Part shown: in pieces, positions 1-39,880 of the stretch | How positions within the stretch are numbered: position 1 is the first letter of the stretch | How the letters are laid out: each line of letters opens with the position of its first letter | IMG/VR virus record: IMGVR_UViG_3300025127_000085 | Span: 1-39,880 of that record | Source: a virus | DNA: 39,880 nt | Reading direction: 5' to 3' (one strand) | Program-made: the position numbers and the translations under genes | The notes under the pieces: generated by a model | The model's database searches: none | Told to the model about the DNA's origin: nothing | The model's input: only the letters and a program-made list of their open reading frames with translations

Positions 1-2
1 TA

Positions 3-1292
3 GAGACAGATCCTGTTACAGGTGAGAGTGAGATTATATCTGGTTCTGCTAACGCTGAGACTGCTGCAGCTTTTACTGAGGCTAAAGAGGCTGAAGAGGC
101 TACACCAAGTAAACAGGCTACAGTTCAAGGTCAGCTAGAAGGATTGATGGCTCAGTTCGAGGGTGGTGCTACACCTGCTTGGGCTGCAGGAGCTATGAGA
201 TCTGCTACTAACGCCATGATCTCAAGAGGTCTTGGTGCATCCTCTATAGCAGGACAGGCTATTGTACAGGCTGCTATGGAGTCTGCGATACCTATCGCAC
301 AGATAGATGCTGCTACACAGGCTCAGTTTGAAGCACAGAACTTGTCTAACAGACAACAACGTGCAATGCTTGCAGCACAACAAAGAGCACAGTTTATAGG
401 GCAAGAGTTTGATCAAGCGTTCCAGGCTCGTGTGCAGAACGCAGCTAAGATTGCTGACGTAGCTAACATGAACTTTACTGCTGAACAGCAGATAGCTCTT
501 GAGGATTCTCGTGCAGCTAACACAGTAAATTTAAACAATCTGTCTAACAGACAGTCTATGGTGATGGCAGAAGCTGCTGCTCTATCTCAACTAGATATGG
601 CTAACCTATCTAACAGACAACAGGCTGCTGTACAGAACGCAGCTAACTTTTTACAGATGGATATGGCTAACCTGTCGAACAGACAGCAGACAGAGGTGTT
701 CAAAGCACAGCAAAACATACAGGCTTTGTTTACTGATCAGGCTGCAGAGAACGCTGCTGAACAATTCAACGCAGCGAACCAAAATCAAACAGATCAGTTC
801 TTTGCTAACCTAGCCAGTCAGACATCACAGTTTAACTCTGTTCAAGCAAACGCTATGGATCAGTTCAACGTCAACAGTGTCAACGCACTGAGAGAGTTTA
901 ACTCACAGATACAACAGCAAAGAGACTTGTTTAACGCACAGAACGGTTTGGTGATAGCACAGGCTAACGCTCAGTGGAGACAAAACTTAGCGACACTTAA
1001 CACTGCTGCACAGAACGAAAGTAACATGGCTTTTGCTCAGACTATAAACGCTTTAACATCTACTAATCTTGATGCAATATGGCAGAGAGAAAGAGATATA
1101 ATGTCTATGGCTTTCCAAGTGTCAGAGGGTAACGCTGAAAGAGCTAACAGTATCATACTTCAGAAGATGGCTGCTGACGCTAATATAGACGTTGCTGAGT
1201 TACAGGCTAAGATAGGAGCTAAAGAACAAACTGGTAATTTTATTGGGGAGTTGGCTCTAAAAGCATTTTCTGGTTTAAATTTATTTAATTAA
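3..1292 (+). CDS. Repeat-rich Gln/Asn virion protein (5' truncated)
   Basis: The reading frame is open from the left window edge, so the true start lies outside; the TTG-ATG at 144-149 is internal. The protein is rich in Gln, Asn and Ala, almost fully helical in character, and carries four copies of an LSNRQ motif in units of about 20 residues (DNA near 346, 541, 607 and 671). No enzymatic motif is visible. It is the first of five packed genes that include a lysozyme-like protein and a very long protein, the usual setting for tail or internal virion proteins. I infer a structural role; the exact one (internal virion protein, tail-associated repeat protein) is not decidable here. Confidence 0.75.
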   Translation, partial: ETDPVTGESEIISGSANAETAAAFTEAKEAEEATPSKQATVQGQLEGLMAQFEGGATPAWAAGAMRSATNAMISRGLGASSIAGQAIVQAAMESAIPIAQIDAATQAQFEAQNLSNRQQRAMLAAQQRAQFIGQEFDQAFQARVQNAAKIADVANMNFTAEQQIALEDSRAANTVNLNNLSNRQSMVMAEAAALSQLDMANLSNRQQAAVQNAANFLQMDMANLSNRQQTEVFKAQQNIQALFTDQAAENAAEQFNAANQNQTDQFFANLASQTSQFNSVQANAMDQFNVNSVNALREFNSQIQQQRDLFNAQNGLVIAQANAQWRQNLATLNTAAQNESNMAFAQTINALTSTNLDAIWQRERDIMSMAFQVSEGNAERANSIILQKMAADANIDVAELQAKIGAKEQTGNFIGELALKAFSGLNLFN

Positions 1293-1301
1293 GGATTAAA
1301 C

Positions 1302-2300
1302 ATGTTAACTTATGAACAAGACAAAAAAAGAAAAAGACTAATTGAACAGGCTAATCCTGAATTAAATATAAGTAATCCTGGTGCAGGGGAAAGATTGAGA
1401 TCAGGACTTGGTGCTCAAAAACTTTCAGTTCCTGACGCTGATGAAGTTAGAGAGGGTATGAGGAGAAATAGTAATGACTCTAAAGAAAACTCTAAAGATA
1501 GATCTGATGATATGCTTGCTTTTGCAGGTGGTTGGGGGGAAATACTAGGAGAGGTATTTGCAAGTGAAAATGAATCTCCTGAGTTTAAAGAATCTAAAGC
1601 ACAGATATCAGATGAAGATGTAGAACTTCTTGATACACAGCTAGAGAGAAGGGAGTTGTCTCAAGCAGGTGGCACTATGGAAGAATATCCAACAGATGCA
1701 AAGGATGTGACTGGAATAGGGACTGTGTTATCTTTTATTGCCACTGGTGAAAGCTATGGAGGTAGTTTAAACGCAGCCAACAGAGGTACTTTATACGGAA
1801 AAATAATAGGTTCTACTAAAAATGCTAAAAGAAAGGGTAAACCAATATCTGAGTTGACCGTTGGAGAAATAAAAGAACTACAAAAAATAACAGATCCTAA
1901 TAATCGTGATAGATTATTCGCAGTTGGAATATCTAACATGGAACCAGATACATTTACTGAAGCACAGAAAGCAACAGGTGTTTTAGATAGTGCTATATTT
2001 AATAAAGAAACCCAACAAAAAATGAGTGAGTATCTTATAAAGGGTAAAGCAAGCACTAGAAAAACTTATCAGTGGTTAATGGGTAGTGAAGATGTATCTA
2101 TAGACGATGCTATTTTAGGGTTATCAAAAACTTTTGCTTCAGTGCCAGTTCCTTACGATGTAAAAAGAGGCGGTAGGACTATAAAAGCAGGACAAAGTTA
2201 TTACTCAGGTTTGGGTGGTAACAAAGCAGGGCACTCACTTGAAAAAGTAAAATCTGTTTTACGTGGTGCTAGAGACTCAATGAAACCTGAGGAAAGTTAA
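1302..2300 (+). CDS. Virion-associated lysozyme-like muramidase
   Basis: 332 residues. A charged N-terminal part of about 130 residues precedes a lysozyme-like region at about 138-250. There Glu150 in TGESYGG sits where phage muramidases place their catalytic acid. It is followed by AANRGT, ISELTVGEIKELQ and FAVGISNMEPDTFTEA, which resembles the glycine-rich active-site floor of lambda-type muramidases. The gene lies among virion genes and far from the endolysin at 25427, so it is more likely a particle-borne peptidoglycan hydrolase used at DNA entry than the lysis enzyme. An AAGGA ribosome site precedes the ATG. Assignment is by motif pattern only. Confidence 0.6.
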   Translation: MLTYEQDKKRKRLIEQANPELNISNPGAGERLRSGLGAQKLSVPDADEVREGMRRNSNDSKENSKDRSDDMLAFAGGWGEILGEVFASENESPEFKESKAQISDEDVELLDTQLERRELSQAGGTMEEYPTDAKDVTGIGTVLSFIATGESYGGSLNAANRGTLYGKIIGSTKNAKRKGKPISELTVGEIKELQKITDPNNRDRLFAVGISNMEPDTFTEAQKATGVLDSAIFNKETQQKMSEYLIKGKASTRKTYQWLMGSEDVSIDDAILGLSKTFASVPVPYDVKRGGRTIKAGQSYYSGLGGNKAGHSLEKVKSVLRGARDSMKPEES

Positions 2301-2301
2301 C

Positions 2302-2814
2302 ATGACAGAAGCAGCACTTATGACATCAATACCAGGACAGTCTCTTACAGACTATCCTAAAAACTATCCTTGGGAAAGACCTCCTGAAATAACAGATCCT
2401 AATGAAGTTGTAAGATTTCACATTGACAGAATTTCAGACGAGGATGTTATAGACAACGTTCTACAACTTCTTCAATTTGGAATACCTGCGAAGACATTAT
2501 CTGAGTCTATGATGACAGCAGCAGTGAGTTCAGGTATTCATAGTATAGATGTAAGTCTTATAGTTGAGCCTATTGTCAGAGACTTTATGATGAAGGCTGC
2601 TGACATGGCAGGTATAAAATACAAAGAAACATTTAATCCTGATGAAATGACTATGGCTGAACGTGCCTCTCTCTTTGATGAGGCTGTTGCATCAATACCT
2701 GAAGATGAAAGAGATAAAGGATTTGAGGTAGTTAAAGAAGCTGCTGAGTCTATGAAAGAAGAACCAGTTGAGGAAGAAACAAAAGAAGAACCTAAAGGTT
2801 TAATGGCGAGGTAA
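2302..2814 (+). CDS. Conserved phage virion-region protein
   Basis: 170 residues, one base after the previous stop, with a GAGGAAAG ribosome site. The N-terminus has an IPGQSLT...YPWERPP motif. A helical core around residues 55-100 contains GIHSIDVSLIVEPIV, and the C-terminus is a Glu/Lys-rich tail ending EPKGLMAR. I recall similar proteins from marine myo- and podophages, where no function is assigned. Position between a muramidase and large virion proteins suggests a structural or assembly role (inference). Confidence 0.75.
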   Translation: MTEAALMTSIPGQSLTDYPKNYPWERPPEITDPNEVVRFHIDRISDEDVIDNVLQLLQFGIPAKTLSESMMTAAVSSGIHSIDVSLIVEPIVRDFMMKAADMAGIKYKETFNPDEMTMAERASLFDEAVASIPEDERDKGFEVVKEAAESMKEEPVEEETKEEPKGLMAR

Positions 2815-2818
2815 TAAA

Positions 2819-3799
2819 ATGTCTATAATTGCAGGTGCTATGTTTGGCAGAGTAGCTGATGCTATGAAAGATAACAGAGAGTACATGAAGAAAAAACATG
2901 AACTCTTGCAAACTTATTTTATGAACACAGGTTTTGAAGATTTAAAAAAAGCAAACGATGCTAGAAAATTAAGGTCAGCAAGAGTAGCTATGGCAGAGGG
3001 TCTTGGCCTGTCTAAGGCTGCTGCTTCTGTTTTAGAAACATCTGGTCAACTTGAGTTAGAAATAAAAAGGTTATCTGATCTAAATGATAAAGGTGAACTT
3101 GATAAATCTCAATTAAAAAAGATAAGTGAGTTTATTGTTGAATCTTTGCCAGAAGAAAAAGTAACTGCTGCAATGAAATATGTCACTAGTGGAGATTTGA
3201 GTTTTTCTAAACCTGGGTCTGCCAGTGAAACAGCTATTGCCGCAATGTACAATGCCACAGACGATCAAGAGTTTATGGAAGCAGCTTTTAATTTTTCTAC
3301 ATCTATCAGAGATGAGCCAACTATTAAGTTGGGTCCAATTGACTACACGACTCGTTCTGCAGATATAATAACACTTTCAGATAGAAGGGCTGCTTATAAT
3401 AATTTAGCATCTAGTATAGGGGGTTACTTAGGTACAGGTATTGTCAATGATACTCAAGGTAATTTTTTATCTTTCCAAGGTGAATCTCCAGAAAATTCTC
3501 AAGCAATTTTAAATAACGCCTACAATGTGTATGAGAATATTTATAAGAGTGCAGGAGCGTTAGAAAATCCATCAGAAATTATTAATAAGATAGGAGATAA
3601 TGTTAGGATTCTAAAAGAATCTGGACAAGATCTAGATCAAATAGCAAGCAACCCTTCTTTTGATGTAAACTTTAAACCTAAACCTGTTGTGATTGATCCA
3701 GAGGCTTCAGCAGCTAAAGATGCTATGACGCTTGGTGGTATTACAAAAAAAGATTACGAAGAGAATTTTTTTAATGAAAATAGACTAAATAAAGAGTAA
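2819..3799 (+). CDS. Predicted virion structural protein
   Basis: 326 residues, not recognised. The N-terminal third is helical and charged (KDNREYMKKKHELLQ, then KRLSDLNDKGELDKSQLKK), the rest is mixed. There are no membrane segments or catalytic motifs. Start is supported by GAGGT 8 bases upstream, and the gene is packed with its neighbours in the same orientation. Context suggests a tail or internal core component. Confidence 0.7.
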   Translation: MSIIAGAMFGRVADAMKDNREYMKKKHELLQTYFMNTGFEDLKKANDARKLRSARVAMAEGLGLSKAAASVLETSGQLELEIKRLSDLNDKGELDKSQLKKISEFIVESLPEEKVTAAMKYVTSGDLSFSKPGSASETAIAAMYNATDDQEFMEAAFNFSTSIRDEPTIKLGPIDYTTRSADIITLSDRRAAYNNLASSIGGYLGTGIVNDTQGNFLSFQGESPENSQAILNNAYNVYENIYKSAGALENPSEIINKIGDNVRILKESGQDLDQIASNPSFDVNFKPKPVVIDPEASAAKDAMTLGGITKKDYEENFFNENRLNKE

Positions 3800-3807
3800 G
3801 GCTTCTT

Positions 3808-6800
3808 ATGGCAGAGTACTTAAACAAAGCTACTGATGGTGTATTTTTAGACCTCGTAGAGGATGAACAATTTAGAAAAGACTTAGTTGCGTTTTTTACT
3901 GGTGGTAGGTATAACTACACAGAGAAAGACTACAATGAAAAAGGTATTGAAGGTTTTGCAGAAGATTTTGTAGAGCACATGAGAGGGCATGACTGGAACG
4001 AAGTTACTGCTGCAAAAGATTTAAACTACGCAAAAAATAAAGATGTAGATGTCAGTGGTAAACAGGCATTTGGTAGATTAATACAAGCTTGGGATAGCTC
4101 TGACAAAGCAGGTACAAATAATTTTCTTACTTCTTCAGGAGATTTTTTTGAGGCTATTGCTACAGCACCCTCAAGTTATCTTGCTCTTGGTAGTCTTGGT
4201 TTGGGTAAACTTGCTTCTAAAGCAGGGACTAAAGGGCTACAAATACTGACTAGAAAAGAGTTAAAGAAACAACTGTCAAAAGAAATACGTCCAAGTATTC
4301 TTAAATCTGCAGGGATAGGTGCGGCTGAAGGTGCAGTGGTTGGAACAACTCAGTCTGTTTTAGGTGGAGAAACAAGAGAAGAACTTATTGAGGGATACGA
4401 GTATACTAACGCTGACGTAGCCATTGATGCAGCTTTTAATCTTGCTTTAGGTGGTGCTCTGGGAGCAGGGGGTGGAAAACTTGCATCTTTAAAACAGAAA
4501 AAAATAGATGAGTTATTTCTTGAAAGGTCTAGAAATTTAAACGATAAAACAAAAAAAGAATTAAGGAAATCTTTTTACACTCTTAAAAGAGCCAGTAAAA
4601 ATAAAGCACTTCTTAAAAATGCCACTGATCGTGTTGTAGATATAGAGGCTGTCATAGCTGCAAAGAAGGGTGATAAAACTGCTAAGATATTAAACCCACT
4701 TGATCCAGACAAAGTAAAACGTGGTGGAGAAATACTTAAATTAATAAGTAAAGAGGATGCAAGTGGAAGACTTGACTCTGGTTTATCTATCGAAACGTTA
4801 AGATCAGTAACTGCAGCAACAATTGATATTGTTGAAAAACTAGGTGTTAAAGATAACGAGAGAATAAGTTCAAAAGTTACTGAAGCACTTAGGTCTGGTG
4901 ATCCTGAAATATTATCTGAGTTAGATAAGATTAGGAACAATTATGGGTTGACTAAAGAAGAAATGTCTTTGGTATATCTGTCTGAGTTTTCTCAAGCAGG
5001 TAAAGTTTTAGCTGAAGCTAGTATTATTTCTAGAGCACAAAGAAAAGCATATAAAGAGGCATTTAATAAGGACGCTATGGAGCTAAAAGAATTAGCTGAA
5101 CATGGTGTGTCAAGTATTTCTGATCAAAGGGCTGCAGAGTTAAGTCAAGAAGTAATACGTAACTCAGCTAAAAGAACTGTAGGTGGAAAGTTATTAGATT
5201 TTACCAGAGACTTAGATGCTATGAGAATATCTTTTATGACTTCTCAACCTGCAACCACTGCTCGTAACGTAACATCTACAGTTATTCTGGCAGGTGTAGA
5301 CCTTGTTGATGAATTTTTTAGAGGTCTTTACACAGGAAAAACTTTCTCAAACCCTGGTGACGTAATTAGGAATATGACTTCCACATTGAGAGGTATGACA
5401 TACAACCAAGCTCACGCCAGAGTTTTAAAAGATATGTTTATGGAAGAAATGCCAGAGACATATGCTTCAGTATTTAATGATGCAATGAGACTTGAGGTAG
5501 GTGTTGGCAGTAACAGTGCTATGGCACAAGCAGGAAGACTCGTTAACGTTGTCAACACTGCAACAGATACCTTCTTTAAAGAGGGGATGTTCTTTTCTAG
5601 TTTAGATAGACAACTAAGAAACTCAGGCAGAAGTGTTGAGGATCTAATTAAGTCTGGAGCTTCGCTAGACTCTTTACCAGAGGGCATGGTTAGAAAAGCA
5701 TATGATGATGCCAACAGATTTACTATGCAAAGATCTTATATTGACGATGAATCTGCTTTTGCACAGGCCGCTAGATTTGCAATAGACGTAAACAGAAAAG
5801 TTCCTTTCTTTGTATCAGGCGCAATGGGTATTCCTTTTCCAAGATACGTAGCTAATCACTTAGAAATGGTCGCTGACTACACACCAGTTATGGGGTATGT
5901 TCTTAGAAAATTAGGAAGTGACCCTATAAAAACTGACGAGGACAGAGTTGTAAGACAGATGACTGGTTTATCTATGGCTATAGCAGGTTATACTTTAGCT
6001 AGTATGAAAGATGGTGAGGTAGATTATAAGTCTATTAAAACATCTTTAGAAGCTGAAGCAGATATAGCTCCTTCTGCAGGTTTTGTTATAGCTCACCTGT
6101 ACATGGGTGATTTAGCCTATAGAGGGATGAAAGGTATGCCTCTTCCTAAAGCCAGAGAGTTAGGCACAGTTCTTGGTGGATTAACTGATTTTAGTGCAGA
6201 CTTTACTTTTATAGATGAATTGTTACAAAGTGGTAAAGAGGGTAGATTTACAGAGGGATTTCAAAAATCTTTAGGGAACGTCATATCTACTTTTACTTAC
6301 CCTGGAATAATAGCTAAAGATTTAGTAGGTCAAGTAGACTACGATGCAGCAGGTGTTCCTTTTGTCAGAAACATAGAAGGAGAGATGCCAGGGTCTGATG
6401 CAACAGACATTAGTTTAAAGGGTGAAAATATTGACCTTACTACTTTGGTAGCTCAGTCCACAAGGTTTGCAGTAGACTTAAAAGGTATACAATACCTACA
6501 AAGTTTTAATGGTGAAACAGACATAGATTATTTTTCTCCATTTAATCCTGCTGCAATAGGTAAAATAAATCCTGTTCTAAAACAAATAACTGGTTTAGCT
6601 CAGAACCCACCACTGACTGAGATAGAAAAAGAGATGAATAGATTAGCTTTAGAACCTTTTGATTTATACAAAACATATAGTCAGAAAAATGCAACAGTAG
6701 ATTTTTTGATGAGAAGGGATCTTTCTCAAAACTTACACAAAGAATTTATAGATTGGAAACAAGAAATTCCTTTGGGAGGTTTAGCAAAAGGGAGAACTTA

Positions 6801-7146
6801 CGATCAACTTGGAGATGACTTTGATTTAAAATCTGAGTTTTTTAAAACGTGGGTAGGTGATAAAATAAAAGAATCTAAAAAAGAACAAATGGAAAATCTA
6901 ACAAGTTATATGTCCTCTAAAACAACTAAGCATAAAGCTAGAGGTTTTATTAGAAACAATTATGAAATAAAAAAGAAAGAACTTGGTGACACTATATTTA
7001 ATGTAGCTGCTGAAGAATTATCTAGAGGAAGAGTAAAAACAAGTAAAGCATTTTTAGCTAGTTCAGATAGTATTTTGGATGAGTTAAATAGGAGACTGGC
7101 AATACTTAGCACAGTTAAAACAATAGAAGATACTGAAGATGACTAA
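3808..7146 (+). CDS. Large internal virion / ejection-type protein
   Basis: 1112 residues, the longest gene in the window and the last of the left plus-strand block. Near residues 160-235 there are two small-residue hydrophobic stretches (SAGIGAAEGAVVGTT and ALGGALGAGGGKLA) of the glycine-zipper kind. Long charged helices flank them, and a hydrophobic, aromatic stretch (VPFFVSGAMGIPFPRYVANH) lies near residue 670. Size, position at the end of the virion operon and amphipathic segments match internal core proteins ejected into the cell wall by podoviruses. No peptidase or transglycosylase motif was found here. Its stop is followed within ten bases by a strong terminator. Alternative: a tape-measure-like protein. 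Confidence 0.65.
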   Translation: MAEYLNKATDGVFLDLVEDEQFRKDLVAFFTGGRYNYTEKDYNEKGIEGFAEDFVEHMRGHDWNEVTAAKDLNYAKNKDVDVSGKQAFGRLIQAWDSSDKAGTNNFLTSSGDFFEAIATAPSSYLALGSLGLGKLASKAGTKGLQILTRKELKKQLSKEIRPSILKSAGIGAAEGAVVGTTQSVLGGETREELIEGYEYTNADVAIDAAFNLALGGALGAGGGKLASLKQKKIDELFLERSRNLNDKTKKELRKSFYTLKRASKNKALLKNATDRVVDIEAVIAAKKGDKTAKILNPLDPDKVKRGGEILKLISKEDASGRLDSGLSIETLRSVTAATIDIVEKLGVKDNERISSKVTEALRSGDPEILSELDKIRNNYGLTKEEMSLVYLSEFSQAGKVLAEASIISRAQRKAYKEAFNKDAMELKELAEHGVSSISDQRAAELSQEVIRNSAKRTVGGKLLDFTRDLDAMRISFMTSQPATTARNVTSTVILAGVDLVDEFFRGLYTGKTFSNPGDVIRNMTSTLRGMTYNQAHARVLKDMFMEEMPETYASVFNDAMRLEVGVGSNSAMAQAGRLVNVVNTATDTFFKEGMFFSSLDRQLRNSGRSVEDLIKSGASLDSLPEGMVRKAYDDANRFTMQRSYIDDESAFAQAARFAIDVNRKVPFFVSGAMGIPFPRYVANHLEMVADYTPVMGYVLRKLGSDPIKTDEDRVVRQMTGLSMAIAGYTLASMKDGEVDYKSIKTSLEAEADIAPSAGFVIAHLYMGDLAYRGMKGMPLPKARELGTVLGGLTDFSADFTFIDELLQSGKEGRFTEGFQKSLGNVISTFTYPGIIAKDLVGQVDYDAAGVPFVRNIEGEMPGSDATDISLKGENIDLTTLVAQSTRFAVDLKGIQYLQSFNGETDIDYFSPFNPAAIGKINPVLKQITGLAQNPPLTEIEKEMNRLALEPFDLYKTYSQKNATVDFLMRRDLSQNLHKEFIDWKQEIPLGGLAKGRTYDQLGDDFDLKSEFFKTWVGDKIKESKKEQMENLTSYMSSKTTKHKARGFIRNNYEIKKKELGDTIFNVAAEELSRGRVKTSKAFLASSDSILDELNRRLAILSTVKTIEDTEDD

Positions 7147-7151
7147 AAAGA

Positions 7152-7176
7152 AACCCCCAGAGATTAACTGGGGGTT
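7152..7176. terminator. Bidirectional intrinsic terminator between convergent operons
   Basis: Perfect 9-bp stem AACCCCCAG / CTGGGGGTT with the loop AGATTAA. It sits between the plus-strand stop at 7146 and the minus-strand stop at 7187. T-rich tracts leave the stem on both strands (TATAGTTTGTTATTTC on plus; TTTCTTTTTAG on minus), so it can end both transcripts. Confidence 0.9.
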
Positions 7177-7186
7177 ATATAGTTTG

Positions 7187-7411
7187 TTATTTCTTTTTAG
7201 TGTTCTTGTAGTTTATCATTTTGTCTGAGTACGAGAACGCTTCTTCTATTATCTCCTCAGACCTGACATACTTACCAGAGGCAAGGAGTCCTGACAAGGC
7301 ATGACCTGCAAAGAAATCGTCAGTCTCCACCTTTATCTGAGTAGTGTCTTTCTTTGACACAAACTCTTGGGCTTCCTGCTCAAGGGTTTTTTTATTATCT
7401 TTGTTAGTCAT
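7187..7411 (-). CDS. Small conserved phage protein, unknown function
   Basis: 74 residues, last gene of the minus-strand block. It contains DDFFAGHALSGLLASG followed by EEIIEEAFSYSDKMI. This resembles a short helical protein often seen beside nucleotide-metabolism genes in phages, as far as I recall; no function is known to me. Start overlaps the upstream stop by four bases (ATGA), which suggests translational coupling with the DUF3310 gene. Confidence 0.75.
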   Translation of the reverse strand: MTNKDNKKTLEQEAQEFVSKKDTTQIKVETDDFFAGHALSGLLASGKYVRSEEIIEEAFSYSDKMINYKNTKKK

Positions 7412-7755
7412 TTATGTTTTTCTTTTAACGACTCTAACATCCTGGCAAGATACCACTGTGCTTTCTCCATATCTTCTACAGGATTAGTTTTATATCTGTA
7501 ACGATGCTGATACTTGATTACGTTACCATGACAGTAGTCTATAAAGCCATCAAGACCTAACACTTGTTTTATGTAGTCGATACATTCTATGCCATCGTCT
7601 GCATGGTTATAGTGAAAGGGTCTATCAACTGGGTTAAATTTAGAACTCATCTCTTTCCTTCCTGCTAAGTCTATTATATCTGAAATACTATATCTGTTAC
7701 ACTCTCCACAGTGACCATCATCATCAAGAAGAAAACCGCAGTCTTTGCATTTCAT
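7408..7755 (-). CDS. DUF3310 protein with N-terminal zinc ribbon
   Basis: 115 residues. Residues about 42-110 match the DUF3310 pattern: RPFHYN, ECIDYI, then GNVIKYQHRY and EDMEKAQWYLARML. This family is related to T7 gp1.7, reported as a nucleotide kinase, so a role in nucleotide supply is plausible. Before it sits a possible zinc ribbon with two CxxC pairs (CKDC at 3-6, CGEC at 16-19). Neighbouring ribonucleotide reductase and MazG genes fit a nucleotide-metabolism role. Confidence 0.8.
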   Translation of the reverse strand: MKCKDCGFLLDDDGHCGECNRYSISDIIDLAGRKEMSSKFNPVDRPFHYNHADDGIECIDYIKQVLGLDGFIDYCHGNVIKYQHRYRYKTNPVEDMEKAQWYLARMLESLKEKHK

Positions 7756-7763
7756 ATTCTATC

Positions 7764-8249
7764 CTAGCCTATAGCAACAGAGTGTGTACTGTGTTCTACC
7801 ACGTAGTCTAAAGGAAGTATAGTAATTAAATCACCTCTACCTGGTCTGGTTAATAGTCCAAACTCACCCTTAAAATATTCAGTACATCTTTTTCTAAGAT
7901 CGTGTATAATGTTGGATGGGTCTAACAGATAAAAAAAGTCTTTCGCTCTTACTGCAACAAACCTATCTATACCGTTAGGAACTCCCCACCCCTTAGTCGG
8001 TTTCCAATCAGGAGGACGCTTGACTGTGCGTAGTTCCCACCAGATTGTGTAGTCCACTGGTCCTCTTCTTTCAAATCGTTTAGCTGCTTTAACGTCAACC
8101 TTACCAAACTCTTTGTCTAAAACATCCCAGTGTTCAAAGATGTCTTCATCCCTTGTAGCAGATCTAACAAAGTTATTTCCACGTAACTTTATAAATTCTT
8201 TCTCTGCTGCTGTTCCCTCTCTAATAGAGGAAGCGTTTCTTTTCGCCAT
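7764..8249 (-). CDS. Putative PD-(D/E)XK-like nuclease
   Basis: 161 residues. The order of acidic residues (Glu near residue 18 in AAEKEF, EDIFEHWDVL, then GKVDVKAAKRF near residue 50) is compatible with a restriction-endonuclease-like fold of the form E...D...xVK. The rest, including RPPDWKPTKGWGVPNGIDRFVAV, is not diagnostic. The gene is adjacent to ribonucleotide reductase in the DNA-metabolism block. A DNA-processing nuclease is a reasonable guess but is not established. Confidence 0.5.
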   Translation of the reverse strand: MAKRNASSIREGTAAEKEFIKLRGNNFVRSATRDEDIFEHWDVLDKEFGKVDVKAAKRFERRGPVDYTIWWELRTVKRPPDWKPTKGWGVPNGIDRFVAVRAKDFFYLLDPSNIIHDLRKRCTEYFKGEFGLLTRPGRGDLITILPLDYVVEHSTHSVAIG

Positions 8250-8252
8250 TGG

Positions 8253-10151
8253 CTATGCCCCTATATCTACCACCTCACAGACATCACCAGTACAAGCCAT
8301 TGTCTGACTTGACGTAGTAGTGTCTTCTTTCTCATACTCGCTGAGTCTAGACCAGTCAATACTTTTTGGCATAGTGGATAGAATGTTCTTGTATTCTTCT
8401 TTATCTATCTCTTGATAAGGAGCCTGTTGGTAGGTGTGTTCATTGTAGGGTAGGAAGGATACACCACTCATTTCATCAAAGTGTTCATACACAAATGTTC
8501 CAACCTCGAACCACTCATCCTTCTTGACGTTGATTGTTACAGATGGTTTGTGCTCACACCAGTTTCTCTGATACATCAACCACATGTTAAGTTGATCAAC
8601 AGCAGACAAATCAGATGTAACCACAGCCTTGTTAGGAGCTTTTATAGGAAACGAAAACACTGTTGTTTGATCTGGTTTAAACACATCAGGTTCACTAGGA
8701 ATACCCTGATCCTTCATGAAGGTGGTAAGAGGATCTTTGTTATCTCCTCTAACGGTTCTAACGTAATAAGGTGAATGACGTGCATGGATTCCAGAGGCAG
8801 AGTCAACCAACTGTGAGACTGTTCCTGATGGTTTGACACAAGTAATAGCTGCCGACTGTGGTATGCCAAGACGATCAGCCCACTCAGCGTTAGCAACAAC
8901 AGCAACGTTACGTAGATTTTCAAGTGTTTTACTTAGTCCTTTATTTTTTATAGTCATTATTGGGTTGTCCATAATACCAGTTAGTGACACACCCAACAAA
9001 CGTTCTTCTTCAGTATTCGTTGTCCACACTTTTCGCAGGTATGGAAATTTTGTGTACGTGCTTTGGATCGTCCCAAGTATTGTGGCGAGTCTGACTTTTC
9101 TAGCCAGATCATCCACCGTATCTGTGGCTCGTACCACAACTTCCGTAAGATTACAGAACTGATACGGCCTGAGAATAATTTCACTGCATGGATTAGTTCC
9201 AAAGTCGTAGTCTGAATCACGTCTGTTATTTTTTGCAGCCTGTTTTTTAGATGCTTCCCTGTTAAAGATACCACGTTCACCACTCCCTGATTCTACTAGT
9301 GCCATCCACTCACGCATGAAGGACAGACTATCTGGTTTCTCTGTGTAAGCTACACTGTTGTTAGACAAGGCACGTTGGGGTTCGTTATCCCACCAGTTAC
9401 CAGACTTAGCGTGACGCATACGATCATCACTGAGGTTAGACAAAGAGATCATAGCACTGCGTCTGACACCACCCACAACTACTATTTCTCCGATCTTACA
9501 CATTAGATCGTGACACTCTATTGAAGATAACTTACGCCCCTCTGCTTCTTTAAACATTTTAACTGCAAAGTTAAACAGATCCACAAGAGGAGCAGGGCCA
9601 GAGGCTCTACCACCAAATGTTTTGAGTCTTGCACCTGCAGGTCTGACCCTGCTTATATCCCACAATGGAATCTCACCTGCCCATAGGAGTGCCAGTAGTT
9701 GTCTGAACGCTTTAGCCCACCCCTCCTTGCTGTCCTTTACCACAATGGTAGTATCACTCTGGAAGAGTTCAGGAATTTCGGGAAGCTTGCTAACGAACTG
9801 TCTCTCAACACTGAAGCCGACACCAGTGCCACAGAGGAGAATAAACATAGCCTCATCGAAGGACTTTGGATCATCTACAGGTAAGTAACTGCAGTTGTAT
9901 CCTGCAGTGTTGTCTCTTTCTAAAGCTACACCTGCTGTCATCATGGCTCTCATACTAGGCATGATCTCTAGTCCAAGAATAGCTTCTCTTATTTCGTTGT
10001 AAACTTTATGATCAATGTCGTAACCTACAACGTTACCCATGTATCTGTCTACTGTCTCAGACCAGGATTCTCTGCCTTTACCATCAAAGTATTTAGCGTA
10101 CCTTGATGTGTGAATAAATGATTGATAATCTGTTGGTAAATAGTTGCTCAT
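8253..10151 (-). CDS. nrdJ: Adenosylcobalamin-dependent (class II) ribonucleotide reductase
   Basis: 632 residues, the size expected for a compact class II enzyme that reduces ribonucleotides to deoxyribonucleotides using B12. Visible signatures are Cys near residue 86 (YNCSYLP), NPCSEI near 322 with the thiyl-radical cysteine, a partner Cys in PYQFCNLTE, CVKPSGTVSQL near 438, and a C-terminal redox pair CTGDVC at about 622-627. No separate small subunit or activase is encoded nearby, consistent with class II. It lies directly downstream of the MazG-like gene (ATGA overlap). The enzyme makes the phage depend on B12 available in the host. Confidence 0.93.
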   Translation of the reverse strand: MSNYLPTDYQSFIHTSRYAKYFDGKGRESWSETVDRYMGNVVGYDIDHKVYNEIREAILGLEIMPSMRAMMTAGVALERDNTAGYNCSYLPVDDPKSFDEAMFILLCGTGVGFSVERQFVSKLPEIPELFQSDTTIVVKDSKEGWAKAFRQLLALLWAGEIPLWDISRVRPAGARLKTFGGRASGPAPLVDLFNFAVKMFKEAEGRKLSSIECHDLMCKIGEIVVVGGVRRSAMISLSNLSDDRMRHAKSGNWWDNEPQRALSNNSVAYTEKPDSLSFMREWMALVESGSGERGIFNREASKKQAAKNNRRDSDYDFGTNPCSEIILRPYQFCNLTEVVVRATDTVDDLARKVRLATILGTIQSTYTKFPYLRKVWTTNTEEERLLGVSLTGIMDNPIMTIKNKGLSKTLENLRNVAVVANAEWADRLGIPQSAAITCVKPSGTVSQLVDSASGIHARHSPYYVRTVRGDNKDPLTTFMKDQGIPSEPDVFKPDQTTVFSFPIKAPNKAVVTSDLSAVDQLNMWLMYQRNWCEHKPSVTINVKKDEWFEVGTFVYEHFDEMSGVSFLPYNEHTYQQAPYQEIDKEEYKNILSTMPKSIDWSRLSEYEKEDTTTSSQTMACTGDVCEVVDIGA

Positions 10152-10528
10152 CTGTAGTCTCCCGATCCTTTTATTTTATTACGCTTCTCTCTGCTATCTA
10201 GCTTTTCCATATTTTTTCTTAGAACATCTTCTACTTTTATATCTAGTACGTTTAACAAAGCAACGAAGTAAAAAATTACATCACCTGCTTCTAGTGTAAC
10301 ACTATCCTTGTCCAGGGGTGTGTTATCTCTTACGTGTTTCTTTATCTTCTCAAAGAACTCACCAGTCTCCCCAATAAATCCCATAGTGTTTTCTAGTATT
10401 CTTTTGTCACCAGTGGTTACAATCTTGTTCTCAACCCACTCAGCATAATCATCTAAGTATATTCGTTTTTTCTGTTCAAAAGCTTCAAAGTATCCCATGT
10501 CTTCTAAGTCTTGTCGTGTTAGCATCAT
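10148..10528 (-). CDS. MazG-like nucleotide pyrophosphohydrolase
   Basis: 126 residues. The MazG-type pattern is clear: GFIGETGEFFEKIKKHV around 50-66, then TLEAGDVIFYFVALLN around 78-93, then NMEKLDSREKR and a terminal GSGDYR. The two acidic clusters (ExxE and ExxD) would bind magnesium. These enzymes hydrolyse nucleoside triphosphates, in phages possibly dUTP, dCTP or alarmones; the substrate cannot be read from sequence. The start codon is a double ATG that overlaps the stop of the upstream small gene, so the two are probably coupled. Confidence 0.85.
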   Translation of the reverse strand: MMLTRQDLEDMGYFEAFEQKKRIYLDDYAEWVENKIVTTGDKRILENTMGFIGETGEFFEKIKKHVRDNTPLDKDSVTLEAGDVIFYFVALLNVLDIKVEDVLRKNMEKLDSREKRNKIKGSGDYR

Positions 10529-10686
10529 TTTTCCTTTACATCTATTTCTACTATTTCAACATCATCAATATCGTACACCGCATCTGACACGACTTGCTCA
10601 AGTCCTATCTTTGCACCATCCTTATCTGCAGCTATGAAGTTTGCATCAGGATCTAAATCAAGTAGCATTGTTATTTCAAACAACAC
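10525..10686 (-). CDS. Small acidic protein, GTG start
   Basis: 53 residues, unrecognised. I chose GTG at 10684-10686 because GGAG lies six bases upstream; a TTG at 10696-10698 and an ATG at 10666-10668 (47 residues) are alternatives. The protein is acidic, with MLLDLDPDANFIAADKDG and a terminal DIDDVEIVEIDVKEK. Its stop overlaps the MazG start as ATGA. Filling the gap between endonuclease I and MazG in frame supports it as real. Confidence 0.65.
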   Translation of the reverse strand: MLFEITMLLDLDPDANFIAADKDGAKIGLEQVVSDAVYDIDDVEIVEIDVKEK

Positions 10687-10728
10687 AGGAATCTCCAAGT
10701 TATAATAATTAAATTAGTTACGTCAAGA

Positions 10729-11115
10729 TTATTCTTCGAGCCATTCATCAGGTATTACCTTTTCAGCATATTTAAATCCATGACGTTTACACCAGTCAGC
10801 GTAACAAGACTTAGCACCCTTGTATAACTTAACCCTACTATTCTGAAAAACAAAACGTAAATCTAAATCAGGATACTGTTTACGTATCTCTATATGTTTA
10901 CGCCTGTCGGTAGATACGAAACGTCCTTTGGTTTCTATAACAATACCGTTACCTAAAACAAAGTCGGGTGTGTAGTGACGAGTCCTGATGTCTAGCCACT
11001 CTATACGTTCCTTTTCGTAGGTAAACTCAACACCTTTTTCTTTTAGATACTTTGCAGTATCATCTTCAAAACCAGAACGATACCCTGCTCTCAAAGCTCT
11101 GGCTCTAGTGCTCAT
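10729..11115 (-). CDS. T7 endonuclease I-like Holliday junction resolvase
   Basis: 128 residues, close to the 149 of T7 gp3. The catalytic set of the T7 enzyme is conserved in order: Glu17 (GFEDD), Asp51 (YTPDF), Glu61 and Lys63 (IETKGRF). The C-terminal part (LDLRFVFQN, then SCYADWCKRHGFKYAE, IPDEWL) also matches the family. It resolves branched DNA during replication and packaging and helps degrade host DNA. It stands between a RecE-type exonuclease and small nucleotide-metabolism genes. Confidence 0.92.
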   Translation of the reverse strand: MSTRARALRAGYRSGFEDDTAKYLKEKGVEFTYEKERIEWLDIRTRHYTPDFVLGNGIVIETKGRFVSTDRRKHIEIRKQYPDLDLRFVFQNSRVKLYKGAKSCYADWCKRHGFKYAEKVIPDEWLEE

Positions 11116-11121
11116 GTTAGA

Positions 11122-11907
11122 TCACAACCACTCAGGTTTTTGAATAACGGTGTAGTCACCCCAACCTGTGCTGTAATCAGAATCTTTTTCTGCTTTTGCA
11201 ATCACAGCTAAAGTTTTGTGTAGCTGTTTCATACCCCAGTGCATGATGTCTTGACCCATTACATGCACATGTGAAAGAAAGGGTGCAGTCTTTTCACAGG
11301 CTATAAAAGAAAATTTATCTACGTCATAACCTGCTAACTTACATGTGTAAACGTAGTGAGCGCCCTGTAAAAGGTAGCCATACTTTAGACACTCTTTCAA
11401 GAAACCTTTTGGACTAGCATCCTGTGTTGTCTTTACATCAAAGACTGTGTTCTCTTCTTCTATCAGTAAGTCTGGTCTAGTTTTTAAAGTTAGTCCTGAG
11501 ATAGGATCTTCTACAAAGATACTGATCTCGTTTAATCTGTTAGGATGGTTTAAATGAGAGGCACATACAGGATTGTTTAGAGCACCCCTAGTTATACAGT
11601 TGGCTACGTTATACTCTACCTCAGTAAGTAGGATCTGATCCTCGTTAAGGTTGGCTTGCATTTCTTTAAATGCTGCACTGGATTTAGTCTTTGGTCCTTT
11701 GACCACCAGGTTGCGTTCTTTCTCTAACAGGTTGGCATGTACTGCACTACCCATAGCAAAGGCTGCGTTGTTAGAGTTACGCTTCTCACCCTTCCAGTGT
11801 GCCAGTGATTTTTTGTAGACTGCTTTTACAGCACTTGAGGATATACCATTTCTAGAGTGATACTCTTCGTTAGACATATCTGTTATGATTTCTTTTTTGT
11901 AGTCCAT
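11122..11907 (-). CDS. RecE/exonuclease VIII-like PD-(D/E)XK exonuclease
   Basis: 261 residues. The N-terminal part has NGISSSAVKAVYKKSLAHW and MGSAVHANLLE with the histidine typical of RecB/RecE nucleases. The catalytic core is LKTRPDLL (Asp) followed by TVFDVKTTQDASP (Asp-x-Lys), and YGYLLQGAHYVY matches the late QxxxY-type motif. It would resect double-stranded ends, taking the place of T7 gp6 in recombination and host-DNA breakdown. A terminator-like hairpin separates it from the SSB gene upstream, so its expression may differ from that of SSB. Confidence 0.85.
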   Translation of the reverse strand: MDYKKEIITDMSNEEYHSRNGISSSAVKAVYKKSLAHWKGEKRNSNNAAFAMGSAVHANLLEKERNLVVKGPKTKSSAAFKEMQANLNEDQILLTEVEYNVANCITRGALNNPVCASHLNHPNRLNEISIFVEDPISGLTLKTRPDLLIEEENTVFDVKTTQDASPKGFLKECLKYGYLLQGAHYVYTCKLAGYDVDKFSFIACEKTAPFLSHVHVMGQDIMHWGMKQLHKTLAVIAKAEKDSDYSTGWGDYTVIQKPEWL

Positions 11908-11929
11908 GTATCTCTCTCTGTTATAAAAT

Positions 11930-11966
11930 AGCCCCCACCCAAAAATGAACGAAAAAGGTGGGGGCT
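11930..11966 (-). terminator. Hairpin with U-rich loop, terminator-like, between SSB and exonuclease genes
   Basis: 10-bp stem (AGCCCCCACC / GGTGGGGGCT) around a 17-base loop at 11940-11956. On the minus strand the stem is followed by TATTTTATAAC, a weak U tract. It may attenuate the transcript after the SSB gene. Its loop is nearly identical to that of the neighbouring hairpin at 11971-12003. Confidence 0.65.
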
Positions 11967-11970
11967 TAAT

Positions 11971-12003
11971 CTTCTAGGGTAAAAAGGAACGAAAACCTAG
12001 AAG
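11971..12003 (-). other. Second hairpin with matching 17-base loop, over the SSB stop codon
   Basis: 8-bp stem CTTCTAGG / CCTAGAAG that includes the SSB stop codon (11997-11999), with a 17-base loop at 11979-11995. No U tract follows directly. Loop core on the plus strand is AAAAAGGAACGAAAA, against AAAAATGAACGAAAAA in the first hairpin, while the two stems are unrelated in sequence. Confidence 0.7.
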
Positions 12004-12518
12004 GGGATAGAGTCCTGTGGTTCTTTTCGGGAGGAAGACTTACCACCAGAACTCTTCGTATGGTCTGAGAACATTTCAGAGGCTGACTGGGAGGAGACAC
12101 CCTCGCTATCATAGACCACATGATCGAGAACTTGAAGCCCTACTAGGCGTGTTCCTGAACCAACCTTTGTAGGATATATTTCAACTTTCACAATACCTTT
12201 GCTTCCATTTCCGATAAAGCCCTTCTCCTCGAAGTTCCATTCTTTACCTGATTTGTCAGCAACTACTGGAGCACCACCCATCCAGTCTTGTGAACCAACG
12301 TGAGGACGTACAACGGTTATTCTGTGACCGCCATCTACTTCCTCTATCTTCTTTTGACACCCTGCTTTTACCAAAGCATCTGCTGTCTTTTTGTCGGTGG
12401 TGACAGTGACTTTATACTCACCGTCTTTATCTTCGTTCCACTCGTTGTGATCTCTGTTTGATTCAAAGACCTTTGCCCAATCAAGTGTACCCTTAATATC
12501 AATTTGTGTTGATGGCAT
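11997..12518 (-). CDS. T7 gp2.5-like single-stranded DNA-binding protein
   Basis: 173 residues. The N-terminal 130 residues have the beta-rich pattern expected of an OB fold (GEYKVTVTTDKKTADAL, GGHRITVVRPHV, GIVKVEIYPTKVGSGTRLVGLQVLDHVVY). A Ser/Lys-rich linker leads to a short tail ending DSIPF, like bacterial SSB tails and the aromatic-ended acidic tail of T7 gp2.5 that contacts polymerase and primase-helicase. It lies just upstream in the operon of the recombination nucleases and just downstream of DNA polymerase, as in T7-like replication modules. Confidence 0.8.
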   Translation of the reverse strand: MPSTQIDIKGTLDWAKVFESNRDHNEWNEDKDGEYKVTVTTDKKTADALVKAGCQKKIEEVDGGHRITVVRPHVGSQDWMGGAPVVADKSGKEWNFEEKGFIGNGSKGIVKVEIYPTKVGSGTRLVGLQVLDHVVYDSEGVSSQSASEMFSDHTKSSGGKSSSRKEPQDSIPF

Positions 12519-12572
12519 ACTGCCCTCCTTTTCTTTTACTGTTGTTGTATTTAAATGTTTCTATTGTAGTTG

Positions 12573-14534
12573 TCAATGGGTTTCAGCCCAGTTTTTTCCT
12601 ATATCATACGATCCTGGAGTAGGTATTTTAAAACCTAAGTCCTGACCAGTTTCTAACATACAGTCTGCCTGTATTTGTCCTAACCTTTTAGCTTCCTCCT
12701 CTGTTCCTGTTACTTCTACTTGGTATTCATCATGTATGAACCCAACCATTTTAAACTTTATCCCTTCCTGTCTGGCTCTACTGTGCCACTTGAGTAGGCT
12801 GTGCTTCATCAAGCAAGCCTCACCGTTCTGCAGTATTCCTGCCAGTGTTTTGTGTGCGTTGGGTACTGGTACTCTACGTCCATCATACCCAGTAAAGTAT
12901 CCCTGCTCTGCTATGTAAGGCACGAGTTGGTTCTTTAGATTATACAAACCATCAATGCTCATCTCGAAACGAGTACGTGCTGCCTGTGCTTCCTTCATGT
13001 TGACTTTAAGTATTTGACCAGTCTTAGCTACACCTGCACCCAATAACCAAGCGTAGATAAAAGTCTTTGCCATATCCCTCGTACCATTTGGAACTGCCAA
13101 GGCTTTCTTGTTGACGTTGTGTATGTCTGTCTCGTCCTCTTTCTTTCCCTTCATGATGGCTTGTGCATACTGATCTGCTTCAAAATGTCTCCAGAGATAG
13201 TCAGCTAAAACACGTAACTGAATACCGTCTGCATCTGTACCAACCAACCAAGAGTCAGAAGGAACTGTCCAACAGGCACGTAGATGCACATCAAATTGTT
13301 TCTTTACTTCATCGACTGCTGACTTAGGTTCACCATGAAACGGAGAGGATATGTTAGCAGTGTTAGGATCTTTGTGAGCACACCGTCCAGTCCATGCTCC
13401 AATGTTATTTATTCTACCATGAATCCTTAAATCGTTACCACACTGTCCTAGCCACTCAACCAGTGAGCTTCTGCGTCCTTCGAGTGTCAACCACTGGGCT
13501 AGAGCTTTCGCTCCTGTAGGTGCTGTCTCAGGCAGTGTGCCAAGGTTTGCCTCTGATACAGTGAATCCGTACCTGTCTAAGTCTTTCTTCTTTTGATTGT
13601 AGAAATCCTCGTCCATAGCGGCTACTGACTTGCCGTATGGATCACCTATCTTCTTTCGAGAGAAGTTGATAGCAGTTTTTGTTTTATCTACTGGCTTCCA
13701 TCCTGCATCCCAGAGAACATCTATCCTGTCCTTTGCAGATCCTGGATTGAACTCTATCCAGTCAAAACAAACTAGGTCATCGTCTTCTACATTTGTCATG
13801 GCATATTTTTCTTTTGCCCTGATAACTGTAGCCATCTCACCACCATCTTTTTTGAGTCGATATTTTACACGATTGACCTCAGTAAGTTTAGGTGGGAAGT
13901 CTACCTGGAACTGTTCCTCCAGTGTGTGCATCTTTGTCTTGACTGAGTTAAGAAGAAACTCTGCTTTTGTTTTATCAAAGAAGAAACCATAGTGTTGTGT
14001 ACGAACCAACTCTATCTGTACATCGTGTTCTGTCCTTAGAGACTTACGCCAATCAGGACTCCAAATAATATCATTGAAATGACTGAACAAAGATTCTGTA
14101 ACCTCGATGTCTTGATACCAGTAGTCAACCATTTCGATACTGAATTTATCAAACTCATGAAAATCTCCTTTATGTTTGTTTAATCTGATACCCCAAGCCT
14201 GTAGGCTGTGAGGAAACTTAGCACCCTTTGGTGTTTCGATGTCGTAGTTTACTAACCTACTAATGAGGAGAGTATCCACAATCTTTCTTGGATCTATCAG
14301 TCTGGGTTGAAGAAGTTTGTTTAGCATGGGTGCATCAAACTGTACAAAGTTGTGACCAACAATTAGATCTGCTGACTCGTACCACTTGATAGCTTCACGC
14401 CTAGCAACCTCATCCTCATGACAGTTATCGAACCTTGAAATCTTACCAGTAGTAAGATCCTTACCACCACATATCCAAAGCTTGTCGCTTTCGTTAAGAC
14501 CGTTTGTTTCTATGTCGCTGACAACAATCCTCAT
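12573..14534 (-). CDS. T7-like family A DNA polymerase with 3'-5' exonuclease
   Basis: 653 residues (T7 gp5 has 704). The exonuclease domain has DIETNGL (Asp7, Glu9), HNFVQFDAPML near residue 62 and a YQDIEVTE motif. Polymerase motif A is TDADGIQLRVL near 433, motif B RDMAKTFIYAWLLGAG near 485, motif C FIHDEYQVEV near 598. In motif B the Tyr matching T7 Tyr526 is kept, but the position of T7 Tyr530 (E. coli Tyr766) is Leu. It presumably uses host thioredoxin or its own contacts for processivity; this cannot be read here. Start overlaps the primase-helicase stop (ATGA). Confidence 0.95.
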   Translation of the reverse strand: MRIVVSDIETNGLNESDKLWICGGKDLTTGKISRFDNCHEDEVARREAIKWYESADLIVGHNFVQFDAPMLNKLLQPRLIDPRKIVDTLLISRLVNYDIETPKGAKFPHSLQAWGIRLNKHKGDFHEFDKFSIEMVDYWYQDIEVTESLFSHFNDIIWSPDWRKSLRTEHDVQIELVRTQHYGFFFDKTKAEFLLNSVKTKMHTLEEQFQVDFPPKLTEVNRVKYRLKKDGGEMATVIRAKEKYAMTNVEDDDLVCFDWIEFNPGSAKDRIDVLWDAGWKPVDKTKTAINFSRKKIGDPYGKSVAAMDEDFYNQKKKDLDRYGFTVSEANLGTLPETAPTGAKALAQWLTLEGRRSSLVEWLGQCGNDLRIHGRINNIGAWTGRCAHKDPNTANISSPFHGEPKSAVDEVKKQFDVHLRACWTVPSDSWLVGTDADGIQLRVLADYLWRHFEADQYAQAIMKGKKEDETDIHNVNKKALAVPNGTRDMAKTFIYAWLLGAGVAKTGQILKVNMKEAQAARTRFEMSIDGLYNLKNQLVPYIAEQGYFTGYDGRRVPVPNAHKTLAGILQNGEACLMKHSLLKWHSRARQEGIKFKMVGFIHDEYQVEVTGTEEEAKRLGQIQADCMLETGQDLGFKIPTPGSYDIGKNWAETH

Positions 14535-16126
14535 ACGTTAAACACCACCTCTTCAAGAACGGTAGTCTCAGGATCGTAGAACACTGACCCTGCGTTACCT
14601 AGCTTGGCAAAGGGTCTGTTCTTATCAACAATAAAATGTGTCGTGTTTCTTTCCACATCATCCTCTGATTCAGTATCTCTGTTAAGTTTTATACAGACAA
14701 TAGCTTCCTCTTCAAGAGATGCTGCATACTTGGTGCGTCCATCATCGTTGACCTGTGATATAAATACCACACCTATATTTAATTCTTTGGCAAGCTGTGC
14801 CATTCGTGATCCAAGAGTTGTCAACGTGCTAGTAGCTGCGTCAACACCAGAGTTTGACAGGTAGGCTAGACGCTGAACGTGATCTATGAAGATGTACTCT
14901 GCACCATAGACTGTAGCTGCAAGCCTAACGTAGTCCAGGAGTTGCATAGGATCATCGTGACTTCGCATCTCAAAGATAACTGTGTTCTCACCACCTGCCA
15001 TCTTCTGTGCTGCTTTGATAACTTCATCCTCACTGAATCCTGTGGTGACTGCATCCTCTTTAGTTCTGACATTCCATCCTAGTTCGTAGGTTGCCATAGC
15101 TCTGTAGGTTGTAGACTTCATCTCTTCCATGTGGAGTAGGGCAAGCCTTGTGTTCTGCTTGAGCAGTCCTACCTCAAAGTATCTGACTAGCTCAGTCTTA
15201 CCCTGACCCCTGAGTGCTTTAATAAATGTAAGTCCACCCTTCACTAGTCCTCTGATCTTATCATCAATGCCAGTGTGTCCTGTCGGTACATACTCGTAAG
15301 GGTTCTCTGTGGTGATAGCCTTTTCTACCTCCAAGTCTCCAACAAAGAAGTTGTCTGGTGCAAATCTCTGTGGTTTGAGTGCTGCCCACTTGAGATCCGA
15401 CTCGTCACCCTTCATTAGAAAATCGTTGGCATCCTTGTGTTTGGACATAGGTACGTAGTAAAACTTCTCAGGCATAATGCTGTAAAGCTTCTGTGCTGCA
15501 CCCTGACCTGCTTGATCCAGTTCACCTGCGTAGACTACCATCTCGAAAGCGTTGAGGTAGTCAAAGTTATCCTTGATAAACTTATCTGATAGGGCTGCAC
15601 TTGGCAGTGACTTTACAGGATAGGATTTACCTAAGACTTGATACAGACTGGCTGCGTCAAACTCACCCTCAGTAATGTAGATACGCTTACTAGATCCTGC
15701 GTTAAACTCAGGTCCGAAAAGTTCTGTCAGTGACCCACGTTCTTTAGTCCAGAACTTCTTCTCGTGATAGCCACGATACTTGACGTTATCTTTGTACTTG
15801 AAAGCGTAACGTACTGGCTCACCACCCTCACCTATTTGTAGTTGGATATTGTAGAGTTTAGTTACATCTTCATCTAGTCCTCTGATACCTTCGTATCTGC
15901 CTGAGATTACGTTGACGTTACGTAAGTCTACCTTGGGTGGCGGTGGTGGATAAGTTGATTCTGCCCAGTCAAACTTCTTTGCTGAGTTTGGATAACCCCT
16001 GTTACAGGAGTGGCACTTACCTACTTTGGTTACTAGATTGTAGCTGAAAGCATCTGAACTTGCACAATCCTCGAAAGGACATGGTTGATGTGTAATCTCA
16101 TTGTTGCTGTTCACTGCTGCTGTCAT
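14531..16126 (-). CDS. T7 gp4-like primase-helicase
   Basis: 531 residues (T7 gp4 has 566). An N-terminal zinc finger uses Cys16, Cys21, Cys38 and Cys41. The TOPRIM primase part has TEGEFDAAS near 153 and GELDQAG near 203, where the usual DxD reads ELD. The helicase part has Walker A ALRGQGKT near 307, Walker B IFIDH near 412 and a glutamine-ended ISQVND motif. It unwinds DNA and primes lagging strands with the adjacent polymerase. The start ATG has AAGGA nine bases upstream and lies inside a small upstream gene. Confidence 0.93.
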   Translation of the reverse strand: MTAAVNSNNEITHQPCPFEDCASSDAFSYNLVTKVGKCHSCNRGYPNSAKKFDWAESTYPPPPPKVDLRNVNVISGRYEGIRGLDEDVTKLYNIQLQIGEGGEPVRYAFKYKDNVKYRGYHEKKFWTKERGSLTELFGPEFNAGSSKRIYITEGEFDAASLYQVLGKSYPVKSLPSAALSDKFIKDNFDYLNAFEMVVYAGELDQAGQGAAQKLYSIMPEKFYYVPMSKHKDANDFLMKGDESDLKWAALKPQRFAPDNFFVGDLEVEKAITTENPYEYVPTGHTGIDDKIRGLVKGGLTFIKALRGQGKTELVRYFEVGLLKQNTRLALLHMEEMKSTTYRAMATYELGWNVRTKEDAVTTGFSEDEVIKAAQKMAGGENTVIFEMRSHDDPMQLLDYVRLAATVYGAEYIFIDHVQRLAYLSNSGVDAATSTLTTLGSRMAQLAKELNIGVVFISQVNDDGRTKYAASLEEEAIVCIKLNRDTESEDDVERNTTHFIVDKNRPFAKLGNAGSVFYDPETTVLEEVVFNV

Positions 16127-16235
16127 TTGCTTGTTCCTTTTCTTTAGCTCTTTGTCGTTCTTCCTTGGTCATTGGCCTTATCTCTTTCGAGATTCCCTTC
16201 CTCCTGTCAATGTGCCATTCTTTTGCTTCATCCAT
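16098..16235 (-). CDS. Small charged protein overlapping primase start
   Basis: 45 residues, Lys/Arg/Glu-rich (DEAKEWHIDRRKGISKEIR, then KEERQRAKEKEQ) with a Ser/Gln tail. It fills the gap between a membrane protein and the primase-helicase and overlaps the latter by 29 bases in another frame. The ribosome site (GGTAAAG) is poor. Unrecognised; it could be a leader peptide for primase translation or a chance frame. Confidence 0.45.
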   Translation of the reverse strand: MDEAKEWHIDRRKGISKEIRPMTKEERQRAKEKEQANDSSSEQQQ

Positions 16236-16239
16236 ATCT

Positions 16240-16413
16240 TTACCATATCGGGTTCATCAAGTCAAACTTGGTGTACCAGTCAGCCCCTTCCAAAGCTAAC
16301 CACATCAGCACAGGTAATCCCAGGATTAAAAATGAACAGATAATAAATGCCCACCCTAATCCTTTTGTTGTGCAGTAGTTCTCAGTCACATCACTAGTGC
16401 AGTTTTTTGTCAT
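16240..16413 (-). CDS. Small single-pass membrane protein
   Basis: 57 residues from the ATG at 16411-16413, chosen over an upstream start because GGAGGAGGAAG lies directly before it. One membrane segment (about GWAFIICSFLILGLPVLMWL, residues 19-38) follows a short N-terminus with two cysteines. It overlaps the end of the zinc-ribbon gene. Function unknown. Confidence 0.65.
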   Translation of the reverse strand: MTKNCTSDVTENYCTTKGLGWAFIICSFLILGLPVLMWLALEGADWYTKFDLMNPIW

Positions 16414-16576
16414 CTTCTTCCTCCTCCCTTGGATAGTATACCAAAACATATGTGTTACAGTCAGGACAGGTTAGGTTAGTTACTATGCTGTACTCCCCAA
16501 AGAGGGAAGTTTGATCCTCGTCAATGTCGTGATCACCACCCCAGATTAATTCGTTATTACAGTGCCAACAGTTCAT
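16394..16576 (-). CDS. Zinc-ribbon protein
   Basis: 60 residues with two CxxC knuckles, CWHC at 3-6 and CPDC at about 37-40, separated by an acidic stretch. The tail is REEEEDDKKLH. The spacing fits a single zinc ribbon, as in small phage proteins that start MNCWHCN; these are common but uncharacterised as far as I know. It overlaps both neighbours, as many genes do in this cluster. Confidence 0.75.
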   Translation of the reverse strand: MNCWHCNNELIWGGDHDIDEDQTSLFGEYSIVTNLTCPDCNTYVLVYYPREEEEDDKKLH

Positions 16577-16787
16577 CTTTTTTTACCTTATATTTCTTTG
16601 GAAAACTTTCTCTGTTCATACCCTTTTGAACTTGCTCTGCTGCCCATGAATAGTTCTCGTTAAAATATCGTGCTGCGTCAGCTATACTGTTGAAGTCTTT
16701 GCCATGTAAACGGCAGGGTCTACCCCTCTGCTTTACTGTCGGCTCTACTTTGATACGAACATGTACTGGTACGTTCTTTGGTTGCAT
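16557..16787 (-). CDS. Small putative DNA-binding protein (NUMOD-like helix pattern)
   Basis: 76 residues, basic. The central FNSIADAARYFNENYSWAAEQVQKG has the S-x-xEAAR spacing of NUMOD1-type helix-turn-helix segments associated with homing nucleases. No nuclease motif is present. Start overlaps the upstream stop as TAATG with GGAGAG before it. DNA binding is an inference. Confidence 0.65.
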   Translation of the reverse strand: MQPKNVPVHVRIKVEPTVKQRGRPCRLHGKDFNSIADAARYFNENYSWAAEQVQKGMNRESFPKKYKVKKDELLAL

Positions 16788-16981
16788 TACTTCTCTCCTA
16801 TGTTTCTGGGTGAGTATACTTCACCGTTGTACTGGCTACCTGTCTCAGTGTCTGTTCCAAAGTTACACCATGCCAGTATAACTAGGATTGCCATGATCCA
16901 ATAGAATGAAACTTTCATCCACTTGATAAACCCTTCAAATGTTTTCTTTGCTTCTACCTCTGCTGTTTCACTTGGTGTCAT
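16787..16981 (-). CDS. Small single-pass membrane protein
   Basis: 64 residues from the ATG at 16979-16981 (AGGATTAGTA before it); a longer frame upstream has no such site. A charged N-terminus (about 20 residues) precedes one membrane segment, FYWIMAILVILAWCNFG, then a polar tail. Function unknown. Confidence 0.65.
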   Translation of the reverse strand: MTPSETAEVEAKKTFEGFIKWMKVSFYWIMAILVILAWCNFGTDTETGSQYNGEVYSPRNIGEK

Positions 16982-17156
16982 TACTAATCCTACTCTTTTC
17001 TTTAAGAAAAACATCTTCTAGCATATTAACCGCACTACGTAAATCAGGTATGTTAAAAACGCCAGACATATGATACATACTATGTAGATTCCCTAACGAA
17101 CTGTCGAGCCATCTGTCTACTTCTTTTTTATCGTATCCATTGTATTTATCACTCAT
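16968..17156 (-). CDS. Small helical protein, unknown function
   Basis: 62 residues from the ATG at 17154-17156, which overlaps the upstream stop as ATGA. Contains DKKEVDRWLDSSLGNLHSMYH and DLRSAVNMLEDVFLKEK. No motif recognised. It overlaps the downstream membrane protein by 14 bases. Confidence 0.65.
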   Translation of the reverse strand: MSDKYNGYDKKEVDRWLDSSLGNLHSMYHMSGVFNIPDLRSAVNMLEDVFLKEKSRISNDTK

Positions 17157-17326
17157 TGTTGTACATCCACTTCTAAACAAGCCACTGTCTCTGACTTGTG
17201 TGTTATCATCTTGGCTGCTTTGCTCAGTTCAATCTGGCACTCTTCCAGTGTAGCATAGTTACCCAACTGGTAGTGCTCCACTGACTGTGTGCTGAATAGC
17301 TGCATCCATACAAGTATATACATCAT
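17153..17326 (-). CDS. Small secreted or membrane-anchored protein with two cysteines
   Basis: 57 residues from the ATG at 17324-17326, with GGAGGT nine bases upstream; an upstream TTG is less likely. A hydrophobic start (MMYILVWMQLF) is followed by YATLEECQIE and, about 20 residues after that Cys, ACLEVD. The same layout (T-E-E-C...C-x-E) recurs in the plus-strand protein at 26971-27165, so the two may be distant paralogues. Probably exported or membrane-bound; function unknown. Confidence 0.7.
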   Translation of the reverse strand: MMYILVWMQLFSTQSVEHYQLGNYATLEECQIELSKAAKMITHKSETVACLEVDVQQ

Positions 17327-17327
17327 G

Positions 17328-17498
17328 TTATTCAACCTCCAGACTTTTTAACTTCTGGGATAGGACGTTGTTCTTTACTAACATGCTGACTGTTATCTTT
17401 GCCAGTTCCTCTTGAGAATATCTGCTGCATAAATTTTTAACCAAATCTTCTCGACTAATATTCACTACGTTTTTTTCTTTTAAAACATCAGATTCCAT
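17328..17498 (-). CDS. Small helical protein, unknown function
   Basis: 56 residues beginning MESDVLKEKNVVNISREDL, ending SQKLKSLEVE. A GGAG ribosome site lies eight bases before the ATG, and the stop is one base from the next start. The composition (Lys/Glu with regular leucines) suggests a helical hairpin. Not recognised. Confidence 0.75.
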   Translation of the reverse strand: MESDVLKEKNVVNISREDLVKNLCSRYSQEELAKITVSMLVKNNVLSQKLKSLEVE

Positions 17499-17509
17499 TT
17501 TATGTCTCC

Positions 17510-17719
17510 TTATATATAACTATCATTAAACTCAGTATGTATTGAGTGCCACGCTCTTGAATACTCGTAGTCCCAATTAGTACCACCGTCTTCCATCTCA
17601 CCCTCTGCTATAATCTTAGCCCAATGATCTAAGCTAGGCTCGTGATTAAGTAGCAACTCATCTTTGAAATAGAGTTTCATCCTATCTTCATCACTACCAT
17701 CTAAAACATAGGATACCAT
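17510..17719 (-). CDS. Small acidic protein, unknown function
   Basis: 69 residues, acidic, with DEDRMKLYFKDELLLNHEP and GGTNWDYEYSRAWHSIH. GAGGT precedes the ATG. It overlaps the preceding gene by 19 bases. Not recognised. Confidence 0.7.
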   Translation of the reverse strand: MVSYVLDGSDEDRMKLYFKDELLLNHEPSLDHWAKIIAEGEMEDGGTNWDYEYSRAWHSIHTEFNDSYI

Positions 17720-17886
17720 AGTTCACCTCTATCTCTATATTCTTTTACTTCGTTCAACAAGATCTTTAGCTTGTCTGCTTTGTACTGCTCACCATCCCAC
17801 TCAAGATCGTCAATGTCTCTTTGCAAATCTTTGATGTAGGATTCAACAGCCACAACTTTTTCATCTTCGTACTTCAAGTGTCTCAT
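17701..17886 (-). CDS. Small coiled-coil-like protein
   Basis: 61 residues from the ATG at 17884-17886, which overlaps the upstream stop (TAATG); an in-frame extension upstream would overlap that gene by 37 bases. Helical, with YIKDLQRDIDDLEWDGEQY and KLKILLNEVKEY, and ending ELWYPMF. Function unknown. Confidence 0.65.
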   Translation of the reverse strand: MRHLKYEDEKVVAVESYIKDLQRDIDDLEWDGEQYKADKLKILLNEVKEYRDRGELWYPMF

Positions 17887-18116
17887 TAGTGATATACTAC
17901 CTCCCCTTTTTGATCTATCCATTTCTTAAAATCTTTTGTACCGTAACCCTTCTCTTTCATGAAGTCTTGCATATCAAGTATACAATTCAACAGAGTAGAG
18001 TTTTGTTCCATAATAACTTCAACAATATCTCTGTCCTCTTTTTCTAATTTGTCGAGGAGAGATCCAACTTCAAACGTTGTTAGATACAACAAATCATCTT
18101 CCTCATCATGATCCAT
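17886..18116 (-). CDS. Small acidic protein, first gene after the 18.1-kb promoter gap
   Basis: 76 residues, very acidic at the N-terminus (MDHDEEDDLLYL), then helical (LLDKLEKEDRDIVEVIMEQ). AAGGA lies ten bases before the ATG. It is the first gene downstream of the candidate minus-strand promoter at 18192-18219 and may therefore be strongly expressed. Acidic DNA-mimic roles are possible but not shown. Confidence 0.7.
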   Translation of the reverse strand: MDHDEEDDLLYLTTFEVGSLLDKLEKEDRDIVEVIMEQNSTLLNCILDMQDFMKEKGYGTKDFKKWIDQKGEVVYH

Positions 18117-18135
18117 ACTGTTAGTTCCTTTCTTT

Positions 18136-18201
18136 AGGCTATACCTATAGTATTATTATCTATTAGTAATAATAAATATAAGTATACTTTAGGTATAACC
18201 T
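18136..18201. repeat. Large imperfect palindrome in the 18.1-kb gap
   Basis: Outer arms 18136-18153 and 18184-18201 match at 16 of 18 positions as inverted repeats. Inner arms TATTATTA (18151-18158) and TAATAATA (18166-18173) pair perfectly. The outer arms contain TACCTATAGTA (18142-18152) and TACTTTAGGTA (18185-18195), which resemble the TACTNNNAGTA motif of the 24.4-kb arrays. The AT-rich DNA could be a regulator site or a replication origin. Confidence 0.7.
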
Positions 18202-18219
18202 TTAGTTATTAGTTGGCAA
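18192..18219 (-). promoter_or_regulatory. Candidate minus-strand sigma70-like promoter
   Basis: Reading the minus strand: TTGCCA (18214-18219), 16-base spacer, TATACC (18192-18197). The -10 box overlaps the 18185-18195 palindromic arm, so a protein bound there would block it. It would drive the genes from 18116 leftward. Assigned by eye from box similarity and position in a noncoding gap of about 135 bases (18117-18252). Confidence 0.45.
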
Positions 18220-18252
18220 CTGTTGTTTTTATTTCAAGTGGGGCAAGTTGTC

Positions 18253-18327
18253 TCACCACCACAAGAGGGCTAAAAGAAGTATCCAAGCTACGTTTAAAAG
18301 GATAGCTAAAATTTCATATGCTTCCAA
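18253..18327 (-). CDS. 24-residue membrane microprotein
   Basis: A TTG start at 18325-18327 has a perfect AAGGAG seven bases upstream. The product, starting MEAYEILAILLNVAW and ending LLLALLWW, is almost entirely a single membrane helix. It lies directly behind the metallopeptidase gene and before the promoter gap, on the operon strand. Similar tiny hydrophobic phage proteins can act as holin-like or membrane-protein modulators; that is inference. Confidence 0.6.
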   Translation of the reverse strand: MEAYEILAILLNVAWILLLALLWW

Positions 18328-18342
18328 TAAATATCTCCTTTT

Positions 18343-18750
18343 TTATCTTCGTGTCCAGGCTTGATTGCCTAAGTTGTTTTCCTCTGCCCAAGTAACGAAC
18401 AGTCCTACCTCACGCCCATAGGCTTCGATCTCTGAGGGTTTATCCCAGTATGGTATGTTGTCCTCACTGTTCTGCGTTAGCTCTCCACACTCGTACTGTT
18501 TAACGTGTACTAGTTCGTGAGCCAGTGTCGTAAGCATATCTCTGAGCTTCATAGATTTATCTAGGTCTATCATGTACTCACCCTCCTCCATTTGAACACA
18601 CCCACCTAGACCGTAGTCTTTTCTTCGAAAGCACACCTCTATGTAAGGATCTATGTCGAACTTCTTTTTAAAGAACATGATCATACTTATAGCGCGTCTC
18701 TGTTGGCTCTTAGTACCTCCCTCAATCATGATCCATTTATCGTAGCTCAT
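18343..18750 (-). CDS. HExxH zinc metallopeptidase-like protein
   Basis: 135 residues. AHELVHVKQYECGEL near residue 78 gives the HExxH zinc motif. PSEIEAYGREVG, some 26 residues later, supplies a candidate third ligand (Glu), a gluzincin- or SprT-like spacing. No signal peptide is seen, so it would act in the host cytoplasm. A role in cleaving a host or phage protein early in infection is inferred from its place in the early small-gene cluster. It overlaps the upstream gene by 14 bases. Confidence 0.75.
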   Translation of the reverse strand: MSYDKWIMIEGGTKSQQRRAISMIMFFKKKFDIDPYIEVCFRRKDYGLGGCVQMEEGEYMIDLDKSMKLRDMLTTLAHELVHVKQYECGELTQNSEDNIPYWDKPSEIEAYGREVGLFVTWAEENNLGNQAWTRR

Positions 18751-18967
18751 TGTATGCTCTCTCTATCTCTTCAGCAGTGACAGGCACTAGCTCATCATCA
18801 TCACTTATCTCTATCCAGTCATAGATTTCCTCGAACAATCTTGGCCTCCAGTATCCTTTCGTATCTGGTCTTTTAATCATGTAGTCAGCTACCTTGTAGC
18901 AGTAGTCCAAGTCGTAGTTCATAAACATGACTGACTTATCTTTGTAGTTAAATATTTTAGTGTTCAT
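18737..18967 (-). CDS. Small protein, unknown function
   Basis: 76 residues from the ATG at 18965-18967, chosen because the longer GTG start would run into the upstream gene. Contains YDLDYCYKVADYMIKRPDT and an acidic C-terminal half (EISDDDELVPVTAEEIERA). Not recognised. Confidence 0.65.
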   Translation of the reverse strand: MNTKIFNYKDKSVMFMNYDLDYCYKVADYMIKRPDTKGYWRPRLFEEIYDWIEISDDDELVPVTAEEIERAYNELR

Positions 18968-18969
18968 AT

Positions 18970-19224
18970 CTACCACCCTGTACTGTACTCTGGATCTATT
19001 GGTGCGATCCCTGCGTTGTGAATATCTATCAAAGGATACCTGTCAAATAGTTCTTTGTATCTCTCTATTGCTTCTTTCTTGTTGTAACAAATCTCCCAGT
19101 GGTCACTCAGGTATACTGGTTTATCTGGATCTCCCCACTGTTGATCAGGTGTACCAGTGTCACTCCTAGTTGTGTAGAAGACTATCCACAGGTTGATGTT
19201 ATCTATTGTTGTTATATCAAGCAT
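18970..19224 (-). CDS. Small protein, unknown function
   Basis: 84 residues: beta-like N-terminus (TIDNINLWIVFYTTRSDTG), middle DKPVYLSDHWEICYNKKEA, helix ERYKELFDRY. Not recognised. It overlaps the upstream gene by eight bases, the usual spacing in this cluster. Confidence 0.65.
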   Translation of the reverse strand: MLDITTIDNINLWIVFYTTRSDTGTPDQQWGDPDKPVYLSDHWEICYNKKEAIERYKELFDRYPLIDIHNAGIAPIDPEYSTGW

Positions 19225-19432
19225 TTTCTGTTTCCTTCTTTTTCCTAAACGCTACACCACACTTGGGTATCTTTATGGAATCCCCAGTCTCGATATGTTT
19301 GAACCCCATATACTCAAGTTTATCTCTGTATCTTTCAAACGTACCAATGTACGTATAGTCAAACATGATAGCGTCTATTGCCCTGTCAAAAGCTTCTCGA
19401 ACTTCACTGTCTAGTTCTCTTTCAGTCTTCAT
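19217..19432 (-). CDS. Small protein, unknown function
   Basis: 71 residues, charged N-terminal helix (RELDSEVREAFDRAIDAIM) and a compact C-terminal part with a single Cys (IPKCGVAFRKKKETENA). Overlaps the upstream stop by four bases (ATGA). Not recognised. Confidence 0.65.
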   Translation of the reverse strand: MKTERELDSEVREAFDRAIDAIMFDYTYIGTFERYRDKLEYMGFKHIETGDSIKIPKCGVAFRKKKETENA

Positions 19433-19752
19433 TTCATTAACTCCTTTTGTTTTTCTAATCCTCTGAGCAGCATTGCTTCTGCTTCTCTTTTATCTCCACG
19501 CTTTAGCGTTTCGTATGCCCATGCTACCCAACTGTAAGCCTCTGGATCTATCTGTTCTGGGTCAGGTGCAGTCATCACTGGCTGTTGTGGTGTAGCCTGA
19601 GAATACGCCCCTACCTTGTTCTCGTTCAGAAACTCTATCAGTTGTACCTTGGACACTGGTACATCTACTTGCTTCCAGTCTTTAGGGAAGTATCTCTGAG
19701 CGTCACGCTGAGTACCAACCCACTGTCCTTTACTTGACTTGTATAGTATCAT
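19429..19752 (-). CDS. Conserved small phage protein, unknown function
   Basis: 107 residues in two parts: a 45-residue N-terminus (YKSSKGQWVGTQRDAQRYF, KDWKQVDVPVSKVQLIEFL) and, after a Pro/Gln linker, a helical repeat-like segment (WVAWAYETLKRGDKREAEAM) that resembles a single TPR-like hairpin. I recall the first part from marine phage proteins without a function. Confidence 0.7.
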   Translation of the reverse strand: MILYKSSKGQWVGTQRDAQRYFPKDWKQVDVPVSKVQLIEFLNENKVGAYSQATPQQPVMTAPDPEQIDPEAYSWVAWAYETLKRGDKREAEAMLLRGLEKQKELMK

Positions 19753-19891
19753 TACTCAGTTCCTTTACTAATTTTTCTGCTTCTTCTCTTGTTTCAAAAA
19801 GATTATCTCCCCTATCATTATACACCAAGTTACCATCTTCATCATGAACTTCATAGTTTATAACATATGTTGGTTCTATTTTATATTTCAT
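19730..19891 (-). CDS. Small acidic protein in a tight overlap cluster
   Basis: 53 residues, MKYKIEPTYVINYEVHDEDG at the start, LFETREEAEKLVKEL near the end. Start overlaps the upstream stop as ATGA, and the end overlaps the next gene by 23 bases. The beta-strand plus helix pattern (protein-like codon use, no stops) supports it as real. Not recognised. Confidence 0.65.
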   Translation of the reverse strand: MKYKIEPTYVINYEVHDEDGNLVYNDRGDNLFETREEAEKLVKELSNDTIQVK

Positions 19892-20088
19892 CTCAAGTTA
19901 TCTCCTTCATCAAAGTCCAGTTCTATTTCATCATCTAATTTGTAACTGCTTACAGTGTCTGCTGTTTGATGCCACGCCATGTCGTTTAGTGTCATACCAA
20001 GTAAACCTATTGCTAGTTGTTTTATCTCTGCCTCATCAAAATCTGAGTAGTAAATTAAATTAAATATCTTTTCTATTCTAGGTGTCAT
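19888..20088 (-). CDS. Small acidic protein, unknown function
   Basis: 66 residues: helical RIEKIFNLIYYSDFDEAEI, then QLAIGLLGMTLNDMAWHQ, then an acidic tail (DDEIELDFDEGDNLR). Overlaps the upstream gene by 11 bases. Not recognised. Confidence 0.65.
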   Translation of the reverse strand: MTPRIEKIFNLIYYSDFDEAEIKQLAIGLLGMTLNDMAWHQTADTVSSYKLDDEIELDFDEGDNLR

Positions 20089-20254
20089 AGTTATCCATCC
20101 TCATTCTTACGTCTAGTCTCCAACTAAACCCTGTTAAAGTTTTAGGTGTTGCTACACCAATATCCAAGATGTGTTCTTTTATTGCGTCATGGATTGTGTC
20201 TATTTGGTCACACTCCAAATCCTCTGCTGCTATTACAATCTCTTTGTATCTCAT
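20078..20254 (-). CDS. Small protein, unknown function
   Basis: 58 residues, MRYKEIVIAAEDLECDQIDT at the N-terminus, then IHDAIKEHILDIGVATPKTL. It starts inside an ATGA overlap with the upstream gene and runs 11 bases into the next, filling an otherwise empty 160-base gap. The alternating hydrophobic pattern looks like a folded alpha/beta domain. Not recognised. Confidence 0.65.
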   Translation of the reverse strand: MRYKEIVIAAEDLECDQIDTIHDAIKEHILDIGVATPKTLTGFSWRLDVRMRMDNYDT

Positions 20255-20664
20255 GGCTGCACCTCATACTCAAACCACTGTCTAGCCTGTGCATCAGTAA
20301 GCTTGTACTCATTGCCAGACATAGACAAACAATCCTTTACAATCCAAGGCATTTTCCTTGCTTTAGTTTTGTAGCCTACTAGCTGCATACGATACCTGAC
20401 TGACCTATGGTCTATGTATTCGTGTACCTTAGATGTATCTAGCCTGTGAAGGATAGCCATTTTTTTAAGATCCTTTTCTTCTTTAGTCTCTGCCCCATCA
20501 AGTAATACTTTTACTTTGAATGTAGCCTCACCACCTCTGTAGGTGCAGCTATCAACGAGAGTTTGTATTTTTAAATCACAAGTTTCCTCAAAATCATGTG
20601 TTACCAGTAACGAGTTTATCTCATTGCGTAGTGTTTTTAGTTGTTCTTTTGTAAAATTTGTCAT
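20251..20664 (-). CDS. Conserved phage protein, unknown function
   Basis: 137 residues. Contains CTYRGGEATFKVKVLLDGAE, then VRYRMQLVGYKTKARKMPWI and a terminal DAQARQWFEYEV. The GGEATFKV...LVGYK combination recurs in many phage early regions, as I recall, with no assigned function. Predicted alpha/beta fold. Start is coupled to the small gene at 20661-20810 by an ATGA overlap. Confidence 0.75.
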   Translation of the reverse strand: MTNFTKEQLKTLRNEINSLLVTHDFEETCDLKIQTLVDSCTYRGGEATFKVKVLLDGAETKEEKDLKKMAILHRLDTSKVHEYIDHRSVRYRMQLVGYKTKARKMPWIVKDCLSMSGNEYKLTDAQARQWFEYEVQP

Positions 20665-20810
20665 GATAATTCCTTCTTTTTAATTTCTACTGTTATGCCC
20701 TTCATGCTTAGATATTTTTTAGATAAAGTCTCTAGCTCTGCTTTGCTTTTGGTAGTGTGGTAAGCAAAAAACTTACCATCACTTCCCATAATTTTTATTA
20801 TGTACAACAC
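20661..20810 (-). CDS. Small basic protein, GTG start
   Basis: 49 residues from GTG at 20808-20810, with AGGA about 12 bases upstream inside the end of the previous gene; TTG at 20805 or ATG at 20787 are alternatives. Sequence runs LYIIKIMGSDGKFFAYHTT, then a Lys/Glu helix, then VEIKKKELS: a strand-helix-strand pattern. Ends in an ATGA overlap with the next gene. Confidence 0.6.
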   Translation of the reverse strand: MLYIIKIMGSDGKFFAYHTTKSKAELETLSKKYLSMKGITVEIKKKELS

Positions 20811-20814
20811 CAGT

Positions 20815-21159
20815 TTAGTCCATCCTTGTTATAAAATGTGTACCGTCTGGCTGTGGTAGTGCTACGATAGCGTATTCATAAAAGTATGCGTAGCCATGCT
20901 TAGTAATCATTCTACCCATGTATGGTAGGTCTGTATCATCCTTAGACACGTAATCACCATTCTTGTTTATTGTGCCTTCAAACTTGTACAGTTTACCAAA
21001 TCCGTAACGATCTTCCATGAACTGTACCAAGTCTGTGTCATCATCGTTGCCTATATGTTCAGCTACCCATAGAGGTAGTAGTCCTAGAGCTTGTGCAATT
21101 TGATTATCGCTATACTCAGGGTGTGCCTTGTTGTTTGTTGCTAGTGTTAGCTGTATCAT
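20815..21159 (-). CDS. Conserved small phage protein, unknown function
   Basis: 114 residues. N-terminal helices (SDNQIAQALGLLPLWVAEH, LVQFMEDRYGFGKLYKFEG) precede a beta-rich, aromatic C-terminal half (MITKHGYAYFYEYAIVALP). No catalytic pattern. Two bases separate it from the upstream gene. Confidence 0.7.
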   Translation of the reverse strand: MIQLTLATNNKAHPEYSDNQIAQALGLLPLWVAEHIGNDDDTDLVQFMEDRYGFGKLYKFEGTINKNGDYVSKDDTDLPYMGRMITKHGYAYFYEYAIVALPQPDGTHFITRMD

Positions 21160-21161
21160 TT

Positions 21162-21347
21162 TTATTCTCCTTTAATTTCCCAAGTGCCAACTTTATTACC
21201 GTTAATATCTCTTACATATGAGACACAGTCAGTGTCATCAATATCCCTTATATCGTTTGCTATTACTTTAAGAATGTGACACAACTCTAAGTGTGGATCT
21301 TGTGCAAAGGCATCGTTGTCCATATTTATTATACAATCAAATTTCAT
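21162..21347 (-). CDS. Small conserved phage protein, unknown function
   Basis: 61 residues, MKFDCIINMDNDAFAQDPHL at the start and RDINGNKVGTWEIKGE at the end, with a helix (ELCHILKVIANDIRD) between. This FDC-I-MDN...DINGNKVGxWEI layout recurs in phage early genes with no function known to me. ATGA overlap with the upstream gene. Confidence 0.75.
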   Translation of the reverse strand: MKFDCIINMDNDAFAQDPHLELCHILKVIANDIRDIDDTDCVSYVRDINGNKVGTWEIKGE

Positions 21348-21535
21348 TTATCTAATCCTTCTTTTGCTAATATCCTTAATACATAGTGTAGTGGTTGATC
21401 ACCTAGTGTAATTACTTTTTGTTTGCTTTCACTGTAGCGTTTAGCTTTTGCCATTGCTGAAATGTCGCTAGGTATTTTGCGAGTAGCTAGTACGTTTTCC
21501 ATTTCTAGTAATTGGTTAAATGTTACTGTTGTCAT
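21344..21535 (-). CDS. Small protein, unknown function
   Basis: 63 residues, helical, basic in the middle (DISAMAKAKRYSESKQK), ending LHYVLRILAKEGLDK. No motif recognised. Confidence 0.65.
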   Translation of the reverse strand: MTTVTFNQLLEMENVLATRKIPSDISAMAKAKRYSESKQKVITLGDQPLHYVLRILAKEGLDK

Positions 21536-21541
21536 TTTGTT

Positions 21542-21709
21542 TTATCCTTCTATTTCTTCTAACCAAGGGTCAGACTTTTCAGTTACGCCAAAGATACCCT
21601 CTGATGCCATGTTAAACATTTCATCAAAAGCATCGTGCTCATTTGTTGCGTCAAGCATTATTGAGCTAGGCTTTCCATATTCAATATAGTTAACTTTAAA
21701 TTTAGCCAT
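21542..21709 (-). CDS. Small acidic protein, unknown function
   Basis: 55 residues starting MAKFKVNYIEYGKPSSIML, then NEHDAFDEMFNM and an acidic C-terminus (SDPWLEEIEG). The ATG follows an AAAACAAAATGG context with no strong ribosome site, so coupling to the overlapping 22-residue frame upstream may matter. Fills the gap between two clear genes. Confidence 0.65.
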   Translation of the reverse strand: MAKFKVNYIEYGKPSSIMLDATNEHDAFDEMFNMASEGIFGVTEKSDPWLEEIEG

Positions 21710-21770
21710 TTTGTTTTATCCTTTTTATTTGTTCTATCCCTTCAATATCAGATAGAATTATTGCTGTCAT
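21702..21770 (-). CDS. Possible 22-residue peptide
   Basis: MTAIILSDIEGIEQIKRIKQ plus two residues. GAGGTG precedes the ATG by two to three bases, the start overlaps the upstream stop (TAATG) and the end overlaps the next gene by eight bases. Real or not, translation through it would deliver ribosomes to the next start. Confidence 0.4.
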   Translation of the reverse strand: MTAIILSDIEGIEQIKRIKQNG

Positions 21771-21973
21771 TACACCTCAGTAACTTGGTTATATTGTGTG
21801 TCTTTTATGTCACGTTCATACTCGACATAGTAGGTCACATTGCCAGGACTAGGTGCATAAGCACCTCCAAAGATAGCACTATCCAACTCTTTCCTAGTGG
21901 GTGCGCTGATGAATTGTCGCTCTCCATGTTTGTAAAATAGCGCCCAGTGTTTTAATATTTTTTTGGTTTTCAT
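21770..21973 (-). CDS. Small basic-aromatic protein, unknown function
   Basis: 67 residues: KTKKILKHWALFYKHGERQF, a middle RKELDSAIFGGAYAPSP, then NVTYYVEYERDIKDTQYNQ. Looks like a small folded domain. AAGGGAT lies eight bases before the ATG. Its first 80 bases overlap the end of the 80-residue frame upstream. Confidence 0.65.
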   Translation of the reverse strand: MKTKKILKHWALFYKHGERQFISAPTRKELDSAIFGGAYAPSPGNVTYYVEYERDIKDTQYNQVTEV

Positions 21974-22136
21974 TTCTAAATATCCCTTCTAAAAAATTAT
22001 TTATTATACAAATTTCTGTTAGTGCCTCTGTTCTTTCAATCTCAGTGCTGAAATTACTACTAGCCCTCCTTGTTAAATCATCCATATGTTCACCAAATCT
22101 ATAGAGCTTTTCTTTATGATAAATTAAACTATCCAT
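21894..22136 (-). CDS. Small helical protein, long overlap with next gene
   Basis: 80 residues, helical (DSLIYHKEKLYRFGEHMDDL, EIERTEALTEICIINNFLE). The start overlaps the upstream stop by eight bases. The end overlaps the next gene by 80 bases, unusually long for this cluster. Either both are translated or the true stop has been lost by a mutation that extended the frame. Confidence 0.5.
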   Translation of the reverse strand: MDSLIYHKEKLYRFGEHMDDLTRRASSNFSTEIERTEALTEICIINNFLEGIFRNENQKNIKTLGAILQTWRATIHQRTH

Positions 22137-22296
22137 TGTCTTTGCCTTGTTGATTTATTTGACGCATCATTTCATCAATCCTAGCTATAATTGGTGCGTT
22201 CTTTTTTTTGTAAGCTATCTCTTTTATTTTCTCTAGCATCTCCTCACGTTCTTCTAACGTTCCAAAAATAGTTCCTCTTTTTTCGTCAACAATCAT
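22129..22296 (-). CDS. Small basic helical protein
   Basis: 55 residues from the ATG at 22294-22296, where GGAG lies eight bases upstream. The longer in-frame start at 22380 is rejected because the 30-residue membrane gene occupies that DNA. Sequence is helical: GTLEEREEMLEKIKEIAYKK then APIIARIDEMMRQINQQ. Function unknown. Confidence 0.65.
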   Translation of the reverse strand: MIVDEKRGTIFGTLEEREEMLEKIKEIAYKKKNAPIIARIDEMMRQINQQGKDNG

Positions 22297-22298
22297 TT

Positions 22299-22391
22299 TT
22301 ATATCTCCATTATTAAATATGTTATGATCCATGCTAGTATTCCAAGTATAGCCGTTATTGCTATTGTTCCTATAATCCAAGTTAAAAACAT
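22299..22391 (-). CDS. 30-residue membrane microprotein
   Basis: ATG at 22389-22391 with GAGGG about seven bases upstream. Almost the whole product is one membrane helix: MFLTWIIGTIAITAILGILA then WIITYLIMEI. Its stop lies two bases before the next start, so both are read from the same transcript. Second membrane microprotein of the early cluster, besides the one at 18253-18327. Confidence 0.65.
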   Translation of the reverse strand: MFLTWIIGTIAITAILGILAWIITYLIMEI

Positions 22392-22404
22392 TTTATTACC
22401 CTCT

Positions 22405-22995
22405 TTATATGTTGTGAATACGTTTCCAAGTTACCCAAGTAATAGCTTGCATTTCAAAAGCTTTTAGCTTGCGTCCATTTACTATTGTTGCGTTTGCTGC
22501 ATCCACATACGCTTGTTGTATTTCAGTATATAATTTTTTGCCTATGTTGGTTTTATCTGTTGTTAAACCATGTCTTTCATAGCGCCAAATATTGTAAGCG
22601 TGTCCGTCTACAGTACAAGTGTCATCTCCCATAATGTTACGATAGAATGAAACAATTTTTTGCCCATTAAGAATTGAAATAGTTTGCTCGTGGTCTGGCA
22701 TTGCGTCCAGGATAGACCAAGCTTTCTCTTTCATTTTGTTATAGGTGGACACTCTAACACTCTCGATTGCATCACCATTAAGATATGCAGCAATCAATTC
22801 ATCTGTATTCTGAACGTTTCTCTCCCATTTATTATTGGGAGATAATGCAGCCATAACTCCCACAACAATGTGCAATGGCATATCATGTTTTAAAGCTAAC
22901 TTTTTAGATATGGCTTGTGCTTCAGCATACCATTTAATACCGTCTGATATTTCATCTGGAGTAGCCAGTGCGTAAACTTTTAGTATGTTATCCAT
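22405..22995 (-). CDS. Conserved phage protein, possibly HhH-GPD glycosylase-like
   Basis: 196 residues, fully helical. Conserved-looking blocks: ISDGIKWYAEA near 16, VVGVMAALSPNNKWERN near 45-61, KIVSFYRNIMGDDTCTVDGH near 112-132 with AYNIWR following. I recall this pattern from many phages, annotated only as conserved. The K-x-xxFYRNI...VDGHAYN order resembles the helix-hairpin-helix and catalytic Asp region of HhH-GPD DNA glycosylases, so a base-excision or base-sensing role is possible. This is a pattern match by eye only. Confidence 0.7.
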   Translation of the reverse strand: MDNILKVYALATPDEISDGIKWYAEAQAISKKLALKHDMPLHIVVGVMAALSPNNKWERNVQNTDELIAAYLNGDAIESVRVSTYNKMKEKAWSILDAMPDHEQTISILNGQKIVSFYRNIMGDDTCTVDGHAYNIWRYERHGLTTDKTNIGKKLYTEIQQAYVDAANATIVNGRKLKAFEMQAITWVTWKRIHNI

Positions 22996-22998
22996 TTT

Positions 22999-23223
22999 TT
23001 ATTTACTCCCGTATTTTATTTGTTTCATTTTGTTTTCAAGCTGTTCCAATGTTGAGCCAGTAATATCACTAATTTTACAATCCCCAAATTCGCCTACAAT
23101 ATAAGTATAGCCTCTATCCCAAGAACCTAGCTGGTATATTGCTGCTGTTGCAGCTTCTTCTAGATTATTAAATGTTTCTGTCCATTCACATCTATCTAAT
23201 GTTTTGTAAGTTAACTCTATCAT
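22999..23223 (-). CDS. Small acidic protein, unknown function
   Basis: 74 residues: IELTYKTLDRCEWTETFNNL, then an alanine-rich helix, GYTYIVGEFGDCKISDITG and a C-terminal helix. An alpha/beta domain by pattern. Two bases from the downstream gene. Not recognised. Confidence 0.7.
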   Translation of the reverse strand: MIELTYKTLDRCEWTETFNNLEEAATAAIYQLGSWDRGYTYIVGEFGDCKISDITGSTLEQLENKMKQIKYGSK

Positions 23224-23247
23224 TTTGTTTACTCCTTTTTTAATTAA

Positions 23248-23559
23248 TTAATATCTAGCCGCATAATAACGTAATTGTTCAATATCTTTTGCAGTACCTA
23301 TTTTATATTCTCCATTATCATAAGCACCTAAAATAAAATCACTCCAATATTCTCTATTGGGCATTAATGTAAAAAAATCTTCTCTATCTTCTGCGCTATC
23401 AAAATCAATAGTACCTACGATATTTCTAACACTATCTATAAAAACAATATCATGCTCTAAAAATCTATCGTCATAATCAGCGTTATCTTTTAACATAACA
23501 TGTATTATTTGTTCTTTGTTGTCGTAAATTCTATCGGTTTCTATTCTAAAGATTTTCAT
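23248..23559 (-). CDS. First early gene, small protein of unknown function
   Basis: 103 residues, acidic. N-terminal strand-like KIFRIETDRIYDN, then EHDIVFIDSVRNIVGTIDF and DREDFFTLMPNREYWSDFI. It is the first minus-strand gene after the control region, with AAGGAT before the ATG. First early genes often encode host-takeover or anti-defence proteins; nothing in the sequence confirms this. Confidence 0.7.
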   Translation of the reverse strand: MKIFRIETDRIYDNKEQIIHVMLKDNADYDDRFLEHDIVFIDSVRNIVGTIDFDSAEDREDFFTLMPNREYWSDFILGAYDNGEYKIGTAKDIEQLRYYAARY

Positions 23560-23587
23560 TTTTATTTATCCTTTTCATTTTTCCATA

Positions 23588-23658
23588 GCTATCGCTGTCG
23601 AGGCTGTTAGTCCTCACGCAAATAAAGAGCGAATTTGAGGACTGGCTGTCAAGATAGC
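23588..23658 (-). promoter_or_regulatory. Structured leader of the first minus-strand gene
   Basis: Nested inverted repeats upstream of the 23559 start: GCTATC (23588-23593) with GATAGC (23653-23658), and AGTCCTCA (23609-23616) with TGAGGACT (23636-23643), extended by CGC/GCG (23617-23619 / 23629-23631) with a four-base bulge and an A-rich loop. No U tract follows, so this is more likely a 5' stabiliser, attenuator or regulatory leader than a terminator. Confidence 0.55.
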
Positions 23659-23828
23659 CAACAAGCCAAAACGCAAAAAAGTTTAAAAATAGAGTAATTA
23701 TTTTAAAAAGTGTTACTGAATTACCACGAACAAAAACAGAACATCAGAATTTTTTGCAGCTGGCTCTGCACTTGCAAAATGATTGCCGCAATGCAAAAAC
23801 GAATCAGTGCAATGCAGCATAAATATAA

Positions 23829-23840
23829 TTGTGATCACAA
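23829..23840. promoter_or_regulatory. Family A palindrome, copy 1
   Basis: TTGTGATCACAA, a perfect 12-bp palindrome with core TGTGATCACA. One of three copies in the control region (others at 23884 and 24175). Operator-like; resembles half of a CRP-type site but is shorter. Confidence 0.6.
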
Positions 23841-23883
23841 GTGTGTAGGTGTACTGTTTAAGTTTATAGTTGCTTCCTATATT

Positions 23884-23893
23884 TGTGATCACA
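23884..23893. promoter_or_regulatory. Family A palindrome, copy 2
   Basis: TGTGATCACA, 54 bases from copy 1 centre to centre. A plus-strand TATAAT begins two bases after it (23896-23901), so a bound protein would cover a -10 box, though no good -35 box lies at standard spacing. Confidence 0.55.
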
Positions 23894-23901
23894 GCTATAA
23901 T

Positions 23902-24012
23902 AGTTTAATACTGAACGATATTCTTTAAGAAATAGTTTAAAGTTAAACTAAATTTCCCCTATTACAGTTTAATACTAAACTAAAATACTAAAAGTAGTTT
24001 AATGTTAAACTA
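23902..24012. repeat. Family B operator array, four palindromes at 30-32 bp
   Basis: Copies: imperfect AGTTTAATACTGAACG (23902-23917); TAGTTTAAAGTTAAACTA (23933-23950); AGTTTAATACTAAACT (23966-23981); TAGTTTAATGTTAAACTA (23995-24012). Centres are 32, 32 and 30 bp apart, close to three helical turns, so dimers bound to all four would lie on one face of the DNA. Likely a repressor or origin-binding array. Confidence 0.75.
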
Positions 24013-24139
24013 TCTCCAGCATATTGTGCCTGTATTCCTAACGTATACAGCATATAGTATAAGGGTAGGCATGGTACACGTGGGGGGTGTACGTTATATA
24101 TGTATGCTCAATGACAGAGAGGGGTATTTTAGGTCTGTT

Positions 24140-24171
24140 AACCACATTGTTAATCAAGTGGTTTACACTTG
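24140..24171. repeat. Alternative hairpins upstream of the 24.19-kb promoter
   Basis: AACCAC (24140-24145) can pair with GTGGTT (24158-24163), while CAAGTG (24155-24160) can pair with CACTTG (24166-24171). The two are mutually exclusive. They precede the candidate promoter at 24169-24196. Could be protein sites or cruciforms. Confidence 0.4.
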
Positions 24172-24196
24172 AGTTGTGATCACATTTAGATATAAC
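24169..24196 (+). promoter_or_regulatory. Plus-strand promoter with family A operator in its spacer
   Basis: TTGAGT (24169-24174), 16-base spacer, TATAAC (24191-24196). The third TGTGATCACA copy (24175-24184) follows the -35 box directly, inside the spacer. Predicted start of transcription falls at about 24203, at the ATG of the 36-residue frame, so the message could be leaderless. Confidence 0.55.
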
Positions 24197-24203
24197 TAAA
24201 GAT

Positions 24204-24314
24204 ATGAAACTATATAAGGTAAAGAACAAGTATATCCTCCTGGATGACAAGGGGTTTGTTCTAATTATAACTAGATATAAAAGTATATGCTTACATCTTA
24301 TGGGTGTGACATAG
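24204..24314 (+). CDS. Possible 36-residue protein, maybe leaderless
   Basis: MKLYKVKNKYILLDDKGFVL, then an Ile/Arg/Cys-containing tail ending LMGVT. No ribosome site stands out, but a promoter ends eight bases upstream. The palindrome TGACATAGTGTCA (24307-24319) covers its stop. The strand-turn-strand look of YKVKNKYILLDDKGFVLII is protein-like. It could be a small regulator of the control region or a remnant of a longer gene. Confidence 0.35.
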   Translation: MKLYKVKNKYILLDDKGFVLIITRYKSICLHLMGVT

Positions 24315-24360
24315 TGTCATGGCGTGTATTATCCTGTTGTTTTATACTTGAAGCGTGTAT

Positions 24361-24396
24361 AACTATTAGTATATACTTATAGTAATACTTAAGGTA
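24361..24396. repeat. Family C iteron-like triplet 1
   Basis: AACTATTAGTA (24361-24371), TACTTATAGTA (24374-24384), TACTTAAGGTA (24386-24396). Consensus TACTNNNAGTA with centres 13 and 12 bp apart. The same 13/12 spacing recurs in triplet 2. Confidence 0.65.
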
Positions 24397-24412
24397 TCAT
24401 TACCTTTATTTT
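24391..24412 (+). terminator. Weak terminator-like hairpin
   Basis: AAGGTA (24391-24396), loop TCAT, TACCTT (24401-24406), then TATTTTTTAT. The 6-bp stem has only two G-C pairs. It could end a short transcript from the 24.19-kb promoter. It overlaps a family C motif, so it may only be part of that array. Confidence 0.35.
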
Positions 24413-24426
24413 TTATACCTTTATTT

Positions 24427-24442
24427 ATACTAATATTAGTAT
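24427..24442. repeat. 16-bp perfect palindrome between the iteron triplets
   Basis: ATACTAATATTAGTAT, centred 13.5 bp before the first motif of triplet 2. It contains the TACT...AGTA half sites of family C with a longer spacer (TACTAATATTAGTA). Confidence 0.6.
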
Positions 24443-24478
24443 TACTAACAGTAACTACTTAAAGTATTACTTACAGTA
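24443..24478. repeat. Family C iteron-like triplet 2
   Basis: TACTAACAGTA (24443-24453), TACTTAAAGTA (24456-24466), TACTTACAGTA (24468-24478); centres 13 and 12 bp apart, exactly as in triplet 1, which starts 82 bp upstream. Consensus TACTTANAGTA. A further copy lies in the promoter at 24544. Confidence 0.7.
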
Positions 24479-24530
24479 CCCCATATTCTGCTTTTGTTGT
24501 CCCTTTTTTGGAAAAAAAGATAAAAGTATG

Positions 24531-24558
24531 TTGACATAGGTACTACTTTAAGTACAAC
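24531..24558 (+). promoter_or_regulatory. Main plus-strand promoter with family C operator
   Basis: TTGACA (24531-24536), 16-base spacer, TACAAC (24553-24558) followed by TACCG. A family C palindrome, TACTTTAAGTA (24544-24554), sits in the spacer and touches the -10 box. Upstream, CCCTTTTTTGGAAAAAAAG (from 24511) is an A/T tract at UP-element distance. Predicted start near 24565, only about seven bases before the 24572 ATG. Confidence 0.7.
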
Positions 24559-24571
24559 TACCGAAATCCAA

Positions 24572-24829
24572 ATGAGTAAAAACAGAATTAAGTACTTCGA
24601 GTCTGACTCAGTGCTAGAAGAGTTCTACAACGCACTAGCCAACCAAGACGAAAAGAAGCTCAGAAGAGTACACATCCCCAGATCTGATGTCTTTTATGTA
24701 CGCAGAGCGTATTTTGAAAGTACAGGCAACTGGGAATCCCTAGATAGAATAGAAAGATCAATGTACCTGGAGGGTATGTTGTCCAGATTTGACGTTCTAG
24801 ACCCCGAAAGAAAAAGAGACTGGGAATAA
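24572..24829 (+). CDS. Conserved small phage protein, first rightward gene
   Basis: 85 residues, highly charged: RIKYFESDSVLEEFYNAL, KKLRRVHIPRSDVFYVRRAY, then SLDRIERSMYLEGMLSRFDV and DPERKRDWE. I recall the last block from marine phages, function unknown. No ribosome site is visible before the ATG, and the predicted leader is about seven bases, so translation may be leaderless-like. First gene of the lysis and morphogenesis operon. Confidence 0.75.
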   Translation: MSKNRIKYFESDSVLEEFYNALANQDEKKLRRVHIPRSDVFYVRRAYFESTGNWESLDRIERSMYLEGMLSRFDVLDPERKRDWE

Positions 24830-24830
24830 C

Positions 24831-25100
24831 ATGGATGGTTTAAAGATACCAGTAGCCCTTGTTGTAGCAATGGCTGTCCAACTGGCAGGTGTTGTCTGGT
24901 ATGCCAGTGAAATGGTTCACGATATTGAGCACTTAACTGAAACAGTCAACGAACAACAAGAAATAATCAACGTGTTGAACGATGACGTAAACGATTTATG
25001 GCAGTTCTGCACCTTTACTGAGAACAAGTGGGCAGAAGCCTACGTTGGAGACATGGTGTATGAACGTGTCTGTGGAAGTAAAGAGGTTGTGGAGCAGTAA
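24831..25100 (+). CDS. Membrane protein with coiled coil, spanin- or holin-associated candidate
   Basis: 89 residues. One N-terminal membrane segment (IPVALVVAMAVQLAGVVWYA, residues 6-25) is followed by a coiled-coil stretch (HDIEHLTETVNEQQEIINVL) and a short region with two cysteines. This N-anchor plus periplasmic coil is the layout of an inner-membrane spanin or an accessory lysis protein. It directly precedes the other lysis candidates. The single-gene spanin candidate at 25894 makes an i-spanin role less certain. Confidence 0.65.
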   Translation: MDGLKIPVALVVAMAVQLAGVVWYASEMVHDIEHLTETVNEQQEIINVLNDDVNDLWQFCTFTENKWAEAYVGDMVYERVCGSKEVVEQ

Positions 25101-25430
25101 ATGGTTATAGACTTTGACGTAGATGGTGACGGAAAGATAACACCAGAAGAGATAGCGATGAAAGAGCGTATGCTCGAAGTAGAGCTACGAGAAGAAAAGG
25201 CTGAGTCGCAAAAGTTTATGGCCTGGGTAGCAATGGGTATGATGATTATCTTTACTATCTTTCTCTTTACACCCTTGATGTCAGACACAAGAGTATCAGC
25301 CCTCGCAGACTTGCTTGGGCTATTTTACATTGCACAGACTGGTGTCGTAGCAGCCTACATGGGAGCAACAGCATACATGGCAGGGAAGCCAATGGGCAAC
25401 AAAGTAGCTATGAAGAAGGATATGAGATGA
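25101..25430 (+). CDS. EF-hand membrane protein, holin candidate
   Basis: 109 residues, starting at the base after the previous stop codon. Residues 6-17, DVDGDGKITPEE, form a textbook calcium-binding EF-hand loop (Asp6, Asp8, Asp10, Glu17). After a charged helix come two membrane segments: about 40-62 (WVAMGMMIIFTIFLFTPLM) and 72-95 (LLGLFYIAQTGVVAAYMGA), then a basic tail. Small size, two membrane helices, basic end and position next to the endolysin fit a holin. Calcium control of it would be unusual and is inference. Confidence 0.65.
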   Translation: MVIDFDVDGDGKITPEEIAMKERMLEVELREEKAESQKFMAWVAMGMMIIFTIFLFTPLMSDTRVSALADLLGLFYIAQTGVVAAYMGATAYMAGKPMGNKVAMKKDMR

Positions 25431-25894
25431 GTTTTAACCTAAGTAAAAGATCACAAGAAAGACTGATAGGTGTACACCCTGATCTAGTCTCTGTTGTTGA
25501 AAGAGCCATCGAACTAACAAGTGTCGATTTTGGAGTGACGTGTGGTGTAAGAACCATAGAAGAGCAAGAGGCTAACGTAGCTGCAGGAAGATCTCAAACG
25601 ATGCGATCCAAACACCTTCCTCAAGAGGATGGATACTCACAGGCTGTAGACGTTGTAGCCTACGTAGGACCAGAAGTATCCTGGGAGTTAAACTTGTACG
25701 ATGACATCTGTGACGCTTTTAAAGAAGCAGCAGAAGAGTTCGAGTGCGCTATTAAGTGGGGAGCAGCCTGGAGTGAAGGGGATATCAGAACATATCCAGG
25801 AACTTCAGAAGAAGCTATGATGGCTTACGTTGATCTAAGAAGATCTCAAGGACGTAGACCCTTTATAGATGCCCCACATTTTGAGATGATGTAA
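25427..25894 (+). CDS. Endolysin, M15-family peptidase (VanY/L-alanyl-D-glutamate type)
   Basis: 155 residues. The start LSKRSQERLIGVHPDLVSVV, then GVTCGVRTIEEQEANVAAG is typical of phage M15_4 endolysins. Zinc ligands are in SKHL, AVDVV and DAPHFEMM; IKWGAAW is also family-like. It cuts peptide cross-links or stems in the cell wall at lysis. No signal peptide, so a holin must release it. ATGA overlap with the membrane protein upstream. Confidence 0.9.
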   Translation: MSFNLSKRSQERLIGVHPDLVSVVERAIELTSVDFGVTCGVRTIEEQEANVAAGRSQTMRSKHLPQEDGYSQAVDVVAYVGPEVSWELNLYDDICDAFKEAAEEFECAIKWGAAWSEGDIRTYPGTSEEAMMAYVDLRRSQGRRPFIDAPHFEMM

Positions 25895-26274
25895 TGCGAT
25901 GGTTAATACTCGTTCTATTTTTATCTGGCTGTGGTTTGAGTACTCTGGGGTTGCTAGGAGGATCAGACGGTCCTACAGTAAATTCTAACGCACAGATAGG
26001 TAAAGAAAACAGACAATCTGTAATGTCTGTGGAGCAGACCGAAGAAGTGTCTGCAGGTAGAGATGTTATACAAACTGAAATAATAAAAGAAGTAGAGACA
26101 GGTGCAGTGGGAAGCTTAGATATTATAAACACAAACATACCACCCTGGGTTATGCTGCTCCTCATACTAGGTTGGCTATTGCCAACGCCTACAGAAATTG
26201 GTAGAGGTATAATGAACTTTATACTGACACTATTCGGGAGGAAAGATAACCCTAAATACGAGAGATACAAATGA
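25894..26274 (+). CDS. u-spanin candidate (lipoprotein with C-terminal membrane helix)
   Basis: 126 residues. Lipoprotein signal MRWLILVLFLSGCG with lipobox LSGC (Cys13), so the N-terminus would be anchored in the outer membrane. The middle is polar, beta-like (QTEEVSAGRDVIQTEI, VETGAVGSLDII). Near 83-99 lies a membrane segment (IPPWVMLLLILGWLLP) followed by a basic tail. One protein spanning both membranes is the definition of a unimolecular spanin, as in T1 gp11, which has similar length. It directly follows the endolysin. Topology is predicted, homology not shown. Confidence 0.65.
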   Translation: MRWLILVLFLSGCGLSTLGLLGGSDGPTVNSNAQIGKENRQSVMSVEQTEEVSAGRDVIQTEIIKEVETGAVGSLDIINTNIPPWVMLLLILGWLLPTPTEIGRGIMNFILTLFGRKDNPKYERYK

Positions 26275-26567
26275 GTGTACCTGAGCGTGTCAAAGCGACA
26301 ATGAAAAGGCTAGGGTTAAAAGGAGTCAACAAACCAAAGAGGACTCCTGATCACCCAACTAAGTCTCACGTTGTCATGGCATCAGAAGGTGGTAAATATA
26401 AATTGATTCGTTTTGGTGAGCAAGGAGCCTCTACTGCAGGTAAACCCAAAGCAGGTGAATCGGATAGGATGAAGAAGAAGAGGGCAAGTTTTAAAGCACG
26501 ACACAGCAAGAATATTGCAAAAGGTAAGATGTCTGCTGCGTACTGGGCTAACAAAGTTAAATGGTAA
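26271..26567 (+). CDS. Conserved basic phage protein
   Basis: 98 residues, about a quarter Lys/Arg. GVNKPKRTPDHPTKSHVVMA then KYKLIRFGEQGASTAGKPKA, then a Lys-rich helix ending MSAAYWANKVKW. I recall the GVNKPKRTPxHPTKSHVV...KLIRFGxQG pattern from many marine phages without a defined role. ATGA overlap with the u-spanin candidate. Possibly a DNA-associated virion or assembly protein. Confidence 0.75.
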   Translation: MSVPERVKATMKRLGLKGVNKPKRTPDHPTKSHVVMASEGGKYKLIRFGEQGASTAGKPKAGESDRMKKKRASFKARHSKNIAKGKMSAAYWANKVKW

Positions 26568-26584
26568 CAAAGGATTAAAAGTTA

Positions 26585-26971
26585 ATGAATAAAATAGAAA
26601 TAGCTGTGATAGCAGCATGGGTAGGCTTGGCTGCAATGATGGCAACCACAGCGTCTTACGCAAAAGATTTTTCTGTAGCAGGACAAACAGTATCAATAGG
26701 AGCATCCTCAGATCTTAACTACACAACAGGTGTAGAAGACTGGGAGTGGGAGCTAACACCATCAGCAGGACTTTCAGCTATGGGTCTAGGTTTTACAATG
26801 GCTACAGATATTGACATGTTAGAGCTAGAAGATGGAGACATCTTTCAAGGATTAGACTTCACAGTTGACTACACAATCCCTAGCACAAACATTAGTTTAT
26901 ATACTGAAGTATCAACAGACTCAGACTTAGAGTTTGGTGACGTAACAGTAGGGGCTACGGTCAGCTTTTAA
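26585..26971 (+). CDS. Secreted beta-barrel-like outer membrane protein
   Basis: 128 residues. A signal peptide (IAVIAAWVGLAAMMATTASYA, cleavage near residue 26) leads to alternating-hydrophobic strands (SVAGQTVSIGASS, NYTTGVEDWEWELTPSAGLS, LDFTVDYTIPSTNISLY) and a C-terminal Phe (VTVGATVSF). The Phe end after a strand matches the beta-signal of outer membrane proteins. About 100 mature residues fits a small 8-strand barrel or a barrel fragment. It could mask or compete with a receptor, or aid lysis; function unknown. Confidence 0.65.
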   Translation: MNKIEIAVIAAWVGLAAMMATTASYAKDFSVAGQTVSIGASSDLNYTTGVEDWEWELTPSAGLSAMGLGFTMATDIDMLELEDGDIFQGLDFTVDYTIPSTNISLYTEVSTDSDLEFGDVTVGATVSF

Positions 26972-27165
26972 TGTGGATAGCCTTTATGCTCCTCTGTAGT
27001 ACACCTGCAGCATTATCCTGTGAGATAATGGCAAAAACAGCAGCGACATTTCCTACAGAGGAAGCATGTGCTCAAGAAGCAATAATAGTAGCTAGGTATT
27101 TTCAAGAAAAGGGATACTTAGCTATACCTGATTGTCAAGAAATTAAAATGGGAGTTTCACTATGA
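26971..27165 (+). CDS. Small secreted cysteine protein, paralogue-like to 17153
   Basis: 64 residues with a signal-like N-terminus (MWIAFMLLCSTPAALSC; a Cys at the end could be a weak lipobox). FPTEEACAQEAIIVARYF, then PDCQEIKM. The T-E-E-x-C...C-x-E arrangement matches the minus-strand protein at 17153-17326. Starts on the last base of the barrel gene stop (TAATG). Function unknown. Confidence 0.7.
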   Translation: MWIAFMLLCSTPAALSCEIMAKTAATFPTEEACAQEAIIVARYFQEKGYLAIPDCQEIKMGVSL

Positions 27166-27257
27166 GAATAGTAAAATGGATATGGAGATATTTAAAAAGG
27201 ATAGTGTGTGCAATTTTAAACAGAAATTGTGGGCCTAACTGTAACTGCAAAGCTTAA
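27162..27257 (+). CDS. 31-residue basic, cysteine-rich microprotein
   Basis: MRIVKWIWRYLKRIVCAILN, then a CGPNCNC end. An amphipathic cationic helix precedes a compact Cys knot of three residues, plus Cys16. ATGA overlap with the upstream gene. I recall similar W-rich, NCNxxCNC-ended tiny proteins in phages. It could bind a metal or insert in membranes; unknown. Confidence 0.7.
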   Translation: MRIVKWIWRYLKRIVCAILNRNCGPNCNCKA

Positions 27258-27260
27258 TTA

Positions 27261-27566
27261 ATGAAAAAGAAGAAAGACCCAAAAGTAGGAACAGGTAAAA
27301 AACCAAAAGGGTCTGGACGTAGACTATATACGGATGAGAATCCAAAAGATACAGTGTCCATCAAGTTTGCTACAATGGCTGACGCAAAAGCTACAGTAGC
27401 CAAAGTAAAAAAGTTAAAGAAACCTTACGCAAGAAAAATCCAAATATTGACCGTAGCAGAGCAACGTGCTAAAGTTATGGGCAAGACAGCGATAGCAAAT
27501 GTCTTTAAACAAGCTAAAGCAGAATTGCGAAGGAAACACAAAAAAGATGGCGTATCTACAAAGTAA
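27261..27566 (+). CDS. DUF5872-like basic protein
   Basis: 101 residues, very basic. N-terminal block KKDPKVGTGKKPKGSGRRLY, then TDENPKDTVSIKFAT, then VAKVKKLKKPYARKIQILTV. I recognise the pattern as the DUF5872-type segment shared by marine phages and some large viruses; no biochemical role is known to me. Basic nature suggests DNA or RNA contact. Confidence 0.75.
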   Translation: MKKKKDPKVGTGKKPKGSGRRLYTDENPKDTVSIKFATMADAKATVAKVKKLKKPYARKIQILTVAEQRAKVMGKTAIANVFKQAKAELRRKHKKDGVSTK

Positions 27567-28221
27567 CATACCCTACTTTAAAGCTTGGGTAAGAAGAGAA
27601 TACACAAAGAATATGCAGGAATATCATGGAGACTTCCTGCACTGTATGGTAGTAGCAGTAACGACTATGCCAAACAGAACACTGAGTTTCCAGGTTATCT
27701 TTACAGGCTGCGAGTCTGATGAAGAGGATGAACCAAACATACATGGTGGTGCAATGTGGGCAAGAATGCCTCTTACAGCACTCGTGGCAGATACCCCCCT
27801 TGAGGAATGGCCTACAGAGTTACCACCATATTTAGCACAACCCTGGGATTGTATGTCTCATACACACTCAGTATATAAAATAGAAAGGGCTTCTCCTGCT
27901 CCTTGGATAGCAAAAGTAGATGGAGAGTTTTACCCTGCAAAGTATTACTTCACTGTTGACTATACCGACAACGAAGTAGCTGATGATCCTGCACAACATA
28001 AACAGTCACACGTTCTGGAGTTGTTAGACGCAGGAGAATACACAGGTAACATGGTTGCGTTACCCAATAACAGAGTGAGAGTAACTCATCCTGCTTGGTT
28101 TGAGACTGGCGAAGGTGCTCCAGACTTTAAACCTAATCAGAACATCTTTAACTCTAAAGAGGATGTTGAATACGTTTGGGATACGGAACGTGTCTTTAAT
28201 AATTTATATAAGGAAAAGTAA
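27547..28221 (+). CDS. Conserved phage protein, unknown function
   Basis: 224 residues from the ATG at 27547 (20-base overlap with the gene before); a start at 27499 is less likely. Beta-rich: MAYLQSNIPYFKAWVRREYT, VVAVTTMPNRTLSFQVIFTG, HGGAMWARMPLTALVADTP, then DDPAQHKQSHVLELLDAGEY and PNNRVRVTHPAWFETGEG. This is a single compact conserved domain I recall from T4-like and podo-like marine phages. Between basic repeat proteins and lysis genes; function unknown. Confidence 0.75.
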   Translation: MAYLQSNIPYFKAWVRREYTKNMQEYHGDFLHCMVVAVTTMPNRTLSFQVIFTGCESDEEDEPNIHGGAMWARMPLTALVADTPLEEWPTELPPYLAQPWDCMSHTHSVYKIERASPAPWIAKVDGEFYPAKYYFTVDYTDNEVADDPAQHKQSHVLELLDAGEYTGNMVALPNNRVRVTHPAWFETGEGAPDFKPNQNIFNSKEDVEYVWDTERVFNNLYKEK

Positions 28222-28223
28222 CT

Positions 28224-28430
28224 ATGATGAAAAAGATGATGAAGAAAAAAGGTATGGCTCGTGGTGGCATGAAGAAAAAAGGTTACGCCAAGGGTGGTAT
28301 GAAAAAGAAGGGCTACGCTAAAGGCGGCACTATGAAGAAAAAAGGCATGGCTAAAGGCGGTGCTACAATGACACTGGCAAAACTTAGAGCAGCAGCAAAA
28401 GCTAAAGGCTACAAACTAGTAAAGATATAG
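28224..28430 (+). CDS. Lys/Gly tandem-repeat protein
   Basis: 68 residues: four near-perfect copies of MKKKGYAKGG / MKKKGMAKGG, then TLAKLRAAAKAKGYKLVKI. The DNA repeats in 30-base units. Strong positive charge suggests nucleic-acid packing, as in H1-like tails. The same motif appears again at the end of the 28725-29159 protein. Confidence 0.75.
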   Translation: MMKKMMKKKGMARGGMKKKGYAKGGMKKKGYAKGGTMKKKGMAKGGATMTLAKLRAAAKAKGYKLVKI

Positions 28431-28434
28431 TGTC

Positions 28435-28725
28435 ATGGCTTTATCAAAACAAAATAAAACCAGAGTAAAGAAAGTGATCAAAGGTTTAAGCAAAGCCTCT
28501 AAAACTCATGCAGGTCAAGCAAAGACTTTAAAAAAAGCAGTTGGGATGTCCAAAGGTGGTAGTACAGTCAACAAAGCAGGTAATTACACTAAACCAACTA
28601 TGCGTAAAAACCTATTCAGCAGGATCAAAGCAGGTGGAAAAGGTGGCTCACCTGGGCAATGGTCAGCAAGAAAAGCACAGATGTTGGCAAAACAATACAA
28701 AGCCAAGGGTGGGGGCTACAGATAA
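28435..28725 (+). CDS. Conserved basic phage protein
   Basis: 96 residues, Lys/Arg-rich. Conserved-looking block KGGSTVNKAGNYTKPTMRK, FSRIKAGGKGGSPGQWSARK, AQMLAKQYKAKGGGYR, which I recall from marine phages and large viruses. Function unknown; possibly DNA-binding. TAATG overlap with the next gene. Confidence 0.75.
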   Translation: MALSKQNKTRVKKVIKGLSKASKTHAGQAKTLKKAVGMSKGGSTVNKAGNYTKPTMRKNLFSRIKAGGKGGSPGQWSARKAQMLAKQYKAKGGGYR

Positions 28726-29159
28726 TGAAAGCCCCTCAGAAAAGTTTAAAAGACTGGACAAAACAAAAGTGGCGCACAAAGAGTGGAAAGCCTAGTGCTA
28801 AGACTGGGGAAAGATACTTGCCTGAAGCTGCTATAAAATCTTTGTCTTCTGCTGAATATGCAGCAACTACAAAAGCTAAACGAGAAGGCAAAGCAAAAGG
28901 CAAACAGTTTGTTAAGCAACCTAAGAGTATTGCACAGAAAACAAGAAAATTTAGAGCAAATGAGGGCGGTATGGCTAAAAAATTTCCAGACTTAACAGGT
29001 GACGGTAAAGTTACCCAAGCAGATATATTAAAAGGCAGAGGCGTAAATCTAAGAAAAGGTGGTATGCCTAAGAAAAAAGGTTACGCTAAAGGCGGTAAGA
29101 TGAATGACATGCGTAAGACAGGAATGTTTTATGGTGGTATGTCCAGAAGAGGTAAGTAA
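28725..29159 (+). CDS. Conserved basic protein with EF-hand-like loop and KKKGYAKGG tail
   Basis: 144 residues from the ATG that overlaps the upstream stop. A conserved domain (KSLKDWTKQKWRTKSGKPSA, ERYLPEAAI, EYAATTKAKREGK) is followed by DLTGDGKVTQAD (EF-hand or dockerin-like loop) and a tail with GGMPKKKGYAKGG, the repeat of the 28224 gene. The tail shares sequence with its neighbour, so the repeat has probably been exchanged between genes. Function unknown. Confidence 0.75.
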   Translation: MKAPQKSLKDWTKQKWRTKSGKPSAKTGERYLPEAAIKSLSSAEYAATTKAKREGKAKGKQFVKQPKSIAQKTRKFRANEGGMAKKFPDLTGDGKVTQADILKGRGVNLRKGGMPKKKGYAKGGKMNDMRKTGMFYGGMSRRGK

Positions 29160-29161
29160 CA

Positions 29162-29614
29162 ATGGCTGTAACACTACGTAAATATTTAAACAGTAAACTA
29201 AAAGAAAAAGGTTTATCTGTTAAAGAGGCCAAAAAGAACGCAGGTAAATACAAAAGTATTGCTGCAGCCAAGAAAGCAGGATCACTTTACTACACAAACA
29301 AAGATGGTAAAGTGATGGCTGCTGTATACGCAGAAGATTTAAAGAAACCACTCAAAGATGTTAAACCTAAGATGAGGCCATCAAGCGGTAGTATAAAGAT
29401 TGAGGTATTACTACCTGGCTCTGATAAAACAATTGCATCTGTTATAGACAAAGCAAAACCTATGGCTTTTTCTGATGCAGCTAAAAAGAAAAAAACCAAC
29501 CTAAATAAAAAAGGCAAACCCATGAACCTCTCTGGTAACTCTAGAGGTGGTTTAATTAAATCCTCTGGTTCTCTTAACACAGGTATTGCCAAGCCTGGAA
29601 ATACTTACAAATAA
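29162..29614 (+). CDS. Basic protein, unknown function
   Basis: 150 residues. N-terminal helices (RKYLNSKLKEKGLSVKEAKK), then KSIAAAKKAGSLYYTNKDGK and AAVYAEDLKKPL, a Lys-rich middle and a Gly/Ser tail. The SIAAAKKAGSLYYxNKDGKV pattern is familiar from marine phages without a role. Part of a run of five basic proteins. Confidence 0.7.
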   Translation: MAVTLRKYLNSKLKEKGLSVKEAKKNAGKYKSIAAAKKAGSLYYTNKDGKVMAAVYAEDLKKPLKDVKPKMRPSSGSIKIEVLLPGSDKTIASVIDKAKPMAFSDAAKKKKTNLNKKGKPMNLSGNSRGGLIKSSGSLNTGIAKPGNTYK

Positions 29615-29628
29615 ACAGGAGCTTAAAT

Positions 29629-29880
29629 ATGAAAATAGAAGGTGATAAAGTAATAGATCAATATGGTGCTGTTTTAGCAGAATACGTACATGGAGAGTGG
29701 CACTCTAAAGACCCTGCTGTTCTAGAGTTTATTCAAGAACAAGACAAACCTAAAACAGAAACTAAAAAAGTTCGTGCTAGAAATGAAGATGGAACGTTAA
29801 AAGGTGATGATCCTTCTACTCCTGATGTCAATGAAGCTTGGACTACAAAGGTAGTCAAGAAGGCAACAGGTAAATCATAA
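29629..29880 (+). CDS. Small conserved phage protein, unknown function
   Basis: 83 residues. First half beta-like (KVIDQYGAVLAEYVHGEWH), second half RARNEDGTLKGDDPSTPDVN and EAWTTKVVKK. The RARNxDGTLKxDDPSTPxxNEAW end recurs in phage genomes; role unknown. GGAG lies about nine bases before the ATG. Last gene before the promoter at 29886. Confidence 0.75.
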   Translation: MKIEGDKVIDQYGAVLAEYVHGEWHSKDPAVLEFIQEQDKPKTETKKVRARNEDGTLKGDDPSTPDVNEAWTTKVVKKATGKS

Positions 29881-29885
29881 CGGAG

Positions 29886-29914
29886 TTGCATATTTGTCAC
29901 TACTATGATATAAC
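29886..29914 (+). promoter_or_regulatory. Promoter for the DUF1127 gene
   Basis: TTGCAT (29886-29891), 17-base spacer, TATAAC (29909-29914) followed by TACTTG. The -10 flank and ATATTT after the -35 box resemble the promoter at 39115, so this may be a repeated phage promoter. The 35 box is poor (three of six bases). Confidence 0.6.
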
Positions 29915-29927
29915 TACTTGAATATAA

Positions 29928-29967
29928 CTATCCTCACCCAGTTAGGGCTAACACAAACAGAGGATAG
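29928..29967 (+). promoter_or_regulatory. RBS-sequestering hairpin of the DUF1127 gene
   Basis: CTATCCTC (29928-29935) pairs perfectly with GAGGATAG (29960-29967). The right arm contains the ribosome site AGAGGA, three bases before the ATG. The loop holds GTTAG-GG-CTAAC (29941-29952). In the folded state translation would be blocked. Confidence 0.65.
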
Positions 29968-29970
29968 ATA

Positions 29971-30135
29971 ATGTTTAAAAGATTACTCAACAAAATAATA
30001 CAAGCAAGAGCAGAGTCAGCTAGACGTAAGATTGCACGTATGCAACTTTACAAAATGACTGAGAGAGAGCTACGAGACTTAGGAATAGGTAGATGTGATA
30101 TAGAAAGGGTTGTGCTGACAGGTAAAGCCCTTTGA
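29971..30135 (+). CDS. DUF1127 (YjiS-like) regulator
   Basis: 54 residues: FKRLLNKIIQARAESARRKI, then YKMTERELRDLGIGRCDIER, ending VVLTGKAL. The L-x-MTERELRDLGIGRxDIERV motif is the signature of DUF1127. In alphaproteobacteria such proteins affect phosphate and carbon metabolism through RNA turnover, and one acts as an RNA chaperone. Own promoter and structured leader suggest separate control. Probably acquired from a host. Confidence 0.85.
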   Translation: MFKRLLNKIIQARAESARRKIARMQLYKMTERELRDLGIGRCDIERVVLTGKAL

Positions 30136-30186
30136 AAAGCACGATCACTTCTTTAATGATACTAGGAGTACTTTGGGAGGAGGCTC

Positions 30187-30642
30187 GTGGACCCAGTTAC
30201 AATAATCGGTGGAGCTACCGTAGCGTTCAATGCACTGAAGAAAGGTTTCCAGTTTGGAAAAGATCTTCAGGAGATGGGTGGTCAACTAAATCAGTGGGCT
30301 AGTAGCATGAGCGATCTGGCCTACCTAGAGCAGAAAAATAAGAACCCCCCTTGGTGGAAAGCTATGGGAGGTTCTGTTGAAGCAGAAGCTTTAGAAATAT
30401 TCACAGCTAAAAAGAAAGCAGAGGCCATGCGTCAGGAGCTAAAAGACTGGATTAGTTTTACGTATGGACCATCCGTTTGGGATGAACTGGTGGCAACTGA
30501 AGGTAGAATACGTAAACAAAAGAAAGATCAAGAGTACCGTAAAGCTGAGATGATTGAAGCAATAATTACTTGGAGTATATCAGGTGTTATTATTTTAACA
30601 GGTATAGGTACTCTAAGTTTTATAATTTACATGGTGGCATAA
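30187..30642 (+). CDS. Conserved phage membrane protein, GTG start
   Basis: 151 residues from GTG with GGGAGGAGG just upstream. N-terminal small hydrophobic stretch (DPVTIIGGATVAFNAL), long helical middle (WWKAMGGSVEAEALEIFTAK, KAEAMRQELKDWISFTYGPS, DELVATEGRI), and a C-terminal membrane helix (SGVIILTGIGTLSFIIYMV). Common in marine phages upstream of terminase, in my memory; role unknown. Its stop overlaps the next start (TAATG). Confidence 0.75.
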   Translation: MDPVTIIGGATVAFNALKKGFQFGKDLQEMGGQLNQWASSMSDLAYLEQKNKNPPWWKAMGGSVEAEALEIFTAKKKAEAMRQELKDWISFTYGPSVWDELVATEGRIRKQKKDQEYRKAEMIEAIITWSISGVIILTGIGTLSFIIYMVA

Positions 30643-31004
30643 TGGCAAGAAACTTAACAGAAAAACAACAGAAGTTCCTAGACGTTCTTTTTGAAGAGGC
30701 ACAGGGAGATCCTGTACAGGCTAAGAAACTAGCAGGATACGCTGACAGTGTAGCCTCTACTTCTGTTGTCAACAGTCTGACAGATGAAATAGCAGACGTT
30801 ACAAAAAAGTTTATAGCACAGTCTTCAACCAAAGCAGCATACACAATGTTTTCTGTTATGAAAGATCCTACTGATCTAGGCGTAAAAGAAAAGATGTTAG
30901 CAGCTAAAGACATTCTAGATCGTGCAGGATTTACTAAAACAGACAAGGTAGAAGTAAAGACATCAGAGCCTTTATTTATTTTACCTGCGAAAGATAATGA
31001 GTAA
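30642..31004 (+). CDS. Terminase small subunit
   Basis: 120 residues from the ATG at 30642. ARNLTEKQQKFLDVLFEE, then DPVQAKKLAGYADS is the typical N-terminal helix-turn-helix of small terminases, and VKEKMLAAKDILDRAGF matches their C-terminal part. It recognises phage DNA for packaging. Two genes before the large subunit. Confidence 0.85.
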   Translation: MARNLTEKQQKFLDVLFEEAQGDPVQAKKLAGYADSVASTSVVNSLTDEIADVTKKFIAQSSTKAAYTMFSVMKDPTDLGVKEKMLAAKDILDRAGFTKTDKVEVKTSEPLFILPAKDNE

Positions 31005-31494
31005 AAGAGCTACAACAGCAGACCACCCAACCAAAGTTGACTGGCAGATACCACTACAAGGGGAACTAGGAGAGTGGTATCCTGTTATAAGAGTAGGAAG
31101 ACACGTACCCTTTGGTTACAAACAGGATGAAACAGATCCAGACTTACTGTTACCTATCCCTGAAGAGTTAGAGTTACTAGAAAAAGCTAAACTATTTCTT
31201 CAAGAATACAGCACTAGGAAAGTAGCAGTCTGGTTATCTAAACAATCTGGTAGAGAAATATCACATGTAGGGTTATATAAACGTGTCAGAATGGAAGAAA
31301 AAAGGCGTAGGGCTTCCTCAAACTACAAGCAGTATGCCAAAAAATATAAAGAAGCGGCAAGGAAAAGCCAGAAAATCGAAGAGAAAAGAATTGGTGGTAG
31401 AAACACCAGAGATCTTAACGAAGACGAAGACTACATCTCACTCGAACCTGGAGAACGATGCCCTTTCTGTGGACAAACAAGAGGTAATATTTGA
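30997..31494 (+). CDS. Conserved protein between terminase subunits
   Basis: 165 residues. N-terminal DWQIPLQGELGEWYPVIRVG, then PFGYKQDETDPDLLLPIPEE, a helix-turn-helix-like KVAVWLSKQSGREISHVGLY that resembles resolvase-type HTH, a charged helix, and a CPFCGQT end. Possibly an additional packaging or DNA-recognition factor. It overlaps the small terminase by eight bases and the large one by about 26. Confidence 0.75.
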   Translation: MSKRATTADHPTKVDWQIPLQGELGEWYPVIRVGRHVPFGYKQDETDPDLLLPIPEELELLEKAKLFLQEYSTRKVAVWLSKQSGREISHVGLYKRVRMEEKRRRASSNYKQYAKKYKEAARKSQKIEEKRIGGRNTRDLNEDEDYISLEPGERCPFCGQTRGNI

Positions 31495-32869
31495 GCCTAA
31501 CCCAGGTCCACAAACCAAGTTTCTAGCTTCAACAGAACAAGAGGTACTATACGGAGGAGCAGCAGGTGGTGGCAAGTCGTATTCGATGGTGGCTGATCCA
31601 GTTAGATATTTTACGAATCCACATTCACGAATGTTACTTGTTCGTAGGAGTACAGAAGAGTTACGAGAACTTATATCTGTAAGTAAACAGCTTTACCCAA
31701 AGGCTGTTCCAGGAATAAAGTTCATGGAGAGAGATAAGACTTGGGTAGCACCTAACGGTGCAACACTCTGGATGTCGTATCTTGATCGTGACGATGACGT
31801 TATGAGGTATCAAGGTCAAGCCTTTAACTGGATAGGCTTTGATGAGTTAACCCAATGGCCCTCCAGTTACGCTTGGTCTTACATGAGGTCAAGGTTACGT
31901 GCTACAAAAGCAAGTGGGTTGCCGCTTTATATGAGAGCGACTAGCAACCCTGGAGGGCCAGGACATCAGTGGGTACGAAAACACTTTATAGAACCCAGTC
32001 CTCCAGGAAATGCTTTCTGGGCAACTGACGAAAACGGTGATATAATACAATGGCCTGTAGGTCACACAAGAGAGGGTGAACCTCTATTTAAAAGAAAGTT
32101 TATACCTGCTACCCTGTTTGATAATCCCTACCTATCTGAAGATGGGATGTACGAAGCAAACCTTCTATCTCTTCCTGAACACCAGAGGAGACAACTACTA
32201 GAAGGTGACTGGGATATAAACGAGGGTTCAGCATTTCCAGAGTTCAACAGAAAGATACACGTAGTTGACCCCTATGATATACCTTCAAACTGGACTCGTT
32301 TTAGAGCCTGTGACTACGGATACGGATCTCACACAGGCGTTGTATGGATAGCAATAGTTCCAGGGTCTGAACAGCTAATTGTCTACAGGGAGTTATATGT
32401 TTCTAAAATCATAGCGACTGACTTGGCTGACATGATCCTGGAATTAGAAGAGGGAGAAAAAATAAGGTACGGTGTTTTAGACTCTTCACTCTGGCACAAA
32501 AGAGGTGACACTGGCCCTAGCCTAGCAGAGCAGATGATCATGAAAGGATGCAGATGGCGTCCTGCAGATAGATCAAGAGGCTCACGAGTAGCAGGTAAAA
32601 ACGAATTACACAGAAGACTACAAGTAGATGAGTTTACAGAGGAACCCAGGCTTGTCATATTTAATAACTGTACGAATCTTGTCTCTCAATTACCGTCTAT
32701 ACCTTTAGATAAAAAGAACCCTGAAGACGTGGACACCAACTCAGAAGATCACCTGTACGATGCTTTGCGATACGGTGTGATGACTAGACCCAGAAGCAAC
32801 TTATTTGATTTCAACCCAGACTCTCAACGAACAGGGTTTCAAGCATCAGATCCCACATTTGGATATTAA
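31469..32869 (+). CDS. Terminase large subunit
   Basis: 466 residues if it begins at GTG 31469 (VDKQEVIFEPNPGPQTKFLA); an ATG at 31283 would give 528 residues but overlaps the upstream gene by 212 bases. Walker A GGAAGGGKS near residue 30, Walker B WIGFDEL near 122, NPGGPGHQWVRKHF coupling motif, nuclease acids in ACDYGYGSHTG near 281, GVLDSS and HLYDALRYG near 428. It powers DNA packaging and cuts the genome. Confidence 0.93.
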   Translation: MDKQEVIFEPNPGPQTKFLASTEQEVLYGGAAGGGKSYSMVADPVRYFTNPHSRMLLVRRSTEELRELISVSKQLYPKAVPGIKFMERDKTWVAPNGATLWMSYLDRDDDVMRYQGQAFNWIGFDELTQWPSSYAWSYMRSRLRATKASGLPLYMRATSNPGGPGHQWVRKHFIEPSPPGNAFWATDENGDIIQWPVGHTREGEPLFKRKFIPATLFDNPYLSEDGMYEANLLSLPEHQRRQLLEGDWDINEGSAFPEFNRKIHVVDPYDIPSNWTRFRACDYGYGSHTGVVWIAIVPGSEQLIVYRELYVSKIIATDLADMILELEEGEKIRYGVLDSSLWHKRGDTGPSLAEQMIMKGCRWRPADRSRGSRVAGKNELHRRLQVDEFTEEPRLVIFNNCTNLVSQLPSIPLDKKNPEDVDTNSEDHLYDALRYGVMTRPRSNLFDFNPDSQRTGFQASDPTFGY

Positions 32870-32879
32870 GGATTAACTA

Positions 32880-35018
32880 ATGGAAGAAGATGATATCTTT
32901 GAATCAGACGAACTTTACATGGATGAAGAGGAATCCTCTTTTGTAGAAGATAAAGAAGATGCTGATAGTAGTAGAGATGAAAAGGTAGGAACAGTAGTAG
33001 GTCTTGTCGAGGGCAAATTCTACAAAGCTGAGAAAGCTAGATACACTGACGAACTACGATGGATCAGAGCCTATCAAAACTATCGTGGTGTGTACGGATC
33101 AGACGTACAGTTTACATCCACAGAGAAGTCTAGAGTATTTGTAAAAGTAACTAAGACCAAGGTTCTTGCAGCCTATGGTCAGATTGTAGATGTACTCTTT
33201 GGTTCTAACAAATTTCCTATATCTATCAACCCTACTGTTTTACCAGAGGGTATAACAGACACTGTAAACTTTGAGACTGACAGCAACATGCGTAAAGCTC
33301 AAGAGTCTGATGGTGCGTTGCCGCAAGATGATACAAGGCTACAGCCTGGTGAGACAATTATTGATTTACGAGAAAGACTTGGAGCACTCCGTAACAAACT
33401 AGAACCTGTGCAAGATCTTATAGAAGATGGGCCAGGAACAACTCCAAGTAAAGTTACTTTCCATCCTGCTATGGTTGCAGCTAAAAAGATGGAAAAGAAA
33501 ATACATGACCAACTAGAAGAGTCAAACGCTAGAAAACAGTTACGTATAGCAGCATTTGAAACTGCTTTGTTTGGTACAGGTATTATGAAGGGTCCATTTG
33601 CTTACGATAAGGAATACCCTTCTTGGTCAGAAGATGGTGAGTACACACCCACAATTAAAACTGTGCCACAAACATCTAGTGTAAGTATCTGGAACTTTTA
33701 TCCTGACCCAGATGCTAACAACATGGATGAAGCAGAGTACGTTGTTGAGAGACACAAGATGTCTAGATCTCAAATGCGTGGGTTAAAGAAAAGACCTTTT
33801 TTCAGATCAAACGCTATTGATACAGCTATTGGCATGGGAGAGTCCTACTCTAAAGAGTGGTGGGAACAAGTCATGGAAGAGGCTGATCAAGAAACAAAAG
33901 CTGAGAGATACTCAGTGTTAGAGTTTTGGGGATATGTTGACACAGACCTTTTACAAGAATACGACATAGAGATCCCCAAAGAATTAGAAAACCAAGATCA
34001 GGTTTCCGTAAACATCTGGGTTTGTAACGGACAAGTGTTACGTCTTGTTATGAACCCATTTACTCCTTCTATCTTACCATATTACGCAGTGCCTTTTGAG
34101 GTAAACCCTTACTCATTCTTTGGAGTAGGCATTGCAGAAAATATGGACGATACACAAAATCTTATGAACGGATTTATGAGAATGTCAGTAGATAACGCAG
34201 CATTGTCTGGTAATCTACTTATAGAGGTAGACGAGACTAATCTCGTCCCAGGGCAAGACCTCTCTGTGTATCCAGGCAAAGTGTTTAGGAGACAAGGAGG
34301 GGCACCTGGTCAAGCTATCTTTGGCACCAAGTTCCCGAATGTATCTAACGAGAACATGCAGATGTTCGACAAAGCAAGAGTGTTAGCAGATGAGTCAACA
34401 GGTTTCCCTTCTTTCGCTCATGGTCAAACAGGCATACAAGGAGTGGGTCGTACTGCTTCTGGTATTTCTATGCTTATGTCTGCTGCCAACGGTAGCATAC
34501 GTAACGTTGTTAAAAATATAGATGATTATCTGTTAGCACCACTAGGTAGAGCTTTCTTTCACTTTAATATGCAGTTTGACTACGATGATGGTGTAAAGGG
34601 TGACTTGTCTGTAAAGGCTGAAGGAACAGAAAGCTTGATGGCTAACGAAGTTCGTAGTCAAAGACTTATGCAGTTTCTTGGTGTTGTACAGAATCCAGTG
34701 CTTGCACCTTTTGCTAAAATGGATTATATTATCAGAGAGATTGCTAAGTCTATGGATCTTGATCCTGACAAACTTACAAACTCTATGGGTGACGCAGCTA
34801 TACAGGCTGAGATCCTCAAGAAATTCCAAGCAGATAATCCACCACCACAAGTAGATCCTAACGCTCCACAGCAGCAACAGGGTGCTCCTCAACAGGGAGA
34901 ACAACGTCCTCCTGCAGGTGCTCAAGTACAAGACACTCAAGGATCAGGTGGTGGTCAAGTAGGTACAGGTACAGCACCATTACCAGGAGAACAAGGGTTC
35001 ACTGGTAACACAGGATAA
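32880..35018 (+). CDS. Portal protein
   Basis: 712 residues, directly after large terminase. Length matches P22-type portals (725) more than T7 (536). The acidic N-terminus (EEDDIFESDELYMDEEESS) precedes a helical, Tyr/Trp-rich body (SVSIWNFYPDPDANN, SILPYYAVPFEVNPYSFFGV, GIAENMDDTQNLMNGFMRM) of the portal-fold type. A Gln/Pro/Gly-rich tail (from about residue 650) is probably flexible. It forms the DNA entry vertex. Assignment rests on position, length and motif look. Confidence 0.85.
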   Translation: MEEDDIFESDELYMDEEESSFVEDKEDADSSRDEKVGTVVGLVEGKFYKAEKARYTDELRWIRAYQNYRGVYGSDVQFTSTEKSRVFVKVTKTKVLAAYGQIVDVLFGSNKFPISINPTVLPEGITDTVNFETDSNMRKAQESDGALPQDDTRLQPGETIIDLRERLGALRNKLEPVQDLIEDGPGTTPSKVTFHPAMVAAKKMEKKIHDQLEESNARKQLRIAAFETALFGTGIMKGPFAYDKEYPSWSEDGEYTPTIKTVPQTSSVSIWNFYPDPDANNMDEAEYVVERHKMSRSQMRGLKKRPFFRSNAIDTAIGMGESYSKEWWEQVMEEADQETKAERYSVLEFWGYVDTDLLQEYDIEIPKELENQDQVSVNIWVCNGQVLRLVMNPFTPSILPYYAVPFEVNPYSFFGVGIAENMDDTQNLMNGFMRMSVDNAALSGNLLIEVDETNLVPGQDLSVYPGKVFRRQGGAPGQAIFGTKFPNVSNENMQMFDKARVLADESTGFPSFAHGQTGIQGVGRTASGISMLMSAANGSIRNVVKNIDDYLLAPLGRAFFHFNMQFDYDDGVKGDLSVKAEGTESLMANEVRSQRLMQFLGVVQNPVLAPFAKMDYIIREIAKSMDLDPDKLTNSMGDAAIQAEILKKFQADNPPPQVDPNAPQQQQGAPQQGEQRPPAGAQVQDTQGSGGGQVGTGTAPLPGEQGFTGNTG

Positions 35019-35027
35019 CGAACACTT

Positions 35028-35228
35028 ATGAAATTAAAACTACTGGTAAATAACATGGAGATCTGGAACTCGTTTAACGATGAACTGGATCGAAGACTTA
35101 ACCACGTCCATATTCAAATGGAACAAACTATAAAACAGGAAGACTTGTTTAGACTGCAGGGTGAAGCAAAAGCACTCCGTAGGTTAAAGTTTTTAAGGGA
35201 TGAAGTGAATGGACCTAAACCAGACTAG
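35028..35228 (+). CDS. Small conserved protein after portal
   Basis: 66 residues, helical: LVNNMEIWNSFNDELDRRLN, IQMEQTIKQEDLFRLQGEA, ALRRLKFLRDEVNG. This type of 60-70-residue protein follows portal genes in many marine podo- and siphophages. Likely an assembly or connector helper. Overlaps the 964-residue gene by 20 bases. Confidence 0.75.
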   Translation: MKLKLLVNNMEIWNSFNDELDRRLNHVHIQMEQTIKQEDLFRLQGEAKALRRLKFLRDEVNGPKPD

Positions 35229-38103
35229 GGATCAAATGGAGATGTTTGGTTTTACTGCTGAAGGTGCACAGCAGGAGGCTGACAAGTTTGTAGAGGAAGC
35301 AGGAGATTTAGAAACTGATATATCTAACGCTGCATCTTTCTTAGTTCCGTTCTACGACTCAGGTGTAAACATATCAAATGTTGTACAAGAGTACAGGAAG
35401 CCTGAACAGGAACGTGACTACGAGTATATAAAAGATCAGTTCAAAGAAGCAGGTCAGAGTGCCGCCATAGAAGGTGGTCTACTTCTTATGGGTGGTGTTG
35501 CAGGTAAATACGGAGCCAAAGGTATCAAGGCTCTAGCTGATAAAGTAAAACAATACGAGATAAATCCTAATGTAATGTCAGCATTTGGTGCAGGAGCTAT
35601 CAGGAAAAAACCTACCATCAAAGAAGGTGTTCCTACTATAGAAGCAGCAGGTCTTACAGACGAAGCTATTGAAACATGGCGTAAGAAAAACAAAACATCT
35701 GACGAATTTAGAAAATCTTTAAAAGGTAGAAACCCTGAACTTCAGGAATTAGCCAAGGGAGTATCAGAGGGGCGAGTTTTTAGCAGCACCTATCGTAAAC
35801 GTGCTGATGAGCTTAGACCTATTAGAATAGTTAAAGAAGTACCTAAACCTGCAACAAATAAAGAAATCGTAAGTGCCTTAAACGATAAGCAAAGACGAAA
35901 TCCTATAATTGGACTTAATGAAAAAGTTTCAACAGGAGAAATGGTGAACGTAAGGTTAAATATACCTGCGTATACTGACTACGATGTTTGGGTTCCTACA
36001 ATTAGACATAATGGAAAAGAAAAATACAAAGCTGCAGTTAGAATAAAAAATGTCAATTTTATAAAACCTACTTTAAGTGATGGTGCAAAAAGAACAGATA
36101 GTTCTAAAGCTCTTAAAGTCGCAGAGGGTGGTGAAAAAAATCCTTTTGCTGTTATGACAGGAGAATATGTAGAGGGTACTGATGATGAACTTTTCACTAT
36201 GGCAAAAGAAGTTTTTGATAGTGATGAGTGGACACAAGTAGGGTATGACCCAATAAAAAGAGGTTTCTTTTATGACAGAGAGACTGGACAAGCAATCCTA
36301 GAAGCAGATGAAGTAATTCAGGTAGGGCATTTGGTCTTAGCAAAAAACGCAAAGAAGACAGACCCAGATGTTTTTCCTTTTAATAAAGGCGGTGCAGTAA
36401 TGGACGATCAAATGGAAATGGCATTTATGAATGAGGGTGGAATAGCAGATGATGGTATGGATGTAGATCCAGTATCAGGAAACGAAGTACCACCTGGTTC
36501 TCTTGCAGAAGAAGTGCGAGATGACATTCCTGCACAACTTTCTGAGGGTGAGTATGTCGTTCCTGCTGATGTTGTCAGATACTACGGTGTCAAGTTCTTT
36601 GAAGATCTACGAGATGAGGCTAAACGTGGACTAGCTGAGATGGAAGCCAATGGACGTATAGGTGGAGAGCCTGTACCTGCAGGTGGTCCTATAAACGATC
36701 AAGAACTATCTCCACAAGAGATGCAAGCTATACAAGAGATGATGGGTATGGCTGAAGGTGGTGAGGTACAGAACCCTTACTTACAACAACAGCAACTGTA
36801 CAGCCAACCTAGACCTGCTCCTATAGATGAAAAAAGAAACACAACTATAACCAACGTTAATCCTGTTGAGAACCAAATGCCAATGCAAAGCATGGCTAGT
36901 GGTGGTCAGGTGCAAGGATATCAAGACAGTGGTGATGTTATGAAAGACGCACCTTCTTTTGTTCAAAACCAGTTTAACCCTGCTCAGTACGGTCTTGGTT
37001 ACAGTTTTATGGGTCAACAACCACAGCAAACAGGAACGACAGGAACTACAACCACTCAAGCTCCACAAGGACAAACCTTTACAGTTCTTTATCATCCTGA
37101 CTACGCTACAAATGGTAGAAGTAAAACTTTCTATCTTCCTAGAGATAATGAAATCTATCAACAATATCTTGATATGGGTTACACCAAGCAGATGCCTATG
37201 ACTGGACCTGCAGGACAAGGAGAAACTACTCCAACAACTGATACTACAGGAACTACAGGAACTACAGGCACAGGAACCACAGGAGGTAGCGGAGGTAGTG
37301 GAACTACTGTTACTACAGGTGGAGGAACTGGTAAAGGATTTAGTTTTGGTTTTAAAAATTGGGGTGAAGACGTAGACTGGACAAGCTCTGATGCAATTAT
37401 GAAGTTTGTTGAAGAATCTCAAAAAGGTTTAATTGATGCTAAGACTGGTAATAGGCTAACTGCTATAGGTGCTGCTGCAGGTCCATTAGGAGCAGTAGCA
37501 GGTGCTACGGCAGGAAACCTTCCTACTTTGCAATCTGTATCTGATTTAAGGGCTGCTGCTATTATTGCTAGAGCACAAGGTTTGGATGAAACAGCCGCTA
37601 GTATTGATCAGCAAGTACAAGATATACTTAAACAGTCTTCAGGTATTACTAGATTTGTGGACAAGTTTTTTAACGAGACAGTAGACGGTGACGCAAAAGG
37701 TAAAGCAGGTCTTGATCGTCTTGGGTTTGAATACACAGTAGATAAGAAAACTGGTAATCCCATATTTAGTGCGGAACAAATAGCATCAAACAAAGCAAAA
37801 AGTTCTAAACCAAAACCAGAGCCTATTATTTCTACTAGAGTAGCAAAACCTGGGGTTAGATCTGGGGTACAAACAGCTAAAGCAGTAAGAGGTGGACGTG
37901 GAACAGTTACTGAAAAACCAGGTGCGAGACAAGAGGCTGCAAGAAAAGCTGCAAAGAAACGTAGTGATAAACGTAAATCAGCTATTAGGTCAGTTAGAGA
38001 AAAAGAAAATTTTAACCCCACAAAAGAACGGAAAGAAACAGGTGGTGGAGATAGAGGTCTAAATAAAGGTGGATTAATGAATAAAAAGGGCAAAAAGAAA
38101 TAA
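35209..38103 (+). CDS. Large mosaic virion protein with polyvalent-type module
   Basis: 964 residues. Parts in order: acidic helical N-terminus; small hydrophobic stretch near 84-100 (AAIEGGLLLMGGVAGKYGA); residues about 210-390 resembling a domain seen in large polyvalent phage proteins (NVRLNIPAYTDYDVWVPTIR, AAVRIKNVNFIKPT, EWTQVGYDPIKRGFFYDRET, VIQVGHLVLAKNA); near 430-500 DDIPAQLSEGEYVVPADVVR and FFEDLRDEAKRGLAEMEANG; a TTG/GTG-rich linker near 680-710; a Gly/Ala hydrophobic part near 750-775; a very basic end. Probably packaged in the head and partly ejected. Start by AAGGGA nine bases upstream. Confidence 0.65.
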   Translation: MDLNQTRDQMEMFGFTAEGAQQEADKFVEEAGDLETDISNAASFLVPFYDSGVNISNVVQEYRKPEQERDYEYIKDQFKEAGQSAAIEGGLLLMGGVAGKYGAKGIKALADKVKQYEINPNVMSAFGAGAIRKKPTIKEGVPTIEAAGLTDEAIETWRKKNKTSDEFRKSLKGRNPELQELAKGVSEGRVFSSTYRKRADELRPIRIVKEVPKPATNKEIVSALNDKQRRNPIIGLNEKVSTGEMVNVRLNIPAYTDYDVWVPTIRHNGKEKYKAAVRIKNVNFIKPTLSDGAKRTDSSKALKVAEGGEKNPFAVMTGEYVEGTDDELFTMAKEVFDSDEWTQVGYDPIKRGFFYDRETGQAILEADEVIQVGHLVLAKNAKKTDPDVFPFNKGGAVMDDQMEMAFMNEGGIADDGMDVDPVSGNEVPPGSLAEEVRDDIPAQLSEGEYVVPADVVRYYGVKFFEDLRDEAKRGLAEMEANGRIGGEPVPAGGPINDQELSPQEMQAIQEMMGMAEGGEVQNPYLQQQQLYSQPRPAPIDEKRNTTITNVNPVENQMPMQSMASGGQVQGYQDSGDVMKDAPSFVQNQFNPAQYGLGYSFMGQQPQQTGTTGTTTTQAPQGQTFTVLYHPDYATNGRSKTFYLPRDNEIYQQYLDMGYTKQMPMTGPAGQGETTPTTDTTGTTGTTGTGTTGGSGGSGTTVTTGGGTGKGFSFGFKNWGEDVDWTSSDAIMKFVEESQKGLIDAKTGNRLTAIGAAAGPLGAVAGATAGNLPTLQSVSDLRAAAIIARAQGLDETAASIDQQVQDILKQSSGITRFVDKFFNETVDGDAKGKAGLDRLGFEYTVDKKTGNPIFSAEQIASNKAKSSKPKPEPIISTRVAKPGVRSGVQTAKAVRGGRGTVTEKPGARQEAARKAAKKRSDKRKSAIRSVREKENFNPTKERKETGGGDRGLNKGGLMNKKGKKK
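37240..37335 (+). repeat. 9-base tandem repeats in the mosaic gene
   Basis: Repeated ACTACAGGA-type units (from about 37244) encode a Thr-Thr-Gly linker that turns into Gly/Ser repeats. Such repeats change copy number easily by slippage. Confidence 0.65.
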
Positions 38104-38118
38104 TAACTATAAGGCTAC

Positions 38119-38135
38119 CCAGGAATGGTTCCTGG
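38119..38135. other. Hairpin before the scaffold gene
   Basis: CCAGGAA-TGG-TTCCTGG, perfect 7-bp stem with a 3-base loop, 24 bases before the scaffold start and followed by AAAGGAG. No U tract, so an RNA stability or processing element is more likely than a terminator. Confidence 0.65.
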
Positions 38136-38159
38136 CCCCAACATAAAGGAGAACTTTAA

Positions 38160-39110
38160 ATGCCTGAACTAACTGCAATGGAAAAACCTAAAATAGCAGG
38201 TTTTGTAGATCGTGGATTTAACCACGCTAAAAAACAAAAACAGATGGAAGAAGCAGAGGCAGAGATTGCCCGACTAGAAGCAGAGGCTCGTGGTGAAGAA
38301 GTCGAAGAACAACAGGAATCCAGTAGCGAGGATACTGAGAACACCGAAGTTCAAGCCTCAGATGATTCCCAACAAGAAGAAACCCCAGAGGAAACCAAAG
38401 CACAGGAAGACGATGACAGCGAGTTAGATGCTGAAGAAAAGTCTTTTAAAAAACGCTATGGTGATATTCGCAAACACTTAGCCTCTAAAGAAAAAGAGTG
38501 GCAAGAAAAGTTTGAAGCTCTAGAAAAAAAGAGTAAACACGAAGGTATCATCCCTCCTAAGTCTGATGAAGACATAGAGAAGTGGGCGCAAGAATATCCA
38601 GACGTAGCAGGTATTGTTGAAACGATTGCAGCTAAAAAAGCTCAAGAGATGTTCAACAAGGCTGAGACACGTCTACAAGAATTAGACGAAGCACACTCTG
38701 AAGCTCAAAGAGTAAAAGCAGAGAACGTTATTCGTAAGACTCACGAAGACTTTGATGAACTAAGACAGTCAGATAAGTTTCACAACTGGGCAGATGAACA
38801 ACCCAAGTGGGTTAAGGATGCACTCTATGAGAACATGGATGATCCTGCCTCAGTTGTACGTGTGATAGATCTATACAAGATTGACAACGGTATGACCGTA
38901 GCAGCTAAAAAGAAGTCTAAGAAAGCTGCAGCATCTACTGTTGCTAAAGGAACTCGTACTTCTGTAGACGCAGAGGGTGTACAAGGACAAATAAAAGAGT
39001 CTGATGTAGCCAAGATGTCTAACAAGGAGTTTGAGGAAATGCAGGACAAAATAAACGAAGCTATCCGTAATGGTAAGTTTGTTTATGACATGTCTGGTTC
39101 TGCAAGATAA
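38160..39110 (+). CDS. Head scaffolding protein
   Basis: 316 residues, acidic and helical, directly before the capsid gene. Coiled-coil patches (KKQKQMEEAEAEIARLEAEA, SKEKEWQEKFEALEKK), a long acidic low-complexity region (EEQQESSSEDTENTE) and a basic C-terminal area (AAKKKSKKAAAS) that would bind capsid protein. These are the marks of a phage scaffold that shapes the procapsid and then leaves. AAAGGAG ribosome site. Confidence 0.85.
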   Translation: MPELTAMEKPKIAGFVDRGFNHAKKQKQMEEAEAEIARLEAEARGEEVEEQQESSSEDTENTEVQASDDSQQEETPEETKAQEDDDSELDAEEKSFKKRYGDIRKHLASKEKEWQEKFEALEKKSKHEGIIPPKSDEDIEKWAQEYPDVAGIVETIAAKKAQEMFNKAETRLQELDEAHSEAQRVKAENVIRKTHEDFDELRQSDKFHNWADEQPKWVKDALYENMDDPASVVRVIDLYKIDNGMTVAAKKKSKKAAASTVAKGTRTSVDAEGVQGQIKESDVAKMSNKEFEEMQDKINEAIRNGKFVYDMSGSAR

Positions 39111-39114
39111 TTAG

Positions 39115-39142
39115 TTGACATATTTAAAGTCATCTATATAAC
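39115..39142 (+). promoter_or_regulatory. Capsid gene promoter
   Basis: TTGACA (39115-39120), 16-base spacer, TATAAC (39137-39142) followed by TACCTG: the best sigma70-like match in the window. It starts a leader of about 205 bases before the capsid ATG. Confidence 0.75.
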
Positions 39143-39148
39143 TACCTG

Positions 39149-39353
39149 TATCTGACTTGAAGCCTCCGTAAAGGACCACCTTCAGAGATACTTTTAACCC
39201 AAAAGTCTAAACTACAAAGAACTACCTGGACAAGTATAGGCCCAGTGGTATTCGGTAGCGCAACCTAATACTTTCTGCACCCTAGAAAACGTACAGCCCC
39301 TTTTAGATGTTTAAGCTTTATTCCCAAAGCCAAATATCATGGAGGATTTAACT
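39149..39353 (+). other. Capsid mRNA leader, noncoding
   Basis: About 205 bases with no convincing reading frame. I see no strong long stem. It ends with GGAGG seven to eight bases before the ATG. It probably stabilises or regulates the capsid message. Confidence 0.5.
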
Positions 39354-39880
39354 ATGGCTTTTACAACCGCATCGGGTTATGGGAATCTACCTAACGGTAA
39401 TTTTAGTCCTATAATCTACTCCAAGAAGGTACAGCTTGCGTTCCGCAAATCTGCTACCGTAGGAGACATAACTAACTCCGATTATTTCGGAGAGATCAGC
39501 GCACAAGGTGATACTGTGCGTATAATCAAAGAGCCTGAAATCTCAGTTCAAGCTTATGCTCGTGGCACAACAGTCACAGCACAAGACCTTGACGATGAAG
39601 ATTTTCAGTTAGTCGTAGACAAAAGCAACTACTTTGCTTTTAAGATGGACGATATTGAAGAAGCTCACTCACATGTGAACTTCATGCAACTTGCAACAGA
39701 TCGTGCAGCTTACAGACTAGCTGATCAGTATGACCAAGAAGTTCTTGGTTATATGTCAGGTTTTAAGCAAACTTCTCTACATGCACAAGCAGACACAGTT
39801 AATGACAGTGTAAACGGTTCAAAAGCTGTGACTACCGCAGGTTCAGACGAATTGCTTACAAGCATGAAACTCCGTAAGGA
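39354..39880 (+). CDS. Major capsid protein (3' truncated by window end)
   Basis: First 175 residues: MAFTTASGYGNLPNGNFSPI, then YFGEISAQGDTVRIIKEPEI, YARGTTVTAQDLDDEDFQLV, DKSNYFAFKMDDIEEAHSHV, DRAAYRLADQYDQEVLGYM. The pattern (GDTVRI...VT.QDL...VDK..YFAFKxDDIE, DRAAYxLAD) is that of P22-like/HK97-fold capsid proteins in marine phages. It follows scaffold and has its own promoter, as expected for the most abundant virion protein. Confidence 0.88.
   Translation, partial: MAFTTASGYGNLPNGNFSPIIYSKKVQLAFRKSATVGDITNSDYFGEISAQGDTVRIIKEPEISVQAYARGTTVTAQDLDDEDFQLVVDKSNYFAFKMDDIEEAHSHVNFMQLATDRAAYRLADQYDQEVLGYMSGFKQTSLHAQADTVNDSVNGSKAVTTAGSDELLTSMKLRK

Follow-up and report, generated by a model that had tools for sequence, protein, structure and literature searches.

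The divergent intergenic region of a virus record whose nearest isolates are the Roseobacter phages CRP-9, CRP-13 and CRP-1 contains four evenly spaced palindromes, and this raises the question of which protein reads them and what it controls. The window analyzed here is the whole record of 39,880 bp. Its DNA polymerase is 75% identical to that of CRP-9, 70% to that of CRP-13 and ~50% to those of Cobaviruses. Judged by its sequence, the window is a CRP-9/CRP-13-like roseophage within the HMO-2011/Cobavirus-type roseophages. Genomes of CRP-9 and CRP-13 combine a Cobavirus-type replication module with an HMO-2011-type morphogenesis module (PMC8528129). The leftward genes of the window (7187–23559) include ribonucleotide reductase, exonuclease, DNA polymerase, and primase/helicase, and the rightward genes (24572 onward) include endolysin, spanin-like proteins, terminase, and portal. 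Between the two sets is a gap (23560–24571; 1,012 bp, 68% A+T) that contains the array, with the replication genes on one side and the lysis and packaging genes on the other. The first leftward early ORF (23248–23559, minus strand, 103 aa) and the first rightward ORF (24572–24829, plus strand, 85 aa) have no assigned function; the latter is kept in relatives with and without the array. A 36-codon ORF with recognizable counterparts in close relatives is present inside the gap at 24204–24314 and is probably the 36-residue protein mentioned in an earlier note on this DNA.

The palindrome, here called the A site, has the motif TAGTTTAA-NN-TTAAACTA and occurs in four copies, two perfect and two degenerate. 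Site A1 (23901–23918, TAGTTTAATACTGAACGA, centre 23909.5) is degenerate, with 5 of 8 arm pairs and 3 mismatches to the consensus TAGTTTAANNTTAAACTA, and its position matrix score is over the threshold. Sites A2 (23933–23950, TAGTTTAAAGTTAAACTA, centre 23941.5) and A4 (23995–24012, TAGTTTAATGTTAAACTA, centre 24003.5) have perfect 8-bp arms and are kept in relatives, while A3 (23965–23982, CAGTTTAATACTAAACTA, centre 23973.5) has 2 mismatches and 6 of 8 arm pairs. The centre spacings of 32, 32, and 30 bp given in the earlier note were confirmed at all four centres, as was its description of two sites with perfect arms around a 2-bp spacer. A2 and A4 are the sole palindromes of this perfect form in the 39,880-bp window. 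At up to 3 mismatches the window holds 5 matches, 4 of which are the array; shuffles are expected to hold 0.95, and none of 100 shuffles reached 5. Among first-order Markov shuffles of the intergenic region, 0.1% contained two perfect palindromes and 0.04% contained four near-perfect ones within 112 bp. The region is A+T-rich and two of the four sites are degenerate, as would be expected if the A sites were functionless chance palindromes; that explanation is nevertheless very improbable, since it is contradicted by the shuffle controls, by which a chance origin was ruled out, as well as by the conservation, single location, and helical phase of the array. The earlier note had named equally phased palindromes in random sequence of the same A+T content, or a lack of conservation, as results that would count against it. 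Neither was observed: the array is kept in relatives, and its phase holds across them.

Viral-contig loci of relatives were collected by means of three neighboring proteins. The A motif was present in about 55 of 88 distinct upstream regions, ~460–920 bp ahead of the first rightward gene; where relatives are complete or long, it occurs at this junction only. The motif was matched in 39 of 44 phage records, with the listed matches clustering at this place, and the reversed control pattern in none of the 44; the array-bearing phages are related by descent, and such genome counts overstate their independence. The array is present in CRP-9 and CRP-13. It was not found at the equivalent junction in the HMO-2011-type phage CRP-1 or in the Cobaviruses ICBM1, ICBM2, CRP-4, CRP-5, and SIO1.

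The spacing of the sites follows the turn of the helix. A position matrix for A sites, applied at a threshold that gave no hits in shuffled sequence, yielded 72 spacings from 29 non-redundant arrays: 20–23 bp (16 cases), 28–33 bp (48 cases), and then 35, 40, 43, 44, 47, 53, and 64 bp. The vector strength of these spacings is maximal at 10.5 bp (R = 0.67, phase 0.2 bp), and the 26 distinct spacing patterns alone give R = 0.64. The observed phase statistic was reached by none of 200,000 random draws of that effective size, a figure that is not a formal probability because the spacings are related by descent. Length changes by whole turns are a prediction of one-face binding. The earlier note had read the regular phase as a sign of dimer sites on one DNA face and had proposed a search of relatives for co-varying spacing. 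The relatives support the one-face reading, as their spacings differ yet remain at whole turns, with a period of 10.5 bp and a phase of about 0. The 29 non-redundant arrays are thus phased arrays, with sites on one face, at whole turns, and kept in evolution.

No promoter or operator is described in the searched papers on CRP phages, HMO-2011-type phages or Cobaviruses. In the window, alignment of relatives revealed a conserved promoter-like element at 23865–23873 on the minus strand (plus strand TATAGTTGC; minus strand GCAACTATA), which is a candidate −10 region for the leftward early genes. The four A sites lie 44.5, 76.5, 108.5, and 138.5 bp upstream of this element, and across relatives they are in fixed phase with it (best period 10.5–10.6 bp). 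Because a scan for sigma-70 consensus promoters gives no call at the element, we infer its promoter role from its conservation and position. A second palindrome, B (23883–23894, TTGTGATCACAG), is located between the element and A1, 21 bp from A1, and further copies of the TTGTGATCACAA type are found at 23829–23840 and 24174–24185. Spacings between B sites in relatives (30, 31, 42–44, 54, 63–67, and 74–75 bp) are near whole turns, and in CRP-9 (L239) an A site occupies the expected B position. As the A and B sites are both phased, the gap appears to be a control region in which two sets of dyads share one helical register. The three B palindromes of the window are near-identical, TTGTGATCACA; B is also present in the array-less HMO-2011-type CRP-1 (L240), and a tandem B pair was seen in one alphaproteobacterial genome (L355).

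Other repeats are present in the same gap. A third repeat family, TACTTAAAGTA / ACTTTAAGT, extends over 24384–24560, and one copy lies within a conserved promoter-like stretch, TTGACA-17-ACAACT, that immediately precedes the first rightward gene. The intergenic region of CRP-4 (L249:39810–39936) has similar TACTTAAAGG repeats. At 24338–24374 a TTGTTTTATACTTGAAGCGTGTATAACTA stretch, a candidate rightward promoter, is kept in relatives. The equivalent Cobavirus gap in CRP-4 (L249:40260–40442) holds palindromic repeats of the ATAGGTAAGCAGTACTGACCTAT type 44 bp apart, which might be another set of operators at the corresponding place.

The array is also found in phages outside this group. A search of a viral collection identified arrays of 3–4 sites in G042, G044, and G048, with spacings of 31, 28, and 31 bp, 30 and 31 bp, and 32, 22, and 32 bp, respectively. 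The terminase and capsid of these phages have Sinorhizobium phage phiM5 as their nearest named isolate. In BLAST and profile comparisons their similarity to the array-bearing roseophages was limited to the polymerase and to weakly matching structural or spanin-like proteins. Two other phages, G047 and G049, have Cobavirus-type early genes and two sites 42 bp apart.

The place of the array in these genomes bears on a function in replication or packaging, in which the sites would be origin iterons or part of a terminase recognition region near the genome end. The array is at the junction of two genomic arms, where Cobaviruses and phiM5 have direct terminal repeats, and in G042, G044, and G048 it adjoins a small gene beside the large terminase gene. 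In the window it is flanked by a strongly conserved G-rich block at 24063–24148. This assignment of the array is unlikely, however, as the sites form perfect dyads whose centre is a pyrimidine-purine step and whose logo is of the operator type, the motif matches operators of bacterial genes, and such an array is missing from the corresponding junction of the HMO-2011-type CRP-1 and of the Cobaviruses. The gap as a whole may have a terminal-repeat or origin function, since Cobaviruses and phiM5 have terminal repeats at the equivalent junction. The G-rich block itself (GGCATGG...GTGGGGGGTGTACG...TGACAGAGAGGGGTATTTT...CTGTTAACCAC) stands out in the A+T-rich gap, contains a short hairpin, and is possibly a terminal-repeat, packaging or origin element; a G- or C-run likewise adjoins the arrays of G042, G044, and G048.

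The same palindrome occurs before bacterial operons that encode a MarR regulator. A pattern search for two exact A sites 4–30 bp apart in 84,980 prokaryote genomes returned 7 loci. Four are operons encoding a MarR regulator, 3 of which start with a nitroreductase-like protein; the others are an archaeal locus before a MazE-like antitoxin and two lactobacillalean loci before a sugar transporter operon, in which no obvious MarR gene was found. Since the archaeal and lactobacillalean loci differ from the MarR operons, other families may read the same palindrome. In the alphaproteobacterial locus L291 the first gene product is an Acg-type FMN oxidoreductase. With its MarR protein as query, homologues were found in 32 of 385 alphaproteobacterial genomes (E 1e-20 or better), and 15 of 30 fetched MarR/Acg nitroreductase operons had the palindrome −14 to 26 bp from the first gene, counts that refer to Alphaproteobacteria at large and not to roseobacters in particular. 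Twelve of the 15 have two sites, spaced by 21, 22 or 24 bp. No further site at up to 3 mismatches was found in 102 kb of fetched MarR-operon loci. MarR-nitroreductase operons with paired operators 21–24 bp apart are represented by L291, L289, L290, and L324–L341.

The logos of the phage and MarR-operon sites agree at all nine half-site positions. The inner positions are biased because they were part of the search pattern, but two positions were outside it: the outer T (0.90 in MarR operons, 0.95 in phages) and the central pyrimidine-purine step (0.91 and 0.79, respectively). The agreement at these un-queried positions favors the view that the site is read by a winged-helix dimer of the MarR type. 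The A site also has the features of a MarR-type operator, being dyad-symmetric, ~16–20 bp long, and a match to the inferred MarR operators. Both the phage array and the alphaproteobacterial MarR-Acg operons (L291, L324–L341) have the 18-bp dyad TAGTTTAAY/RTTAAACTA with the outer T and the central pyrimidine-purine step, and in both the sites are in tandem at whole helical turns (21–24 bp in the bacteria). The two systems differ in layout, as in the bacteria one or two sites immediately precede the first gene of the operon, whereas the phage has four sites 2–3 turns apart in a divergent gap. They also differ in that no MarR gene was recognized in the phage window. Apart from the MarR operon, the 385 alphaproteobacterial genomes contain the exact motif at background frequency (9 with a match, 6 with a control match), so this operon would be its main chromosomal target; on the same result a general host regulon was rejected. 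Plasmid-borne MarR genes were sought and none was found. A search of 5.39 million papers found no instance of the motif in print, including for the MarR-nitroreductase operon.

Other known dyads were compared with the array. The consensus of the ParB site parS is TGTTTCACGTGAAACA, and like the A site parS is a 16-bp palindrome with GTTT...AAAC arms and a similar centre. Identity with parS was rejected, as the A site has two symmetric mismatches to the parS consensus and no ParB family is among the Pfam matches of the window. The OL and OR operators of lambda, like the phage array, comprise several dyads within a divergent control region, at distances suited to contacts between dimers. Lambda has three sites per operator and its repressor gene alongside, whereas no repressor gene was found in the window. 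In the temperate T7-like phage LUZ100, a MarR-type regulator has been proposed for early phage transcription, and its gene lies beside an integrase gene (PMC10134795); the window has neither a recognized MarR gene nor a recognized integrase gene. The search for A-type palindromes in LUZ100 gave none, and the LUZ100 MarR does not align with the MarR-like protein of CRP-13 described below. The T7 protein Gp5.7 is summarized in the abstract of its study as a 7-kDa winged-helix-like repressor of early promoters of the host RNA polymerase (PMC5569994). In this it resembles the proposed reader, as a small DNA-binding protein of the winged-helix type that works at early promoters of a phage, and that abstract does not describe a four-site palindromic array. 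Searches here with the LUZ100 MarR and with the LUZ100 Gp5.7-like protein gave no homologue of either.

Searches among the phage proteins returned no clear binder. The 62 proteins of the window gave no match to a transcription-factor family in Pfam, in line with the remark in the earlier note that no repressor gene is obvious, and a profile of MarR proteins had no match in the window. A DUF1127 protein (PF06568, E 1.2e-7) is present among the 62; this domain is common in small alphaproteobacterial proteins. A phage-encoded binder is possible because CRP-13, of the same group, has a MarR-like protein of its own (L245:1991–2323). This 110-aa protein is hypothetical in the CRP-13 annotation and is also encoded in the close relative G026; its loci include L264:3018–3350 and L353:3584–3913. 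Its best match is NCBIfam BilQ (E 2.3e-5, below the cut-off), and a structure search gave weak matches, many of them MarR proteins and none with E < 0.001. Only three phages of the group were seen to have the gene, which speaks against its product as the general reader of the array. Two small proteins (17701–17922 and 17886–18116) were the sole matches of a co-occurrence screen: 18 of the 23 genomes with the array have them, and none of the 11 without it. Such co-occurrence is expected anyway because the array-bearing phages form one lineage; the two proteins are acidic, helical, and unlike DNA binders, and they were judged to be lineage markers. The protein encoded at 16557–16787 belongs to a small basic family in which a NUMOD1/I-TevI-like HTH is suspected. 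It is present in 11 array-bearing and 0 array-less genomes, and its predicted structure, which is of low confidence, weakly matches the DNA-binding domain of I-TevI. The Cobavirus HTH protein ICBM2 gp05 was rejected, as it is absent from the window and from most array-bearing phages and occurs among these only in G034–G036.

The array might thus consist of operators for a phage-encoded regulator, whether a small unrecognizable early protein, the CRP-13 MarR-like protein or the basic HTH-like protein of 16557–16787. There are precedents for this in phage MarR regulators (PMC10134795) and, as outlined in the abstract cited above, in a small phage winged-helix repressor (PMC5569994). This origin of the regulator is nonetheless doubtful, since the unrelated array-bearing lineage of G042, G044, and G048 has none of these candidate proteins. 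BLAST and profile-profile comparisons found no candidate regulator common to that lineage and the roseophages, the best match being a spanin-like pair at 42%. The earlier note had left open whether the binder is a small early protein or comes from the host. A host factor is now favored and the small early protein disfavored, because an unrelated phage lineage has the array and shares no such protein. On these sequence comparisons, the same array in lineages with no common regulator points to a host-supplied factor, although the two lineages may instead have convergent phage regulators.

The reading that we prefer, with a probability of roughly 55%, is that the array represents operators for a homodimeric MarR-type winged-helix regulator that is likelier host- than phage-encoded and that would control divergent transcription. 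One MarR-type dimer would occupy each 18-bp dyad. The dimers would be 2 or 3 helical turns apart on one DNA face, upstream of and in phase with the leftward replication-gene promoter. In such an arrangement neighbors, perhaps including RNA polymerase, could touch, and binding may be cooperative. The array would then set how strongly the early leftward genes are transcribed relative to the late rightward ones. MarR-like regulators have been reported to act by activation or repression according to the position of their sites (PMC9648850). The outcome here could be activation of early transcription, its repression, or repression of the promoter in the opposite direction. One finding against this reading is that the promoter-like element of the leftward genes does not follow the sigma-70 consensus. 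More tentatively, two unrelated podophage lineages may have independently gained a phased, multi-site version of a host MarR operator, in which case a host regulator of the stress/redox type, and not a phage-encoded protein, would be the sensor that times early and late genes.

Overall, the array is a concrete and testable control element with a predicted protein class, and the analysis also defines the operator of an apparently uncharacterized alphaproteobacterial MarR-nitroreductase operon. The phage may borrow a host regulator to time its genes, since many bacteria of its likely host class have the same site before a detoxification operon with a regulator of its own. If the regulator is that of the host, this would explain a divergent early/late switch in phages with no obvious regulator gene, and the timing of a lytic phage would be tied to a detoxification circuit of its host.

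Follow-up and report, generated by a model that had tools for sequence, protein, structure and literature searches.

Clustered palindromic sites between the divergent gene arms of CRP-9-like roseophages are probable operators of a phage-encoded regulator

Two clusters of 11-bp palindromic sites, set around an AT-rich spacer, lie between the divergent gene arms of a CRP-9-like roseophage and its relatives, and we consider it likely that they are cooperative operators through which a phage-encoded factor, probably a repressor, regulates rightward transcription. The DNA analysed is the IMG/VR virus record IMGVR_UViG_3300025127_000085 (39,880 bases, hereafter the window), which is a fragment of such a phage. 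HMO-2011-type and related phages are described as dominant and widespread in the sea (PMC9038755; PMC8528129). The word 'promoter' is absent from the main text of three genome papers on these phages (PMC9038755, PMC8528129 and PMC6918029), and no description of these arrays was found in the literature searched, including by term searches within the same three papers.

Results

Two clusters of short palindromes lie between divergent gene arms

The arrays fall within an intergenic stretch of about 1 kb (23560-24571), flanked on one side by a leftward arm encoding a DnaB/Toprim primase-helicase, a family A polymerase and endonuclease I, and on the other by a rightward arm encoding an endolysin, a spanin-like gene and others. 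The counterpart of this stretch forms the end of the deposited record in CRP-9, CRP-13, CRP-1 and CRP-2. A sequence-only reading of the window had described two triplets of one motif with the same 13/12-bp internal spacing, and the triplets are indeed there, with site starts at 24361, 24374 and 24386 (array A) and at 24443, 24456 and 24468 (array B). All three sites of array B are exact copies of the motif (TACTAACAGTA, 24443-24453; TACTTAAAGTA, 24456-24466; TACTTACAGTA, 24468-24478), whilst array A has an exact TACTNNNAGTA only at its middle site (TACTTATAGTA, 24374-24384), its outer sites AACTATTAGTA (24361-24371) and TACTTAAGGTA (24386-24396) each carrying one mismatch. The clusters are separated by an AT-rich spacer (24397-24427, 0.84 AT), and this arrangement of clusters plus spacer recurs in relatives. 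The 16-bp perfect palindrome around which the triplets were said to be placed is present (ATACTAATATTAGTAT, 24427-24442), but it adjoins array B and is not midway between the two. A seventh copy had been assigned to the main promoter, and TACTTTAAGTA (24544-24554) does lie inside the predicted rightward promoter described below. An outlying exact site, TACTAAAAGTA, occupies 23986-23996, and isolated exact copies of TACTNNNAGTA start at 30160 and 30567.

Within 23560-24571 we counted six exact TACTNNNAGTA sites against a mean of 0.1 in 1000 dinucleotide shuffles, three triplets with 11-14 bp steps against none, and two triplets of the same spacing against none. As 0 of the 1000 shuffles matched the exact-site, triplet or same-spacing-triplet counts, and likewise 0 of 1000 when the local AT-rich sequence (24341-24571) was shuffled alone, base composition cannot explain the sites. 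Across the whole window there are eight exact copies, compared to 1.57 (sd 1.25, maximum 5) in 100 whole-window shuffles, and TACT is the most frequent arm among palindromes of the 4-n3-4 form in the intergenic stretch, with six occurrences against two for the next. The sites are thus real and far beyond chance.

The sites are conserved, and their sequence changes between clades

Relatives were collected using the first right-arm gene (24572-24829, plus strand, 85 aa) as a handle, so that its presence in the loci is by construction. Searches of viral contigs returned 439 relatives with the window query, 255 with the CRP-1 version and 483 with the CRP-2 version, the best 80 of each being used; these make up clade A (window/CRP-9), clade B (CRP-1) and clade C (CRP-2), with 42 of 81 (window included), 36 of 78 and 27 of 79 regions, respectively, being non-redundant. 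L163 and L166 (clade B) and L215 (clade C), having almost no upstream sequence, were left out.

When all short palindromes in the 380 bp preceding the 85-aa gene were counted without guidance, TACT-n3-AGTA ranked first among four-base arms in clade A (128 against 3.9 expected, 42 non-redundant regions) and CACT-n3-AGTG in clade B (41 against 0.5, 36 regions), whilst clade C displays a different palindrome, CATT-n0-AATG (28 against 0.2, 27 regions). Clades A and B have an ACT...AGT core in common. At the level of loci, at least two exact TACT sites are found in 40/49 of clade A, 0/42 of clade B and 2/32 of clade C. One or more exact CACT sites are carried by 0/49, 35/42 and 0/32 of these loci, respectively. 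Nine of the 49 clade-A loci hold fewer than two exact TACT sites and seven of the 42 clade-B loci no exact CACT site; two clade-C loci (L190 and L193) have two or more TACT sites, so the match between motif and clade is imperfect. In HMO-2011, a phage of a SAR116 bacterium, CACTTAAGTG sites can be seen by eye at the corresponding place.

The viral contigs were also scanned for three ACTnnnAGT sites at 12-13 bp steps. Among the first 120 matches listed, 31 have the 85-aa gene, 77-263 bp away in 30 cases and 5.4 kb away in one. Of the other 89 matches listed, 71 lie within open frames of at least 150 codons and are coding repeats, and among the remaining 18, three (L306, L317 and L323) resemble the same phage group, L323 being assigned to it by its contig, which is also the source of L055. 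As a separate observation, the viral contigs of L312, L353 and L322 carry non-identical ACTnnnAGT runs outside long open frames, in stretches lacking the 85-aa gene.

Layout is retained whilst the exact spacing is not

Layout was scanned in 39 clade-A rows; L078, L080 and L087 were not placed, their main rightward promoter being unrecognisable. Steps between neighbouring sites peak at 12 bp (40 cases) and 13 bp (25), with lesser classes at 9 bp (14) and at 11, 14 and 16 bp (10 each). The 13/12 spacing is found in both clusters only in the window and its closest relatives, L008, L010 and L015; in other rows 16/12 and 12 alone are common, 11 and further values also occurring. Identical spacing is therefore not a conserved property, and where the sequence-only reading had let its case depend on relatives sharing the spacing, it is the array itself, and not the exact spacing, that they share. 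Its broader proposal of a control element beside the divergent gene arms is supported, two clusters of repeats about one turn apart being kept in relatives.

Across 43 modules (34 main and 9 left-arm, the latter described below) two clusters enclose an AT-rich spacer, with a start-to-start distance of 36-74 bp that falls within 40-60 bp in 39 of the 43; the mean AT content of the spacer is 0.845, compared to 0.639 further upstream. In clade B, a looser pattern (CA[CT]n5[AG]TG) gives steps peaking at 14 bp and again at 74-75 bp. What persists is the pairing of clusters on either side of an AT-rich spacer, with a site-to-site step near 12-13 bp, whilst the sequence of the unit and the step drift between lineages. 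A layout that is kept while the site sequence changes points to gene control and not to a replication origin.

Two clusters of repeats about one turn apart would also be compatible with a bridging regulator, or with the handcuffing repressor that had been envisaged, but spacer lengths in the 43 modules show no significant helical phasing (best R 0.27, equalled in 299 of 2000 random sets), which leaves looping or handcuffing without positive support.

The clusters are placed over and upstream of predicted promoters

The arrays lie between two predicted promoters on the plus strand: P1 (TTGAAG-16-TATATA, 24348-24375), identified by eye and the weaker prediction, and P2 (TTGACA-16-TACAAC, 24531-24558), the predicted main promoter of the rightward, late arm. 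A P2-like TTGAC...TA[CTA]AACTA is present in 39 of 42 non-redundant clade-A regions. A scan with consensus promoters listed four promoter-like sites, compared to 5.0 in shuffles; P2 falls outside its rule and was not listed, and the P1 -35 was listed with an 18-nt spacer.

The spacer, -10 and presumed start of P1 all lie under array A, a position in which a repressor would be expected. Array B lies 85-110 bp before the -10 of P2, and a role for it in activation may be considered. The single site TACTTTAAGTA is in the P2 spacer and overlaps the first two bases of the P2 -10; a site starts exactly 9 bp before TAnAACTA in 18 of the 39 clade-A rows (nine exact, nine with one mismatch) and is missing at that exact position in the other 21. 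We posit that a phage-encoded dimer would occupy the 11-bp palindromic sites side by side, probably cooperatively, the sites being spaced by one helix turn or slightly more, and that this binding would mainly repress or time rightward transcription.

Separately, CRP-1 and CRP-2 (L006 and L007) and the B and C regions viewed (every second region) have TTGACA directly before the ATG of the 85-aa gene homologue, and in these the promoter-like TTGACA...GTAnAACTA runs into the first codons of that homologue; its transcripts would lack the annotated start codon. For CRP-9 gp73 (MW514246.1, L003), homology begins at 54851, whereas the annotated start lies 51 bases further upstream, at 54902, and includes the P2 -35; this start is probably mis-annotated.

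Several relatives have a second copy of the layout ahead of a left-arm operon

Scanning 19 whole records for the exact pattern gave matches in 14. In eight of the 19 (G003, G004, G005, G006, G007, G012, G013 and CRP-9) there is a match in the left arm, about 3.6-6.3 kb from the main region, with three of these distances reckoned across record ends; a left-arm copy in CRP-13 was found by a one-mismatch scan. By eye, the same order is seen in the left-arm stretches examined: a TTGAAA-type element, two to three sites, an AT-rich spacer, at least one site and the operon start. The one-mismatch scan revealed no cluster at the counterpart place in the window, and no module was present in the left-arm stretches examined of G001, G002 and G008 (L379, L381 and L380), the first two of which have a polymerase 98% identical to that of the window. 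An acidic gene in the window's left arm (17886-18116) has relatives at one locus alone.

Under the operator explanation, the same factor would control the left-arm operon of several relatives through this module. A bolder form, which we put forward tentatively, is that the twin clusters are a control module of a sort new to phages, used at two places per genome and bound by an undescribed DNA-binding family, of which the 85-aa protein could be an example, with a site preference rewritten between sister clades. If true, each lineage would have its own control circuit, deaf to that of the other.

The arrays do not follow the replication module

The sequence-only reading had likened the triplets to replication-origin iterons. 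The arrays would then be bound by a phage initiator, with the AT-rich spacer acting as unwinding element, possibly opened by transcription from P1. Repeat clusters do flank a spacer richer in AT than the sequence further upstream, the genome encodes a family A polymerase as well as a primase-helicase-like protein, and replication of T7 starts at a promoter plus an AT-rich stretch. The cumulative GC skew has its minimum at 23-24 kb, but this turn proves nothing, because it coincides with the change of gene direction.

Cobaviruses have the replication-gene type of CRP-9 (PMC8528129), and this is where the origin explanation is weakened: CRP-4, CRP-5 and P12053L all lack a cluster (no three ACTnnnAGT within 60 bp in 3/3), the intergenic stretch of CRP-5 holding two isolated exact sites. 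Conversely, among 20 clade-A IMG/VR records, 12 have the polymerase type of the window, as do CRP-9 and CRP-13, and none matches the CRP-1 polymerase; L043, L065, L067 and L073 matched neither the window nor the CRP-1 polymerase and were counted on neither side. For L046, L053, L063 and L084 the match to the window polymerase is limited to some 230 residues and 23-27% identity; despite this distant polymerase, the four carry three or four exact TACT sites. The presence of arrays with a distant polymerase and their absence from cobaviruses indicate that they travel with the right-arm control region and not with one replication-gene type.

The left-arm module of the same layout also argues against an origin, and no Rep-type initiator was recognised among the 30 window proteins scanned with Pfam. 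Iterons, as in the origins of theta plasmids, are direct repeats of about 17-22 bp beside a rep gene, longer than the units here and not palindromes. The arrays resemble theta-plasmid origins in having repeat clusters beside an AT-rich stretch, but differ in that their units are 11-bp palindromes at steps of mostly 12-13 bp, and in that no rep gene is present among the proteins scanned. At least as strong a candidate for the origin is a G-rich block that leads into a TGTATGTACA-like stretch and is recognisable by eye both in this group and in cobaviruses. Taken together, these results make an iteron origin unlikely.

In the window, a G-rich block with a TGTACGTTATATATGTATG-like stretch after it occupies 24063-24106, with by-eye counterparts in CRP-1, CRP-2, HMO-2011, CRP-207 and cobaviruses; it is a candidate for an alternative origin or for leftward control.

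A phage factor is favoured over a host regulator

We also considered that a host regulator binds the sites and is exploited by the phage. The ACT...AGT core common to clades A and B and the close relationship of the recorded hosts are consistent with this, but CRP-9, CRP-13, CRP-1 and CRP-2 share one recorded host strain, FZCC0023, and CRP-1 and CRP-2 are without TACT arrays; different arrays in phages of the same host strain favour a phage factor. Moreover, the exact triple was found in 14 stretches of a cellular genome collection, none alphaproteobacterial by record title and all tandem or simple repeats by eye, although single host sites would still be compatible with this result. We regard a host regulator as very improbable.

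As for the phage factor that would act on the operators, no known DNA-binding transcription-factor family was recognised among the 30 window proteins scanned with Pfam. The best-placed candidate is the product of the first right-arm gene, which belongs to no known family, because the gene is directly downstream of the arrays and has relatives in all three clades and in HMO-2011; no cobavirus is among the 10 records matched by either 85-aa query. Of the 60 largest families of open reading frames in the gene's first 300 bases and the 5 kb to its left, apart from the 85-aa family, itself present by construction, none exceeds 18 of 38 clade-A loci. The 85-aa protein is predicted to have four helices (pLDDT 86), and searches of that model for similar folds gave no convincing match, the lowest E value being 2.5 and the highest VIA Z score 2.5 (46 residues, rmsd 4.5). 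The core motif of the protein is nearly invariant across clades A, B and C, which have differing sites, and this is awkward if the protein sets specificity, so we propose it as binder only with reserve. One contig, IMGVR_UViG_3300030095_000192 (L114 and L240; 58.6 kb), carries both a B-type and a C-type 85-aa gene, which may reflect duplication or chimeric assembly.

A 36-aa open reading frame just left of the arrays (24204-24314, plus strand), predicted to fold as beta-beta-beta-alpha, was also considered as binder, because three-stranded sheets can bind DNA. It was rejected: other phages of the group carry its homologues at different positions, and none turned up in the 31 kb covered of CRP-13, which does have arrays. 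The model is confident (pLDDT 93.6), its best VIA match being a designed protein (Z 3.8, rmsd 2.6, 36 aligned), and Pfam gave weak matches only (best E 0.023). The family it belongs to (about 36-58 aa; window, L107, L127, L173 and others) is predicted to be beta-beta-beta-alpha. Members were found in 21 of 41 non-redundant clade-A loci, 15 of which encode them next to the arrays on the plus strand and six on the minus strand; the family also occurs in the window, CRP-9 (unannotated, at L003:7143-7265), CRP-1 and CRP-2.

RNA, recombination and partition roles find little in their favour

With the clusters placed between P1 and P2, most of the repeats would be included in a transcript from P1 and could in principle act in its leader RNA as hairpins or by antitermination or attenuation. 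The stretch 24376-24530 folds at z = -1.76 (9/200 shuffles being as good), and between clades T-A gives way to C-G in a compensatory manner. A palindrome read as DNA would be just as likely to change symmetrically, however; a four-pair stem with a three-base loop is weak, of the 128 cells at the four arm pairs that are not Watson-Crick only 13 are G-U wobbles, the P2 site overlaps the promoter core, and Rfam gave one sub-threshold, chance-level match, outside the arrays. The few wobbles and the modest z lend little support to an RNA role, which we judge highly improbable.

A site for recombination or partition, such as an RDF/Xis array or par centromere, is hardly credible. The likeness to the Apl sites of phage 186 (PMC7498355) lies in repeats spaced by roughly a helical turn close to early promoters, but the units here are palindromic and not direct repeats, and their steps are mostly 12-13 bp and not 10-11 bp. 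The 30 window proteins scanned include no integrase or Par protein. An integrase is annotated in both CRP-1 and CRP-2 but not in the portions of CRP-9 and CRP-13 examined, and the window is a fragment.

Relation to known operator systems

Tandem cooperative operators are a known kind of element; what is new here is the layout, its duplication and the clade-wise change of sequence. Lambda OR/OL exemplify the tandem palindromic operators of temperate phages, with unequal sites overlapping promoters between divergent arms. The arrays are alike in having several short, unequal palindromic sites over predicted promoters between divergent arms, with cooperative use likely, and differ in their 11-bp units, 12-13 bp steps, AT-rich spacer and second copy in several genomes, and in that no CI/Cro-like gene was recognised among the proteins scanned. 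The operators of ribbon-helix-helix proteins such as Arc and MetJ are short palindromic boxes on which dimers sit side by side about one turn apart; the boxes and their spacing are similar here, but no ribbon-helix-helix family is present among the 30 window proteins scanned. In phage 186, the operators for Apl lie between pR and pL; they are described as direct repeats at 10-11 bp, presumably bound by one monomer each (PMC7498355), and share with the arrays a position between early promoters and a spacing of about one turn; besides the palindromic units and longer steps noted above, the window differs in lacking an integrase among its scanned proteins.

If the operator explanation is right, the arrays offer a precise bait for finding the putative regulator, and the clade-to-clade change of site within a kept layout would be a natural experiment in the evolution of phage switches.

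Other motifs in the intergenic stretch

Several further motifs are present in the same stretch. A GACA-n3-TGTC palindrome (24308-24318) is enriched in clade A (15 against 0.2 expected). To the left of the main arrays, AGTTTAA-n2-TTAAACT palindromes at 23934-23949 and 23996-24011 make up a second type of array, and GTTTAA-n2-TTAAAC is found in 23/33 A, 0/32 B and 0/19 C regions. TGTGATCACA sites occur at 23830, 23884 and 24175 in the window, and the motif is unchanged across clades (13/33 A, 17/32 B and 6/19 C regions); being the same in A, B and C, unlike the arrays, it may be the site of a host regulator. An inverted repeat, GTTAACCAC...GTGGTTTACA, spans 24137-24167, and GTTAACCA is shared by 21/33 A, 31/32 B and 1/19 C regions.
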